This document shows positions 1-64,000 of a stretch of 64,000 nt of DNA, in pieces. A model generated the notes under the pieces. It saw nothing but the letters and a program-made list of their open reading frames with translations, searched no databases and was not told where the DNA came from. This DNA comes from Cheilinus undulatus (lineage: Eukaryota; Chordata; Actinopteri; Labriformes; Labridae), in NCBI RefSeq assembly GCF_018320785.1, contig NC_054878.1:43251023-43315022 (forward strand), in the 5' to 3' direction. Every line of letters begins with the position of its first letter. Positions within the stretch are counted from its first letter, which is position 1. The position numbers and the translations under genes are program-made.

Positions 1-600
1 AGGAGAGCATGGGCAGGAAGTGACTGAAGAAACTTGTTAAAATGAGGGCAGAAGAAGCTTCAGTTTGAACACAAAACAGCACACCTCAGTGAATGATCTG
101 AAGAGACGCAGCACCAGCAGATAATAAAACACGGATTAAAAGTAAATCAAAGTTTTCATTTAGACTTGGCACTAAAGAGCCACAGGTGCCTGGAGAGCCA
201 TGGGTTGAGTATCTCTGCTCTACACATTAAGCAGGAAGTAACGTAACGCTGTGGTGCATTCCTTCATTAGTTCTGTCGCTGTTTTTACTGTAATTATTGT
301 TAGGGGGGCTGAGGAACATTTTAGGGTGGCTTCAGCCCCCCAAAAATGAAATAATGACATCCCTGATTTTCACAGCTTAATTTTACAATGAACCATGATG
401 TTGCTGACCTCCATGGGCCCCCAGTTTAGCTGGGCCCCAGACAGCTCTACCCTTTATCCTCCTCTATGGTTGGCCTTGATCATATAAACATGAAAATCAT
501 CAACGAGCACCAAACTTGTCTGTCCAACTTCAATCAATGTCAACACTGTTAATACTGATAAAAACATCTGTAACATCTGTCCTTTATCAGTGAATAAGTT
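1..600. other. left edge, no gene seen
   Basis: Intron or intergenic sequence of a receptor gene whose body lies left of the window. No convincing exon was found. The stretch around 385-600 recurs almost unchanged just below each other leader exon (about 9110-9300, 18920-19170, 28900-29120, 52230-52460), so it is part of the tandemly duplicated unit. Confidence 0.5.
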
Positions 601-615
601 TATGTTTATCCTTAC

Positions 616-652
616 CTGTACAGAGAAGCATCAGCATCCCAAATCAAAGCAT
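616..652 (-). pseudogene. leader exon of an off-window Ig-type receptor, with nonsense codon
   Basis: This 37-nt minus-strand segment aligns with the leader exons at 19178-19214, 29128-29164 and 52466-52502: ATG, hydrophobic codons, then a gtaag donor after phase 1. Here codon 3 (positions 644-646) is TGA where the 29.1 kb paralogue has TTA and the 52.5 kb one TTG. Later in-frame ATGs at codons 6 and 8 would leave only a few hydrophobic residues before the splice site, so a working signal peptide is doubtful. The remaining exons of this gene would lie left of position 1. The upstream block (653-950) is conserved, including the ETS-like site at 734-744. Confidence 0.6.
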
Positions 653-1667
653 TTTAATCCTCCTGATCTGATGAATCTTGCCCCTCATTCTCAATCTCTA
701 CTCTCAAAAAGTCAGATGGAGAGTTGTAGCTTTAACTTCCTGTTATACTAAACTCAAATGATGAGCCTTTTCTCCACTTTTTGTTCTCTTCTGACTTTTG
801 AGAGAAGCTGTTTCCTCATAACACCAGAGCAGCTTCACACCAAACTATGAGTTCTTCTTCTAAAGTAGTCCTTATAGTTGACAGTCAGACTCCTCAGTGA
901 TCAGACTGACAGCTCAGACTCCTGCTGTAGTCTGGTGTCTTAAGGGAGGAGCTGGTAGTTTTGGTGGTGTGAGAATAGCATGTTGCTCATCATGGTGGTT
1001 AATTTTCTGCGAAAATAGATGAGGTAGTGTTACAGTGGGGTTTGGTGCAGCATCAACAGAGATGAACGCATTTCACACTCTGATTTTAAATAACTGGTTA
1101 CTCATTTCTGTTTGTCTGAAGTCTATTCTGCAGTTTCTCTTCCTTCACTTCTCTGCCTTTCTTCATTCACATTAAAATAACTTCACTAAGTCTTCATATG
1201 AATGTTTGCTAGAGAGCTGAGACGTCACTCTTAAAACATTGACATCAAAAACAACACTGGAGGACCGTATGAAGGCTGACAATTACTTATTAAACAAACC
1301 ACAAAGACGGTGCATTAAAGAGTTCAGATTTTAAGCAACAATTTAGACTGAATGAAAACAACAAGCCTAATGACAGTTCCAAACTAGAATGGCCGTCTGC
1401 GGCGGCAGACCCACGCCTAAGCAGCGCCACCGAGGAACTCACGCTCCCACTGATTACTATAGTGTTCAAAATTCGGAGTGTGAGAAAAACCGAACAGGTG
1501 TGTGGATCATCACCAAAATCTAATCGATTCTTCCCTGTCATGATCCCAGTATTCCCTGAAAGTTTGATGAAGATCCGACTTTCCATTCTTGAGTTATCTT
1601 GTACACATACAAACAAACAGAAAGCTACGGAACCCTTTACATAACCTCCTGCCGATTTCATCGGCGT

Positions 1668-2680
1668 GGGTAAAAAGTTGGGACACTGTGTAAAATGTAA
1701 ATAAAATCAGAATGACTGTCAAATCTCATAAACCCATATTTTATTCACTTTAGAACATAAAAATGTGTCAGATGTTTAAAATCAGACATTTTATCATTCC
1801 ATGAAAAATATTAGCTCATTTTGAATTTGATGTCAGCAACACATCTCAGAAACACAGGGACAGGGCCGTGTTTACCAAACGTCTGTGAGGTGAGGAGAGC
1901 AGTTTCTGGAGTTTTGGAGAGGAATGTTGTCCCATTGTTGTCTGATGGAGCATTCTAGCTGCTCAACAGTCCTGTCTATTTTGTATTGGTGAAAGGTCTG
2001 GACTGCAGGCAGACCAGTTCAGGACTGGGACTCTTGTACTGTGAAGCCATACTGTTGTGATGGATGTGGTATGTGGTTTAAAATTGTCTTTCTGAAATAG
2101 TCAAGGCCTTCCCTGACAGAGACGTTGTCTGGATGGGAGCAGATGTTGCTCTAAAACCTCTCTCTGCTTCTCAGCATTGATAGTTCCTTTCCAGATGTGT
2201 AAGCTGCCCACGCCATAGACACTAATGTAACCCCATACCATCAGAGATGCAGGATTTAGGACTGTGCACTGATAACAGAGTGTTCCTCTCCTCTTTAGTC
2301 AACAGGACACAGTATCTGTGGTTACCAAAAAAAGGAAAAGGTCAAATTTTGATCCATCTGACCACAGAACAGTTTTCCCATCATGTCTCAGTCTATTGTT
2401 AATGATCTTTGTCCCTGAGAAGACGGCAGCATTTCTGGATGGCACAGTGAACTGTGTTAACAGTCAGTGATTTCTGGAAGTGTTCCTGAGCCCATGCAGT
2501 GATTTCCAGTACAGAATCATGTCTGTTTTTAATGCAGTGGCCCCTGAGGGCCCGAACATAAAGAGCATCCAGTATTGACCTTCAGCCTTGTCTCTGAATC
2601 TTTTGATGATATTATGTTCTCTCTATGGTGGGATATTCAAATTCTTTACCATTTTACATTGAGGAAAAAATTCTGAATTA
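1668..2680 (-). mobile_element. Tc1/mariner-superfamily remnant, copy 1
   Basis: Degenerate copy of a fish DNA transposon with transposase sense on the minus strand. It is recognisable from blocks such as the 'accagttcaggactggg' and 'acagaacagttttcccatca' stretches. Four other copies (11283-12345, 22744-23765, 35452-36540, 54154-55230) sit at the same place, just 3' of a receptor tail exon. This copy lacks the element's outer end. The shared position shows the insertion predates the tandem duplication. Confidence 0.7.
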
Positions 2681-2905
2681 CAATTTGATTGGAAAAATGT
2701 TACAAGAGCAGAAAAGAAACACTAGTTTTTGAATAATACAGTTCTTTTTTCATTCATTTTCTACCATTCATAAAGAGTTAAGAACACAACTGCAAAGCTA
2801 TATATTAGAAGCTTTTCTCAAGCTTACAAAAACAATCTTATATTGTTGAAATCTTCATCAATAACATATGTATAACTATGTTACATGTTTTTAAGGTCAT
2901 GCAGA

Positions 2906-5900
2906 TCATTTGGCTCTTAATCTCTGGATTCTGGCAGAAGCCTCATGGCCTCCAGAGTTTTCATAGACGACTAAACCAAAATCTTCATTGTCCTGTTCCT
3001 GTGGAAACAACAACTATAAAGTTAGAATCTAGATTAAATTGACTCAAATATTTCCTGTTGCTCTGCAGAATATAAGACGTAAAATAAAGGTAGAACTTTA
3101 TTTTGGTGGGCCCAAATGCCTACTTATTACTAGATAATGACCACCTTATTCTAAAGAAATTAGTAGCTACGTAAACTTAAAATCTCTAGGTATGTTACTA
3201 AAATACAGCTCTAATTATTCTCACTCCATTTACTGGACAACAGTGAACTGTGAAATTCCACAAACATGAGTTTTCTCTAACAGAATGTTTGAACTCACAG
3301 CATCAGGATCAATCTGGGTTTTGTTTCCTGTAAAGATAAAAGAGTTGGCATAAGTTTCAACAGTGTTGATCCACTTTATTGAATGATGCCACTATGAACA
3401 TTTACATTTGGAGCTTTCTCACCTTTGATTCTGGTCCATATGCACACAGTCACAACAGCTAGAATGAGTGCTGCAAATCCCACAGACACAATGATAAACC
3501 TGAGCATGAGACCTGGATGATAAAACAAATACATAGAATCAAAAACAACAATGACTCTTATTTTACACCTTCAACCTGGTGTCAGTTGGATGTTTGTACG
3601 TCACAGGAAAGAAGGAGCAGCATGGGTGGAGCCGAGTAATCCGACTGGTCGCTCCATTGGTCCTACCAGAATTCTACTCTTGTCACAAATCATGCTCTAT
3701 TTTTAAAACAGATTCAGATTTCTTTGATAATTTAAAAACAGAAAACACTCTAGTATGAACAACGACCAGGTGCAAACGGACCAGGTGCAATCTATTTCAT
3801 CCTGTGAAATGTTTCTCCTAAGTATAGTCAGTCTTCAAAATATTCATGTAGTTGTATTGTGTCATGCTTACAATATTTACACTTACAGCTTTTCAAAAAT
3901 TCTTGATCCACTTGTAATTTGGCAGTAAATGGCTGTCATCTGTCTCCATGATGGGCTCCACCCACAGAAACTCACTAAAAACTCTGACCAAGAGTCATTT
4001 CACCTGAATCCATCTGAACCAGCAGCAGCCTGTACGTTTCCATAGCAACCATCTAAAACAGAAGTACATTTCCATAGTAACCATCTAAAACAGAAGTAGG
4101 TTTCCATTGCAACCATCAAAAATAGAGGTAACTTTCCGTAGTAACCATCTAAAACAGAAATACGTTTCCTGAGCAACCATCTAAAACAGAGGTACGTTCC
4201 ATAGTAACCATCTAAAACAGAAATACGTTTCCTGAGCAACCATCTAAAACAGAAGTACGTTTCCATAGTAACCATCTAAAACAGAAGTATGTTTCCTTAG
4301 CAACCATCTGGTGGGTCGTTTCCGCTGAGCGGTCCGGCTCGGTTCGGTGCGGGACGGCACGCTTTTTTCGGTGTTTCCATAGAGAAGGGGTCCCAGGGGA
4401 CTGACCCGTGCCGTCCCATTTTTCGGCGCCCTTCTGTGGGGGTGCCGGTCTTGCCTGCCCGTGCCGGGGGGGGTGGAGCTGCACGCAGCATTGGGGGCTG
4501 CGCTGGCGTCGCGTCGGCGCGTGGCTCGGCTGCTCGCCTCCGGGCTTCAGGGATGGATAGACTGTGTCGTATATCTATTGCATGTAAATATTTCACATTC
4601 ATCTAAGAAACCTCAAAGTATTTGGTGAGGGCAGGACTTTCAAAAATCTCTCAGATTGGACAAATGCTATGTCTGTCACATTCACAGGCCAATCAGAGCG
4701 ACAAGACAAAATAAGGTGGTCAGCATGAACAGCTCTGGTAGTAACTCCAGTTTGGCAGTAAGGCGCTGTTACAGTTTTTAGGCTGGTTGGGAGAAGAGCG
4801 AAGAAACATCTCTACCATCATGACAGCTTTTCACTGTGGTTCTTTGCTCTTTATTTAATAAAGAAATGTGGTCCAGTTCTGATAAAACTGCCGCTATACT
4901 GTCGGCACATCTGAGCTAAATGCTACACTGACAGCAGCCATTGATATAAGCTTCCAGTACAACTGAACCCCAGCTGTTGCTACTGCCTTGTTATCGACAG
5001 ATTGGGCAAAAACCATTTTCTGCTTTTGCACAAACACACATTGGAGATTTACGAGATGAATTTGCCTGATGACAAACATGGGGTCTGGCAAATCTATCTG
5101 CTAAAAAGAGACTTCTGAAACACATTCAGCAATGAATGTGTTTTTGGCACGCACTGAAAGCATCTACAGAGGACAGTTTTTATGTTTTATTTTGTTTGTC
5201 AAGCCTAGATGTGTTCTTCCCAATGAAGTGTGCTGGGAAGAAGTCAGAGGTGGAGCCATCACACTTCACAACACTCTCTGGACCAGAATATAGGGCAGAC
5301 TCAGAGCTCCAGAATCCTCCAGAGGAAATCTCTACTCACTGAGTCCAACACCTTCTGGAAGTCAACACAGGCTCACTCTTCTTTCTGTCATACTATGCAG
5401 AGATGGTTTCAGTTATGGTTCATATCTCAGAAATACCACCTTTCTACATAAGCTGTAGAAACATACAGGTACCAAATAAAACACAGAATGCACTAGGAGA
5501 AAGAGATGGAGAGAGATCTTAAACACATTTATTTCACCGTAACCTGATGATATACATTCAAAAAGTATTTAAACTTCCTTTGCTGTTTTTGTTATGTTGT
5601 ATCCTCATGCTACAGTCTGTTAAATTTATTTTTATTCTTATTAGCTCAGTCATACCTTGTTGTTCTGTTGGAGATGTTTCAATGTTTTCAGATGGTGTTT
5701 TGCTTCTCCCTGAATCCATAAATGCAATTTGTTAATTCTCACATGAGGAAAACGTGGTATTTAACAGCTAAACAGTATCTTACTCAATGTTCTTACCTGA
5801 GAGGTGGTGATTCAAGGTGAACTGTACACTTCTGTTGCCTTTGTTCTCCTTTATTTTACATGTCAATAGCTTATAGTTCTTTGAGGTGTAAATAAAGTGA

Positions 5901-6489
5901 GAAGCCTTAAAGGCCAGTACGGCTGCACAACGAAGTTTTTGTATAAGAAGGTCTCTATAATCTTCATCCACAACCTGATCAGCAAACAGCCACACCACAG
6001 TGTGTTCACATACATATCTGGTCGATAATCTGCATTTTACCTTCACGTTATCACCGTCCTTTTCTTCTGTCACTGGTGAAGAGAGAGATGATGTTAGGGA
6101 CAGACATTAAGAGTAGCACAGACTACTTTACCACCATGATTGTAGTGTATATTTTGTGGTAAACTCACTGGTAACAACAGACACATCAACCACAGCTTCT
6201 TTTCCTCTGTTAACTTCCTGAATGCAGAAGTATCGGCCCACATCCTCTGTTGTGGTGTTCTTTATAACCAGAGAGCAGTTTGCTGTAACTCGTAGTCGGT
6301 CGCCTTTTTTGTTTGTGTGCTCTGTGAACCGTCCACCATCGACTAACTCTACTGCTGACCTCGTACCCTGCTGACTGAAGCTCCATGTTGTTCTGTCACA
6401 GTTATGGTAATCATTGATGATGTTTTCACAGGGCAGAGTGACCTCAGCTCCATCTCTGACAATCAAGGAGAAAGAATGTGTAGTTTCAG
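2906..6489 (-). CDS. Ig-domain transmembrane receptor 1 (leader exon lost, probably broken)
   Basis: Minus-strand type I membrane receptor with two Ig-like domains. Exons in transcript order are D1 6169-6489 (107 codons), D2 5797-6072 (92 codons), stalk 5656-5709, TM 3423-3512, a 29-nt exon 3299-3327, and the last exon 2906-2998 ending in TGA. All ectodomain exons are phase 1/1 with consensus splice sites. D1 shows VTLPC, TTWSF and DVGRYFC, the canonical V-set cysteines and tryptophan, plus an extra Cys pair (YHNC, ANCSL). The tail contains VVYENS, a YxN motif. D1 and D2 are clearly diverged from receptors 2 and 3. At the position where the leader should be (about 9316), about 90 bp including the whole leader exon are deleted, so the gene is either dead or uses an unseen leader. 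Resembles the teleost DICP group; family assignment tentative. Confidence 0.6.
4036..4309. repeat. 32-bp minisatellite, about 8.6 units
   Basis: Tandem units of 32 bp built on gtttccatagcaaccatcta followed by aaacagaagtac, with scattered substitutions and one 31-bp unit. It lies in the TM-to-stalk intron of Ig receptor 1. Neither receptor 2 nor 3 has it, so it arose after duplication. Confidence 0.9.
4310..4560. mobile_element. GC-rich MITE-like remnant
   Basis: An abrupt GC-rich island inside an AT-rich intron, starting directly at the end of the 32-bp minisatellite. The wording (ccgctgagcggtccggctcg, then cggttcggtgcgg type blocks) is like ends of fish non-autonomous DNA transposons. I could not define inverted ends or a target-site duplication. 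Confidence 0.4.
4561..5655. other. intron of Ig receptor 1, unassigned repeats
   Basis: No exon or recognisable transposase was found between the GC-rich island and the stalk exon. Short open frames here have no recognisable domain. Confidence 0.4.
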
Positions 6490-6644
6490 CTGTAAAAGAC
6501 AACAGAACAGAGATTATTTTAAGAGTTCAGACACTGTTACCAATCTAAACACTTCAAGGGGCTTTTTTCAACAGTACTGTTACAGTCATGGTAAATTCTA
6601 CACATACAAAAGTGCTTATATACAAGAAAATCTATTCATATCCC

Positions 6645-7035
6645 TTCTCTCTCAATCATTGTTGAGATGTTCCTACGCCTTCATTGGAGTCCACCTTTGG
6701 TCAATTAGACTGAGTGGACATGATTTGGAAAGACACACCTCTCTATAGAAAGCCTCACAGCTGACAGTGATATCAGAACAAAAACTATGCCTGTCAGAGA
6801 CAGGATTGTTGACACAGATCTGGGGAAGATTAGCAACACTTTCTGCTGCACTGGAGGTTCCCAAGAGCACAGTGGCCTCCAGAATTCTCACATGGAAGAA
6901 GTTTGGACCAACCAGGACTTTCCAAGAGCTGATCTCCAAACTGAGTGTTTGTGGGAGAGCGGCCTTAGTAAGAGAGGTGACCAAGAACCCCATCATCACT
7001 CTGAGCTCAGTAATGGTAGCTGTTTTATTTGGTTT
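6645..7035 (+). mobile_element. Tc1-like transposon 5' fragment
   Basis: Plus-strand translation resembles the N-terminal DNA-binding part of Tc1 transposases: a block like SAALEVPKSTVASRI, then WKKFG, then RAALVREVTKNP, followed by loss of the frame. The DDE catalytic region is absent, so this is a dead fragment. It lies in the intron upstream of D1 of Ig receptor 1. Confidence 0.75.
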
Positions 7036-7289
7036 CTCATGGAGTAAAAAATCATTTACAGTTAAATAAAAACAGGCTTTAGTGTAAAGATTAATCTGTT
7101 ACATTTATTCTACAAACAGATTATTTTTTATTCTCTATAGACTGGGAACAAGTGTTATATTTTTCTAATGGTCAAATTTGATCAAATTTCAAGTAATCAT
7201 CAGATGAATATACTGTGAGTGGTTAAAGAAATCTTATCAGCTACTTAAATGAATGTAGGAAAAGAAATTAATTTGTGTTTTTATTTCAT

Positions 7290-7720
7290 TTTTTCAATGT
7301 TGAATCTCACAATTATTATTTAAAAGAATGATTTTGACTTTTTATTATATGTCATGACTTTTATCTCATTTTATGAAATATTAGATACACAAACTTTAAG
7401 TCACATTTAGACTTTAACTCGTTATTCCATGTTTCATCTCACATTTTGACCTTTTCAACTCCTAACTTTGACTTTACTCCAATCTTTTAGCCTTATAGAC
7501 TCTCACTTTCACATTTTAACTCATATTTTGATCTTTAAAGTCATAATTTCAAATCTTATCTTATATTTTGATCATTAAAACTAATGATTTTGACCTTCTA
7601 GCTCATATATTTGCCTTTTCAAAACATTTTTTGACTTAGAATTTTGTTTTTTGGCCTTTTGAAGTAGTAAGTTTGACATTTTTAATCCTCATGAGTCAGA
7701 GAATATCTCTAAAATGCAAT
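7290..7720. repeat. degenerate TTTTGACCTTT-type tandem repeat
   Basis: Roughly 25-40 bp irregular units alternating 'ttttgac(c)ttt' with 'actcataattt'. Related arrays occur at 15470-15930 (receptor 2 intron) and 24700-24985 (receptor 3 intron). Confidence 0.65.
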
Positions 7721-8459
7721 CTTTACTCTTCTAAAGTTCAAATATTTATTTATTTTTAACCATCTTTTTTTACATTGTTACCAATTTTGGTAGCTTTTTG
7801 CCTTTTCCCCCACTTTTCCCCCATTGCTGCCGCCTTTTTTTGGGCCATTTCTGCAACTTTTAACCCATGGAAGGAAAGGCCTCAGTTGTGTTATGATTTT
7901 TTTTCGATACAGTTATATGTTAAATCAAAGGACACGTCAGTGGTGACGGTGAGCAATTTGTTATCACGCCATTTGACAGGAAGTCACTGTAACTCTTACA
8001 TGAAACATCAGAATTGATTAAAAGTTCACATGAATGATCAAGGTCCACCTTTCTATACACTGGAATTCTTATTTTATTGTGTTGCCATAGCGCCCCCTAC
8101 TAGCAAAAGGAAGTGACAAAACTGGGCCTGTTTCCTCAGTCCTCTCACTGACTTGAACCATTTACGTTCAGTTTTGATGGAAAGGCCTCAATAGTTGTCC
8201 GGCCCTCTGACATGCATTATTAAAGGATGCCTTTTTGCCAGTGGCGACCATTTCAGTCACTCGCCCAGGGCGCAGGAAGTTGTCCTCATGCTCAAATAAA
8301 ACATCTAATTTGGCAACAGGAAGTCACACGATTGGCCATTTCTTTATAAGTATTATTGAGTTGAACCTTTAAAGTTAAGATTTTGATATAAGGGCCATAA
8401 TATTCATCCAGAACAGTCACATGACTGATTAAAGCCCGCCTTTCTGCCGATGGCAACCA

Positions 8460-8770
8460 AGATGATGACTGTGTCCAAAATTCACTCCATATACATTTTT
8501 GCCGCTTCAGTTTTTCACTTTTAATCCATTTTGCCACTTTTTGGCCATTTTATCACCTTTTCTTGCACATTTATCCTGTTTGTGCTGTTTTTCCACCCTT
8601 GTTTCCCCACTTTTAACCCATTTTGAAGACTTTTGCCCATTAATAATTTGTCTAACATTATTAAATGTTTTGTGACCTTTCACCTTTTCCCCCATTTCTA
8701 ACCCACCTCTGCAGCTTCTTGCACATTTTTGTCACTGTTTTCCACATTTATTAAACCATTCTCAAAGGTT
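8460..8770. repeat. degenerate TTTTGCCACTTTTAACCCATT-type repeat
   Basis: Irregular units of 'gccacttttaacccatttt'. Sister arrays lie at 18410-18610, 27110-27440 and 58370-58560, at comparable places upstream or inside the duplicated units. Confidence 0.6.
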
Positions 8771-9299
8771 TTTGCCATGTTTTGCCACTTCCATCCATCC
8801 ATTCTGCCCCCTACTGTTGACAAGCAGTACTACCTCATATGAAAAATGCTCTATGCTCATTATTTTCAATCTAATGATGCTCCTGGGAGGATCTATGGTC
8901 TCTCTGACATGATGAATGTCACCACACAGGTTTGCTGATGTGCTACCGTCCAACAATATCCACAGAGACACGGTTGCAACAGCCCGAAGTCTGATGAAAA
9001 GGCGTTTACATTTTTAAAAAGCCTGTATTGTACCACAGCAGAACTAAAAAAAACAAATATTTTTGTTGCTTGATAATTGCAGAGCTTTGTCAGGTTTTAA
9101 GTAAAATATGATTATCACAGCTTAACTTTACGATGGACAATGATTTTTCTGACCTCCCCCTACCTTTTATCCTGGCCTTAAACATATAAACATGAAAATT
9201 ATAAACAAGCAGCAAACTTGTCTGTCCAACTTAAATCAATGTCAACACTGTTAATACTGATAAAAACATCTGTAACATCTGTCTTTTATCAATGAATAA

Positions 9300-9560
9300 G
9301 TTTAGGTTTATCCTTACCTTTATCTCTACTCTCAATAGTCAGATTGAGCTGTAGCTTTAACTTCCTGTTAAACTAAACTCAAATGATGAGCCTTTTCTCC
9401 ACTTTTTGTACTCCTGACTTTCTGAGAAAAGCTGTTTCTTCCTAACACCAGAGCAGCTTTACTCCAAACTGTGGAGTTCTTCTACTAAAGCAGTCATATA
9501 GTTGACAGTCAGACTCCTCAGTGATCAGACTGACTGCTGTAGTGTGGTTTCTTATGGGAG
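9300..9560 (-). pseudogene. 5' region of Ig receptor 1 with the leader exon deleted
   Basis: Aligns with the leader and upstream block of the other genes, but sequence jumps from cttacct (donor side) straight to the tctctactctca upstream block, removing the ATG and the hydrophobic codons. The ETS-like element aacttcctgtt is kept at 9359-9369, followed by the conserved gtcagactcctcagtgatca block. Confidence 0.7.
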
Positions 9561-9932
9561 GGGCTGGTAGTTTTGGTGGTTTGAGAATTGCACGTTGCTC
9601 ATCATGGTGGTTAATTTTCTATGGAAAATGGACGAGCAAGTGTTAAAGTGTGGTTTGGTGTAGCATGAGCAGAGATGTGAGCATTTAACTCTTTTTACGG
9701 GCATAAATACACATCCAGACACTCTGAAGATCAAGCTAACAAAGTTATTCTAACAGCACTTTGAAATCAAACACACTGATTTTAGATAACTGGTTACTCA
9801 TTTCTGTATCAGCTGCAGTCTATTCTGCAGTTTCACTTCCTCCACTGCTACGCCTTTTTTTCTTTCATATTAAAATGACCTCACTAAGTCTTTATATGAA
9901 TGTTTGCTAGAGAGCGGAGACGTCACTTTTAA

Positions 9933-11146
9933 AGGGGCTCTATGCAAGATTTAAAAAAAAATATCAGTGTAGCGACACTGCCGGCCATTAGGCGAACTAC
10001 AACAATATTGTGTTGCTCGTCCACGACGGCACGCTCCTTGCTCATGAACGAGCCTCCGCTTTATCAGCTGATACACACGCAGACCAAGGTGATTTACCGG
10101 CATCGTGTATACAGAGGAGGTAAGTGAAGTAACAATTAAAAGTTCCACGAACTAAAAATCAAAATGAATAAAGTATATTTGAACCTCTAGTTCAAAAAAT
10201 TAAATATTGGTTCATATGAGGCGATTAAAAAAGACAATATTTTCACGACCATTTATATGAATGAACAACTTCGCTACTTAGTGCAGCACTGACCAATTTA
10301 ATTGTCTTTTTACGTGTGTAATGTGTATTGAATGGGACGTGTTTTGAGCAGAAGCAACAGGGCTAACGTTGCTTAGCTCTGATAACGGTGCCTCGCCCAC
10401 AGATATCAGATAGCTGACATTATGTGTTGAAGATATTTGACAAACTAAGCATCAAAACATAAACTCAGGAAGTTGAGTCCAGTGCCAGGAAGCAAGAAAG
10501 AGATGAAATATTATCTGGAAAACACTAAATGAGTAACGTGACATTCTTGTTGTTGGGATAGCATCTTTGTAAGCAAGCTAACGTGATGTAGCGTATAGTT
10601 TATACAACATAAAACACTACATTGTATTTCATGGTCCAGAGTGATGTTTGACCTTTTCCACAGAAAGACAGCCATCTCTGGATCGGTATTTATCCTGAGC
10701 GCCGAGCGTAGCTCCCTCTATTTCTCAAACGCTCCATCGATATTTATCCTCCATTTCCCCCTGCGTCGGTCACACTCTCTTTTAGCTTGACGGGCTTCAG
10801 CAGATAAAACTGTCTTAGTTTTTTATGTTTTCGAGGAGTTTGTGTGGGTGTTTGGGCTGAGTTAGCCGGTCGTTTACTCGCGGAAGCAGCCTTCTCCATT
10901 CAACACGCCGTTGTCAGGTATAAACAGAGCAACAGGGTGCGTGCATTACGTAGTACCCGACATCACTTCCATTGAGATTTCGCAGAAAATTCGGCCCGAG
11001 CTCTTCACAGAGAAACGACTCCACAGGCTTATACAGGCAAACAAGGAAGACATGAAGAGCCTCATTCTTCACATTAGGATAAAGTGCGCACCATTATATA
11101 CTCAAAAGTGGGAAGTTTTAAAGCAAAAATCTTACACAGAGCCCCT
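9933..11146. mobile_element. TTAA-target DNA transposon, 1.2 kb, inserted in the 5' flank of Ig receptor 1
   Basis: Terminal inverted repeats AGGGGCTCTATGCAAGATTT (left) and its near-complement AAATCTTACACAGAGCCCCT (right), flanked by TTAA at 9929-9932 and 11147-11150. The empty site is visible in the paralogous flank near 1225-1245 (cttaaaacattgacatc). TTAA targets are used by piggyBac and Kolobok elements. The internal frames are short, with no recognisable transposase domain, so it is probably non-autonomous. Confidence 0.85.
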
Positions 11147-11282
11147 TTAACACATTGACATCAAAAACAATGCTGGAGGACCATATGAAGGCTGACAGTT
11201 ATTAAACAAACCACAAAGAAGGTGCATTCAGAAGTTCAGATTTTAAGCAACAAAGTCAGGCTGAATACAAAAAAAAACACAA

Positions 11283-12345
11283 GTACAACCCAAATTCCAG
11301 AAAAGATGGGACACTGTGTAAAATGTAAATAAAATCAGAATGACTGTCAAATCTCATAAACCCACATTTTACTCTCTATAGAGCATAAAAACATCAGGTG
11401 TTTAAAAACAGACATTTTACTATTTCATGAAAAATATTAGCTCATTTTGAATTTGATGTCAGCAACACATCTCAGAAACATAGGGACAGGGCTGTGTATA
11501 CCATTGTGTAGCGTCCCCTCTTCTTTTACCAACAGTCTGTAAACGTCTGGGGAGACCAGTTGCTGGAGTTTTGGGAGAGGAATGTTGTCCCATTCTTGTC
11601 TGATGTAGGATCTTTGGCCTTCTTTGCTGTTTTTTTTTTTTTTTTTTTTTTTTTTTATGATGCTCCAAATATGTTCTATTGGTAAAAGGTCTGGACTGCA
11701 GGCAGACCAGTTCAGCACCTAGACTCTTCTCCTGTGAAGCCATGCTGTTGTGATGGATGTGGTATGTGATTTAAAATTGTCTTGCTGAAATAGTCAAGGC
11801 CTTCCCTAACAGAGACGTTGTCTGGATGGGAGACCTCTCTGTACTTTCAGCATTGATAGTTCCTTTCCAGATGTGTAAGCTGCCCATGTCATAGAAACTA
11901 ACGTAAGCCCAGGATTTAGGACTGAGCCAAGAGAACAAGCTGGATGGTCCCTCTCCTCTTTAGTCCACAGGACACAGTATCCATGGTTTCCAAAAACGTT
12001 CAAATTTTGATCCATCTGACCACAGAACAGTTTTCCCATCATGTCTCAGTCTATTGTTAATGATCTTTGTCCCTGAGAAGACGGCAGCATTTCTGGATGG
12101 CACAGTGAACTGTGTTAACAGTCAGTGATTTCTGGAAGTGTTCCTGAGCCCATGCAGTGATTTCCAGTACAGAATCATGTCTGTTTTTAATGCAGTGGCC
12201 CCTGAGGGCCCGAACATGAAGAGCATCCAGTATTGACCTTCAGCCTTGTCTCTTGTGCAATTCTCTGAATCTGTTGATGATATTATGTTCTCTCTATGGG
12301 ATATTTGAATTCTTTGCCATTTTAGACAGAGGAACAAATTCTGAA
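11283..12345 (-). mobile_element. Tc1/mariner-superfamily remnant, copy 2
   Basis: Full-width copy beginning acaacccaaattccagaaaa. Minus-strand translation contains NWSACSPDLLPIEHIWSI, the region around the last catalytic acid of Tc1/mariner transposases, interrupted by a long poly-T/A run (about 11629-11656) and stops. Located 3' of the tail exon of Ig receptor 2. Confidence 0.75.
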
Positions 12346-12672
12346 TTACAATACGAAAGGAAAATATTACAAGAGCAGATATGACACTATTTTTTTAATA
12401 GCATCATATTTTTCTTGGGTTTAATAAAGAGACTCAATAAATGCTTTAACTCCATCAAATCTACAAAACATGGCGTACAAAAACACAAATGAACAAAGAG
12501 ATAAATGATGGCTGAATATTAAAATCATGAATTTACTATCGTTCAAAAAGCTTAAAAACACAGCTGGCTGCAACACTATACATCAGAAGCTTACGAAAAC
12601 AATCTTAAATGGTTGAAATCTTCATTAACAACATATGTATAACTATGTTACATGTTTTTAAGGTCATACAGA

Positions 12673-15600
12673 TCATTTAGTTCTTGATCTCTGGATTCTG
12701 ACAGAAGCCTCATGGCCTCCAGAGTTCTCAAAGATGACTGAACCAAAATCTTCATCGTCCTGTACCTGTGGAAACAACAGCTATCATTTTAGAATCTAGA
12801 TTAAATTAATGGAAAAATTTCCTGTTGTTCTGCAGCAAATACGACTTAAAATAAAGGTAGAACTTTATTTTGGTGGGCTCTAATTACCTAGTAATTTTAT
12901 AGTATAGAGGTAATTATCTAGTAATTTCTTCATGAATCAGGTGTAATTACCTGGTAATAAGTCAGCATCTTACCAAGTAATAAATGTAATATTAAGGACG
13001 TATCTATCTAGTAGTAGATTAGGGGTCCAGATGAGACGAGATTTTACACTTTTTTTTTAATTTTGGAAAAAAAAAATATGAGTGGAAAATATGTCCTTTA
13101 GACAGCTGAAGGTTATGATTGGAAAGCATTCAGGTTTATACAGAAATGTTTAAACTAACTCCTCTGTACTGAATAGACAATCAATGCTCACACACGGTTT
13201 ATCTAACTGACTAAACTATGCACTCATCGCTACAATTACAATTAAAGCATTTAGATTATTTGAAAGTACTTTAAAAAACTCTTTACAACAGACTGAGATA
13301 TAAAGAGCTGCATCAGTAAAATCAAACTACTTCTCATCCTCTTTAAGTTCATCCAGATTAAAACACTCAAAAAAAAATATTTCTGTCAGTAACACGTTTG
13401 CTGTAATTTAGAGAAATAGATTATTTTATTGTTTTGTTGTCTTTTTTTTCATATGAGCTTTGACAGTGTTGGACATGATGCACAGATGTGTGTGTGTGTG
13501 TGTGTGTTAATGTGTGTGCGTCGGTGAACGAGTGTGTGTCTCTGCTGTCAGACAACAAACAGAGTGAAGTTACTTTGGGCTAGAACTTTGTTGTTTTTTT
13601 TGAGCTAACAGTGGACTCTATGGTGCTCAGACTAAGTTTGTTTCGCTAAGTTTACCGTTTCAGTATACAACGGCCCGTCACGCTAAATGTTAAGCTTCTA
13701 ATGATAGTACAGCGAACAGCTGATGGATGTGTGACTGACAGACGGTGAGAAGAGAACGAGATGAAGCAGCCACCGAATCAATGCTACAAAGTCACAGATA
13801 GCGGCACTATGAGTGAGTCTGAGAGCATACATGAACTCAAGGAGGCTGCACAGGTTTCCAGCAGCAGCATTTCATCATTTCACACAGTTATGATGAACTT
13901 ATTATGCATTGGTGGATCATGTGCGGCCCTGAGTAGTGCATGTGGAGGAGGGGGTGGGGGGTGGAGCGTGATCTGAATAGGTCAGGGATCAGCTTTGTTT
14001 CTTCATTAGCTGTCAAACCACTATTTTAAAATGTCCAGGACATCTTTGTGATCTTTTATAACTTCCAGTTAGGTTTTGTTTTCTGTCAGGAGAGCTGCTG
14101 CTCCTGGTGTCTGTACAATATTGATCTCGCAAGATGATTTTCACCACAATGAGACATCTCGTGACGTTTTGATCTCGTCACAGCCCCAGTAATAATGTAT
14201 TATTTTTAAGTAATTCCTTGTAATATAGTGGTGTTCTTTAGTAATGAGGTGGTAGTTTACCCTAACTCTCGAACCCTAGCTCTCATGATATTGAAGCAAT
14301 TCTATGGTAATAAGTTGGTATTTTGCAGGAACCATATAACCCTCTCAATCTAAACCTTATAATATTGTGGTAATTCTGAGGTATTTAACCCTAACCTTAA
14401 CTCTTGCCCTCGTAACATTGTGTAGATTCTCTGGTAATTAGTTGGTATTTTATGTTACCCCAATCCCCCTAGCCATAACCCCTCTAACCCTAACCCTTAC
14501 CCCAGTAACATTGTGGCAGTTCTCTGGTAATTCGGTGGTATTTCATCAATAATTCATAGAGCTAGATGACACTTTTTTGTAAATAAGTTGCTTTATAATT
14601 TCCTGGTAATTTCTTTGGCCCTCTACATTAAAATGAGTCTTTCCTGAATATCCTTTCAGAATGTTTGAACTCACAGCATCAGGATCAATCTGGGTTTTGT
14701 TTCCTGTAAAGATAAAAGAGTTGGCATAAGTTTCAACAGTGTTGATCCACTTTATTGAATGATGCCACTATGAACATTTACATTTGGAGCTTTCTCACCT
14801 TTGATTCTGGTCCATATGCTGACAGTCACAACAGCTAGAATGAGTGCTGCTAATCCCACAGACACAATGATAAACCTGAGCATGAGACCTGGATGATAAA
14901 ACAAATACATAGAATCAAAAACAACAATGACTATTATTTTCCACCTTCAGCCTGGTGTCAGTTTGATGTTTGTATGTCACAGGAAAGAAGGAGCAACATG
15001 GGTGGAGCCGAGAAATCTGATTGGTCGCTCCAGTGGTCCCACCAAAATTCAACTCTTACAACAGATTTAGATTTCTAGGATGATTTTAAAACAGCAAACC
15101 CTCTAGGATAAACAAAGTTATAAATAAACTAGGTGAAATATTCCTTTAATTGATTCAGGCTCACCATATTTACACTTAGAGCTTTTGAAAAATATGTCTA
15201 CTTCATCTTGACAGTTGTTTGAGAAATCTTAGATACTTGCATCATTTTTTTTTTGTAGATTAAAATAATTCCAATCCTGATGAAACACCAAGGTTGAAAT
15301 AATCCAGCAGTCTCTACCAGCCTGCGAGATCCTATCCTATTCTTGATATGAGGTCTGCTGATTTCCTCCAGTATAAAAATGTAAACTGAACCTCAGTAAA
15401 ATATACTTGTTAAGTCATGAAACTGTGGAAAAGTCAAGAGTCAAAATAATTGGATAAAAACTCAGGAATGTGGGAAAAGAAATAAATTTTGATTTTGCAA
15501 CTCACAGTTATGACTCAATATATGATTTTGACTTTTTATTATATTTTGAAATTTTGGATTCATTATGTCAAACTTTAAGTCATATTGTGACCTTATATAA

Positions 15601-18600
15601 TCATTGGTTGAATTTTATCTTATTTTTTGACCTTTTCAACTCCTAACTTTGACTGTTAATCCCACAATTTGGACTCACAATTTAAAATTTTAACTCATAT
15701 TTTGACCTTTTACAGTCATGGTTTCAAATCTTATCTCTTATTTTGACCTTTAAAACTCATAATTCTGACTTTCTAGTTCACATTTTTGCCTTTTAAAAAC
15801 ATGACTTGACTTTGAATTTTGTGTTTTGAACTTTTGAAGTAATAAGTTTGACATTTTTTATCTCAGATTTTGAGCCTTTAAATGTATCATTCTGACTTTT
15901 TTTAAATCTCAAAATCATTTTCCATCAGTGCTATTTTTACCTGGTGTTTCAGGGTATGGTGGAGGATTGTTTCCTTCTTTCTCTGATGACGTGTCTCCTT
16001 TTGATTCTTTTATGGTTCAGATTGATAAAACAGGAAAATATGCAATAATTAGAAAGCATATAAAAGAAGACTACATTAGAAGAAATAGTGCAAACCTGAA
16101 CTATGAAATGAATAAGAAAATTCAAGCAAAAATAAATCAAACACACCAACTGTACCTGATTTCTGACATGACTCAGAGATGGCGTCACACTGCAGAGTTT
16201 GTCCACTCTTCTTATCCGTCACATTACAAACCAGCCGACCATAGTCTGACCTCTCAGCAGGAGTTGAGAATGCTACAATGGCTGAGCAGCTATAATGTGT
16301 CACTGATATTTCATGATCATCCCCAGTATAATACCACTGAACTGTGTGTTCACAGCCTCCATAACTGAACACACTACAGTAAAATCTTGAAGTGGAATCT
16401 GTGTCAACTGTCGAAAAAATTGGTAGAGAATAAACACGAGCTAATGTTATCTCTTCTTTAAACAGTATGAACTGTGATATCAGTGATCCAGAACTTACTG
16501 CTGATAACAGACAAAAACACAAAAGCGTCTGAATCTTGCTCTCCTGGTGTGAACTGTCTGCAGTTGTAACGTCCAACATCCTCACGTGTGACATGTTTTA
16601 TAACCAGAGAACAGTCCTCTTTAACACGTAGTCTCTCTGATTTAGCTTTAGCTATTTTACTTCTTTTACTTATATTTCCACGTGTTATCAGCTCTTCTGA
16701 TCTTACACTTAAACCAGGACTGTAAAGCCAGGAAGTAGAGTCACAGTTCAGCTGATTTTTGATCACATTCCTACAGGGTAAAGTGACGTCTTCTCCAACT
16801 CTGACAGGGATGGAGGCGGTATTATCTCCAGTTACAGCTGATGGAGCTGAAATAGAGACACATGAATATAAGAATGTGTGATTTGTTGAATGTTTTGAAA
16901 AGGAATTAAAAACAAAACAAAACAAATGAAAAAGCAGTCGGTCATATTCAGGCCTGCTGATCAACCCAGAGAACGGCCGTCAATGTAAAATTTTAACAAT
17001 GTACAGACTCAGGGACCATAAATTTGAAATTGAACCAGGTCGTCATAAAAACTGGAAATCTAGAGACCAAAGAAATTGTAAACATTACAAATTAGGAAAA
17101 GCTGAAGATGAAATCCTCTTCCTCCTCATCTGCCCACAGTATGAAGCTGTAAGAAAGAACTTTCTGAGCCACAGCAGCAGGATCACATGAAGAACTAATG
17201 AGACTATGTCCAGCAGAAGAACCTCAACATATTAGAGATATTAATAAGTTTCATAAGAGTCAATAACTTTGTGTTTTTTAGTATTTTATTATTATCACTT
17301 TTATTATTGTGATTGTCATTACTAGTGTTTGTTTTTGATTTACTCTGCTTTGGCAACAAAGGTGTCAACCACTCATGCCAGTAAACTTTGAACTTTGACT
17401 CCCTCTGTCCTCTTCACTGTTTCTGCGTCCAAAACAGCACACCAAACGCATCATCAAGTTCCTCAATTTTAAATTTGTGAACATACTAGACCTCAGAAAT
17501 TTGCTTGTAATCCATCTGGCTCCAGAACCCCTCACAACCACTGTGGATGACCTGACGACCCTCTACAACACTGCTCTATCCCTCAGCCTTGATTCTCGAC
17601 CCCCTCAAATGCCGCTCTGTCTCAGACTCTTCTCCAGCCCCTTGGTTCACAGCTGAACTCTGTGCCATGAAGACCTCTGCACGTCATTTGGAGAGACTAC
17701 ATGAAAAATCAGGCCTCACTGTCCACCTGGAAGCCTACAAAGAACATATCAGCTCCTCCAAAGAGGCTCTCTCCAAAGCCAAAACAAATTATAACTCTAC
17801 TCTCATCAGGGACCAGCAAAATCAGCCCAGGCTGCTCTTTTCTACAATCATCGCCTACTTCATTGACTCCCACCACCCTCCAGGCGACTCTGATCATTGC
17901 TCCAAGTTCCAGGACTAGACAAATTAATCCACATCTCCAGACTCAGATCATCACTCTCAGACTCAGTTGTAGAGACACTCATACAATCATTCATCAGCTC
18001 CTGCTTGGATTACTGTACTGGAGTCCTGTCTGGGGTACCTCACGAAGCCCTGGACAGGCTCTGATACATCCACAACTCTGCTGCCAGGGATCTCACCTGC
18101 ACCAGGCCCTGGCACCACATCACCCCTACCCTCATCCACCTCCACTGGCTCCCAGTTACATTCAGAATCAAATACAAAATCCTCCTCCTCACTTATAAAT
18201 CCCTCTCTGACCTCCTTCATCCATATAGCTACCCCAACCCTAGCTACCCTCATGTCCTCAGACGCTGGCCTTCTCTCAGCTCCCACCACCAAACTTCGCA
18301 CCTATGGAGACAGAGCATTCAGGACTACAGCCCCGATCCTCTGGAGCTCTCCTGCTGAAAAAAAATCTGCAATGCTCCATCCTCGGACATGATAGCTATT
18401 GACAGCTTTTCGCACATATTTGCCACTTCAGTTTTTCACTTTTAATCCATTTTTGCTGCTTTATGGCCATTTTGCCACCTTTTTTTTTTGCACATTTATG
18501 CTTTTTTTTGCTGCTTTTATGCTTGTTTCCCCCCCTTTAATCCCACCTATGCAGCTTTTGACCCATTGTTGTCTCTTTTTCCCCACATTTTTAAACTGTT

Positions 18601-19214
18601 CTTAAAGGTTTTTATTCATGTTTGCCACTTCCATCCCTCCATACTACATTTTCTCTCTGACGTAATGAATGTCACCACATGGGTTTGCTGATGCGCTAAC
18701 ACCCAAACATTTCCACATAGCTGCTGTTGCAACACCCTAAAGTGCTTCGGGGTGTGAGAATGCTCCAGTTCTGCTTGCAGCCCTAAAATTATCATTAAAA
18801 GGTAATTCTGTCTTAAGAAAAGAGGTTTACATTTTTAAAAAGCTCATACTGTAAAAAAGCACTAATGGATATATAAAAATATTTTGATTGATGATTGCGG
18901 TGCTTTTTCAGATTTTAAGTAAAATATGATTATCACAGCTTAACTTCATGATGAACCATGATTTTGCTGACCTCCATGGGCCCCCAGTTTAGCTGGGCCC
19001 CAGACAGCTCTACCCTTTATCCTCCCCTATGGTTAGCCTTGATCATATCAACATGAAAATCATCAACGAGCACCAAATTTGTCTGTCCAACTTCAATCAA
19101 TGTCAACACTGTTAATACTGATTAAACACCTGTAACATCTGTCTTTTATCAATGAATGAGTTTAAGTTTATCCTTACCTGTACAGAGAAGCATCAGCATC
19201 CCAAATAAAATCAT
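12673..19214 (-). CDS. Ig-domain transmembrane receptor 2 (two Ig domains, complete)
   Basis: Best-supported Ig receptor. Exons: leader 19178-19214 (ATG 19212-19214, MILFGMLMLLCT, phase 1), D1 16499-16846 (116 codons), D2 16156-16407 (84 codons), stalk 15941-16006 (Pro-rich, PPPYPE), TM 14799-14888, 29-nt exon 14675-14703, last exon 12673-12765. Coding sum is 915 nt, 304 aa. D1 has VTLPC, STSWLY, LRVKEDCSLVIKH and DVGRYNC; the extra LNC/EDC cysteines suggest a second disulphide, as in several fish innate Ig families. D2 has FYC, a Trp (QWYY) and RLVCNV. The TM exon is a single hydrophobic span ending in WTRIKG. The tail has F where receptors 1 and 3 have Y (VIFENS), so the YxN motif is lost. 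The 29-nt to last-exon intron is expanded by repeats. Likely a leukocyte receptor; ligand unknown. DICP-like assignment tentative. Confidence 0.72.
12883..14640. mobile_element. nested repeat block in the last intron of Ig receptor 2
   Basis: Outer parts are rich in taattacctggtaatt-like words; shorter versions occupy the same intron in the other cassettes. An inner segment (about 13018-14195) begins taggggtccagatgagacga and ends near gatctcgtcacagccccagt, resembling terminal inverted repeats of a second DNA element. The short frame at 13761-13976 has no recognisable domain. Confidence 0.5.
13487..13508. repeat. (TG)n microsatellite
   Basis: About eleven uninterrupted TG dinucleotides inside the nested repeat block. 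Confidence 0.9.
15470..15930. repeat. degenerate TTTTGACCTTT-type repeat in Ig receptor 2
   Basis: Same family as 7290-7720 and 24700-24985. Here it sits in the intron between TM and stalk exons and runs up to within about 10 bp of the stalk donor. Confidence 0.65.
16999..17190 (+). mobile_element. LINE C-terminal fragment
   Basis: Plus-strand frame reads like the C-terminal end of non-LTR retrotransposon polyproteins: RLRDHKFEIEPGR followed by a CKHY, then AEDEILFLLICPQYEAVRKN. This matches the Cys/His region and the 'DE.HFLL.C..Y...R' pattern of such ORF2 proteins. It lies in the leader-to-D1 intron of Ig receptor 2. Confidence 0.7.
17405..18365 (+). mobile_element. L2/CR1-like LINE, internally deleted
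   Basis: Plus-strand pieces match an L2-type ORF2. First comes APWFTAELCAMKTSARHLER with the following SGLTVHLEAY, then, after a deletion, the reverse transcriptase C-terminal region around LLDYCTGVLSG-like codons and a degenerate NSAARDLT block. Frames are broken and the catalytic palm is missing. Confidence 0.75.
18410..18610. repeat. degenerate TTTTGCCACTTTT-type repeat
   Basis: Short irregular array related to 8460-8770 and 27110-27440, directly after the LINE fragment. Confidence 0.5.
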
Positions 19215-19520
19215 TTTAATCCTCCTGATCTGATGAATCTTGCCCCTCATTCTCAATCTCTACTCTCAAAAAGTCAGACGCAGAGTTGTAGGTTTAACTT
19301 CCTGTTATACTAATCTCAAACGATAAACGTTTTTTTTCCACTTTTTGTGCTCTTCTGACTTTTTTGAGAAAGGCTGTTTCTTCCTAACAGAGAAACTTTA
19401 CATCAAAATGTGGAGTTCTTCCACTAAAGTATTCTTTAGAGTTGACAGTCAGACTCCTCAGTGATCAGACTGACAGCTCAGACTCCTGCTGTAGTCTGGT
19501 GAAACATGGGAGGAGCTGAT
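19215..19520 (-). promoter_or_regulatory. conserved 5' flank of Ig receptor 2
   Basis: The minus-strand sequence upstream of the ATG is conserved in the five leader regions (about 653-950, 9316-9560, 19215-19520, 29165-29360, 52503-52780). It includes an ETS-type site, AACAGGAAGTT on the minus strand (19296-19306; also 734-744, 9359-9369, 52569-52579; degraded at 29221-29231), and a partly palindromic block gtcagactcctcagtgatca ending gactgac. ETS sites of this form are common in TATA-less haematopoietic promoters. The transcription start is inferred, not seen. Confidence 0.45.
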
Positions 19521-20049
19521 ACTGTTATTGGTGTGAGAATTGCTTGTTCCTCATCACAGTGGTTAATGTATTTTTATAACCACTGTGGGAGTGTTTGAGT
19601 GTGAACATCATCAGCAGAGCTGTGAACATTTGACGCCTTTTATGGGCATAAAATACTCACCCTAACAGTCTCAAGATCAAGCTCAATAGAAAGTCAAACA
19701 TGTCGCTTCAAAATCACACTGATTGAAGAAAGTGGCTCCTCATTTTTGTATCAGCTGTTCTCTGTACACAGTGTGACTCACTTTTTAGAAGATAAAGGCC
19801 ATCGAGACCCAAAAACTTTGTTTTCCATATGTTATTTCTCATCCTGTCTGCCTTCTGCATCACCCACAGCTGATTGGTTAAGCTGGTAGCCCGTGCTAGC
19901 ATGTCGATTCCAGACTGGATCTGGTCCTGATGTGGAGCTTTCCATTTAATGTGACTGGAATGGGCCATTTTACCTCCTTCACATAGCCTTTATTTTAATG
20001 TTCGGACTCTTGGGTCTTTAGTGGCTGCCCGGTCTGGAAGTCAACTCAG

Positions 20050-20320
20050 CCTCTCCACGTTACAATCAATGTGATCCCAGTCGAGGCTGTAGAAAGCATT
20101 GATGCCCCAAAAGAGGAGGAAGAAGACAAGAGACCCAGAACAGTTGAAGCAAGCTGTGGAGGTAAATGTAAGTGAAGAAACTGCCGTAGTGGAAGATTTA
20201 GTTGAGATACAAGAAGAGGGTCAGACAAGTGAAGAGGTTCAACAGATCAAGAAGCAACAGAGCAAAGATGACCCAGAAGTCCAGGAACCATCGGAGGAAG
20301 TGAAATCAGAAGTGAAATGA
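20050..20320 (+). other. unrecognised acidic open frame, copy 1
   Basis: Plus-strand frame encoding a Glu/Lys-rich stretch (KQAVEVNVSEETAVVEDLVE and following) ending in a stop. A sister copy at 30418-30658 keeps the same frame; the third flank (53030-53300) has lost it. An upstream frame reading IPVEAVESIDAPKEEEE overlaps out of register. Could be an exon of a dead plus-strand gene or repeat-derived; no domain recognised. Confidence 0.25.
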
Positions 20321-20852
20321 GTTTCTTTATTATCATCCAAACATCCATGACTGTGACTTTAACTCTTTTTGGCTGGTAGAGTCTGTTTCCTGTTTTATTA
20401 TGGAGCAGAGGATGAGTGTACTGCAGAAATAAATACTGTAGCAAAGACATTCTGAAGACTCATTTGGTGACCCCCCAGAAAATCCCCCTGACCCACCTGT
20501 GGGTTCTGACCCAGGCTTTGGTAATGGGTGGTCTCTACTGCAGCTTCACCTCACCCTCCTCAGTCTGTCCTCATTTAAATGGATTTGATTTCTTTACTGT
20601 TATTACATTTTGTAAGACAGGGGTAGACATCCTGATGTAAACAAAGCTGGAGGACCCACATGTAGACTGTAATCATTTATTAAACACAATGACAAAGAAG
20701 ACAGAACCAAAAGTTCAGGTTTTAAACAGCAGAGTCCAACATAAATGTTTGAATAAAGTACAGATCACAGGAGAAACAAAATATCAAGATATCCAAGCTG
20801 TGTCTCTTTCAGAGGCTGCATCCTTCAGAGGACCCAGATTTGGTGTCCTTCA

Positions 20853-22740
20853 TAGTCTGAAACTAAACCGTCTGGTCTAGAGGTTCCTGTTAGAGCCCGC
20901 TCACCCATCCCCCCACACTTCACCTATGTTGCCTAGCACCTTGACCAACTGCAATGGCGGTAGATAGTGTCCAAACTCAAATTCCCCCAAAAGTTGGTAT
21001 ACTGTTTAAAATGTCAAGAAAAACAAAATACATTGATCTGAAATTACTTTTCAACTTGTAATCAACTGAATTCAGCACAATGATGCAATATTTACTGATA
21101 CTCTTTTACTTAAATATACTAATTTAATATAATATTATACTAAGCTAGTAAAAAATAAGTTATTACCCTAAATATTATAGATGTATATATAAATTATAAA
21201 TTTCCTTGCATTTCCACCTCCCCTAGTTGGTTGTTTAGTGGAAAATAAAGAAAAGTTTAGAAAAGATGGAAGATTTTGGGGAAAACGGCTAAACGTGTAT
21301 AAAACTGTTTAATAAAATGAAAGCAAAACATTTCTCACAAAAAGTAGTTCAAGTTAACTTTAAATTCCTGCCTTTCAAAGAAATTCATGTCAACTCAAGC
21401 AACTTGCAATGTTCATTCACTTCACTGGGTGGCGCTGTTGTGCAAAACATGGGTCCTACATCTATGGTCCTGCTGCCTGTAAGCCTGCAGATACTTACTG
21501 TTGTATTCGTGCCTCTTCTTTTTGCCACTTCTTGCACATTTTGGCATTATTTACCAGGAGAAAAAACTTACTGAGATTAAAAATCAGTTTTTAAAGAGAG
21601 TCCTGGCTAAGACAGCAGCACAGTCAGAGTTACAGACAAACAATGAGCAGTCATACAAATAAAATGTCAAACAGCAGTACACTGAAGAGAAGCAAGTATT
21701 TGTTAAAATGGACTACAATCAAAGCACATCATTGAAAACATCTGCAGATAGATGTGACCGCCTCCAAGCTGACCAGCCTCCTCTTCCTGTAAAGACCAGA
21801 GTCCACATTAGTCTCTACTGTGTTATTTTTTGGATTGAATGATGCCACTATGAAAAGTTTCCTACCTTTGATTCTCATCCACATGTTGACAATCACAACA
21901 GTCAGTATGAGTACTGCCAATCCCACAGACACAACCATTAACCTGAGCCTGAGACCTGCAACTGAAACCAAACAACAACGATGAGCCCACATCACTCAGT
22001 TCTACAGGAAGTGGTCTTTATTAGTCAGAACCACAATGAACAGTGAGGTGTATTTGAAGCATCACAGCCCCCATCTGAAGACAAGACATCAACTCTCTAG
22101 CTCTCTCCTCTACAGTCAGGCCACTATTAAAGAAATGCTGTTTATAGCAGCCTCCCTGGTTTACAGAGCAGCCTGAGCCAGGAAGGACACTTAACAGCTG
22201 TGCTCCTGAAGACAACCATGAAACCCAAAATGTTGTTTTATTGTTTAGTGAATACACGTTTAGTGAAATATGGAGTCCTCAGTCCAAGGTGGGTCTGTGT
22301 CTGGTCTCAACTTGACCTCGAAATGTCTAGTGGGGCCACGTTGTTACATTAGATGGTTCTGTGTTACATGTCAATGTGAGTCTTAGTTCTCAAAGACATT
22401 AACGTTAGGAAGGCCAAGTACAGTTCATGAGCCACTGCTGTTTATTTAGTTTGAATCAGGCATCTGCAGCATCACCTCTGTCTTCTTTTCTTATTCATCT
22501 TTTTAAATGTACATATTTATGACTGCTGACCCTCTTTACTAGTAACATTTGTGTCTCCAGAATAATTCTTCTTAATGGGACTAAGCAGCACAGTAGAACG
22601 TTTCCCAGAGTGTCACCAGTTAACACCATTGAAACACTGGTAATGAATTAACACTGCTTCTATACATCAGACTAAATCAAGGATAAAAAGTGTCATGTAA
22701 GTCAAATCCTCTTGCTGAGATTTCAGTTGGTACTTAAAAA
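20853..22740. repeat. recent segmental duplication, copy 1 (partner 33562-35450)
   Basis: Nearly base-for-base the same as 33562-35450, starting at 'gtctgaaactaaaccgtctg' and continuing at somewhat lower identity through the Tc1 remnant and the TM/tail cassette to about 24650 / 37430. A third partial copy of the first part lies at about 31660-32400. Confidence 0.85.
21866..21955 (-). pseudogene. orphan TM exon, type B, copy 1
   Basis: A 90-nt phase 1/1 exon encoding RLMVVSVGLAVLILTVVIV and then WMRIKG, homologous to but distinct from the TM exon of Ig receptors 1-3. No Ig or other ectodomain exon lies upstream before the next gene's tail. Downstream (about 21790) a deletion has joined the acceptor of the 29-nt exon to the terminal-exon sequence out of its original frame. 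Confidence 0.6.
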
Positions 22741-22743
22741 AAA

Positions 22744-23765
22744 TACAACCCTGATTCCAGAAAAGTTGGAGCACTGTGTAAAATGTAGATTAAAAAAAAA
22801 TCAGAATGCAGTGATTGTCAAATCTCATAAACCCATATTTTATTCACAACAGAACACAAACAACATATCAGATGTTGAAACAGACATTTGAACATTTCAG
22901 GACAAATATTAGCTCACTTTAAATTTGATGGCAGCAACGCATCTCAAAACAGCAGGGACAGGACCATGTTTAGCATTCTGTAGCATCCCCTCCAGTTGCT
23001 GGAGTTTTGGAGAGGAATGTTGTCCCATTCTTGTCTGATGTAGGATTTTCGCTGCATTGATTATCAACAGTCCTGGGTCTTCTTTGATGGATTTTTTTCT
23101 TTTCTGATGCTCCAAATGTTTTCTATTGGTGAAAGGTCTGGACTACAGACAGGTAGTGTATGTGGTTTCAAATTGTATTTAAATAATCAAGGCCTTCCCT
23201 GACAGAGACATTGTCTAGATAGGAGCAGATGTTGCTCTAAAACCTCTCTCTGCTTCTCAGCATTGATAGTTTCTTTCCAGATGTGTAAGCTGCCCACGCC
23301 ATAGACACCAATGTAACCCCATACCATCAGAGATGCAGGATTTAGAACTGAGCTCTGATAACAAACTGGATGGTCCCTCTCCTCTTTAGTTTTTTGTTTT
23401 GTCCCCCCCCCCCCCCCCCAAAAAAAGGTTAAATTTTGATCCACGTGACCACAGAACAGTTTTCCCATCATGTCTCAGTCTATTTTGAATGACCTTTGGC
23501 CCTGAGAAGATGGCAGCATTTCTGGATGGCACAGTGAACTGTGTTAACAGTCAGTGATTTCTGGAAGTGTTCCTGAGCCCATGCAGTGATTTTCAGTACA
23601 GAATCATGTCTGTTTTTAATGCAGTGGCCCCTGAGGGCCCGAACATAAAGAGCATCCAGTATTGACCTTCAGCCTTGTCTCTGAATCTGTTGATGATATT
23701 ATGTTCTCTCTATGGTAGGATATTCAAATTCTTTGCGATTTCAGACTAAGGAAAAAATTCTGAAT
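22744..23765 (-). mobile_element. Tc1/mariner-superfamily remnant, copy 3
   Basis: Same element and position as the other copies, 3' of the tail exon of Ig receptor 3. It carries an internal loss of about 80 bp near 23150 relative to the 35.8 kb copy, and a poly-C run at 23402-23418. Confidence 0.75.
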
Positions 23766-23964
23766 TACAATTTGATTGGAAAATATTACAAGAGCAGAAA
23801 AGAAACACTACTTTTTGAATAATACAGTTCTTTTTTCATTCATTTTCTACCATTCATAAAGAGTTAAGAACACAACTGCAAAGCTATACATTAGAAACTT
23901 TTCTCAAGCTTACAAACACAATCTTAAATTGTTTGTTTTGTACATGTTTTAAAGGTCATGCAGA

Positions 23965-26900
23965 TCATTTAGTTCTTGATCTCTGGATTCTGACAGAAGC
24001 CTCATGGCCTCCACAGTTCTCATAGACGACTGAACCAAAATCTTCATTGTCCTGTACCTGTGGAAACAACAGCTATAAATTTAGAATCTAGATTAAATTG
24101 ATGGAACTATTTCCTGTTGTTCTGCAGCAAATAAGACTTGAAATAAAGGGAGAACTTTATTTTATTGGGCCCAAATGCCTACTTATTTTTGGATAATGAC
24201 CTCCTTATTCTTGACAAATTAGTGGCTAAGTAACTTAAAATCTCTAGGTATGTTACTAAAATACAGTTGTAATTATTCTCACTCCATTTACTGGACAACA
24301 GTGAACTGTGAAATTCCACAAACATGAGTTTTCTCTAACAGAATGTTTGAACTCACAGCATCAGGATCAATCTGGGTTTTGTTTCCTGTAAAGATAAAAG
24401 AGTTGGCATAAGTTTCAACAGTGTTGATCCACTTTATTGAATGATGCCACTATGAACATTTACATTTGGAGCTTTCTCACCTTTGATTCTGGTCCATATG
24501 CTGACAGTCACAACAGCTAGAATGAGTGCTGCAAATCCCACAGACACAATGATAAACCTGAGCATGAGACCTGGATGATAAAACAAATACATAGAATCAA
24601 AAACAACAATGACTATTATTTTCCACCTTCAACCTGGTGTCAGTTTAAAATTTGTACGTCACAGGAAAGCAGGAGCAACATGGGCTCCACCCACAGATTA
24701 ACTCACAATTTTGACTTTTAATCCCATATCTCTACCTTTTAGACTCACAATTTAAAATTTTAACTCATATTTTGACCTTTTACAGTCATGATTTCAAATC
24801 TTATCTCTTATTTTGATCTTTGAAACTGATGATGTTCACATATTTGCCTTTTAAAAACATGACTTGACTTTGACTTTTGTGTTTTGACCTTTTAAAATAA
24901 TAAGTTTGACATTTTTATCTCAGATTTTGAGCCTTTTTTATGTATCATTTGGACTTTTTTGATCTCAAAATCATTTTCCATCAGTGCTATTTTTACCTGA
25001 TGTTTCGGGGTACAGTGGAGGAATTTTTCCTTGTTTCTCTGATGACGTGTCTCCTTTTGATTCTATTATGGTTTATTTTGATAAAACAGAAAAATATGCA
25101 ATAATTAGAAAGCATGTAAAAGAAGACTGAATTAGAAGAAATAGAGCAAACCTGAACTATGAAATGAATCAAAAATTCAAGCAAACATAAATCAAACACA
25201 CCAACTGTACCTGATTTCTGACATGACTCAGAGAAAGTGTCACACTGCAGAGTTTGTCCACTCTTCTTATCCGTCACATTACAAACCAGCCGACCATAGT
25301 CTGACCTCTCAGCAGGAGTTGTAAATGTCACAATGGCTGAGCAGGTGCCATATGTCACTGATAGTTCTTTATCATTGCCTTTATAATACCACTGAAGTGT
25401 GTGTTCACAGCCTCCATAACTGAAAACATTGCAGAAAAATCTTGATGTGTCATCTGTGTAAGCTGGAGAAGATACTGGTAGAGAGGGAGCATGAGTTAAA
25501 GGGATACTTCAACATTTTGGCATATTCGCCCATTGCCATAATTCCTAAAGTCTTAGTAATGGGTTTGTTTCCTTTAGTTGTCAGTGCAAGCTGTTTCTAG
25601 ATCTGGGTAGACCGTTAAAACAGCTGCACGCTAACGCTATGTTAGCAGACGGAATTTTTGCTTTCCCTCATCAACCTCATCAAATACACAATCCAACAAC
25701 TCCAAAACGCTCTCGTGGACAAGTTGTGACCTGCACATTCACCATGATATGGAATAATATCAAATAATAATGTAACATTAGGACAAATGAAGCAAATACT
25801 TGGAACTATTTCTTCAGTAAACCACTGGGCGGAGTGACACAGTGCAGCAGCCATGTCTGGAGTGTAGTCCTGGCTTTGCATTAACTTTAAACATCTTCAT
25901 CTCATAATGTTACATTATTATTTCATAGCATGGTGAATGTGCAGGTCACAACTTGTCCACGAGAGCGTTGTGGAGTTGTTGGATTGTGTATTTGATAAGT
26001 TTGATGAGGGAAAGCAAAAATTCCGTCTGTTTATATAGCGTTAGCTGCGCAGCTGTTTTAACGGTCCCCCCAGAGCTAGAAACAGCTTGCACCGACAACT
26101 AAAGGAAACCTATTACTTAGACTAGAGGGATTATGGCAATGGGCGAATTTGCCAAAATGTTGAAGTATCCCTTTAATGTAATTTCCACACTATAGAACAT
26201 TCTTTAAACAGTATGAACTGTGACATCAGTGATCCAGAACTTACTGCTAATAACAGACAGAAACACAAAAGCGTCTGAATCTTGCTCTCCTGGTGTGAAC
26301 TGTCTGCAGGCGTAACGTCCAACATCCTCACGTGTGACATGTTTTATAGCCAGAGAACAGTCCTCTTTAACACGTAGTCTCTCTGATTTAGCTTTAACTA
26401 TCCTACTATAACTTATATTTCCATGTGTTATCAGCTCTTCTGATGTGACACCGGAATGAGAACTGAAAAGCCAAGAAGTAGAGTAACAGTTCAGCTGATT
26501 TTTGATCACATTCCCACAGGGTAAAGTGACGTTTTCCCAACATCCTACAGTGACAGAGGCGGTATTATCTCCAGTTACAGCTGATGGAGCTGAAATAGAG
26601 ACACAAAAACATAAGAATGTGTGATTGTTGAACGTTTTAGAAAAGGGATTAAAATAAAACTGAAAAGTGGCCAATCATATTCAGGCCGGCTGATCAACCC
26701 AGAGAACGGGTCGTCAATGTATGTGTGTTGGATCAGTAGCATTAGTGCTAGCATACATTTACCTCATTTTGGAGCTGTAGTGTGTTTAACTATTACTGGG
26801 TTCAGATAAAATCATTTTTACCTCTGCCAAGGAGGTTATTTAATCAGGTGGGTTTGTCAGTTTGTTTGTTAGCAGCATAACTCAAAAAGTTATGGACGGA

Positions 26901-29164
26901 TTTTGATGAAATTTTCAGGAAGTGTCAGAAATTGCATGAGGAAGAACTGATTAGATTTTGGGAGTGATCCGGATCACAGTCTGGATCCAGGAATTTTTTA
27001 AAAGATTCTGTACTGTTGGGAGATAGGGCTGATGGCGAAGGTCTGCGCTCTCCGAGTGCTTTTCTAGTTTCATGCTACTTTTGATCCTTTTTTACCACAT
27101 TCCTTCTATTTAGCCACGTCTTCTTACCAATTTTGACCGATTTACAGCTTTTCCCACAGTTTTGCCACTTCAGTCTTTCCCTTTTAATCCATTTTTGCCA
27201 CTTTTTGGCCATTTTGCTACCTTTTTTTTTGCACATTTACCCTATTTATGCTGTTTTTCCCACGTTTCCCCACTTTTAACCCATTTTGAAGACTGTTGTC
27301 CATTTTTGCCATTTATATTTTTCTAACATTATTAAATGCTTTGTGACTTTTTGCCTTTTTCCGTCATTTCTAACCCACCTATGCAGCTTTTTGCACATTC
27401 GAGTCACTTTTTCCCACATATCTTAAAGCATTCTCAAAGGCTTTTGCCACTTTTTGCTAACCTGACATGTCAGATGGATGTGTTTCACATATCCATCTGG
27501 GAAAGCTTCAACAGAAAATGTTTGAGAAAAGGCAGAGGCCTTGAAAAATCCTCAGAGTACGATTGGGTGAATAATGTGAAACATGGCGACTATAGACATG
27601 CAAGTACTCGACCCATGTCTTTTCTGAAAAGAAAACAACTCACTGCTGTTCTTTGTTCTTCTTTTAATGAAGAAATGTCATCAAGTGGCACTTTAGCAGC
27701 ATCCACGCTAATCTCTTCCTCCATAACTGCACCAGGTCTTGCTGCTGCTTGTTTACGTCACAACTCTGCTGCGCCTGAAAGTACTGCCCCTCTTTGCTGA
27801 TTGGTCCTGTCACTTTCTAACCGTGCCCAAATGGTTCAGATGGGAGCTTTGCAAGATGGATTCACCAGTGAAGAAAATGGAAATGAGCATATCCATCTGC
27901 TTTGCAAGGTTAACTTTTTGCCACTTTTAACTGTTTTTTGCCACTTCCATCCATCCATACTGCCCCCTACTGTTGACAAGCAGTACTACCTACCATGGAT
28001 TTTTCTCGGATTCAGGATACAAGCAAAGAGAGCTCAGGTCAGAGATGTCGTCATCATGAGTTTATTAGAAAGATATTCTTGCAAGAAGAGGAGTCTCAGA
28101 ACAACAATCACAGTAGACAGCTGAAGGGAGAGTCCTGCTGGACACCAGGTGCAGCCTCTTTTTATAGATTACAGAACAAGGATAAATGCTGCGCAACTTA
28201 ATAAAAAACAGTCAGTGGATAAAACATATCTGCAGTGTACAAACACAGTATTTCTTAGGTTGAGTGACGTGTGTGTGGTGTTGACTTTAGTTGACACTAA
28301 TTTCTGCATTCTGTACTACTTCTGCAAAAGTAAGATAGTGTCAGAAAGTTGTCCCTGTGTCATATTACTTCTTCTGTGAGTGGAAAAATAAGTCAAGACA
28401 AATTGTTCCTATCTTGTATCACTTCCTCTGTAGGCAAACCGCCAGTGTTGGTGGTTTCTTGACAGCTGATGTCTCACATCCTAGAAATTCCATGTCAACA
28501 AAGCATCATGTAAAAAACAAATGGGTTATATGAGTATGAATAAAATAAATTTTCCACTACATACCTCACATGAAAAGTGCACTATGCTCATTATTTTCAA
28601 TCTAATGACGCTCCTGGGAGGACCTACATGGTCTCTCTGATGTGATGAGTGTCACCACACAGGTTAGTTGATGTGCTAACACCCAACAATTTTCACATAG
28701 CCACGGCTGCGACACACCGATGTGTGTCGTGGTGTGAGGGTGCTCCAGTTCTGCTTGCAGCCCTCAAATTATCATTAAAAAGGTAATTCTGTTTGAGAAA
28801 AGGGGTTTACATTTTTAAAAAGTCTGTATTGTACCACAGCATAACTCAATAAAAACAAATATTGTTGTTGCTTGATAATTGCGGTGCTTTCTCAGGTTAT
28901 TAGTAATGTATGATTTTCACAGCTTAACTTTACAATGAACCATGATTTTTCTGACCTCCCCCTACCTTTTATCCTCCCCTATGGTTGGTCTTGAGCATAT
29001 CAATGTGAAAATTATAAACCAGCAGCAAACTTGTCTGTCCAACTTAAATCAATGTCCACACTGTTAATACTGATTAAACACCTGTAACATCTGTCTTTTA
29101 TCAATGAATAAGTTTGTTTATCCTTACCTGTACAGAGAAGCATCAGCATCCCAAATAAAAGCAT
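23965..29164 (-). CDS. Ig-domain transmembrane receptor 3 (two Ig domains, complete)
   Basis: Exons: leader 29128-29164 (ATG 29162-29164, MLLFGMLMLLCT), D1 26245-26589 (115 codons), D2 25211-25462 (84 codons), stalk 24997-25062 (22 codons), TM 24481-24570, 29-nt exon 24357-24385, last exon 23965-24057 (TGA). Sum 912 nt, 303 aa. All splice sites are consensus and phases match receptor 2. D1 carries ENVTLPC, STSWLF and DVGRYAC, plus an unusual extra Cys at VGCWEN. D2 carries FFCNVF, LQWYY and RLVCNV. The tail has VVYENC with the Tyr retained, a possible Grb2-type YxN site; there is no ITIM (S or C at +3) and no charged residue inside the TM. The D1-D2 intron is expanded by a 673-bp fold-back element and the leader-D1 intron holds a solo-LTR candidate. 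Probably a leukocyte receptor; ligand unknown. Confidence 0.7.
24700..24985. repeat. degenerate TTTTGACCTTT-type repeat in Ig receptor 3
   Basis: Shorter sister of 15470-15930 at the same intron position, immediately downstream of the stalk exon. Confidence 0.6.
25500..26172. mobile_element. TTAA-flanked fold-back element in the D1-D2 intron
   Basis: Flanked by TTAA at 25496-25499 and 26173-26176. The two halves are near-complements over almost the whole length: left AGGGATACTTCAACATTTTG, right ends CAAAATGTTGAAGTATCCCT. The inner arms (cgctctcgtggacaagttgt) also pair, so it can fold into a long hairpin of about 300 bp per arm. Ig receptor 2 lacks it at this position. No protein is encoded. 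Confidence 0.9.
27110..27440. repeat. degenerate TTTTGCCACTTTT-type repeat
   Basis: Irregular array related to 8460-8770, in the leader-D1 intron of Ig receptor 3, interrupted on its right by the element at 27458-27917. Confidence 0.55.
27458..27917. mobile_element. MITE candidate
   Basis: Left end gctaacctgacatgtcagat and right end ttgcaaggttaac are imperfect inverted repeats, with a shared 'catatccatctg' motif near each end. It interrupts the TTTTGCCACTTTT array, which resumes at about 27915. No coding capacity recognised. Confidence 0.45.
27992..28561. mobile_element. solo-LTR candidate 1
   Basis: About 570 bp related to the 30659-31179 element (shared words aggatacaagcaaagagagc and gacagctgaagggagag), ending ttttccactaca. 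Flanked by the direct repeat TACCT (27987-27991 and 28562-28566). The 5' end is degraded, so the TG start is not obvious. Confidence 0.55.
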
Positions 29165-29452
29165 TTTAATCCTCCTGATCTGATGAATCTTGCCCCTCAT
29201 TCTCAATCTCTACTCTCAAAAGTTCCTGCTGTACTTATCTCAAAAACTTTACATCAAAATGTGGAGTTCGTCTTCTAAAGTAGACCTTTGAAAGTCAGAC
29301 TCCTCAGTGATCAGACTGACAGCTCAGACTCATCCTGTAGTCTGGTGAAACATGGGAGGGGCTGACAGTGTTATTGGTTTGAGAACTGGTCATTCCTCAT
29401 CTCAGTGTTTTTTTTTTTTTTTTTTTTTTAATAACCACAGGGGGCGTGTTTG

Positions 29453-29946
29453 TACGGTGGTGTATTGCATTCATTTGAAAATAAAAAAAATCCTCCTGTT
29501 TTTACGAGATGACTTTCTTGTAAAAACAGGAATTTATTTATTTTTGAAATTCCTGTTTTTAAGAGATAGTATCTCGTAAAAGCAGGATCCCCTGACGCTC
29601 TCCTGCATGACTGGTTGCTGCATTTATCAGCCAGTAGTTAGAGGTGCGGGGTTAAGAAGTAGTCAGAATCTTTCAAATCCTGAAAGATGTTGATCCAGTG
29701 CGTATTGTTTCCTCTAAAATCCCCACAAGTTCTCTCTGCTTTAGTTATGATTGCTTGAGCCATATAGCATCTGCGTGAAAACTCATCCACATGGTCATGT
29801 CTCAGGAATATCTGCATCTGTTCCACGTAACAGTTCTCTGTCCCTAGGTCTGATTGAATTCTGTTTTTACAAGATATTATCAAAAATAAATAAAAAATCC
29901 TGTTTTTATTTTTTTTATTTTCAAGTGAATGCAATACGTCACCATA
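29453..29946. mobile_element. MITE, 494 bp, with 30+ bp inverted ends
   Basis: Left end TACGGTGGTGTATTGCATTC mirrors the right end GAATGCAATACGTCACCATA, with pairing extending further inward. The flanking direct repeat TGTTTG lies at 29447-29452 and 29947-29952. The paralogous flank near 19590 shows the uninterrupted site (gtgtttgagtg). Confidence 0.8.
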
Positions 29947-30417
29947 TGTTTGAGTGTAAAAATCATCAGCAGAGCTGCAAACATTTGACGCCTTTAATGG
30001 GCATAAAATACTCATCCTAACAGTTTCAAGATCAAGCTCAATAGATTGTCAAACATGTCGCTTCAAAATCACACTGATTGAAGAAAGTGGCTCCTCATTT
30101 GTGTATCAGCTGTTCTCTGTGCCAGTGTGACTCACTTTTTAGAAGGTAACAGCTCTCTAGACCCAAAAACTTGGTTTTCCATATGTTATTTCTCATCCTG
30201 TCTGCCTTCTGCACTGTCCACAGCTTGGTTAAGCTGGTAGCCCGTGCTAGCATGTCGATTCCAGACTTGATCTGGTCCTGATGTGGCGCTTTCTATTTAA
30301 TGAGACTGGAATGGGCCACTTTACCTCCTTCACATAGCCTTTATTTTTCAATGTTCGGACCCTTGGGTCTTTAGTGGCTGCCCGGTCTGGAAGTCAGCTC
30401 AGCCTCTCTACGTTACA

Positions 30418-30658
30418 ATGGAGGTAATCAATGTGATCCCAGTCGAGGCCGTAGAAAGCATTGATGCCCCAAAAGAGGAGGAAGAAAAGGAGAAAACCAG
30501 AAGAGTTGAAGCAAGCTGTGGAGGTAAATGTAAGTGAAGAAAATGTTGTAGTGGAAGAAGTGGTTAAGATAAAAGAAGAGGGTCAGACAAGTGAAGAGGT
30601 TCAACAGATCAAGGAGGATCAGAGCAACGGCGACCCAGAAGTCCAGGAACCATCGGAG
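30418..30658 (+). other. unrecognised acidic open frame, copy 2
   Basis: Sister of 20050-20320. It has an ATG at 30418 reading MEVINVIPVEAVESIDAPKE and an overlapping frame with Glu-rich codons. It is cut by the solo-LTR candidate at 30659 and continues after it (gaggaagtgaaatc). Function unknown, possibly non-coding. Confidence 0.25.
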
Positions 30659-31179
30659 TGTATCGGGAGTTTTCTCAGGTTTAGGATACAAGCAAAGAGA
30701 GCTCAAGTCAGAGGTGTCTTTATCATGATTTTATTAGAAAGAAATTCTGGCAAGAAGAGGAGTCTCACAACAACAACGTCAACAGACAGCTGAAGGGAGA
30801 GTACCCCAAGATGCGGGATGCAGTCCCTTCTTATAGACTACAGAACAGAGATAAATGCTGTACAATTCAGTAAAGAATGATCACTGGACAAAAAAATATC
30901 TGCAGAGTACAAACACGGTATTTCATAGGTTGACTGACGTCTACATGGGTGTTGACCTTAGTTGACACTAATCCAGCATTCACTACTTCTGCAAAAGTAA
31001 GATATTGCTAGAAAGTCATCCCTGCGTTATATAACTTCCTCTGTGATTTTAAAAATAAATCAAGACACTGTTAAACGTTGGTTTTTCTTGTCTGATGTCT
31101 CGCACCCTAGAAGTTCTGTGTCTGCAAAGCATCATGTGTAAAACAAATGAGCATGATTAAAAATACATTTTCCACTACA
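30659..31179. mobile_element. solo-LTR candidate 2
   Basis: 521 bp starting TG and ending CA, flanked by the 4-bp direct repeat GGAG (30655-30658 and 31180-31183). The paralogous sequence at about 20293 shows the exact empty site (catcggaggaagtg). TG...CA ends with a 4-bp duplication fit a Gypsy-type solo LTR; no internal region or second LTR is present. Confidence 0.7.
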
Positions 31180-31959
31180 GGAGGAAGTGAAATCAAGAGT
31201 GAAATCAGTTTCTTTCTTGATTATCCAAACATCCATGACTGTGACTTTAGCTCTTTTTGGCTGGTAGAGTCTGTTTCCTGTTTTATTATGGAGGTGAGGA
31301 TGAGTGTACTGCAGAAATAAATACTGTAGCAGAGACATTCTGAAGACTCATTTGGGGACCCACCAAAAAATTCCCCCGACCCACCTGTGGGTTCTGATCC
31401 AGGCTTTGGTAATGAGTGGTTTCCACTGCAGCTTCACCTCACCCTCCTCAGTCTGTCTTCATTTCTATGGATTTGACTGATCCTGATGTAAACAAAGCTG
31501 GAGGACCCACATGTAGACTGTAATCATTTATTAATCACAATGACAAAGAAGACAGAACCAAAAGTTCAGATTTTAAAGAGCTGAGTCCAACATAGTTGTG
31601 TCTCATTTCAGGGGCTGCATCCTTCAGAGGACCCAGATTTCGTGTCCTTCATAGCCTGAATCTAGACCGTCAAGAGAAGTCCCTGTTAGAGCGCCCCGCC
31701 CACCCCACCTATGTTGCCTAGCAACTTGACCAACTGCAATGGAGGTAGATGATGTCAATCTCAAATTCCCCCAAAAGTTGGTACACTGTCTAAAATGTCA
31801 ATAAAAACAGAATACATTGATCTGAAATTACTTTTCAACTTGTAATCAACTGAATTCAGCACAATGATGCAATATTTACTGATACTCTTTTACTTAAATA
31901 CCTTAATTTAGTATAACATGCTAAGCTAATATTATATAAGTTAACATTACCCTTAACTA

Positions 31960-31984
31960 TTATATATATATATATATATATATA
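31960..31984. repeat. (TA)n microsatellite
   Basis: About twelve TA units; the sister copies near 21185 and 33895 have only short TA runs. Confidence 0.85.
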
Positions 31985-32471
31985 AATATATTTTCTTGCA
32001 TTTCTCACTCCCACAGTTGGTTGTCCTCTTTCGTGTTCTGAATGTTCTGTTTGTTTGTTGTATTTAGTGGAAAATAAAGAAAAGTTTAGAAAAGATGAAA
32101 GATTTTGGGTAAAACGGCTAAAAATGTATAAAACTGTTTTATAAAATGAAAGCAAAACATTTCTCACAAAAAGTAGTTCAAGTTAACTTTAAATTCCTGC
32201 CTTTCAAAGAAATTCATGTCAACTCAAGCAACTTGCAATGTTCATTCACTTCACTGGGTGGCGCTGTTGTGCAAAACATGGGTCCTACATCTATGGTCCT
32301 GCTGCCTGTGAGCCTGCAGATACTTACTGTTGCATTTTTGCCTCTACTTTTTGCCACTTCTTGCACATTTTCTTCATCTTGAACAATGAGCAGTAAAACA
32401 AATAAAATGTCAAACAGCAGTACACTGAAGAGAAACAAGTATTTGTTAAAATGGACTACAATCAAAATACA

Positions 32472-33465
32472 TCATTGAAAACATCTGCAGACAGATGTGA
32501 CTGCCTCCAAACCACCCAGCCTCCTCTTCAGAGCTTCCAGTGAGACCAGCTCTCTGAGTTTCAGGTCTTTCTGAGAATCATTCCAGGCAAACAGAGCAGC
32601 AAATTTAATGTTTTTAATTTCTTCAAACTTATAAGTGACATAATGCTGCTTATGTCAGCTAGTTCCTGTCAAGGTTGCTCGTGAAGGGAGCAGTGCTTAG
32701 AAATGTTAAGAGCGTACTAGCTGATCTCTGACAGGAAATCCTGTGTAGACCAGATCGTCTCATATCAGAGCGACCTGAGCGGTCTACACAAGCCAGGAAG
32801 GCCGGGTAATTTAAAGGAAGCTAGCCCTGAAAAACACATCTGAACACTGAGGAGGGAGACATTCAAGGACAGGAAGTCTGACATGACCAAGTTACTAACG
32901 CCCAAAACATATGAAGTAAAACATACCTAACCTAAGACCAAATATGGCCACCTATTTTTGATTTTTATGATCAGCTCTGAAAAATGTAAATGCAACAATG
33001 TAAAATTATTTTTAATGTATAGTATTTTTATTGCTATTCATGTAATTTTTGTTTTGTTGCCACTTACACCCCTTGTGCTCTTAAACTGGCATTCAAAGGG
33101 TTACATTACAAAAAAATCAAAAATAATGTCAAAGAAGAGGGAAGAATCTATGAATGTATGTTATGTTAGTGTCTTCACGTATGCTGCCATTTTTGGTCAC
33201 TTACACCCTGAGTGCAGTGGTTTCTTTTACACTATCTAAGGGTTAATAATCCAGTGTTTAAACTCACCACACTGTGAACCCTCTGAGTTTTGTTTCCTTT
33301 AAAGACCAGAGTCCACATTAGTCTCTACTGTGTTCATTTTTGAATTGAATGATGCCACTATGAAAAGTTTCCTACCTTTGATTCTCATCCACATGTTGAC
33401 AATCACAACAGTCAGTATGAGTACTGCCAATCCCACAGACACAACCATTAACCTGAGCCTGAGAC
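32472..33465 (-). pseudogene. orphan type-B TM and tail cassette, undeleted copy
   Basis: TM exon 33376-33465 (phase 1/1) and a 29-nt exon 33268-33296 (GNKTQRVHSV, same length and phase as in the Ig receptors). A further open frame runs from about 32660 down to TGA at 32472-32474, containing FAALFAWNDSQKDLKLREL and ending CRCFQ. The other two type-B copies lack about 750 bp between these last parts. No ectodomain exon is present before the duplication junction at about 33560, so this looks like a relict of a further receptor. Confidence 0.45.
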
Positions 33466-33561
33466 CTGCAACTGAAACCAAACAACAACGATGAGCCCAC
33501 ATCACTCAGTTCTACAGGAAGTGGTCTTTATTAGTCAGAACCACAATGAACAGTGAGGTCA

Positions 33562-35450
33562 TGGTCTGAAACTAAACCGTCTGGTCTAGAGGTTCCTGTT
33601 AGAGCCCGCTCACCCATCCCCCCACACTTCACCTATGTTGCCTAGCACCTTGACCAACTGCAATGGCGGTAGATAGTGTCCAAACTCAAATTCCCCCAAA
33701 AGTTGGTATACTGTTTAAAATGTCAAGAAAAACAAAATACATTGATCTGAAATTACTTTTCAACTTGTAATCAACTGAATTCAGCACAATGATGCAATAT
33801 TTACTGATACTCTTTTACTTAAATATACTAATTTAATATAATATTATACTAAGCTAGTAAAAAATAAGTTATTACCCTAAATATTATAGATGTATATATA
33901 AATTATAAATTTCCTTGCATTTCCACCTCCCCTAGTTGGTTGTTTAGTGGAAAATAAAGAAAAGTTTAGAAAAGATGGAAGATTTTGGGGAAAACGGCTA
34001 AACGTGTATAAAACTGTTTAATAAAATGAAAGCAAAACATTTCTCACAAAAAGTAGTTCAAGTTAACTTTAAATTCCTGCCTTTCAAAGAAATTCATGTC
34101 AACTCAAGCAACTTGCAATGTTCATTCACTTCACTGGGTGGCGCTGTTGTGCAAAACATGGGTCCTACATCTATGGTCCTGCTGCCTGTAAGCCTGCAGA
34201 TACTTACTGTTGTATTCGTGCCTCTTCTTTTTGCCACTTCTTGCACATTTTGGCATTATTTACCAGGAGAAAAAACTTACTGAGATTAAAAATCAGTTTT
34301 TAAAGAGAGTCCTGGCTAAGACAGCAGCACAGTCAGAGTTACAGACAAACAATGAGCAGTCATACAAATAAAATGTCAAACAGCAGTACACTGAAGAGAA
34401 GCAAGTATTTGTTAAAATGGACTACAATCAAAACACATCATTGAAAACATCTGCAGACAGATGTGACTGCCTCCAAACCACCCAGCCTCCTCTTCCTGTA
34501 AAGACCAGAGTCCACATTAGTCTCTACTGTGTTCATTTTTGAATTGAATGATGCCACTATGAAAAGTTTCCTACCTTTGATTCTCATCCACATGTTGACA
34601 ATCACAACAGTCAGTATGAGTACTGCCAATCCCACAGACACAACCATTAACCTGAGCCTGAGACCTGCAACTGAAACCAAACAACAACGATGAGCCCACA
34701 TCACTGAGTTCTACAGGAAGTGGTCTTTAATAGTCCAAACCACAATGAACAGTGAGGTGTATTTGAAGCACCACAGCCCCCATCTGAAGACAAGACATCA
34801 ACTCTCTAGCTCTCTCCTCTACAGTCAGGCCACTATTAAAGAAATGCTGTTTATAGCAGCCTCCCTGGTTTACAAAGCAGCCTAAGACAGGAAGGACACT
34901 TAACAGCTGTGCTCCTGAAGACAACCATGAAACCCAAAATGCTGTTCTACTGTTTAGTGAATACACGTTTAGTGAAATATGGAGTCCTCAGTCCAAGGTG
35001 GGTCTGTGTCTGGTCTCAACTTGACCTCGAAATGTCTAGTGGGGCCACGTTGTTACATTAGATGGTTCTGTGTTACATGTCAATGTGAGTCTTAGTTCTC
35101 AGAGACATTAACGTTAGGAAGGCCAAGTACAGTTCATGAGCCACTGCTGTTTATTTAGTCTGAATCAGGCATCTGCAGCATCACCTCTGTCTTCTTTTCT
35201 TATTTATCTTTTTAAATGTACGTATTTATGACTGCTGACCCTCTTTACTAGTAACATTCATGTCTCCAGACTAATTCTTCTTAATGGGACTAAGCAGCAC
35301 AGTAGAACGTTTCCCAGAGTGTCACCAGTTAACACCATTGAAACACTGGTAATGAATTAACACTGCTTCTATACATCAGACTAAATGAAGGATAAAAAGT
35401 GTCATGTAAGTCAAATCCTCTTGCTGAGATTTCAGTTGGTACTTAATAAA
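33562..35450. repeat. recent segmental duplication, copy 2
   Basis: Partner of 20853-22740; the junction at about 33558 abuts the type-B TM region. High identity implies a recent tandem event or gene conversion. Confidence 0.85.
34575..34664 (-). pseudogene. orphan TM exon, type B, copy 3
   Basis: Same as 21866-21955 with the same downstream deletion junction (cctcctcttcctgtaaag), as expected from the segmental duplication. No ectodomain exons attached. Confidence 0.6.
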
Positions 35451-35451
35451 A

Positions 35452-36540
35452 TACAACCCTGATTCCAGAAAAGTTGGAGCACTGTGTAAAATGTAGATTA
35501 AAAAAAAATCAGAATGCAGTGATTGTCAAATCTCATAAACCCATATTTTATTCACAACAGAACACAAACAACATATCAGATGTTGAAACAGACATTTGAA
35601 CATTTCAGGACAAATATTAGCTCATTTTAAATTTGATGGCAGCAACGCATCTCAAAACAGCAGGGACAGGACCATGTTTAGCATTCTGTAGCATCCCCTC
35701 CAGTTGCTGGAGTGTTGGAGAGGAATGTTGTCCCATTCTTGTCTGATGTAGGATTCTCGCTGCATTGATTATCAACAGTCCTGGGTCTTCTTTGATGGAT
35801 TTTTTTCTTTTCTGATGCTCCAAATGTTTTCTGTTGGTGAAAGGTCTGGACTACAGACAGGACAGTTCAGCACCCAGACCCTTCTCCTGTGAAGCCATGG
35901 TGTTGTGATGAAGTATGTGGTTTCAAATTGTCTTGCTGAAATAATCAAGGCCTTCCCTGACAGAGACGTTGTCTGGATGGGAGCAGATGTTGCTCTAAAA
36001 CCTCCCTCTGCTTCTCAGCATTGATAGTTTCTTTCCAGATGTGTAAGCTGCCCACGCCATAGACACTAATGTAACCCCATACCATCAGAGATGCAGGATT
36101 TAGAACTGAGTTCTGATAACAAACTGGATGGTCTCTCGCCTTTTTTGTTCCCAGGACACAGTATCTGTGGTTTAAAAACAAGAAAAAGAGTCCATTTTTG
36201 ATCCATCTGACCACAGAACAGTTTTCCCATCATGTCTCAGTCTATTTTGAATGATCTTTGGCCCTGAGAAGATGGCAGCATTTCTGGATGGCACAGTGAA
36301 CTGTGTTAACAGTCAGTGATTTCTGGAAGTGTTCCTGAGTCCATGCAGTGATTTTCAGTACAGAATCATGTCTGTTTTTAATGCAGTGGCCCCTGAGGGC
36401 CCGAACATAAAGAGCATCCAGTATTGACCATCAGCCTTGTCTCTCGTGCAATTCTCTGAACCTGTTGATGATATTATGTTCTCTCTATGGTGGGATATTC
36501 AAATTCTTTGCCATTTTACATTGAGGAAAAATTTCTGAAT
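35452..36540 (-). mobile_element. Tc1/mariner-superfamily remnant, copy 4
   Basis: Same element and orientation as the other copies, just 3' of the tail exon at 36740-36832. Frames are broken. Confidence 0.75.
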
Positions 36541-36739
36541 CACAATTTGATCGGAAAATGTTACCAGAGCAGAAAAGAAACACTACTTTTTGAATAATAC
36601 AGTTCTTTTGTCATTCATTTTCTACCATTCATAAAGAGTTAAGAACACAACTGCAAAGCTACATATCAGAAGCTTTTCTCGAGCTTACAAAAACAATCTT
36701 AAATTGTTTGTTTTGTACATGTTTTTAAGGTCATGCAGA

Positions 36740-37441
36740 TCATTTGGTTCTTGATCTCTGGATTCTGACAGAAGCGTCATGGCCTCCACAGTTCTCATAG
36801 ATGACTGAACCAAAATCTTCATCGTTCTGTTCCTGTGGAAACAACAACTATGAATTTAGAATGTAGATTAAATTGATGGAAATATTTTCTGTTGTTCTGC
36901 AGCAAATAAGACGTAAAATAAAGGGAGAACTTTATTTTGGTGGGCCCAAATGCCTACTTATTACTAGATAATGACCTCCTTATTCTAAAGAAATGAGTAG
37001 CTAAGTAAACTTAAAATCTCTAGGTATGTTACTAAAATACAGTTGTAATTATTCTCACTCCATTTACTGGACAACAGTGAACTGTGAAATTCCACAAACA
37101 TGAGTTTTCTCTAACAGAATGTTTGAACTCACAGCATCAGGATCAATCTGGGTTTTGTTTCCTGTAAAGATAAAAGAGTTGGCATAAGTTTCAACAGTGT
37201 TGATCCACTTTATTGAATGATGCCACTATGAACATTTACATTTGGAGCTTTCTCACCTTTGATTCTGGTCCATATGCACACAGTCACAACAGCTAGAATG
37301 AGTGCTGCAAATCCCACAGACACAATGATAAACCTGAGCATGAAACCTGGATGATAAAACAAATACATAGAATCAAAAACAACAATGACTATTATTTTCC
37401 ACCTTCAACCTGGTGTCAGTTTGAAAGTTTGTACATCACAG

Positions 37442-37514
<73 letters not shown>

Positions 37515-40500
37515 TTAGTCATTTATTGTCATTGCATTGTAATCAAGCAACGAAATTACATTTGGCAGTCTCCTATGTAGTACCAAACACAGTCATCCAA
37601 GTGGTGGATAGAAATCCACAGCCTTATGTTGTCCATCCTGCTGGCGAGGGAGCAGGCATCCGTATGACAGGTTTGTGTAGGGTCGCTCTTAGCCTAGTCT
37701 GCGGCCCGGCTTGTTTGCCCCGCTTTCACCTTCTCGCACAATGCCGTTGCTGCCTCCTCCCCACTTGCCTATAGATGTTGTGCTGCTCAATCCACTGAGC
37801 ATCTTTTTACCGGATGCCTGCTCCCTCGCTAGCAGGATGGATGATGTGAGGCTGCGGATTTCTAACCACCACTTGGACGACTGTGATTGCTGCTACAGAG
37901 GAGACTGCCATATGTAATTTCGTTAGGTTTTTACAATGCAATGACAATAAACAACTATCTCTATCTCTATATAATTTAAGAGTGCATCTTTCTTGCTGCC
38001 AACTGCCGTGGTTGCCTGGCAACAGCATTTTTAAAAACTTCTTTAATGTCAAACTGGAAACAGGTTTCTACAAAATAATGTGAAACAAAAATATGTCATG
38101 TAAATTAAGTGACTTCATAAATATTCACCCTCTTTAAAGAGACTGACCTAATTCAACAGAGGTCCAAACAACTGGTGCTAGTAGTCTCACTATTAGTGAA
38201 ATAGGGATCACCTGAGTGCAGTGAATGAGTGTCAAGTGACTAGTATAAAGACATTTGTCTGGAAGGTCCAGTCACTGGCTAATCAGTATTCCTGGCTACT
38301 ATTACACCATGAGGACAAAAGAACACTCCAAGCAACTCAGAGAAAAGGTGATTGACAAGTAAAGTCAGTAGATGGATACAAAGACATTTTCAAGGAATGG
38401 AAATTTTAAGAAATGGAAGGAAGATGGCACATGTGTAAATCTGCCTGGATCAGACCATCCTCACAAACTGAGTAACTAGTGAGAAAGGCCGCGAAGACAT
38501 GACTACTGTGAAGGAGTTACAAGCCTCAGCAATGTTTTTTATAAGGATGTAGCATAGCATTATGAAACAAATATCATCAATTATACATGAGTGTTTTAGT
38601 CTCTCCGTCAAACTGGATGAATGGCCAAACTGACATCACATACCATATGTGAGTATATTAACTGCTATCTGAATGGGATTTTATACTTTCTACAGTACAG
38701 TTTGCTGTTGTAATATTTCCTAGTCATAGTGACTGTAATGTGGTCGTATTTACAGCCATAGTTAACGGTCAACTATTGCTAACAAAAAAATCCAAGTATA
38801 TTAGTTGTTTTATAAAGAATAAATCAAAAGTATGTAACTTTTCTGCAATTAGTTAGGTGCAGATCAACTAATGTAGAAACTACTCACCCACACATCTGCC
38901 AGAGCTGTTGGTGTACCCAGGAGGGCAGATGCATGTGTATGCACCAATGGTGTTGTTGCAATAAGCACCAGGACCACATGCATTAGGATCTTTGCACTCG
39001 TTGATATCTGACACAAGGACAAGTGAAGATGAGTAAGTGTTGGTGTAGAGCAGGGGTGGGCAATTAATTTTTACAAGGGGCCACATGAGAACCCTGAATT
39101 GTGTCAGAGGGCCGCACCAACGGTAACTTGAACTTTATTCTGTTCAACTTCATCCCATTGTAAAATGCACTAAATTATATATTTTGAATAGCTGGTACTG
39201 TCATGTACCATGGACTTTAACACAGAATAAAATCAGGACCCAAATGCACGACTCAGGAGACAGGTACACATGAAGCAAAAATCAAAATCTTTAATGCAGT
39301 CCGAGGCAAAACCAGAGATCTGAAAACTCACAGGCAAAGGTACAGACAGGGATCAGACAGGAGGGGAAACGGATAACTGGCTTGGTCGTAATCAATAAGG
39401 CTAGACGAGAGCAAACTAAAGAGCCGGAACGTGAACTGAGAAGAACAACAGACTGACAAGGAGGTGAGTGTGCAGGTGAGTATTATACTAAGACTAATCA
39501 GTGATGCAGGACAGGTGTGAGGAGCAGCATGCAGGACGGAGAGCAGCAGGGGGAGGAGACAAGGTGAGTGACACATGAGGGATCAGGAGTCAGTGAGGGA
39601 AAGGCGGGGCGAGGTGAGCGGAGAGTGATCAATCTAAAACAGAAAAGGAAAATTAGAACATGCAAAACATAAATCGACAAGAATGTGCAAAAATAAAAGT
39701 GAAAAAATAGACTTAACAGACAGGGATCGTGACAGGTACTGGTAATTGGTAGAATAAAAATAATCTGTGAATATTTACAATTCTTAACAAATTTATTAGA
39801 CCACCTATAATAAAAATGAGAAAATCTTTCAAAAACTTTTTTAAAACTAAAAATGTTATTATTTATTTGGCAAATAACAAACTGAAACAACTAAATAGTC
39901 CTTTTCACACATAATAACCAAAAAACTTCATATTTTGTATGGCCTCCTTTTGCCTTGATAACAGCTTGCATTCTTACTGCCATTGTTTTTATGGACTTTT
40001 CCACAGTCTCTTCTGTTAATGAGTTCCAAATAGTGTCTAGCTATTCCCACAGACTTGCTTTAGATGAAACTTTTGTGCCATCAATCTTTATTTTATTTTT
40101 ATTTTTAACCTTTATTTAACCAGATAATTCCCATTGAGATGGAGATCTCTTTTACAAGGGCGACCTGGCCAAGAGGTCAGCAGCACACGTCATAATAAAT
40201 AATACATTTCAGTGTCAGATCACAACAATAAGTCAAAAACAAACAGTACTATAGAAAGTGCATAGGTATTTGCAGATAAAGTGCTGGAAAATGACTCAGA
40301 AACAAATCTATAAACACAGGCACTGTTCTGAGGTCTCACTATGTCTGTCGTTTAAGACCGAACGAAATGCTCCAAGGGAAATGAGTTAAGACAAGTTCAA
40401 GTCAGTCTGGAGAGAGTTCCATGCCGAGGGGGCAAGAAAACTGAACGCTTTTTCCCCAATTCAGTTCTGACATGAGGAACAAACAGATGGACAATGCTGC

Positions 40501-43500
40501 TAGAGCGCAAGGCAAAATGGCTTTCAGTTCTTTGAAGAAGAGTACATAAATAAGAAGGAGCAAAGCCAAGGAGAGCCTTATAACTTTGAATCTACTAAAT
40601 CCCAAATTTGTTCAACAGGATTCACATTCGGACTTTGACTTGGCCAGTCCATCAGTTCTAGTACTCCAGATTCCTTTTTCTTGCTCCAATAGTCTCTGCA
40701 CAGCTTTGAAGTATGCTTGGGCTCATTGTCTTGTTGGTATATGAACCCACGACCAATCAGATTCAGTCCAGAAGGGATTCCATGATGCACTAAGATGTTG
40801 TGGTAAATGTTCTTGTTCATGATACCATCGATTTTCACTAATTTGCCCACGCCGTGTCCACAAATGGAACCCCATACCATAATGGAATCTCCACCGTGTT
40901 TCACTGTGGGTGTAATGCATCCGGCATCAAAATGTTATCCAGCTTTTCTGTGGACATAAACACGACGATGCTGACCCAAGAGTTCAAACTTGGACTCGTC
41001 CGTCCAGAGTACCTTCTTCCAGTCATCAACAGTCCTGTGTTTGTGCTCCCTATGTCTTTCCCTATTTGTCTCAGAGACCATCCAGCATCATGAAGTGCTT
41101 TAATGCCGACTCTTTCATTTTCAGTGAGCTCTCCATGTTTTACCATTTTGAACAGAAATGAGGAATTTCAAACTGAATTCACCTTTTTATACCCAAATTT
41201 GAGCCCGCTCACTGGGCTTCTCTGAGAAGTCTGAAATGAATCAAGCATAACATTCAACCACTAAAACTCAGGAATGCAAGTAAATAACTATAATTTGACA
41301 TATTAATCAAGAGATATTAATGTGCTCTGCTATTTTAATGAGAAAATACTCCTATAGAAGTAATAAACAAAAACAAAAACAATCATGGCATCGGTGCAGT
41401 TTATTTTTAACTTGTTGATCTCCACAAACACACACAAAAAAAAATAAGATTATACAAAAAACAATAACTTATAATGTTTTTCACTTCATTTTACCCCTTC
41501 AGTGAGAATAATCCAGTCTGTCTTGGGCTTGTGCAAGGGCATTGAAATCTGGCTGAATGTCTGAGGTGGCTATGCGAAGGACAGCTGAGAGGTGGTCATC
41601 AGTGATAGAGGATCTGTGTTTGGATTTGTCGGACTTCATCACTGAGAATGTCTGTTCACATACGTAGGTAGATCCAAAGAGGACTAGAATCTTCTGTGCA
41701 TGCCTCCTCAGGTGTGGAAAGTTCTCCTCTTTAAGGGAAGAGTAAAAATCCACTGATCTGAAGTGCTCTGTCAGAAGTGTGTTAGACTGCAGGTCAATGA
41801 GTTTCATCTGAACATTACTTGGTGCATTATCGACACTGTAAGTGAAGGGAGAAGAAACCATGTGCATTTCACTCTCAACTGAAATCACCTTGAAAACTCT
41901 CCATGCAGTGCTTCTAACATGGATAAGTACTTGTAGAGGTGATCAGCTGATCTTGTGGCTTCCTTTAGTGTTGGCAAATGGGTGAGAATGTGTCCTCCAC
42001 TTGGCTTGAGAGAAGCAGACTTTCTCATGAAAGCCTTCACTGCACTGTATATTTCATGCACAAAAAGGCCCTTACATTGCAGTTTGACATTTAGTTCATT
42101 CATTATTGCAGTCACATCCACAGCAAATCCGAGGTCTGCCACCCAGTCTTCATCTGAAAGCTGTGGGATGTCATGTCCTTTCTTCACACAGAAATCCTGA
42201 ATCTGGTCTCTAAGGCCCCAGACACTTTTCAGTACTTTGCTCAGGCTGAGCCACCTGACTGTGCAGTGATAGCTTATGTCACCGTTTTCAGTCTCATTTT
42301 CCTCCAAGTGCAATGAACTGTCTGCGATTTAATGCTCTCACTCTGATGAAGTTAACTATTTTAGTTACAGCATCAACAACATGGTTCATTTTTAACCCTG
42401 ACTACCTGAAAGTACAGACCAAGGTCCGTGTTTCTGTTACATTGTATACATTTGGTTTGGTCTGTCATTATTGCAAATGGACTAACAGACTTTACACGAC
42501 AAACCTATGTGATATGGTCATCAACTACGTGGTTTGCATGTCTCTGTAGTTTACATTGATTGGTCATTTGGCCGGCGGGCGTCTGACATCAACAAGTTAA
42601 ATAAAGCGAGTCTTGAATGTTGTAAACAATAAATGAAATCATCATTCCTACCATCATAATATTGATTTTCTACTACCAAAAGCAAAAACTTGAAGAGCTG
42701 TACATAAGGCTGGTCCGAGATCGTCCTTTGAGTTTTACCATTAGACGACAACTTTATCGTCGTCGACAGGAAAGGAGAAGAAAGTATGCAATCCTGCGAG
42801 CCATTGCAACACCGACTCGGGAGAAAAGGTATGTGTTGTAAAACTCTTGAAAAGATGAGCTGTCAATAGTGAAGTACAACTTTTTCTACAATTTTATGAA
42901 AATTTCTGTGCTTGGACAATCTCCATTTACCATTACTCCACGTTACTCCACACGTAACGTAAAGCTGCTACCATTAGCTCATCCTGTCCAGGCTGCTGGT
43001 CAATTTCAGTAGCGTTGTGGGCTCTTCTGCGGCTCATTTTGTTATGGTGATGGATTCACTTTGGCGGTAGACATGCAGTAATTTCCTGACATTGATACTA
43101 AGGTCGGAACCTTTCAAAATAATGCTTTCACACTAGGCATGACCCAGACCGTGGTTCTGTTTGGTCCGGACCGAGACCACCTCTTTTGGTTGGACCAAGG
43201 TCCGGCTGTTTGGTCTGGACCACGCTCCAGGGGAGGTTTCACACCTATCATTTTTGTTTGGACCAAACAGAAAAGTCCAGACCAAACGACATTGGTGTGA
43301 AAACCCCCTAACACAACACTTCCTGATATATTTACAATGCAAAAATGGCAATTTCTGCACAGGGTTAATTTCGGTCACTTCATCCTGCATTCTCTTCAAA
43401 AGTCCAACATTTTTTCCCATCAGATTTGGACAACCGTCTGTTGTCACCCTGCCAGCTTGTCCCATTTCAGTCCTAACTTGTCCCAACATGCATTTGTCTC

Positions 43501-46500
43501 TGTGAAAAAGTGGTTGTCCCTTTCACTGACTGCAATGCTGTGTGATTTGAAAGTCTGCAGTTATCTCAAGTAAGAAGATGAGTAGCTGGGCGGTGTCACG
43601 TACATCGCAGCTCTCATCCAAAGCCAGTGAAAAATAGTCAAAGTCGGTCGCTCTGTTCTTCAGCTGAAGCTCCAAGTTTCCAGCGATGTCCTCAACCCAC
43701 CTCGTTACAGTACATCGGAAGAGTGGCACTTTCTCAAATGCCCCCTTTTTCTCCGGGCATATCAGTGCAACAGAGTCCAATAAGAACTCCTTAATAAACT
43801 CTCCATCAGAAAACGCTTTACTTTTTCTGGTGATTTTGTGAGAAATTACATAACTTGTCCTGACAGCTGCATCTCTGGGTGTGCAACGTTTTGTAAAAAG
43901 TCCTTGTTGGGTTTGCAGTTTTGTTAGCAACACATCAGACTCCCTTACATGCTCTTCATCAGACAGATTTCTGTATTTATCCTCATGTTTGGTCATGTAG
44001 TGGCAATTCAAATCTTTTAACACAGCGACCTGTGTACCACAAATTAAACACAAGGCTTTACCTTTGACTTATGTAAAGAAGTACTTGGCAGTCCATGTTG
44101 AAAACACAGCATTCGTTATCAACTTTTCTTGGCGTGAGCGGACATCTTGAGGGTAACCTGGCTAGCATCACTTCTCGCTGTTCAACTTCACTCACGGCTC
44201 ATGCACACACATGCCTCCATGCCTATATGTTCTAATTTATGATTGGTCTCACACAGGCCAGTTTCCGTCTCTCTGTCAAACTGGACGAATGACCAAACTG
44301 ACATCACATACCATATGTGAGTATATTAACTGCTATCTGAATGGGATTTTATACTTTCTACAGTACAGTTTGCTGTTGTAATATTTCCTAGTCATAGTGG
44401 CTGTAATGTGGTCGTATTTACAGCCATAGTTTAATAACGGTCAACTGTTGCTAACAAAAAATCCAAGTATATTAGTTGTTTTATAAAGGATAAATCAAAA
44501 GTATGTAACTTTTCTGCAGCTAGCTAGGTGCAGATCAACTAATGTAGAAACTACTCACCCACACATCTGCCAGAGCTGTTGGTGTACCCAGGAGGGCAGA
44601 TGCATGTGTATGCACCAATGGTGTTGTTGCAATAAGCACCAGGAACACATGCATTAGGATCTTTGCACTCGTTGATATCTGACACAAGGACAAGTGAAGA
44701 TGAGTAAGTGTTGGTGCAGAGACACACTGTAGACACCGTGGCCTGTAAAACTCACCTTGGCACCGTCCGTTGAGCACTGTAAAGTTAATATTTCCTCTGA
44801 TGTTCATGTATCCCCGCTGGCACTGACAGTAGAAGCTTCCTGCTGTGTTGTAGCACTCTGCGTGTTTTCTACATGGGTCTGCAATTTCTTCACACTCATC
44901 CACGTCTGTAGATCAGAGTTAAATGAAAAAGCAAAAAAAAAAAAAGGAGCAGAAAAATATCTTACAGATCAACAGGACAATACAAAATGTTTCACAGTGA
45001 CAGTATGTTTGGTACATTTTGCAGGTAAATGATATTCCTCTCAGGAATCTGTTTGTAGAAACCTGTTTTTATTCTAACATTAAAGAAGTTAAAACAAACA
45101 AACAAACAAACAAACAAAAAAAAAGCTAAATTTTATTGACCATGACTGATTTATAAAATCAATAAAAGGGTAAAACATTAAATGGGGTGAATATTTTTTA
45201 TAAGCACTGTAGCTTAGCATTATGAAACAAACATATTTTATTATACATGAGTGTTTTAGTCTCTGTCAAACTGGACGAATGGCCAAACTGACATCATATA
45301 TGTGAGTATATTTACTCACTGAGTGCCATTGACGTATATATATTTTAAAGTGTTTTTGTCGGCGGCTGGCACAAGGGGGCGCACTCACACCCCCCTGTGA
45401 GTAATTTTGGGGCTTCTGGGATACGTAGTCGGGACACTACAGTTGGAAGTGACCGTAGATCAAACATCAGAGGTGGACACTCTGGGGTCAAAGAGCAGAA
45501 AGATCGTTACGGAGGTAATCTAAGCTTAAAGTTCTAACTTAGATGCTGGAAGAAACTTTAAACTTGCCTGAGAAATCGCTTACTCACTGAAACCGATACT
45601 GAACTTAACGACAGCGAATCCAGGGATGGGCGCTTTTATTGATCTGCCTTGGCCGGCAAAAAGGCTAAAGAATGCTGCAAGGTTCCCCCCTGTGCACTGG
45701 AAAAATAAGGTAGCCTCTCGCCAGCTGGATGCATACAGTGACAAGCAGGAGAGGACGTGGGCGTATAGGCAGGTCCTGCGGAGGCTGTCCAGTTCCAGAA
45801 TGTGAATGGCATAGCAGTGACTGGAAGCACTCTTATTTATTTTAAAATAAAGTAACATTTGTAATACAATTTTCAGATATCTTTTATGTCATTGAAGGCA
45901 AAATTGTAACATTCAAATCACTGTTCTGCTTGACAGACTCTTTCACAAAAATGTACTTTTCTCAGCTTTCTAGAAAAAAAGTGGTCTTTTTGGTAAAACT
46001 AGCCTCTATTCAACTTCAGATAAATCAAGAATGGAACAAGCTACAAACAAGCGTTTTTTTCCATGATAAAATAAAGAGATTCTTCTTTCATTTGAGCTAT
46101 TTGGGGTTTTCAGAATCATAGTACAAAATATTCTGTGGGTCTTGAAAGATGACTCAAAATGTCCAAAAATGCTGGCACAAGCCACTTTCCGTTTTATAAA
46201 AGGGCTGGCACTCAATGAGTTAACTGCTATCTGAATGGGGTTTTATCCTTTGTACAGTACTGTTTGCTGTTGAAATATTTCCTAGTCATAGTGGCTATAA
46301 TGTGGTCATATTTACAGCCATAGTTTAATAACTGTCAACTATTTGCTGACAAAAAAATCCAAGTATATTAGTTGTTTTCTAAAGAATAAATCAAAAGTAT
46401 GTAACTTTTCTGCAGCTAGCAAGATGCAGATCAACTAATGTAGAAACTACTCACCCACACATCTGCCAGAGCTGTTGGTGTACCCAGGAGGGCAGATGCA

Positions 46501-49500
46501 TGTGTATGCACCAATGGTGTTGTTGCAATAAGCACCAGGAACACATGCATTAGGATCTTTGCACTCGTTGATATCTGACACAAGGACAAGTGAAGATGAG
46601 TAAGTGTTGTTGCAGAGACACACTGTAGACACCGTGGCCTGTAAAACTCACCTTGGCACTGTCCGTTGAGCACTGTAAAGTTGATATTTCCTCTGATGTT
46701 CATGTATCCCTGCTGGCACTGACAGTAGAAGCTTCCTGCTGTGTTGTAGCACTCTGCGTGTTTTCCACAGAGGTCTGCAGTTTCTTCACACTCATCCATG
46801 TCTGTAGATCAGAGTTAAATGAAAAAGCAAAAAAAAAAAAAGAGCGCAGAAAAATATCTTACAGATCAACAGGACAATACAAAATGTTTTACAGTGACAG
46901 TATGTTTGGTATATTTTGCTGGTAAATGATAATCCTCTTACAAATCTATTTGTAGAAATCTGTTTTAACTCTAACGTTAAAGAGGTTAAAAAAATTTAAA
47001 AAAAGGCTAAATTTCATTGACCATGACTGATTTATAAAATCAATAAAAGGGTAAAACATCAAATGGGGTGAATAATTTTATAAGCACTGTAGCATAGCAT
47101 TATGAAACAAATATCATCAATTAACATCACATATCATATGTGAGTATATTAACTGCTATCTGAATGGGGTTTTATCCTTTGTACAGTACAGTTTGCTGTT
47201 GTAATATTTCCTAGTCATAGTGGCTGTAATGTGGTCGTATTTACAGCCATAGTTTTATAACTGTCAACTATTTGCTGACAAAAAATCCAAGTTTATTAGT
47301 TGTTTTATAAAGAATTAATCAAAAGTATGTAACTTTTCTGCAGCTAGCTAGGTGTAGATCAGTTAATGTAGAATCTACTCACCCACACATCTGCCAAAGC
47401 TGTTGGTGTACCCAGTAGGGCAGATGCTGTGCACACCGTGGCCTGTAAAAAATATCTTACAGATCAACAGGATAATACAAAATGTTTTACAGTGACAGAA
47501 TTGTTAGGTACATTTTGCAGGTAAATGATATTCCTCTCACAAAACGATTTTAACTCACTGAGTGCCAGCCCTTTTTGTTTTTTAAATGGAAAGTGGCTTG
47601 TGCCAGCATTTTTGGCCATTTTGAGTCAAGACCCATAGTATATTTTCTAATAAGACTCTATGACACCAAATAGCAAAGAAGAAACCCTCTATTCATCATG
47701 GAAAAAAAACATTTTTTTGCACGTTGTTCCATTCTTGATTTATTGTAAGTTGAATAGAGGCTAATTTCACTAAAAAGACCACTTGTTTTCTAGAAAGCTG
47801 AGAAAAATGCATTTTTTGTGAAAGAGTCTGTCAAGCAAAACAGTGATTTGAAAGTTAGAATTTTGCCTTCAATGACATAAAAGACATCTGAAAAGTGTAT
47901 AACAAATGTTATTTTATTGTGAAATAAATAAAAATAAATACAAAATACAGCACAATACAACTGGACGGCCACCACGAGACCCCCTATACGCCCACGTCAT
48001 CTAATGCTTGCGTGTCCCCTGGCACTGCCTGCAAATTAAAGAGGGAATATAATATAAAATATGTTAAATATATTATTTATATAATAAATAATCTATAATA
48101 CATAATTTTTTGTTCTTACCTCTTTTTCTGCCAACAGACGGTGTTGCAGAACTGCATGGGGCTTGCTCTTCTCTCAAGTATGCTTCTGAAATCCCAGGAG
48201 CATGAGTGATGGTTTTATTCGATAAATCTGGCTGAATAATCAGTGGGTTCCTAACGTTAACTTACAGAGTATCAGATGCCAGAGTATCTCTCTTGAGATA
48301 CTTAAGAAATACTTAATACAAAGGTAGTATAGCAGCCTAATGATTATGTAGGCTACATTAGAAATGGGCAACCTCCTTAAAACATGACTGAGCAGTTTGA
48401 CCGTCCAGAAATTGTCAAATGTGCATTCAGACCTGGAGTCTTTTTTAATGGACGCTGTCAGAGAGAGGAATAACGCCATGAGAGAGAAAAAGGTGAGTAA
48501 AAAGACCCTAAATATGTTTAGAACTACAAATTAACTTCTTTCTGTCAATTCTTGTTTTTGTAACATCACAATTCAAACCCTCATCCTTTATCTGGGCTTA
48601 GGACCGGCAAAAATGACTCAAGAGATGCTATGGCAGTTACTTAAAATTGTATTTTTAATTGTGTGTTTTTTATTCTTTTTTTCATAAGTTTAGTTTTCTT
48701 AATTTTGGTTAGTTTTGAAACTTAAGGTCCATTTAAGAGCCTACAACAAATCACAGTGAGACATGAACATTTTTAACCATTTGATTCATAATATGTTTTT
48801 TCTTTGGTTCTAAATGAACCAAAAAGAGACAATAGAAAAACTGTCAAAGTGCCTTCACAGCGCGGTTAAAATGCAGTCTGGACACAGAGGGGTGAACATC
48901 TCCTGCTCTGAATGCAGCTGACAGGGACTGCTGCGTGAAGACCTGGCTGCCTGCGAGTGCTCTGGGACAGGGAGGGGCTCACGGCTGCACCCACTGCTCA
49001 CTGAGAGGAGCAGCAACAACACATGCTTTCACATCAGAGTCTCATAAAGTCTCCAATAACACCAGAAAAAGTCGCTAGATTTGTCGCTAGTCTCTCCTTT
49101 TAAAAAAGAGTAGCTAGAGGGGTCTGGATACTCACTAAATATAGCGACAAAGTCACTAGGTTGGTAACACTGCTCCCAGGCAAAGTGCCTGATGAGACCT
49201 ACACCAGCCTGCTCGGGGTGCTAGCCCGCTAACATTCTTATCAGAAAAGCTGGCTGTGTTTGGCCATGGAAGAACACGATTAAGCTGTTTGGTCACTGAA
49301 GGGCAACTCTAACTTACTCTCCTTTTGTGTGAAAAAAACCCCCTCCTTAAATCCATCTCTCGTCGAACAGTCAAAGAAAGTATTTCAGCAAAAGCTGGAC
49401 ATTTTGACATTTGCTGTCGCTGTCATTGATCTGACTCTCAGTCTCAATATGCCTGTGTGAAGCGGCCGTGTGTGTAGGAAACCAGGAAAATGCAGAGTGA

Positions 49501-52500
49501 CTCATGAAAAAATGGAATGGATTTGATTGTGAAGCAATGGAATGTACGCTGGAGTAGACCGGTCATGCACTTAAACCGCCTTTTTTTTTTTTTAAGGTGA
49601 GGGGGACGTGACCCCCCGCCCATGGTTCTGCCGATGGCAACCAAGACAATGTCTCACCATTGGAGACATGAAGGTGCCCTAACTGTAATTTTAACTCTAA
49701 TGCTTAACATCAGCCCCCTGAAACATTTAATTGTTGATTTCGTAGCTTTGCTGCAGCTCCACCTACTGTAAGAAACTGAAAGCATCTCTTACACAATATA
49801 TCTTCAATCTTTGTTTTGTTTTTGCACTATACAATCACTCCTGCTCTTATCACCCCTACATATCGCCATTGTCCTTTGTCATACTGCCACCTACTGTTGA
49901 CAAGCAGTAGTAGCTCATATGAGGAGTGCACTCTTGGGGCTTTTCCACAACGGCTTTTGGCCGCGCCGAGCCAAACCAAGCCGTGCTGATTTGCATTCCC
50001 ATCACCAGTTTGGCCAGGCTGAGCTGTGCTTGAATGGCCCTGCTCATGAGTAGGGCCAAAGCAGGCCAGCCCCACCTTCAAGTGCGCCACAATGATGTCG
50101 AAACGCTTCGTGGGGTCCGATTTGCTGGGGGGATTTCCCCCCCTCTGCTACTGATAACCCCTCCATGACCAATTTTCACCCCACAGGGAGACCGGGGAGA
50201 TACATTTAATCCCTGCCTCTGCTCCAGCTGTCCATAACTCTGTGACAGCAGTGTCGGCATTCAGTGTTTGACTTATATTTATGACACAAGACCAAACTTG
50301 AGATTTTTGTGCATACTACGGTCGGATAGTTATGCATGGCTTCTCACACATGAGTGAGTTCAGGAAGGACCAGGCGCAGATCCAGGAATACACCTTTTTC
50401 TGCACCTATTAATAACCAAAGTTTGACCCTGTCTCCTCTTATTTTAGACTTTTAAAAAATAAAATGCTGGAGATGTTCGAAACATTTTGCCCATGACGAA
50501 GTCCGTCTTTAATTCATTAATTGGCGCTAAATCATGCTGTTCTCACTGCCCAATTCAAAAATATGATTGTGTTCACATTCTGCTCTTTAGAGACCCACAA
50601 ATCAATAGGGGAGACCAGGGACAGTTGTAACATTTTTGAGATTTCTGTCTCTAACTTTGAGCTCTTTTAACCCAGTGTGTTCAAACTGCTATACAAACTA
50701 GCTTCAAGTGTCTGCTAAAAAATGGCCTAGAATATACCTGTGCAACACAAACAGAAAATGCATGGCTAGTTTCAAATACAAGGAGTGAAATGTGACAATT
50801 GACCCCATAGTCCAGGTGAGTGGGAACATTCCTTGGGTTGAAATGTAACATTATGAAATAAGGATCATGACAATGACTTAAGATAATAAAAGCTTTTTGT
50901 TCGAAACTTTTAAACAAAATTGCTGTGGTTCTGCAGAGTAAAGACTTAAACTACACTAACATCTGAACATTTATAATAATAAAACTGTACAAAAGGTGCA
51001 ACTGTGCGCTAGGTTCAACAATCAAACAGTGTGTGTTTGTCTGACACTAAAATTTAGAAATAATAAAAATGAACAAAATCTGATAACATACACTGGCTTC
51101 AACAACTGAATGTAGGTGTGGGTGTGTGTGTGTGTGTGTGTGTGTGTGGGGTGGGGGGGCATGTATGTTTGTTAGTTGGTGTCAGTGTCGGACAGACAGT
51201 GCTGACAGGTGTATGGCACTCCTGGAGTGCATGCTTCATGGGCCCACAGATGACATGCCATGCACTTAACCCCGGCTTCTTTTGGCTTTGAGTTATTGAA
51301 GTGTTTCATGCAGATGATACAGAAATGATCATCATCAGAGGACTCTGTCTCCTGTGGCTCAGTGTTCTGGGTTTTCTCCTTTTACTTTCCTGGAGTTCTC
51401 TTTTGTAGCCTGGGACGCTGTTGGTTTGCTTTGTAAGTTGTAACGACCCCAAGCAAGTTTGTTACAACTGTCCCTGAGTGCATTAGCGATGAGCTAGCAA
51501 GGCTTACAGCTAACAGCTAAAACATTACCACAAACAATCTGAATGAAAGGTAGCTAAACAGACATATAATCAACATGAGAAACGTTTGATGAGTTCAACC
51601 ACAAAGCAGGCTATGTAATCACAAAAACAATTAAAGCAAAAAAAAAAAAAAACTTTCTTACCTCAAAATTATGTTTTCTCTCACAACTTTTGCTGTGTCT
51701 GCTTCAGGGCACTACTTAATCTACACATGTGGACTAAGGACCAAACTGAGCATGTGCAAGGAGACTGTTCTTTAACTTTAAATTCTCTCCTTTTGGTGAT
51801 AAGCGGGAATTGTTGTTTGTTTACTGATCACGGGATAAGGAGGGAGAGAGTGACAGGGAGAGAGAGAAAAAAGAGCAGCTTGCAGTGCTGTCGGTCCACA
51901 GTTTGATTTTTGCCTTAAAACGATGTAAAGTCATTCGGATCAGATTATGTAGAGAGATCGAGGAGGGCTCACAACACTGCGTCATCAGCTCTAGCCCTCA
52001 AACAGGTAGCTCGGCTGTGGTGGAAAAGCAAACCCCATGCTGGCGTGCTGAGTTGAGCTGAGTCAAGCCGAGCAGCGCCATGTAATTGAAAAGCCCCATA
52101 TGCTCATTTTTTTCAGTGTAATAACGCGCCTGGGAGGATCTGCATGGATCCACAAGCCATGAATAAATAAATGAAAATACTTGTGCTGGCTGATAACAGT
52201 GGTGCTTTTTCAGGTTAAAAGTAAAAAATGACTTTCACAGCTTATTTACAATGGACAATGATTTTGCTGACCTCCATGGGCCCCCAGTTTAGCTGGGCCC
52301 CATAGAGCACCACGTTTTATCCTCCCCTATGGTTGGCCTTAAACATAACAACATAAAAACCATAGACGACCAGCAAACTTGTCTGTCCAACTTAAATCAA
52401 CGTCAACACTGTTAATACTGATAAAAACATCTAAAACATCTATGTATAAGTTTGTTTATCCTTACCTGTACAGACAAGCATCAGCATCCCAAACAAAAGC

Positions 52501-52502
52501 AT
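36740..52502 (-). CDS. candidate EGF-domain membrane receptor (mosaic model)
   Basis: Model in transcript order: leader 52466-52502 (MLLFGMLMLVCT), EGF exons 46652-46801 and 46455-46574, 44756-44905 and 44559-44678, 38888-39007, then TM 37257-37346, 29-nt exon 37133-37161, last exon 36740-36832. Every junction is phase 1 and the sum is 909 nt, 302 aa. EGF modules are calcium-binding type (D-I/V-D/N-E-C with CxNTxGxY/F). Last-exon tail VIYENC keeps the Tyr. Cautions: the introns hold large hAT, Tc1 and TTAA insertions, the third EGF pair is half lost, and the leader belongs by sequence to the Ig family, so its Ig exons may simply be deleted. This could also be a dead remnant, or 3' exons of the 59.9 kb lectin gene. 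Single exons are real; the join is inference. Confidence 0.4.
37446..37514. repeat. (GATA)n microsatellite
   Basis: About 17 GATA units directly upstream (minus-strand sense) of the TM exon. The same repeat sits at the same place by the TM exon of the lectin receptor (about 56245-56300). Confidence 0.95.
37517..37965. repeat. long inverted repeat beside the GATA microsatellite
   Basis: Left arm about 37517-37672 (from ttattgtcattgcattgtaa to gctggcgagggagcaggcat) is the reverse complement of right arm about 37814-37965, around a roughly 140-bp GC-richer loop. The sister locus at 56300-56460 retains a single arm. Confidence 0.8.
38130..38560 (+). mobile_element. Tc1-like transposon 5' fragment
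   Basis: Contains the typical leader and N-terminal stretch of a fish Tc1 element (gtgattgacaagtaaagtca, aagaaatggaaggaagatgg, cacatgtgtaaatctgcctg). The catalytic part is missing. Related end sequences ('attcaccc', 'ataagcactgtagc') occur in each EGF unit intron. Confidence 0.65.
38888..39007 (-). CDS. calcium-binding EGF exon (type 2), solitary
   Basis: 120-nt phase 1/1 exon: DINECKDPNACGPGAYC then NNTIGAYTC, a cbEGF module. Its usual 150-nt partner exon upstream is missing; an hAT element end starts at 39051, just after the intron start. Confidence 0.75.
39199..39734. mobile_element. TGTCATG/CGTGACA-ended element with 5-bp duplication
   Basis: 536 bp beginning TGTCATGTACC and ending GGGATCGTGACA, flanked by GGTAC at 39194-39198 and 39735-39739. 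Nested inside the hAT element. No coding region recognised. Confidence 0.65.
39745..41390 (-). mobile_element. Tc1-like transposon with broken transposase
   Basis: Minus-strand transposase. The N-terminal part is at 40901-41146 (GWSLRQIGKDIG), the catalytic part at 40578-40904 (SIMVWGSICGHGVG, YQQDNEPKHTSK with the second Asp, WPSQSPNVNPVEQIW with the last Glu), and the C-terminus at about 39930-40080 (RMQAVIKAKGGHTKY). About 500 bp (40085-40595) containing aacctttatttaaccagata interrupts it, a common fish interspersed repeat. Dead copy. Confidence 0.85.
42396..43335. mobile_element. insertion splitting the hAT transposase
   Basis: The hAT reading frame leaves at about 43340 (LPFLHC) and resumes at about 42395 (NHVVDAVTKIVNFIRVRALN). 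The intervening sequence contains an imperfect inverted repeat built on tttggtccggacc/ggtccaaac (43150-43290), like ends of PIF/Harbinger or ISL2EU elements. Exact borders not resolved. Confidence 0.5.
44559..44905 (-). CDS. EGF exon pair, unit A
   Basis: Exon 44756-44905 (150 nt, DVDECEEIADPCRKHAEC with a long C-terminal loop NINFTVLNGRC) and exon 44559-44678 (120 nt, DINECKDPNACVPGAYC), both phase 1/1 with gtgag donors. The 150-nt form with the NxNFT loop is typical of EMR/CD97 (ADGRE) EGF modules. No GAIN or 7TM region follows. Confidence 0.75.
45315..46219. mobile_element. TTAA-target element between EGF units A and B
   Basis: 905 bp with inverted ends CTCACTGAGTGCCA and TGGCACTCAATGAG (one mismatch), flanked by TTTA (45311-45314, decayed) and TTAA (46220-46223). 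The empty site gtatattaactgctatctga is visible in sister units at about 44321 and 47141. piggyBac-like by target. Short minus-strand frames inside have no sure domain. Confidence 0.8.
46455..46801 (-). CDS. EGF exon pair, unit B
   Basis: Exons 46652-46801 (DMDECEETADLCGKHAEC) and 46455-46574 (DINECKDPNACVPGAYC), nearly identical to unit A in exons and introns, so recently duplicated. Phases 1/1 and donors intact. Confidence 0.75.
47384..47430 (-). pseudogene. truncated EGF exon, unit C
   Basis: Retains the donor side and about 45 nt of a 120-nt EGF exon (CPTGYTNSFGRCVG-like codons), then jumps directly into intron sequence normally found beyond the 150-nt exon. An internal deletion removed most of both EGF exons. 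Confidence 0.65.
47554..48030. mobile_element. second CTCACTGAGTGCCA element, truncated
   Basis: Starts with the same terminal repeat as 45315-46219, directly after TTAA at 47550-47553, and shares inner sequence in opposite orientation (ggaaagtggcttgtgccagc). The right terminus is not clear. Confidence 0.6.
48031..49935. other. no gene seen; mixed repeat remnants
   Basis: AT-rich sequence with a segment (about 48840-49180) containing gtcgctagatttgtcgctag, which looks like a transposon remnant. No exon with a recognisable domain on either strand. Confidence 0.4.
50618..51474 (-). mobile_element. nested element with 14-bp inverted ends and a zinc-finger C-terminus
   Basis: Perfect inverted repeat GGGACAGTTGTAAC at 50618-50631 and 51461-51474. 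On the minus strand 51172-51375 reads a Cys/His-rich end: CIICMKHF, then VKCMACHLWAHEAC, then YTCQHC and a stop. Such PHD-like fingers occur at the C-terminus of some pogo/jerky-type DDE transposases. The catalytic part is absent. Confidence 0.55.
51117..51148. repeat. (TG)n microsatellite
   Basis: About 15 TG units followed by a G run. Confidence 0.9.
52466..52502 (-). CDS. isolated Ig-receptor leader exon
   Basis: ATG at 52500-52502, MLLFGMLMLVCT, phase-1 gtaag donor; uninterrupted, unlike the copy at 616-652. Upstream lies a full conserved promoter block (52503-52780) with the ETS-like site at 52569-52579. No Ig exon lies downstream within 15 kb; the next same-strand exons are EGF modules at 46.8 kb. 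Confidence 0.6.
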
Positions 52503-52779
52503 TTTAATCCTCCAGATCCTCATTCTCAATCTCTACTCTCAAAAAGTCAGATGGAGAGTTGTAGCGTCAACTTCCTGTTATACTAATCTCAAATGATGAA
52601 CCTTTTTTACACTTTTTGTACTCTTCTGAATTTCTTGAGATAAGCTGTTTCTTCCTAACAGAGAAACTTTTCAAAATGTGGAGTTCTTCTACTGAAGTAG
52701 TCCTTATAGTTGACAGTCAAACTCCTCAGTGATCAGGCTAACAGCTCAGACTCCTGCTGTAATCTGGTGAAACATGGGA

Positions 52780-53880
52780 GGGGCTGATGGTGGTATAGGT
52801 TTGAGAACTGCTTGTTCCTTGTCACAGTAGTTAACCACGTCATTAGTGTGAACATCATCAGCAGAACTGTGAAGATTTGATGCCTTTTATGGGCATAAAA
52901 TAGTCATCCTAACAGTCTCAAGATCAAGCTCAATAGATCGTCAAACATGTCGCTTCAAAGTCACACTGATTAAAGAAAATGGCTCCTCATTTTTGTATCA
53001 GCTGTTCTCTGTACCAGTGTCACTCACTTTTTAGAACTTAAAAGCCATCGAGACACAACAACTTTGTTTACCATACGTTACTTCTTAGCCTGTCTACCTT
53101 CTGCACCGTCTACAGCTGATTGGTTAAGCTGGTAGCCTGTGCTAGCATGCCGATTCCGGACTCAATCTGGTCCTGACCTAGTGCTTTCTATCTAATGAGA
53201 CCGGATTGGGCCACTTTACTCCTTAACATAGGCTTTATTTTAATGCTCAGACCCTTGGGTCTTCAACCGCTGTCTGGTCTGGAACAAGGAGTTTCTTCAT
53301 CACTAGCCAAGCATCCATGACTGTGACTTTAGCTCTTTTTGGCTGGTAGAGTCTGTTTCCTGTTTTATTATGGAGCAGAGGATGAGTGTACTGCAGAAAT
53401 AAATACTGTAGCAAAGACATTCTGAAGACTCATTTGGTGACCCCACAAACATCCTCCCTGACCCACCTGTGGGTTCTGACCCAGGCTTTGGTAATGAGTG
53501 GTCTCTACTGCAGCCTCACCTCACCCTCCTCAGTCTGTCCTCATTGATATGGATTTGACCTCTTTCCTGTTGTTACATTTTGTAAGACAGGGGTAGACAT
53601 CCTGATGTAAACAAAGCTGGAGGACCCACATGTAGACCGTAATCATTTATTAAACACAATGACTAAGAAGACAGACCTAAAAATTCAGGTTTTAAACAGC
53701 AGAGTCCAACATAAATGTTTCAGTAAAGTACCTATGACAGAAGATGCACAGGGAAAACAGAATATCAGAATATCCAAGCTGTGTCTCATTTCAGGGGCTG
53801 AATCCTTCAGAGGACCCAGCTTTGGTGTCCTTCAATCTGACCAGGTAGAACTGAACTGTCTGGTCTAGTCACCAGCCCCA
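52780..53880. other. duplicated 5' flank, no gene seen
   Basis: Third copy of the flank found at about 19560-20880 and 29950-31680, here with the acidic-frame segment deleted. No convincing exon. Confidence 0.5.
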
Positions 53881-54153
53881 CCCCCCCCAAAATTTGCATG
53901 TTGTATTAAAAAAAAAAAATCATTTTAAACTAAATCCAAATGCAATTTCAGCTGAAATTGTGTGGGGATGCTGAGAGCTGAACTGTGTAAGAATTGCTGT
54001 AAATAGATGAAAAAGCAACAAAATAGCTGAAAACAAAATAAAGACTGGTAATGAATTAACACTGCTTCTACACATCAGACTAAATCAAGGATAAAAAGTG
54101 TAATCTAAGTCAAATCCTCTTGCTAAGACTTCAGATGGTACTTAAAAAAAATA

Positions 54154-55230
54154 CAACCCTAATTCCAGAAAAGTTGGGGCACTTTGTTAAAGGCATATTA
54201 AAACAAAACAAAACAAAACAAAACAAAAAAAAAACAGAATGCAGTGATTGTAAAATCTCATAAACCCATATTTTATTCACAACAGAACACAAACAACATA
54301 TCAGATGTTGAAACTGAGACATTTTAACTTTTCAGGACAAATATTAGCTCATTTTGAACTGATGACAGCAACACATCTCAAAAAAGCAGGGACAGGGCCG
54401 TGTTTAGCATTCTGTAGCATCCCCTGCTGGAGTTTTGGAGAGGAATGTTGTCCCATTCTTGTCTGATGTAGGATTCAAGCTGCCCAACAGTCCTGGGTCT
54501 TCTTTGATGGATTTTTTTTCTTTTCTGATGCTCCAAATGTTTTCTATTGGTGAAAGGTCTGGACTACAGACAGGACAGTTCAGCACCCAGACTCTTCCCC
54601 TGTGAAGCCATGCTGTTGTGATGAAGTATGCGGTTTAAATTTGTCTTGCTGAAATAGTCAAGGCCCTCCCTGACAGAGACGTTGTCTGGATGGAAGCAGA
54701 TGTTGATCTAAAACCTCTCTCTACTTCTCAGCATTGATAGTTTCTTTCCAGATGTGTAAGCTGCCCACGCCATATACACTAATGTAACCCCATACCATCA
54801 GAGATGCAGGATTTAGAACTGAGCTCTGATAACAAACTGCTCCTCTCCTCTTTAGTCCACAGGATTCAGGACTCTGTGGTTTCCCAAAAAACAAAAAACA
54901 GAAATTCAAATTTTGATCCATCTGACCACAGAACAGTTTTCCCATCATGTCTCAGTCTATTGTTAATGATCTTTGGCCCTGAGAAGACGGCAGCATTTCT
55001 GGATGGCACAGTGAACTGTGTTAACAGTCAGTGATTTCTGGAAGTGTTCCTGAGCCCGTGCAGTGATTTCCAGTACAGAATCATGTCTGTTTTTAATGCA
55101 GTGGCCCCTGAGGGCCCGAACATAAAGAGCATCCAGTATTGACCTTAAGCCTTGTCTCTGAATCTGTTGATGATATTATGTTCTCTATATGGTAGGATAT
55201 TCAAACTCTTGCCATTTTACATTGAGGAAA
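54154..55230 (-). mobile_element. Tc1/mariner-superfamily remnant, copy 5
   Basis: Minus-strand frame keeps LNCPVCSPDLSPIENIWSI, the SPDL(S/N)P(I)E region of Tc1/mariner transposases. It lies 3' of the lectin receptor's tail exon, as with the Ig receptors, tying this cassette to the same duplication series. Confidence 0.75.
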
Positions 55231-55467
55231 AAATTCTTGATTACAATTTGATCGGAAAATATTACAAGAGCAGAAAAGAAACACTAGTTTTTGAATAATA
55301 CAGTTCTTTTTTCATTCATTTTCTACCATTCATAAAGAGTTAAGAACACAACTGCAAAGCTATATATTAGAAGCTTTTCTCAAGCTTACAAAAACAATCT
55401 TAAATTGTTGAAATCTTCATTAATAACATATGTATAACTATGTTACATGTTGTAAAGTTCATACAGA

Positions 55468-56254
55468 TCATTTAGTTCTTGATCTCTGGATTCTGACAGA
55501 AGCCTCATGGCCTCCAGAGTTCTCAAAGATGACTGAACCAAAATCTTCATTGTCCTGTACCTGTGGAAACAACAGCTATCATTTTATAATCTAGATTAAA
55601 TTGATGGAAATATTTCCTGTTGTTCTGCAGCAAATAAGACTTGAAATAAAGGGAGAACTTTATTTTATTGGGCCCAAATGCCTACTTATTTTTGGATAAT
55701 GACCTCCTTATTCTTGACAAATTAGTGGCTAAGTAACTTAAAATCTCTAGGTATGTTACTAAAATACAGCTCTAATTATTCTCACTCCATTTATTGGACA
55801 ACAGTGAACTGTGAAATTCCACAAACATGAGTTTTCTCTAACAGAATGTTTGAACTCACAGTATCAGGATCAATCTGGGTTTTGTTTCCTGTAAAGATAA
55901 AAGAGTTCGCATAAGTTTCAACAGTGTTGATCCACTTTATTGAATGATGCAACTATGAACATTTACATTTGGAGCTTTCTCACCTTTGATTCTGGTCCAT
56001 ATGCACACAGTCACAACAGCTAGAATGAGTGCTGCTAATCCCACAGACACAATGATAAACCTGAGCATGAGACCTGGATGATAAAACAAATACATAGAAT
56101 CAAAAACAACAATGACTATTATTTTCCACCTTCAACCTGGTGTCAGTTTAAAGATTGTATGTCACAGGAAAGAAGGAGCAACATGGGTGGAGCCGAGAAA
56201 TCTGATTGATCGCTCCAGTGGTCCCGCTAAAATTCTACTCTTAAAAGATAGATG

Positions 56255-56299
<45 letters not shown>

Positions 56300-59200
56300 T
56301 CATTGATACCCGCTCCCTCGCCAGCAGGATGGATGATGTGTTGCTGCAGATTTCTATCCACTGCTTGGACGACTGTGTTTTGTGCTACAGAGGAGACTGC
56401 AAAATGTAATTTCGTTGCGTTTTTACGATGCAGTGACAATAAACGACTATCTCTATCTCTATATAAATCAAGAGTGCATCTTTCTTGCTGCTAACTGCTG
56501 TGGTTGCCTGGCAACAGCATTTTTTAAAAACCTCTTTAATGTTGAACTGAAAACAGGTCTCTACAAAATAATGTGAAACAAAAATATGTCATGTAAATAA
56601 AGTGACTTCATAAATATGGCCAAACTGACATCACATACCATATGTGAGTATATAAACTGTGCTGTCTGAATGAGATTTTGTCCTTTGTACAGTACAGTTT
56701 GCTGTTGTAATGTTTCCTAGTCATAGTGGCTATAATGTGTCCGTAATTACAGCCATAGTTTAATAACTGTCAACTATTTGCTGACAAAAAATCTGAGTTG
56801 TTTTATAAAGAATAAATTACAAGTATGTAACTTTTCTGCAGCTGGCTAGGTGTAGATCAACTAATGTAGAAACTACTCACCCACACATCTGCCAGAGCTG
56901 TTGGTGTACCCAGGAAGGCAGATGCATGTGTATGCCCCAACGGTGTTGTTGCAATAAGCACCAGGACCACATGCATTAGGATTGTTGCACTCGTTGATAT
57001 CTGACACAAGGACAAGTGAAGATGAGTAAGTGTTGGTGTAGAGACACACTGTAGACACCGTGGCCTGTAAAACTCACCTTGGCACAGTCCATTGAGCACT
57101 GTAAAGTTGATATTTCCTCTGATGTTCATGTATCCCCGCTGGCACTGACAGTAGAAGCTTCCTGCTGTGTTGTAGCACTCTGCGTGGTTTCCACATGGGT
57201 CTGCAATTTCTTCACACTCATCCACGTCTGTAGATCAGGTTTTAAATTGATGAAGCAACAAAAAGAGTGGAAAAATATCTTACAGATCAACAGGACAATA
57301 CAAAATGTTTCACAGTGACAGTATGTTTGGTACATTTTGCAGGTAAATGACATTCCTCTCACAAATCTTTTTGTAGAAATCTGTTTTTACTCTAACATTA
57401 AAGCGTTTTTTTTGTTTAAAAAAGCCAAATTTCATTGACCATGACTGATTTATAAAATCAATAAAAGCGTAAAACATCAAATGGGGAGAATATTTTTTCA
57501 TAAGCACTTCAGCATAACATTATAAAACAAACAGCATTAATTATACATGAGCGTTTCAGTCCAAGGTCCAAGTCCAAAAAATCCAAGGTTATTAGTTGTT
57601 TTATAAAAGAATAAATCAAAAATATGTAAGTTTCTGCAGCTACCTAGGTGTAGATCAACTAATGTAGAAACTACTCACCCACACATCTGCCAGAGCTGTT
57701 GGTGTACCCAGGAAGGCAGATGCATGTGTATGCACCAATGGTGTTGTTGCAATAAGCACCAGGACCACATGCATTAGGATTGTTGCACTCGTTGATATCT
57801 GACACAAGGACAAGTGAAGATGAGTAAGTGTTGGTGTAGAGGCACACTGTGCACACCATAGTATGTATAACTCACCTTGGCACAGTCCGTTTAGCACTGT
57901 GAAGCTGATATTTCCTCTGATGTTCATGTATCCCCGCTGGCACTGACAGTAGAAGCTTCCTTCTGTGTTGTAGCACTCTGCATGTTTTCCACATGGGTCT
58001 GCAATTTCTTCACACTCATCCACGTCTGTAGATCAGGTTTTAAATTGATGAAGCAACAAAAAGAGTGGAAAAAATAAAAATATAAAAAATATCTTACAGA
58101 TCAACAGGATAATACAAAATGTTTCACAGTGACAGTGTGTTTGGTACATTTTGCAGGTAAATGATATTCCTCTCACAAAACAATTTTAAAAACTGTTGTT
58201 CTAGCATGAGTGTCTACTTCCTTTGCTTTATATGCAGCTTGAGACAGTAAGCTCTGAGTGCTTATAAGAGAAAGTGATGGTGTCACACTTCAGAGCACAG
58301 AAACTGTGTGAAATAGAGGCAGAACTTCTTGAACAAACTGCTTTCCTGGACAAAAAAATATTTGGTCCCATTTTTGCCCCTTTTCACCATTTTTTCTCCA
58401 GATGTTCACTAATTCATTCATTCACTCATTTTTTGTCACTTCTCACACATTTTGCTACTTTCTGACCCCTTTTCCACTTTTTGTCCCCATTCTCACCCTT
58501 TTTCACCCCTTTTCACCCCTTTTTGTTGCTTTTGACCATTTTTGCCTCCTTTAGCTTATTGTTTTTGTACTTCAAGCTGTTTTTGCTTCACCTCAGTTGT
58601 TGCTCTTGCAAAGGTATTTTTAAACAATTTGGCTCTTTGGTTGAGCAGGGTTGAGTAACACTACTGTGAACAGTATCTCCACTATCTTTAGCACAATCTC
58701 ACACACCTTCAGCCTTTAGGCTCAAGAGGCTAATCTGTCAATAAGACAGTGTTAAATTTTTTGGTTAACTAAATTCTATATTTTGAGCAATAATTTAAAA
58801 TTCTTCACAAATCAGGTATTGCACTCTTCAAATTTTATGCTATTTTCAGCTATTTTTCCTCTATTTTCAGCTATTTCTATGCTTTTTCAGCCATTGAATG
58901 CCATTTTCAGCCACTTTATGCTATTTTCAGGTATTTTTATGCTATTTTCAGCTACTTTTATCCTTTTTAGCTACCAAATGCCATTTCAGCTACTTTTATG
59001 GCGTTTTATGCTATTTTTTTGCTATTTTTGTGCTTTTTGGCTATTTTTAGCAGTTCTTCCACAATTTAGCTCTCAGCATCCTCATCCCCAATTTCAGCTG
59101 AAATTGCAGTTTTGATGTAGTAATGCATTTTGATCTTACCTTCCTGACAGCTTGATCCTGTGAAGCCAGGATGGCACTTGCAGGTGAAGTTCCCAACAGT

Positions 59201-59876
59201 CTCCACACAGTCTGCATGCTCACTGCAGGAATCGTGTTTGCAAGAGGCTGCATATAAAGAAATTCTTTGGTAAGTCTTCAGAGGTTTATTACCATCCAAT
59301 AGCTGTCCATAGAGCAAACTAGAGTTTTACCTGTGTAGCAGACAGTTCCCTTCTTCTTACGGCAGTTCTCATTATTCCACTTGCCTGAGTCCACTACCCT
59401 CTTTATGTACATTTCCACACAGTCCTGTGCCAAAGTGTTATCTGGCTCATTGTGGGCCCAATTCTGGGCTTCTTGGGGTATCGTCTTATTGCTTTGAGCC
59501 CAAATCCACTTTCCCCCCTCTTTGCGAATACCTATCCAATAATACTTTGAGTGAAATGGCAGCATGTTGTTGAGGTAGTCATTCTCCTCTTTGCTTCTGA
59601 TGGACACCATGTCTGTGAAGTGCTGCTGGCACCACTGACGGGCCTGAAGCCATCCGCGGTTTGTGCTGACGCTGTAGTTGTAGGTCCATGCTTGTGCTCC
59701 TCCTCTGCTGCTCAGGTCTGAGGTAACAAACACAGACAGTAAAACAAAGCTGCTCTGGCAAAGCGTGAATACAAAATTGACTGAAAAGTAGACCAACCTT
59801 GAAAAACAACAAAGAGCACAGCAATCAGCACCATATGATGCAGACTTCTCCTACCACCAACAGACTCCTGAACCAT
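55468..59876 (-). CDS. selectin-type lectin/EGF receptor with Ig-receptor TM and tail (mosaic)
   Basis: Exons: leader 59798-59876 (ATG 59874-59876; MVLIAVLFVVFQ core), C-type lectin 59331-59717 (129 codons), selectin EGF 59140-59247, EGF 57876-58025, 57679-57798, 57078-57227, 56881-57000, TM 55984-56073, 29-nt exon 55860-55888, last exon 55468-55560. All joins are phase 1 except the last, phase 0; total 1326 nt, 441 aa. The lectin domain is selectin-like (WTYNYS, YYWIGIRK, DCVEMYIKR) and is followed by a selectin EGF (SCSEHADCVETVGNFTCKC). Selectins then have sushi repeats; none is visible here, and EMR/CD97-type cbEGF modules follow instead. The Ca-site residues read EPD and WNN rather than EPN and WND. 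The tail is VIFENS, without Tyr. Probably a cell-surface glycan-binding adhesion receptor. The TM join is inferred from position, strand and phase. Confidence 0.68.
56245..56460. repeat. (GATA)n plus single arm of the 37.5-kb inverted repeat
   Basis: About 13 GATA units, then cgctccctcgccagcaggat through aataaacgactatctctatc, matching only the right arm of 37517-37965. Confidence 0.8.
58370..58560. repeat. TTTTCACCCCTTTT-type degenerate array
   Basis: C/T-rich irregular repeat in the intron between the selectin EGF and the next EGF exon. No sushi-domain exon found in this intron (58026-59139). Confidence 0.6.
58780..59060. repeat. TATGCTATTTTCAGCTATTTT tandem array
   Basis: About a dozen degenerate roughly 20-bp units; the same array plus flank (ctcagcatcc, atttcagctgaaattgca) recurs at 61220-61560. 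Confidence 0.75.
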
Positions 59877-59899
59877 CTATAATAAAGACAGAGGACATT

Positions 59900-61200
59900 T
59901 GCCGAATGCATATAGGTATAAAGATCCTAAATGCATTAATGTCTGATACACTGATATATTAATTGTCTTACCCTTATGTGCATCCTTGGGGACTTGTTGC
60001 TGCTGCCTACCCAGCAGTGCTGGTAATAAATGAGAAAAATGATTCCCCTCCAAGGAATAAGTCAGTATGCGATTTCGCAATACAGCTTTTGCTGCAACTT
60101 CCTTTCAGGAAGGGTGCGACGGATGCTATCAGTCAATAAACGCACTCCCACAGACTCAGACACACTTGCATACACATTGTAACACTTAGTAATACTCATA
60201 GAAACTTTAAAAGTTTATTTTAGTTTATTGATGTTTATGAGCTAATATATGTACTAAAACCTTACAATTGCAAACGTGATATCCACGCAGTCTATATTCA
60301 TTGAACTAAGATGTTTATAAGCATATAAGAAACTTTGTCTAGCTAATTAGTTATCCTGCCATACATGGAGATCAGTGGTTCTCAACTGGTGGGTCTGTTT
60401 GCTGGGGGTCATGAATGTGTGCTGGAAATTAATCATAATTAAGCATAAATACATCGGTACAAGACCAAATTTGGTCCAAACAGAGGCTGTGAGGCCCAGA
60501 TTTTCAAATAAATATGTGATTCACATAGTGTTTGTAATGTAATGATTGGTGTAATATTTTTAGTTGAACCCAGAAGCAGTGCAGAAACAGTAGAAGCAGT
60601 TTAACAGATTTATTGTGGGGAATTTGGAGGAGGTAGGGGGGAATCCGGGGTCCAGAGCATGAGGGGGGAATCCAGGAGATCGTGAGGATGTGAGGCGAGA
60701 GGTTCTGTGCAGGAGGTTGGCGAGAGAGCCCGTAAAGAGAGTGTGGCAGCGTGGCAGAGATTGGGTTGAGGCACTGGCGGCGCGGGAAGGCACTGGAAAA
60801 GGTGGAGGAGAACAGGATTAGTCAAAGGCACAGGAGAACATTGGCAAAACTTGCAATTTTTCAAGAGTGTCACAAAATGCTCGAGCAAGAGGCCGATACC
60901 ACATGAAATGCGGGAATAATCTTACGCCTGAGAAGCCTCGCTGCAGAGCTTAAGAGGAGGTGGTAATTGAGTGCAGGTGCGAGAGTGCCATGAAAACCAG
61001 TGATGCCCAATCTCTGTGAAGACAAAATCAAAAACACCAAGCAGGAAACAGACAACCAGGAAATTTTCAAAATAAAACTGAAGAGTGCCACAATTACCAC
61101 ATGTAATTTCTTTTAAAATGTATGTAATTTTTTGGCATTCACAGTGAGTGATTCAGATAATTTGGGTACATACTGTATTTTTGGGGCAGTCATGTTGTCC
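59900..61200. other. upstream of lectin gene; repeat remnants
   Basis: No second leader or Ig exon found. The segment from about 60540 to 61110 is G-rich with transposon-like text (aagcagtttaacagatttat). Promoter of the lectin gene expected just above 59876; no TATA box identified. Confidence 0.4.
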
Positions 61201-61219
61201 ATGGGTTTTACACTAACTA

Positions 61220-61560
61220 GGCTACTTTCAGCTATTTTTATCCTTTTTTTAGCTACTAAATGCCATTTTCAGCTACTTTAATGGCATTTTATGCTATTTT
61301 CATGCTATTTTCAGCTATTTTTATGCTATTTTCAGCTATTTGAAGGCTTTCAGCTATTCTTAAGCTATTTTTAGGCTACTTTCAGCTATTTTTTTAATCC
61401 TTTTTAGCTAATAAATGCCATTTAAGCTACTTTTATGGCATTTTATTCTATATTTATGTTAGGTTTTGGCTATTTTTGTGCTTTTTGGCTATTTTCAGCA
61501 GTTCTTCCACAAGTCAGCTCTCAGCATCCCCATGCAATTTCAGCTGAAATTGCAATTTTG
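61220..61560. repeat. second TATGCTATTTTCAGCTATTTT array
   Basis: Same orientation and same 3' flank as 58780-59060, so the block was duplicated around the lectin exons. Confidence 0.75.
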
Positions 61561-61654
61561 ATCTATAGTTCAAACTGTTCGAACATTTTTTCCACTTTTA
61601 GCCAATTTTTGCCACTTTTAATCCATCCATACTGTCCCCTATTGTTGACAGGCA

Positions 61655-61845
61655 GTACTACCCATAGACTGTAGAAAGAACTGGACAAACCTTGTGTGAC
61701 GTCAGTTGTCTGCTTACAATAGGCGGACTCAAACGGCTCCTGAAGCCAATCCGTGGAGGCTTCCATATTGAAATCGTGGTCTCAACCGAACTTTGGATCA
61801 ACCTAACAGCCCACCCACTCAACGCAACTTCCTGTCAGCTTGCTA
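61655..61845. mobile_element. interspersed repeat fragment
   Basis: catagactgtagaaagaact followed by tgtgacgtcagttg, wording common in fish interspersed DNA repeats. Ends not defined. Confidence 0.4.
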
Positions 61846-62255
61846 GCTAGCAATCTGGTTGACAGAAACAGAGCCTCTGTCTGCCGAGCTATCTGTCAAT
61901 CAAATGAGATGCACCAATCAGCTTTCATCCTAAATATAAGACAAACAATCGTGGTACAAAAAAATTCACCCCCCGTACAGTGGGAGCACAATAAGACACT
62001 AGCTAATGAGACACGTTTGGTGTTTTGAACCAGGCTGTAAACCAGTTTATTTCTAGTGTCAAAACCGGCTGTTTAACAGGTGTCCAGACAGGACTTCTGG
62101 TGTTCCTGCAGTCAGCCTCAAGTGGACAGTTGCGGTATAGCAATTTTTTGCACTTCTGCATTGGCTTCATTTTTCAGGACCGGTGGCTGCCGCTTGGTAC
62201 TACTGCACATGAAAAGTGCGCTGTGCTCATTGTTTTCAATCTAATGCCGCTTCTG

Positions 62256-62360
62256 GGAGTAGGGATGGTAATTGATCAAATTTTATCGATACCGATGCAG
62301 TTATTGATTCTTCTTATCGATTCAATTATTTATCAATTCCCTTATCGATCCCTTCCTGTG
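62256..62360. mobile_element. hAT-like terminal fragment
   Basis: agggatggtaattgatcaaa followed by repeated ttatcgat motifs, typical of ends of a fish hAT subfamily. The other end is not located. Confidence 0.5.
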
Positions 62361-63523
62361 AATTTTCTTTTTGGACTGCTAAAAATGTTAAACATCAAGT
62401 GTTTGAGAGGAGAACATTCTAAAATATACAAAAAATCTCTCTTTTTGTTGGATATGTCTCAATTAAAACAAACGGCTCTCTGGATCTTTAATCTGTGAAC
62501 TTAAATTAGAATACAGTACTATGGCACGTTTTCTTTAAAAGATAAAGCCTTAAAGAGGTAGTGAACACTTGAACTTTTTTTTTCAACTGTACACTGAGAT
62601 ATTTGACTGAACTATGATAAAACACATCAGTGTTGGTGTTATAGCTGAAATTTGCACCAAACTGATAAAAATCTGAATTTTACATCTTATAATTAGCTCA
62701 AATGGACATCTGCCTTGAAATTTTTTTCTGAAAAGGTGGGGCTTATGGGTAGAATGTTACCCCCTCTAACTGACTTTACCATTCAGAGATCACTCTCATC
62801 CTCTCCTGCTCCTGCACTGCTTTGGCTCTGAGAGCTCCGGCTATGGTAACACCACTGCTGGAGCCCATGGACTGAACAGGTAGTGTTCAGAACCATCACA
62901 GTCCACCACCACTCCATAGCCTACTTCAGAGGACTCTGGAGGGGAAAACTCCTCCACCTCAAAAGATCTCTATGAGGCAGCAGGGCTGTGGGACTGGGAC
63001 AGTGACTCCCCTTGTCTCTCTGACAAGGGGAGTCACTGTCACTCCCCCATCCTTATCCCCTCCTCTCAGTACCAAACTGCTCATTTTCTGTGAATTTTTT
63101 GAATTACAGAGGTGGACGGAGTTAGCTCTGAGCTGAGGGTTCACTTACACTTTAAATAAATATAAAACTAGTCTCTGGATCCTAGATCTCTGGAGGTATC
63201 AAAGTAAATTGAACACTTGTGCAAAATTAACAGTTCTTGGGCACAAAGATGAATGTCATACTGTAGACATCACTGTTTGACAGACGTTTCTCATTGCCTT
63301 GTGTGTGTCATTTTTGGAGAAATGAAGCCACACTTTTGACCACTTTAGTCTGTGTTTGTGACTGTTCACTAGAGATGGGTGGTAATACGGTAAGACTGTA
63401 TCCTACGGGAATTACAAATAACCACGCTGTTGCTTTAAATAACATCACGAAGACAGTGCTGTGGGATTAGCGCTCATTAATTAAAAAATTCCTTGAGAAT
63501 GTGTGTATTTTTCCACCCTCAGC

Positions 63524-63728
63524 ACCACTGCCTGTGTATGACGACGCTTTAAAAGTGATGACAGAAGTCCTGTTAATGACGTCGGAACAGAAAAAGATGA
63601 ACACTCATGTACAGACTTGGTTCACAGATACTCGTACGCCATGGTGCGCAGTTCGGGCACCACAGTCTTCTCTAAAGTCAAACTGTTAGACGTGCAGCGC
63701 TGGCACGAATGTGTTCTAAGACAACGTG
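63524..63728 (+). other. unrecognised plus-strand exon candidate at right edge
   Basis: A good acceptor (ttttccaccctcag) precedes an open frame reading LPVYDDALKVMTEVLLMTSE. The frame shifts near 63615 to one containing RSSGTTVFSKVKLLDVQRWH and a following gtgagt donor at about 63726. Neither frame is open across the whole, so it is either two short exons or a decayed exon. No family recognised. Confidence 0.25.
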
Positions 63729-64000
63729 AGTTTAAAAACGCTCTAACTCTTCTTTCTGGGTGTAGATCAGTGATGAGAAATCATTACGCACACCCACATG
63801 TGCTGCGTCCTGCTGCAGCAATGCCAGGTACAACAAAAATGTTTAAACTTATATTAACAGGGTTTAATGTGAAATGTAGATGAAATTATTCACTGCTTGT
63901 GAGTCATTTTATGCGCTTGAGTATTCTGTAACTTTTATGAGATCGTCGTAAAGTAAACACTCAGCAGGAAGGAGCTCGCCATTGAAGCACACCGTTACAA

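Follow-up and report, generated by a model that had tools for sequence, protein, structure and literature searches.

A gene on the minus strand of the 64-kb window analysed here (64,000 nt of Cheilinus undulatus, contig NC_054878.1, 43,251,023-43,315,022; all positions are given within this window) is probably a real protein-coding chimera, in which an altered-ligand lectin sits on an EGF stalk and is held by an anchor gained from an Ig-type neighbour. An earlier note on this DNA had proposed such a joining of a selectin head, CD97/EMR-like EGFs and an Ig-receptor anchor, and the homology of each part, together with a mapped breakpoint, supports this.

Ten predicted exons between 59876 and 55468, when joined, give an open frame of 1,326 nt with a predicted product of 441 aa. 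The frame closes at the TGA ending at 55468, all nine introns have GT...AG borders, and the ten exons are free of stops, frameshifts and damaged splice sites; the exons, phases, lengths and summed length proposed in the earlier note were all reproduced. Every junction up to the 29-nt exon is phase 1, and that exon turns phase 1 to 0. The leader exon (59798..59876, 79 nt, phase 0-1) encodes a signal peptide predicted by eye, MVQESVGGRRSLHHMVLIAVLFVVFQ, and its donor, GTTGGT, appears by eye to be the weakest of the nine. Pfam finds Lectin_C (1.6e-23) and five stretches of EGF_CA (1.2e-37) in the 441 residues, and the 12 most hydrophobic 19-residue windows begin at residues 370-382, marking the single transmembrane (TM) stretch of the model. 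The product would thus be a type I membrane protein with a signal peptide, a selectin lectin and EGF, a stalk of four cbEGFs, a TM helix and a short tail.

Lectin head and cbEGF stalk

By sequence, the lectin-EGF head is selectin-type. It comprises a C-type lectin exon (59331..59717, 387 nt, phase 1-1), supported by the splice model, Pfam, PDB matches and alignment to human selectins, and an EGF exon (59140..59247, 108 nt, phase 1-1), supported by the splice model and PDB matches. All six of its best distinct PDB matches are selectins (E-values 2.3e-53 to 1.6e-50), with the next match at 1.6e-19, and the unit is 50-52% identical to its human counterparts (80/153 for P-selectin, 78/153 for L-selectin and 77/153 for E-selectin). 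A selectin-type CTLD followed by a selectin EGF is the arrangement of CTLD group IV (SELE, SELL, SELP), whose leader-CTLD-EGF order the gene shares. No second CTLD was found within the 64-kb window by a domain search of ORFs and a six-frame motif scan.

The calcium site of selectins is described as E80, N82, E88, N105 and D106 (PMC9146328). Two of these five positions are kept relative to human selectins (E80 and N105) and three are changed (N82D, E88Q and D106N), and the loop that follows them is one residue shorter than in selectins. The head retains N83, Y48, E92, Y94, K111 and K113, as well as every cysteine common to the three human selectins; R97 matches E- and L-selectin, and E107 matches P- and E-selectin. 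Among these, Y48, E92, Y94, R97 and E107 are selectin contacts for sialyl-Lewis x. An account of docked sialyl-Lewis x names Glu88, Asn82, Glu92 and Glu107 (PMC12193806). Since three of the five calcium residues are replaced and the next loop is shorter, sialyl-Lewis x binding cannot be assumed; ordinary selectin binding by this head is doubtful, and the function formerly proposed for the product, that of a new adhesion receptor, is not supported. The three substitutions could reflect a decaying or a redirected lectin. These altered calcium ligands are newly noted here, as are the Phe in the tail and the headless EGF array sharing the anchor at 37 kb that are described below.

The stalk is encoded by four cbEGF exons, each supported by the splice model, Pfam and PDB matches: a1 (57876..58025, 150 nt), b1 (57679..57798, 120 nt), a2 (57078..57227, 150 nt) and b2 (56881..57000, 120 nt). 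Their best PDB match is ADGRE5/CD97 (5.3e-36), as expected of an adhesion GPCR group E array, and NOTCH1 (1.9e-20) and NELL2 (1e-18) also match. The earlier note spoke of 150-nt NxNFT-type modules; two of the four are of a 150-nt N-x-N/S-F-T type, and the other two are 120-nt cbEGFs. We consider the stalk CD97/EMR-like by homology, a description that covers equally a donor gene and mere resemblance.

The shared anchor and its junction

The TM exon (55984..56073, 90 nt), the cytoplasmic 29-nt exon (55860..55888, phase 1-0) and the 93-nt last coding exon with the stop (55468..55560; tail DFGSVIFENSGG) share one origin with the anchors of local Ig-type receptors; beyond the splice model, they are supported by their copies in the window. 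Copies of the TM region that match it at 98-99% lie at 3.5, 14.9, 24.6 and 37.4 kb, and over the three exons (212 nt) the gene is 95-98% identical to these four, differing at 11 positions from the 3.5-kb copy, 4 from the 14.9/12.7-kb copy, 7 from the 24.6-kb copy and 10 from the 37.4-kb copy, in agreement with the near-identity claimed before. The description of the neighbours as two-Ig-domain receptors holds in part: three of the four other copies lie beside Ig-type ectodomains, but a second EGF array precedes the fourth, and while the first ectodomain exon reaches the Pfam V-set cut-off in all three Ig genes, the second has no above-cut-off match in any of them and is Ig-like by eye.

All of these neighbours lie on the minus strand. 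The first Ig-type receptor (2906..6526) has its V-set in ORF 6131-6526, a second ectodomain exon in ORF 5783-6106, the TM at 3423-3512 and the tail at 2906-2998; the second (12673..16979) has them in ORFs 16461-16979 and 16079-16597 and at 14799-14888 and 12673-12765, the tail being assigned by position; and the third (23965..26674) in ORFs 26207-26674 and 24996-25508 and at 24481-24570 and 23965-24057. The second EGF array (36740..47431) consists of a exons at 46.8 and 44.9 kb, b exons at 46.6, 44.7 and 39.0 kb and a truncated b exon at 47.4 kb, followed by its own anchor (TM 37257-37346, 29-nt exon 37133-37161, 93-nt exon 36740-36832); no lectin head for it was found in the 64-kb window. Beside the diverged TM copies at 22.0, 33.5 and 34.7 kb we found no ectodomain of Ig, EGF or lectin type.

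The anchor belongs to a duplicated 3' block (54040..56246, minus strand) that contains the anchor exons, the 3' region and a Tc1-like remnant and is 88-90% identical to 1.7-3.7, 22.6-24.7 and 35.3-37.4 kb. Its homology to the Ig genes breaks off in the intron preceding the TM exon: it ends at 56246 for the 14.9-kb copy (95% over 187 nt), at 56242 for the 3.5-kb copy (91% over 183 nt) and already at 56187 for the 24.6-kb copy, which does not share the further intron. An (AGAT/TATC)n microsatellite (56246..56299), the putative junction, adjoins the first two of these ends. Beyond the breakpoint, among the five regions compared, only the 37-kb EGF array matches (90% over 313 nt). The alignment between the 3.5- and 14.9-kb Ig copies continues upstream (83% across 268 columns overall, and 79% across 63 more), which makes their connection with the anchor look older. 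Because two of the three Ig copies share more intron past the breakpoint, the anchor probably moved from an Ig gene to the EGF gene. We suggest that a copy of a ~2.2-kb block with the TM and tail exons of an Ig-type neighbour came to lie downstream of the EGF exons, joined at the TATC microsatellite; with phase 1 common to every extracellular exon and the TM exon, the join would be in frame. The EGF-to-TM join itself rests on order, strand, phase (a match expected by chance in one case in three) and the recurrence of the EGF-then-TM order in the 37-kb array.

In the tail, the selectin-headed gene has Phe at a position occupied by Tyr in three of the five copies: the 3.5- and 24.6-kb Ig copies have Tyr, and the 12.7-kb Ig copy has Phe. 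A pY-x-N sequence is a Grb2-type motif. The tail of the selectin-headed gene lacks tyrosine, which makes anchoring or tethering likelier than signalling.

Coding potential and competing gene models

Synonymous and nonsynonymous counts were too thin to decide on selection, and exons were compared with their flanks in their place. Across the cbEGF exons, the 270 exon sites contain 0 gap columns in all six pairs, whereas the flanks contain 5-36, and each pair has fewer substitutions in exon than in flank (one-sided p<0.05 in five); these pairs are not independent, and gene conversion could have reduced their exon differences. Free of indels and less changed than the flanking DNA, the EGF exons look coding. 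For the anchor block, p<0.05 was reached in only two of six pairs, from four of the five copies (the 14.9/12.7-kb copy was left out), and the 93-nt exon has no clear synonymous excess (7 in 70.8 sites versus 2 in 19.2 against the 3.5-kb copy, for example).

These results bear on whether the gene works at all. A recent chimera of the 5' part of a selectin with EGF exons, rarely or never transcribed in a fast-duplicating receptor cluster, would fit surroundings rich in duplicated, partial and transposon-invaded pieces (the headless EGF array, the truncated 47.4-kb EGF, the three diverged TM copies and a hAT element), the replaced calcium ligands and a tail exon that shows no clear constraint. 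We regard it as unlikely, if still deserving of weight, given ten intact exons, EGF exons that change more slowly than their flanks without indels, and a head that keeps the other selectin residues named above and the common cysteines.

The exons could also form one larger gene, the lectin head skipping the 56-kb anchor to join the EGFs of the second array (46.8-39.0 kb) and finish at the 37-kb anchor, or producing both short and long forms. A single strand, phase-1 borders and the lack of an own lectin head for the second array in the window would all permit this, but the first anchor is complete, with a terminal exon, a stop and an ATTAAA 371 nt past it, and ~8.7 kb separate its last exon from the next EGF, which makes such a gene quite improbable.

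Sushi repeats were found neither by Pfam in the 441-aa protein, and thus not between EGF and TM as in selectins, nor in ten ORFs picked from introns; a six-frame regular-expression scan of the 64 kb, run with no positive control for either motif, matched no sushi and no GPS, and the model has one TM stretch in place of the GAIN/GPS and seven helices of group E. The absence of sushi repeats claimed earlier is thereby upheld, and hidden sushi exons and an assembly gap (the window contains no N) were rejected as explanations. That the gene is an ordinary fish selectin or adhesion GPCR E gene with its sushi or GAIN/7TM exons elsewhere or lost from the assembly is very improbable despite the selectin head and ADGRE-like EGFs, given these searches, the gapless window and EGFs that lead directly to a TM exon twice.

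Relation to known receptors and possible function

L-selectin has two short consensus (sushi) repeats, E-selectin six and P-selectin nine (PMC7076219); the present gene differs from selectins in its cbEGF stalk, in having no sushi repeat that we could find, in a TM and tail common to Ig-type receptors and in its changed calcium site. Group XIV proteins (thrombomodulin, CD93, CD248 and CLEC14A) are described as CTLD - EGF repeats - TM (PMC6852297), a general plan that the gene shares. They have, however, a sushi-like region before the EGFs (thrombomodulin excepted) and a mucin-like stretch, whereas in the model no sushi match occurs and the last EGF lies too close to the TM to leave space for a mucin stretch. 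The head is nearest to selectins: the first non-selectin trails them in E-value by 31 orders of magnitude, and among the best 60 of its 79 PDB matches there is no group XIV chain, a ranking by which membership of group XIV seems unlikely.

The cbEGF array is closest to ADGRE5, yet unlike ADGRE5/CD97 and the EMRs the gene has a single TM in the model and no GPS found in the window. In zebrafish, four paralogs of cd97 are reported along with 14 or more EMR-like genes (PMC4335454), so possible EGF donors are plentiful in fish. With the three Ig-type genes of the cluster, whose ectodomain is V-set, the gene shares the TM, 29-nt and 93-nt exons, the intron between them and the 3' region. Fugu NLSLH (novel L-selectin homologue) and CETM are non-classical fish CTLD proteins that are selectin-related or follow a CTLD-EGF-TM plan; NLSLH is reported as a probably soluble protein with a single CTLD that lacks a carbohydrate motif, in contrast to the predicted membrane-anchored, EGF-bearing product here, and CETM falls in group XIV (PMC514892). 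Among the matches listed, no open-access title or abstract describes a fish selectin-type lectin with cbEGFs and without sushi repeats.

In the chimera that we favour, a calcium-stiffened EGF stalk would extend the lectin head in place of sushi repeats, and the head may bind a glycoprotein ligand on another cell, probably other than plain sialyl-Lewis x because the calcium cage differs from that of human selectins. We put forward tentatively, as a joint proposal that may well prove wrong, that this is a cluster of exchangeable heads in which the ~2.2-kb TM/tail block stands behind unrelated phase-1 ectodomains (three of Ig type, one EGF array, and one selectin head with its EGF array) and in which the selectin head was retuned to a new ligand, the set E-D-Q-N-N replacing E-N-E-N-D. 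If true, this would be a local, recent and readable case of receptor birth by capture of a 3' module. The mapped junction hints that surface receptors of lectin and Ig type can swap modules inside a single cluster. A junction at a microsatellite in a young duplication would allow exon shuffling to be studied while its traces are legible, and a sushi-free selectin head on a foreign anchor, if expressed, would offer a natural experiment on the part that sushi repeats and tails play in selectin function.

No relative of the lectin head or of the cbEGFs was found in viral contigs, and a scan of bacterial and archaeal genomes returned one locus, in a bacterial MAG, with 42% identity over query residues 137-255. 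Within the window, a hAT element lies inside the second EGF array.

Domain composition and classification

Re-locating the exon borders of the minus-strand gene at 59876-55468 and joining its ten exons reproduced the lengths, phases and 1326-nt sum of the earlier note: a leader of 79 nt, lectin and EGF exons of 387 and 108 nt, four cbEGF exons of 150, 120, 150 and 120 nt, and an anchor of 90 (TM), 29 and 93 nt. With borders located exactly, the joined exons encode 441 residues; all nine introns are GT-AG, every junction is in phase 1 as far as the 29-nt exon, and the leader, judged by eye, is a putative signal peptide.

Pfam matches Lectin_C and EGF_CA in these 441 residues. Among the best 60 of 79 PDB matches to the lectin-EGF unit, the top six distinct sequences are selectins (P-selectin 2.3e-53, L 2.1e-51, E 2.1e-51), followed by the PLA2 receptor at 1.6e-19. 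The unit is identical to human P, L and E selectins at 80, 78 and 77 of 153 positions, while the human proteins share 96 to 101 of 154 among themselves; 22 of the 82 positions invariant across all three differ here. Group XIV proteins have a similar overall plan (PMC6852297), but the lectin domain here is nearest to selectins. Selectins place two, six or nine SCRs between EGF and TM, in the order lectin-EGF-SCR(n)-TM (PMC7076219), and in fugu all three selectins form a tandem cluster (PMC514892). In contrast, no sushi domain was found here by Pfam in the 441 residues or in ten ORFs picked from the introns, and six-frame motif scanning of the 64 kb detected neither sushi nor GPS motifs, both patterns being run without a positive control. 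The CTLD and EGF patterns did pick up the known exons, and the scan returned a single CTLD, on the minus strand; within the window the lectin exon is thereby unique.

The calcium set differs as well. The 22 substituted positions take in three of the five calcium-site residues listed in PMC9146328 (N82D, E88Q and D106N); E80, N83 and N105 are retained, and the loop following N83 is one residue shorter than in human selectins. Y48, E92, Y94, K111 and K113 are kept, R97 matches E and L selectins, and E107 matches P and E. The head may still bind calcium through an altered cage, but binding of the canonical selectin kind cannot be taken for granted. Because two tested selectin features, sushi repeats and the calcium set, fail, we classify the gene as a selectin-headed chimera, not a selectin.

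The EGF stalk

Against PDB, the cbEGF part matches ADGRE5 best (5.3e-36), followed by NOTCH1 (1.9e-20) and NELL2 (1e-18), and a CD97/EMR-like gene is the best-fitting candidate source. The 150-nt type of EGF module previously assigned to this stalk holds for two of the four cbEGFs, which have a longer last loop; the other two are 120-nt cbEGFs. In the six-frame scan the minus strand yielded ten EGF modules and the plus strand two low-complexity EGF-like matches that overlap each other. Across six pairwise comparisons of four complete units of a 150-nt and a 120-nt exon, which are mutually non-independent, the 270 exon sites contain no gap columns (5 to 36 in flanks), and substitutions are fewer in exons than in flanks in every pair (one-sided p < 0.05 in five).

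Another EGF array, on the minus strand at 36740-47431, ends in the anchor that the selectin-headed gene also has; no lectin head for it was found within the window. Its EGF at 47384-47431 is truncated, lacking the first half. A hAT element, with hAT-family transposase remains in several separate minus-strand ORFs (41505-44068; Dimer_Tnp_hAT 2.1e-7 in 41505-41942), separates its 44.6-kb exon from the one at 39.0 kb.

The shared anchor and its history

The TM region is 98-99% identical to copies at 3.5, 14.9, 24.6 and 37.4 kb; over all 212 nt of anchor exons these differ at 11, 4, 7 and 10 sites (95-98% identity), the 93-nt exon being most variable (1 to 9 differences). Six pairs from four of the five copies show no exon gaps in 212 sites, and their exon-flank contrast in substitutions gives p < 0.05 in two. 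Counts of synonymous and nonsynonymous change among the anchor copies are too low for discrimination. Three more distant minus-strand TM copies, at 22.0, 33.5 and 34.7 kb, have 82% identity; over 30 residues their TM exons, at 21.9, 33.4 and 34.6 kb, show 66.7% identity, and no Ig, EGF or lectin ectodomain was detected for them. Separately, 20850-24669 and 33559-37446 are 3.9-kb duplicates, 95% identical.

The earlier note had described the anchor as nearly identical to that of neighbouring two-Ig receptors. Near-identity stands, and V-set ORFs lie upstream of the copies at 3.5 kb (6.5 kb, Pfam 6.7e-9), 14.9 kb (17.0 kb, 3.6e-9) and 24.6 kb (26.7 kb, 1e-7); however, the second ectodomain exon has no Pfam match above cut-off in any of the three, and what lies upstream of the 37.4-kb copy is the EGF array at 47.4-38.9 kb. 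The second exons at 16.4 and 25.5 kb show a clear relationship, the one at 6.1 kb only a weak one (0.002, 22% identity). The tail motif is VVYEN in the 3.5- and 24.6-kb copies, VIYEN in the 37-kb copy and VIFEN in the 12.7-kb exon and the selectin-headed gene, whose tail contains no tyrosine.

Upstream of the TM exon, intron identity to the 14.9-kb copy is 95% back to 56246 and to the 3.5-kb copy 91% back to 56242, ending where a TATC array (56246-56299) begins; homology to the 24.6-kb copy ends nearer the TM, at 56187. Beyond the array, among five regions compared, the sequence is common only to the 37-kb EGF array (90%, 313 nt). The 3.5- and 14.9-kb Ig copies, unlike the 24.6-kb copy, still match each other past the point where the selectin-headed gene departs. 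On its downstream side the shared block continues to about 54.04 kb (88-90% in three copies) and includes a Tc1-like remnant. In the simplest history, an EGF array would have gained behind it a copied block of some 2.2 kb, Ig-type anchor included, and would then have duplicated; the transfer may instead have run the other way.

Other features of the window

The Tc1/mariner-like DDE_3 remnant at 54410-54634 (minus strand), 3' of the tail exon within the duplicated 3' block, and another at 40584-40934 (minus strand) score below the Pfam cut-off. Taken together, the types of gene and transposon present suggest a bony fish as the source. A cysteine-rich minus-strand ORF at 51175-51381 has a sub-threshold C1 match (2.1e-5; 24.7 bits, cut-off 26.5). 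The bacterial scan matched an uncultured delta-proteobacterium MAG contig (L001:5001-6140; 42% identity in the best segment) over query residues 137-255, the EGF part; this match may be binning contamination. An imperfect 10/21-nt tandem repeat (GCTATTTTCA-like) lies at 58833-59047, in the intron that follows the selectin EGF exon, with a related stretch at 61277-61565.
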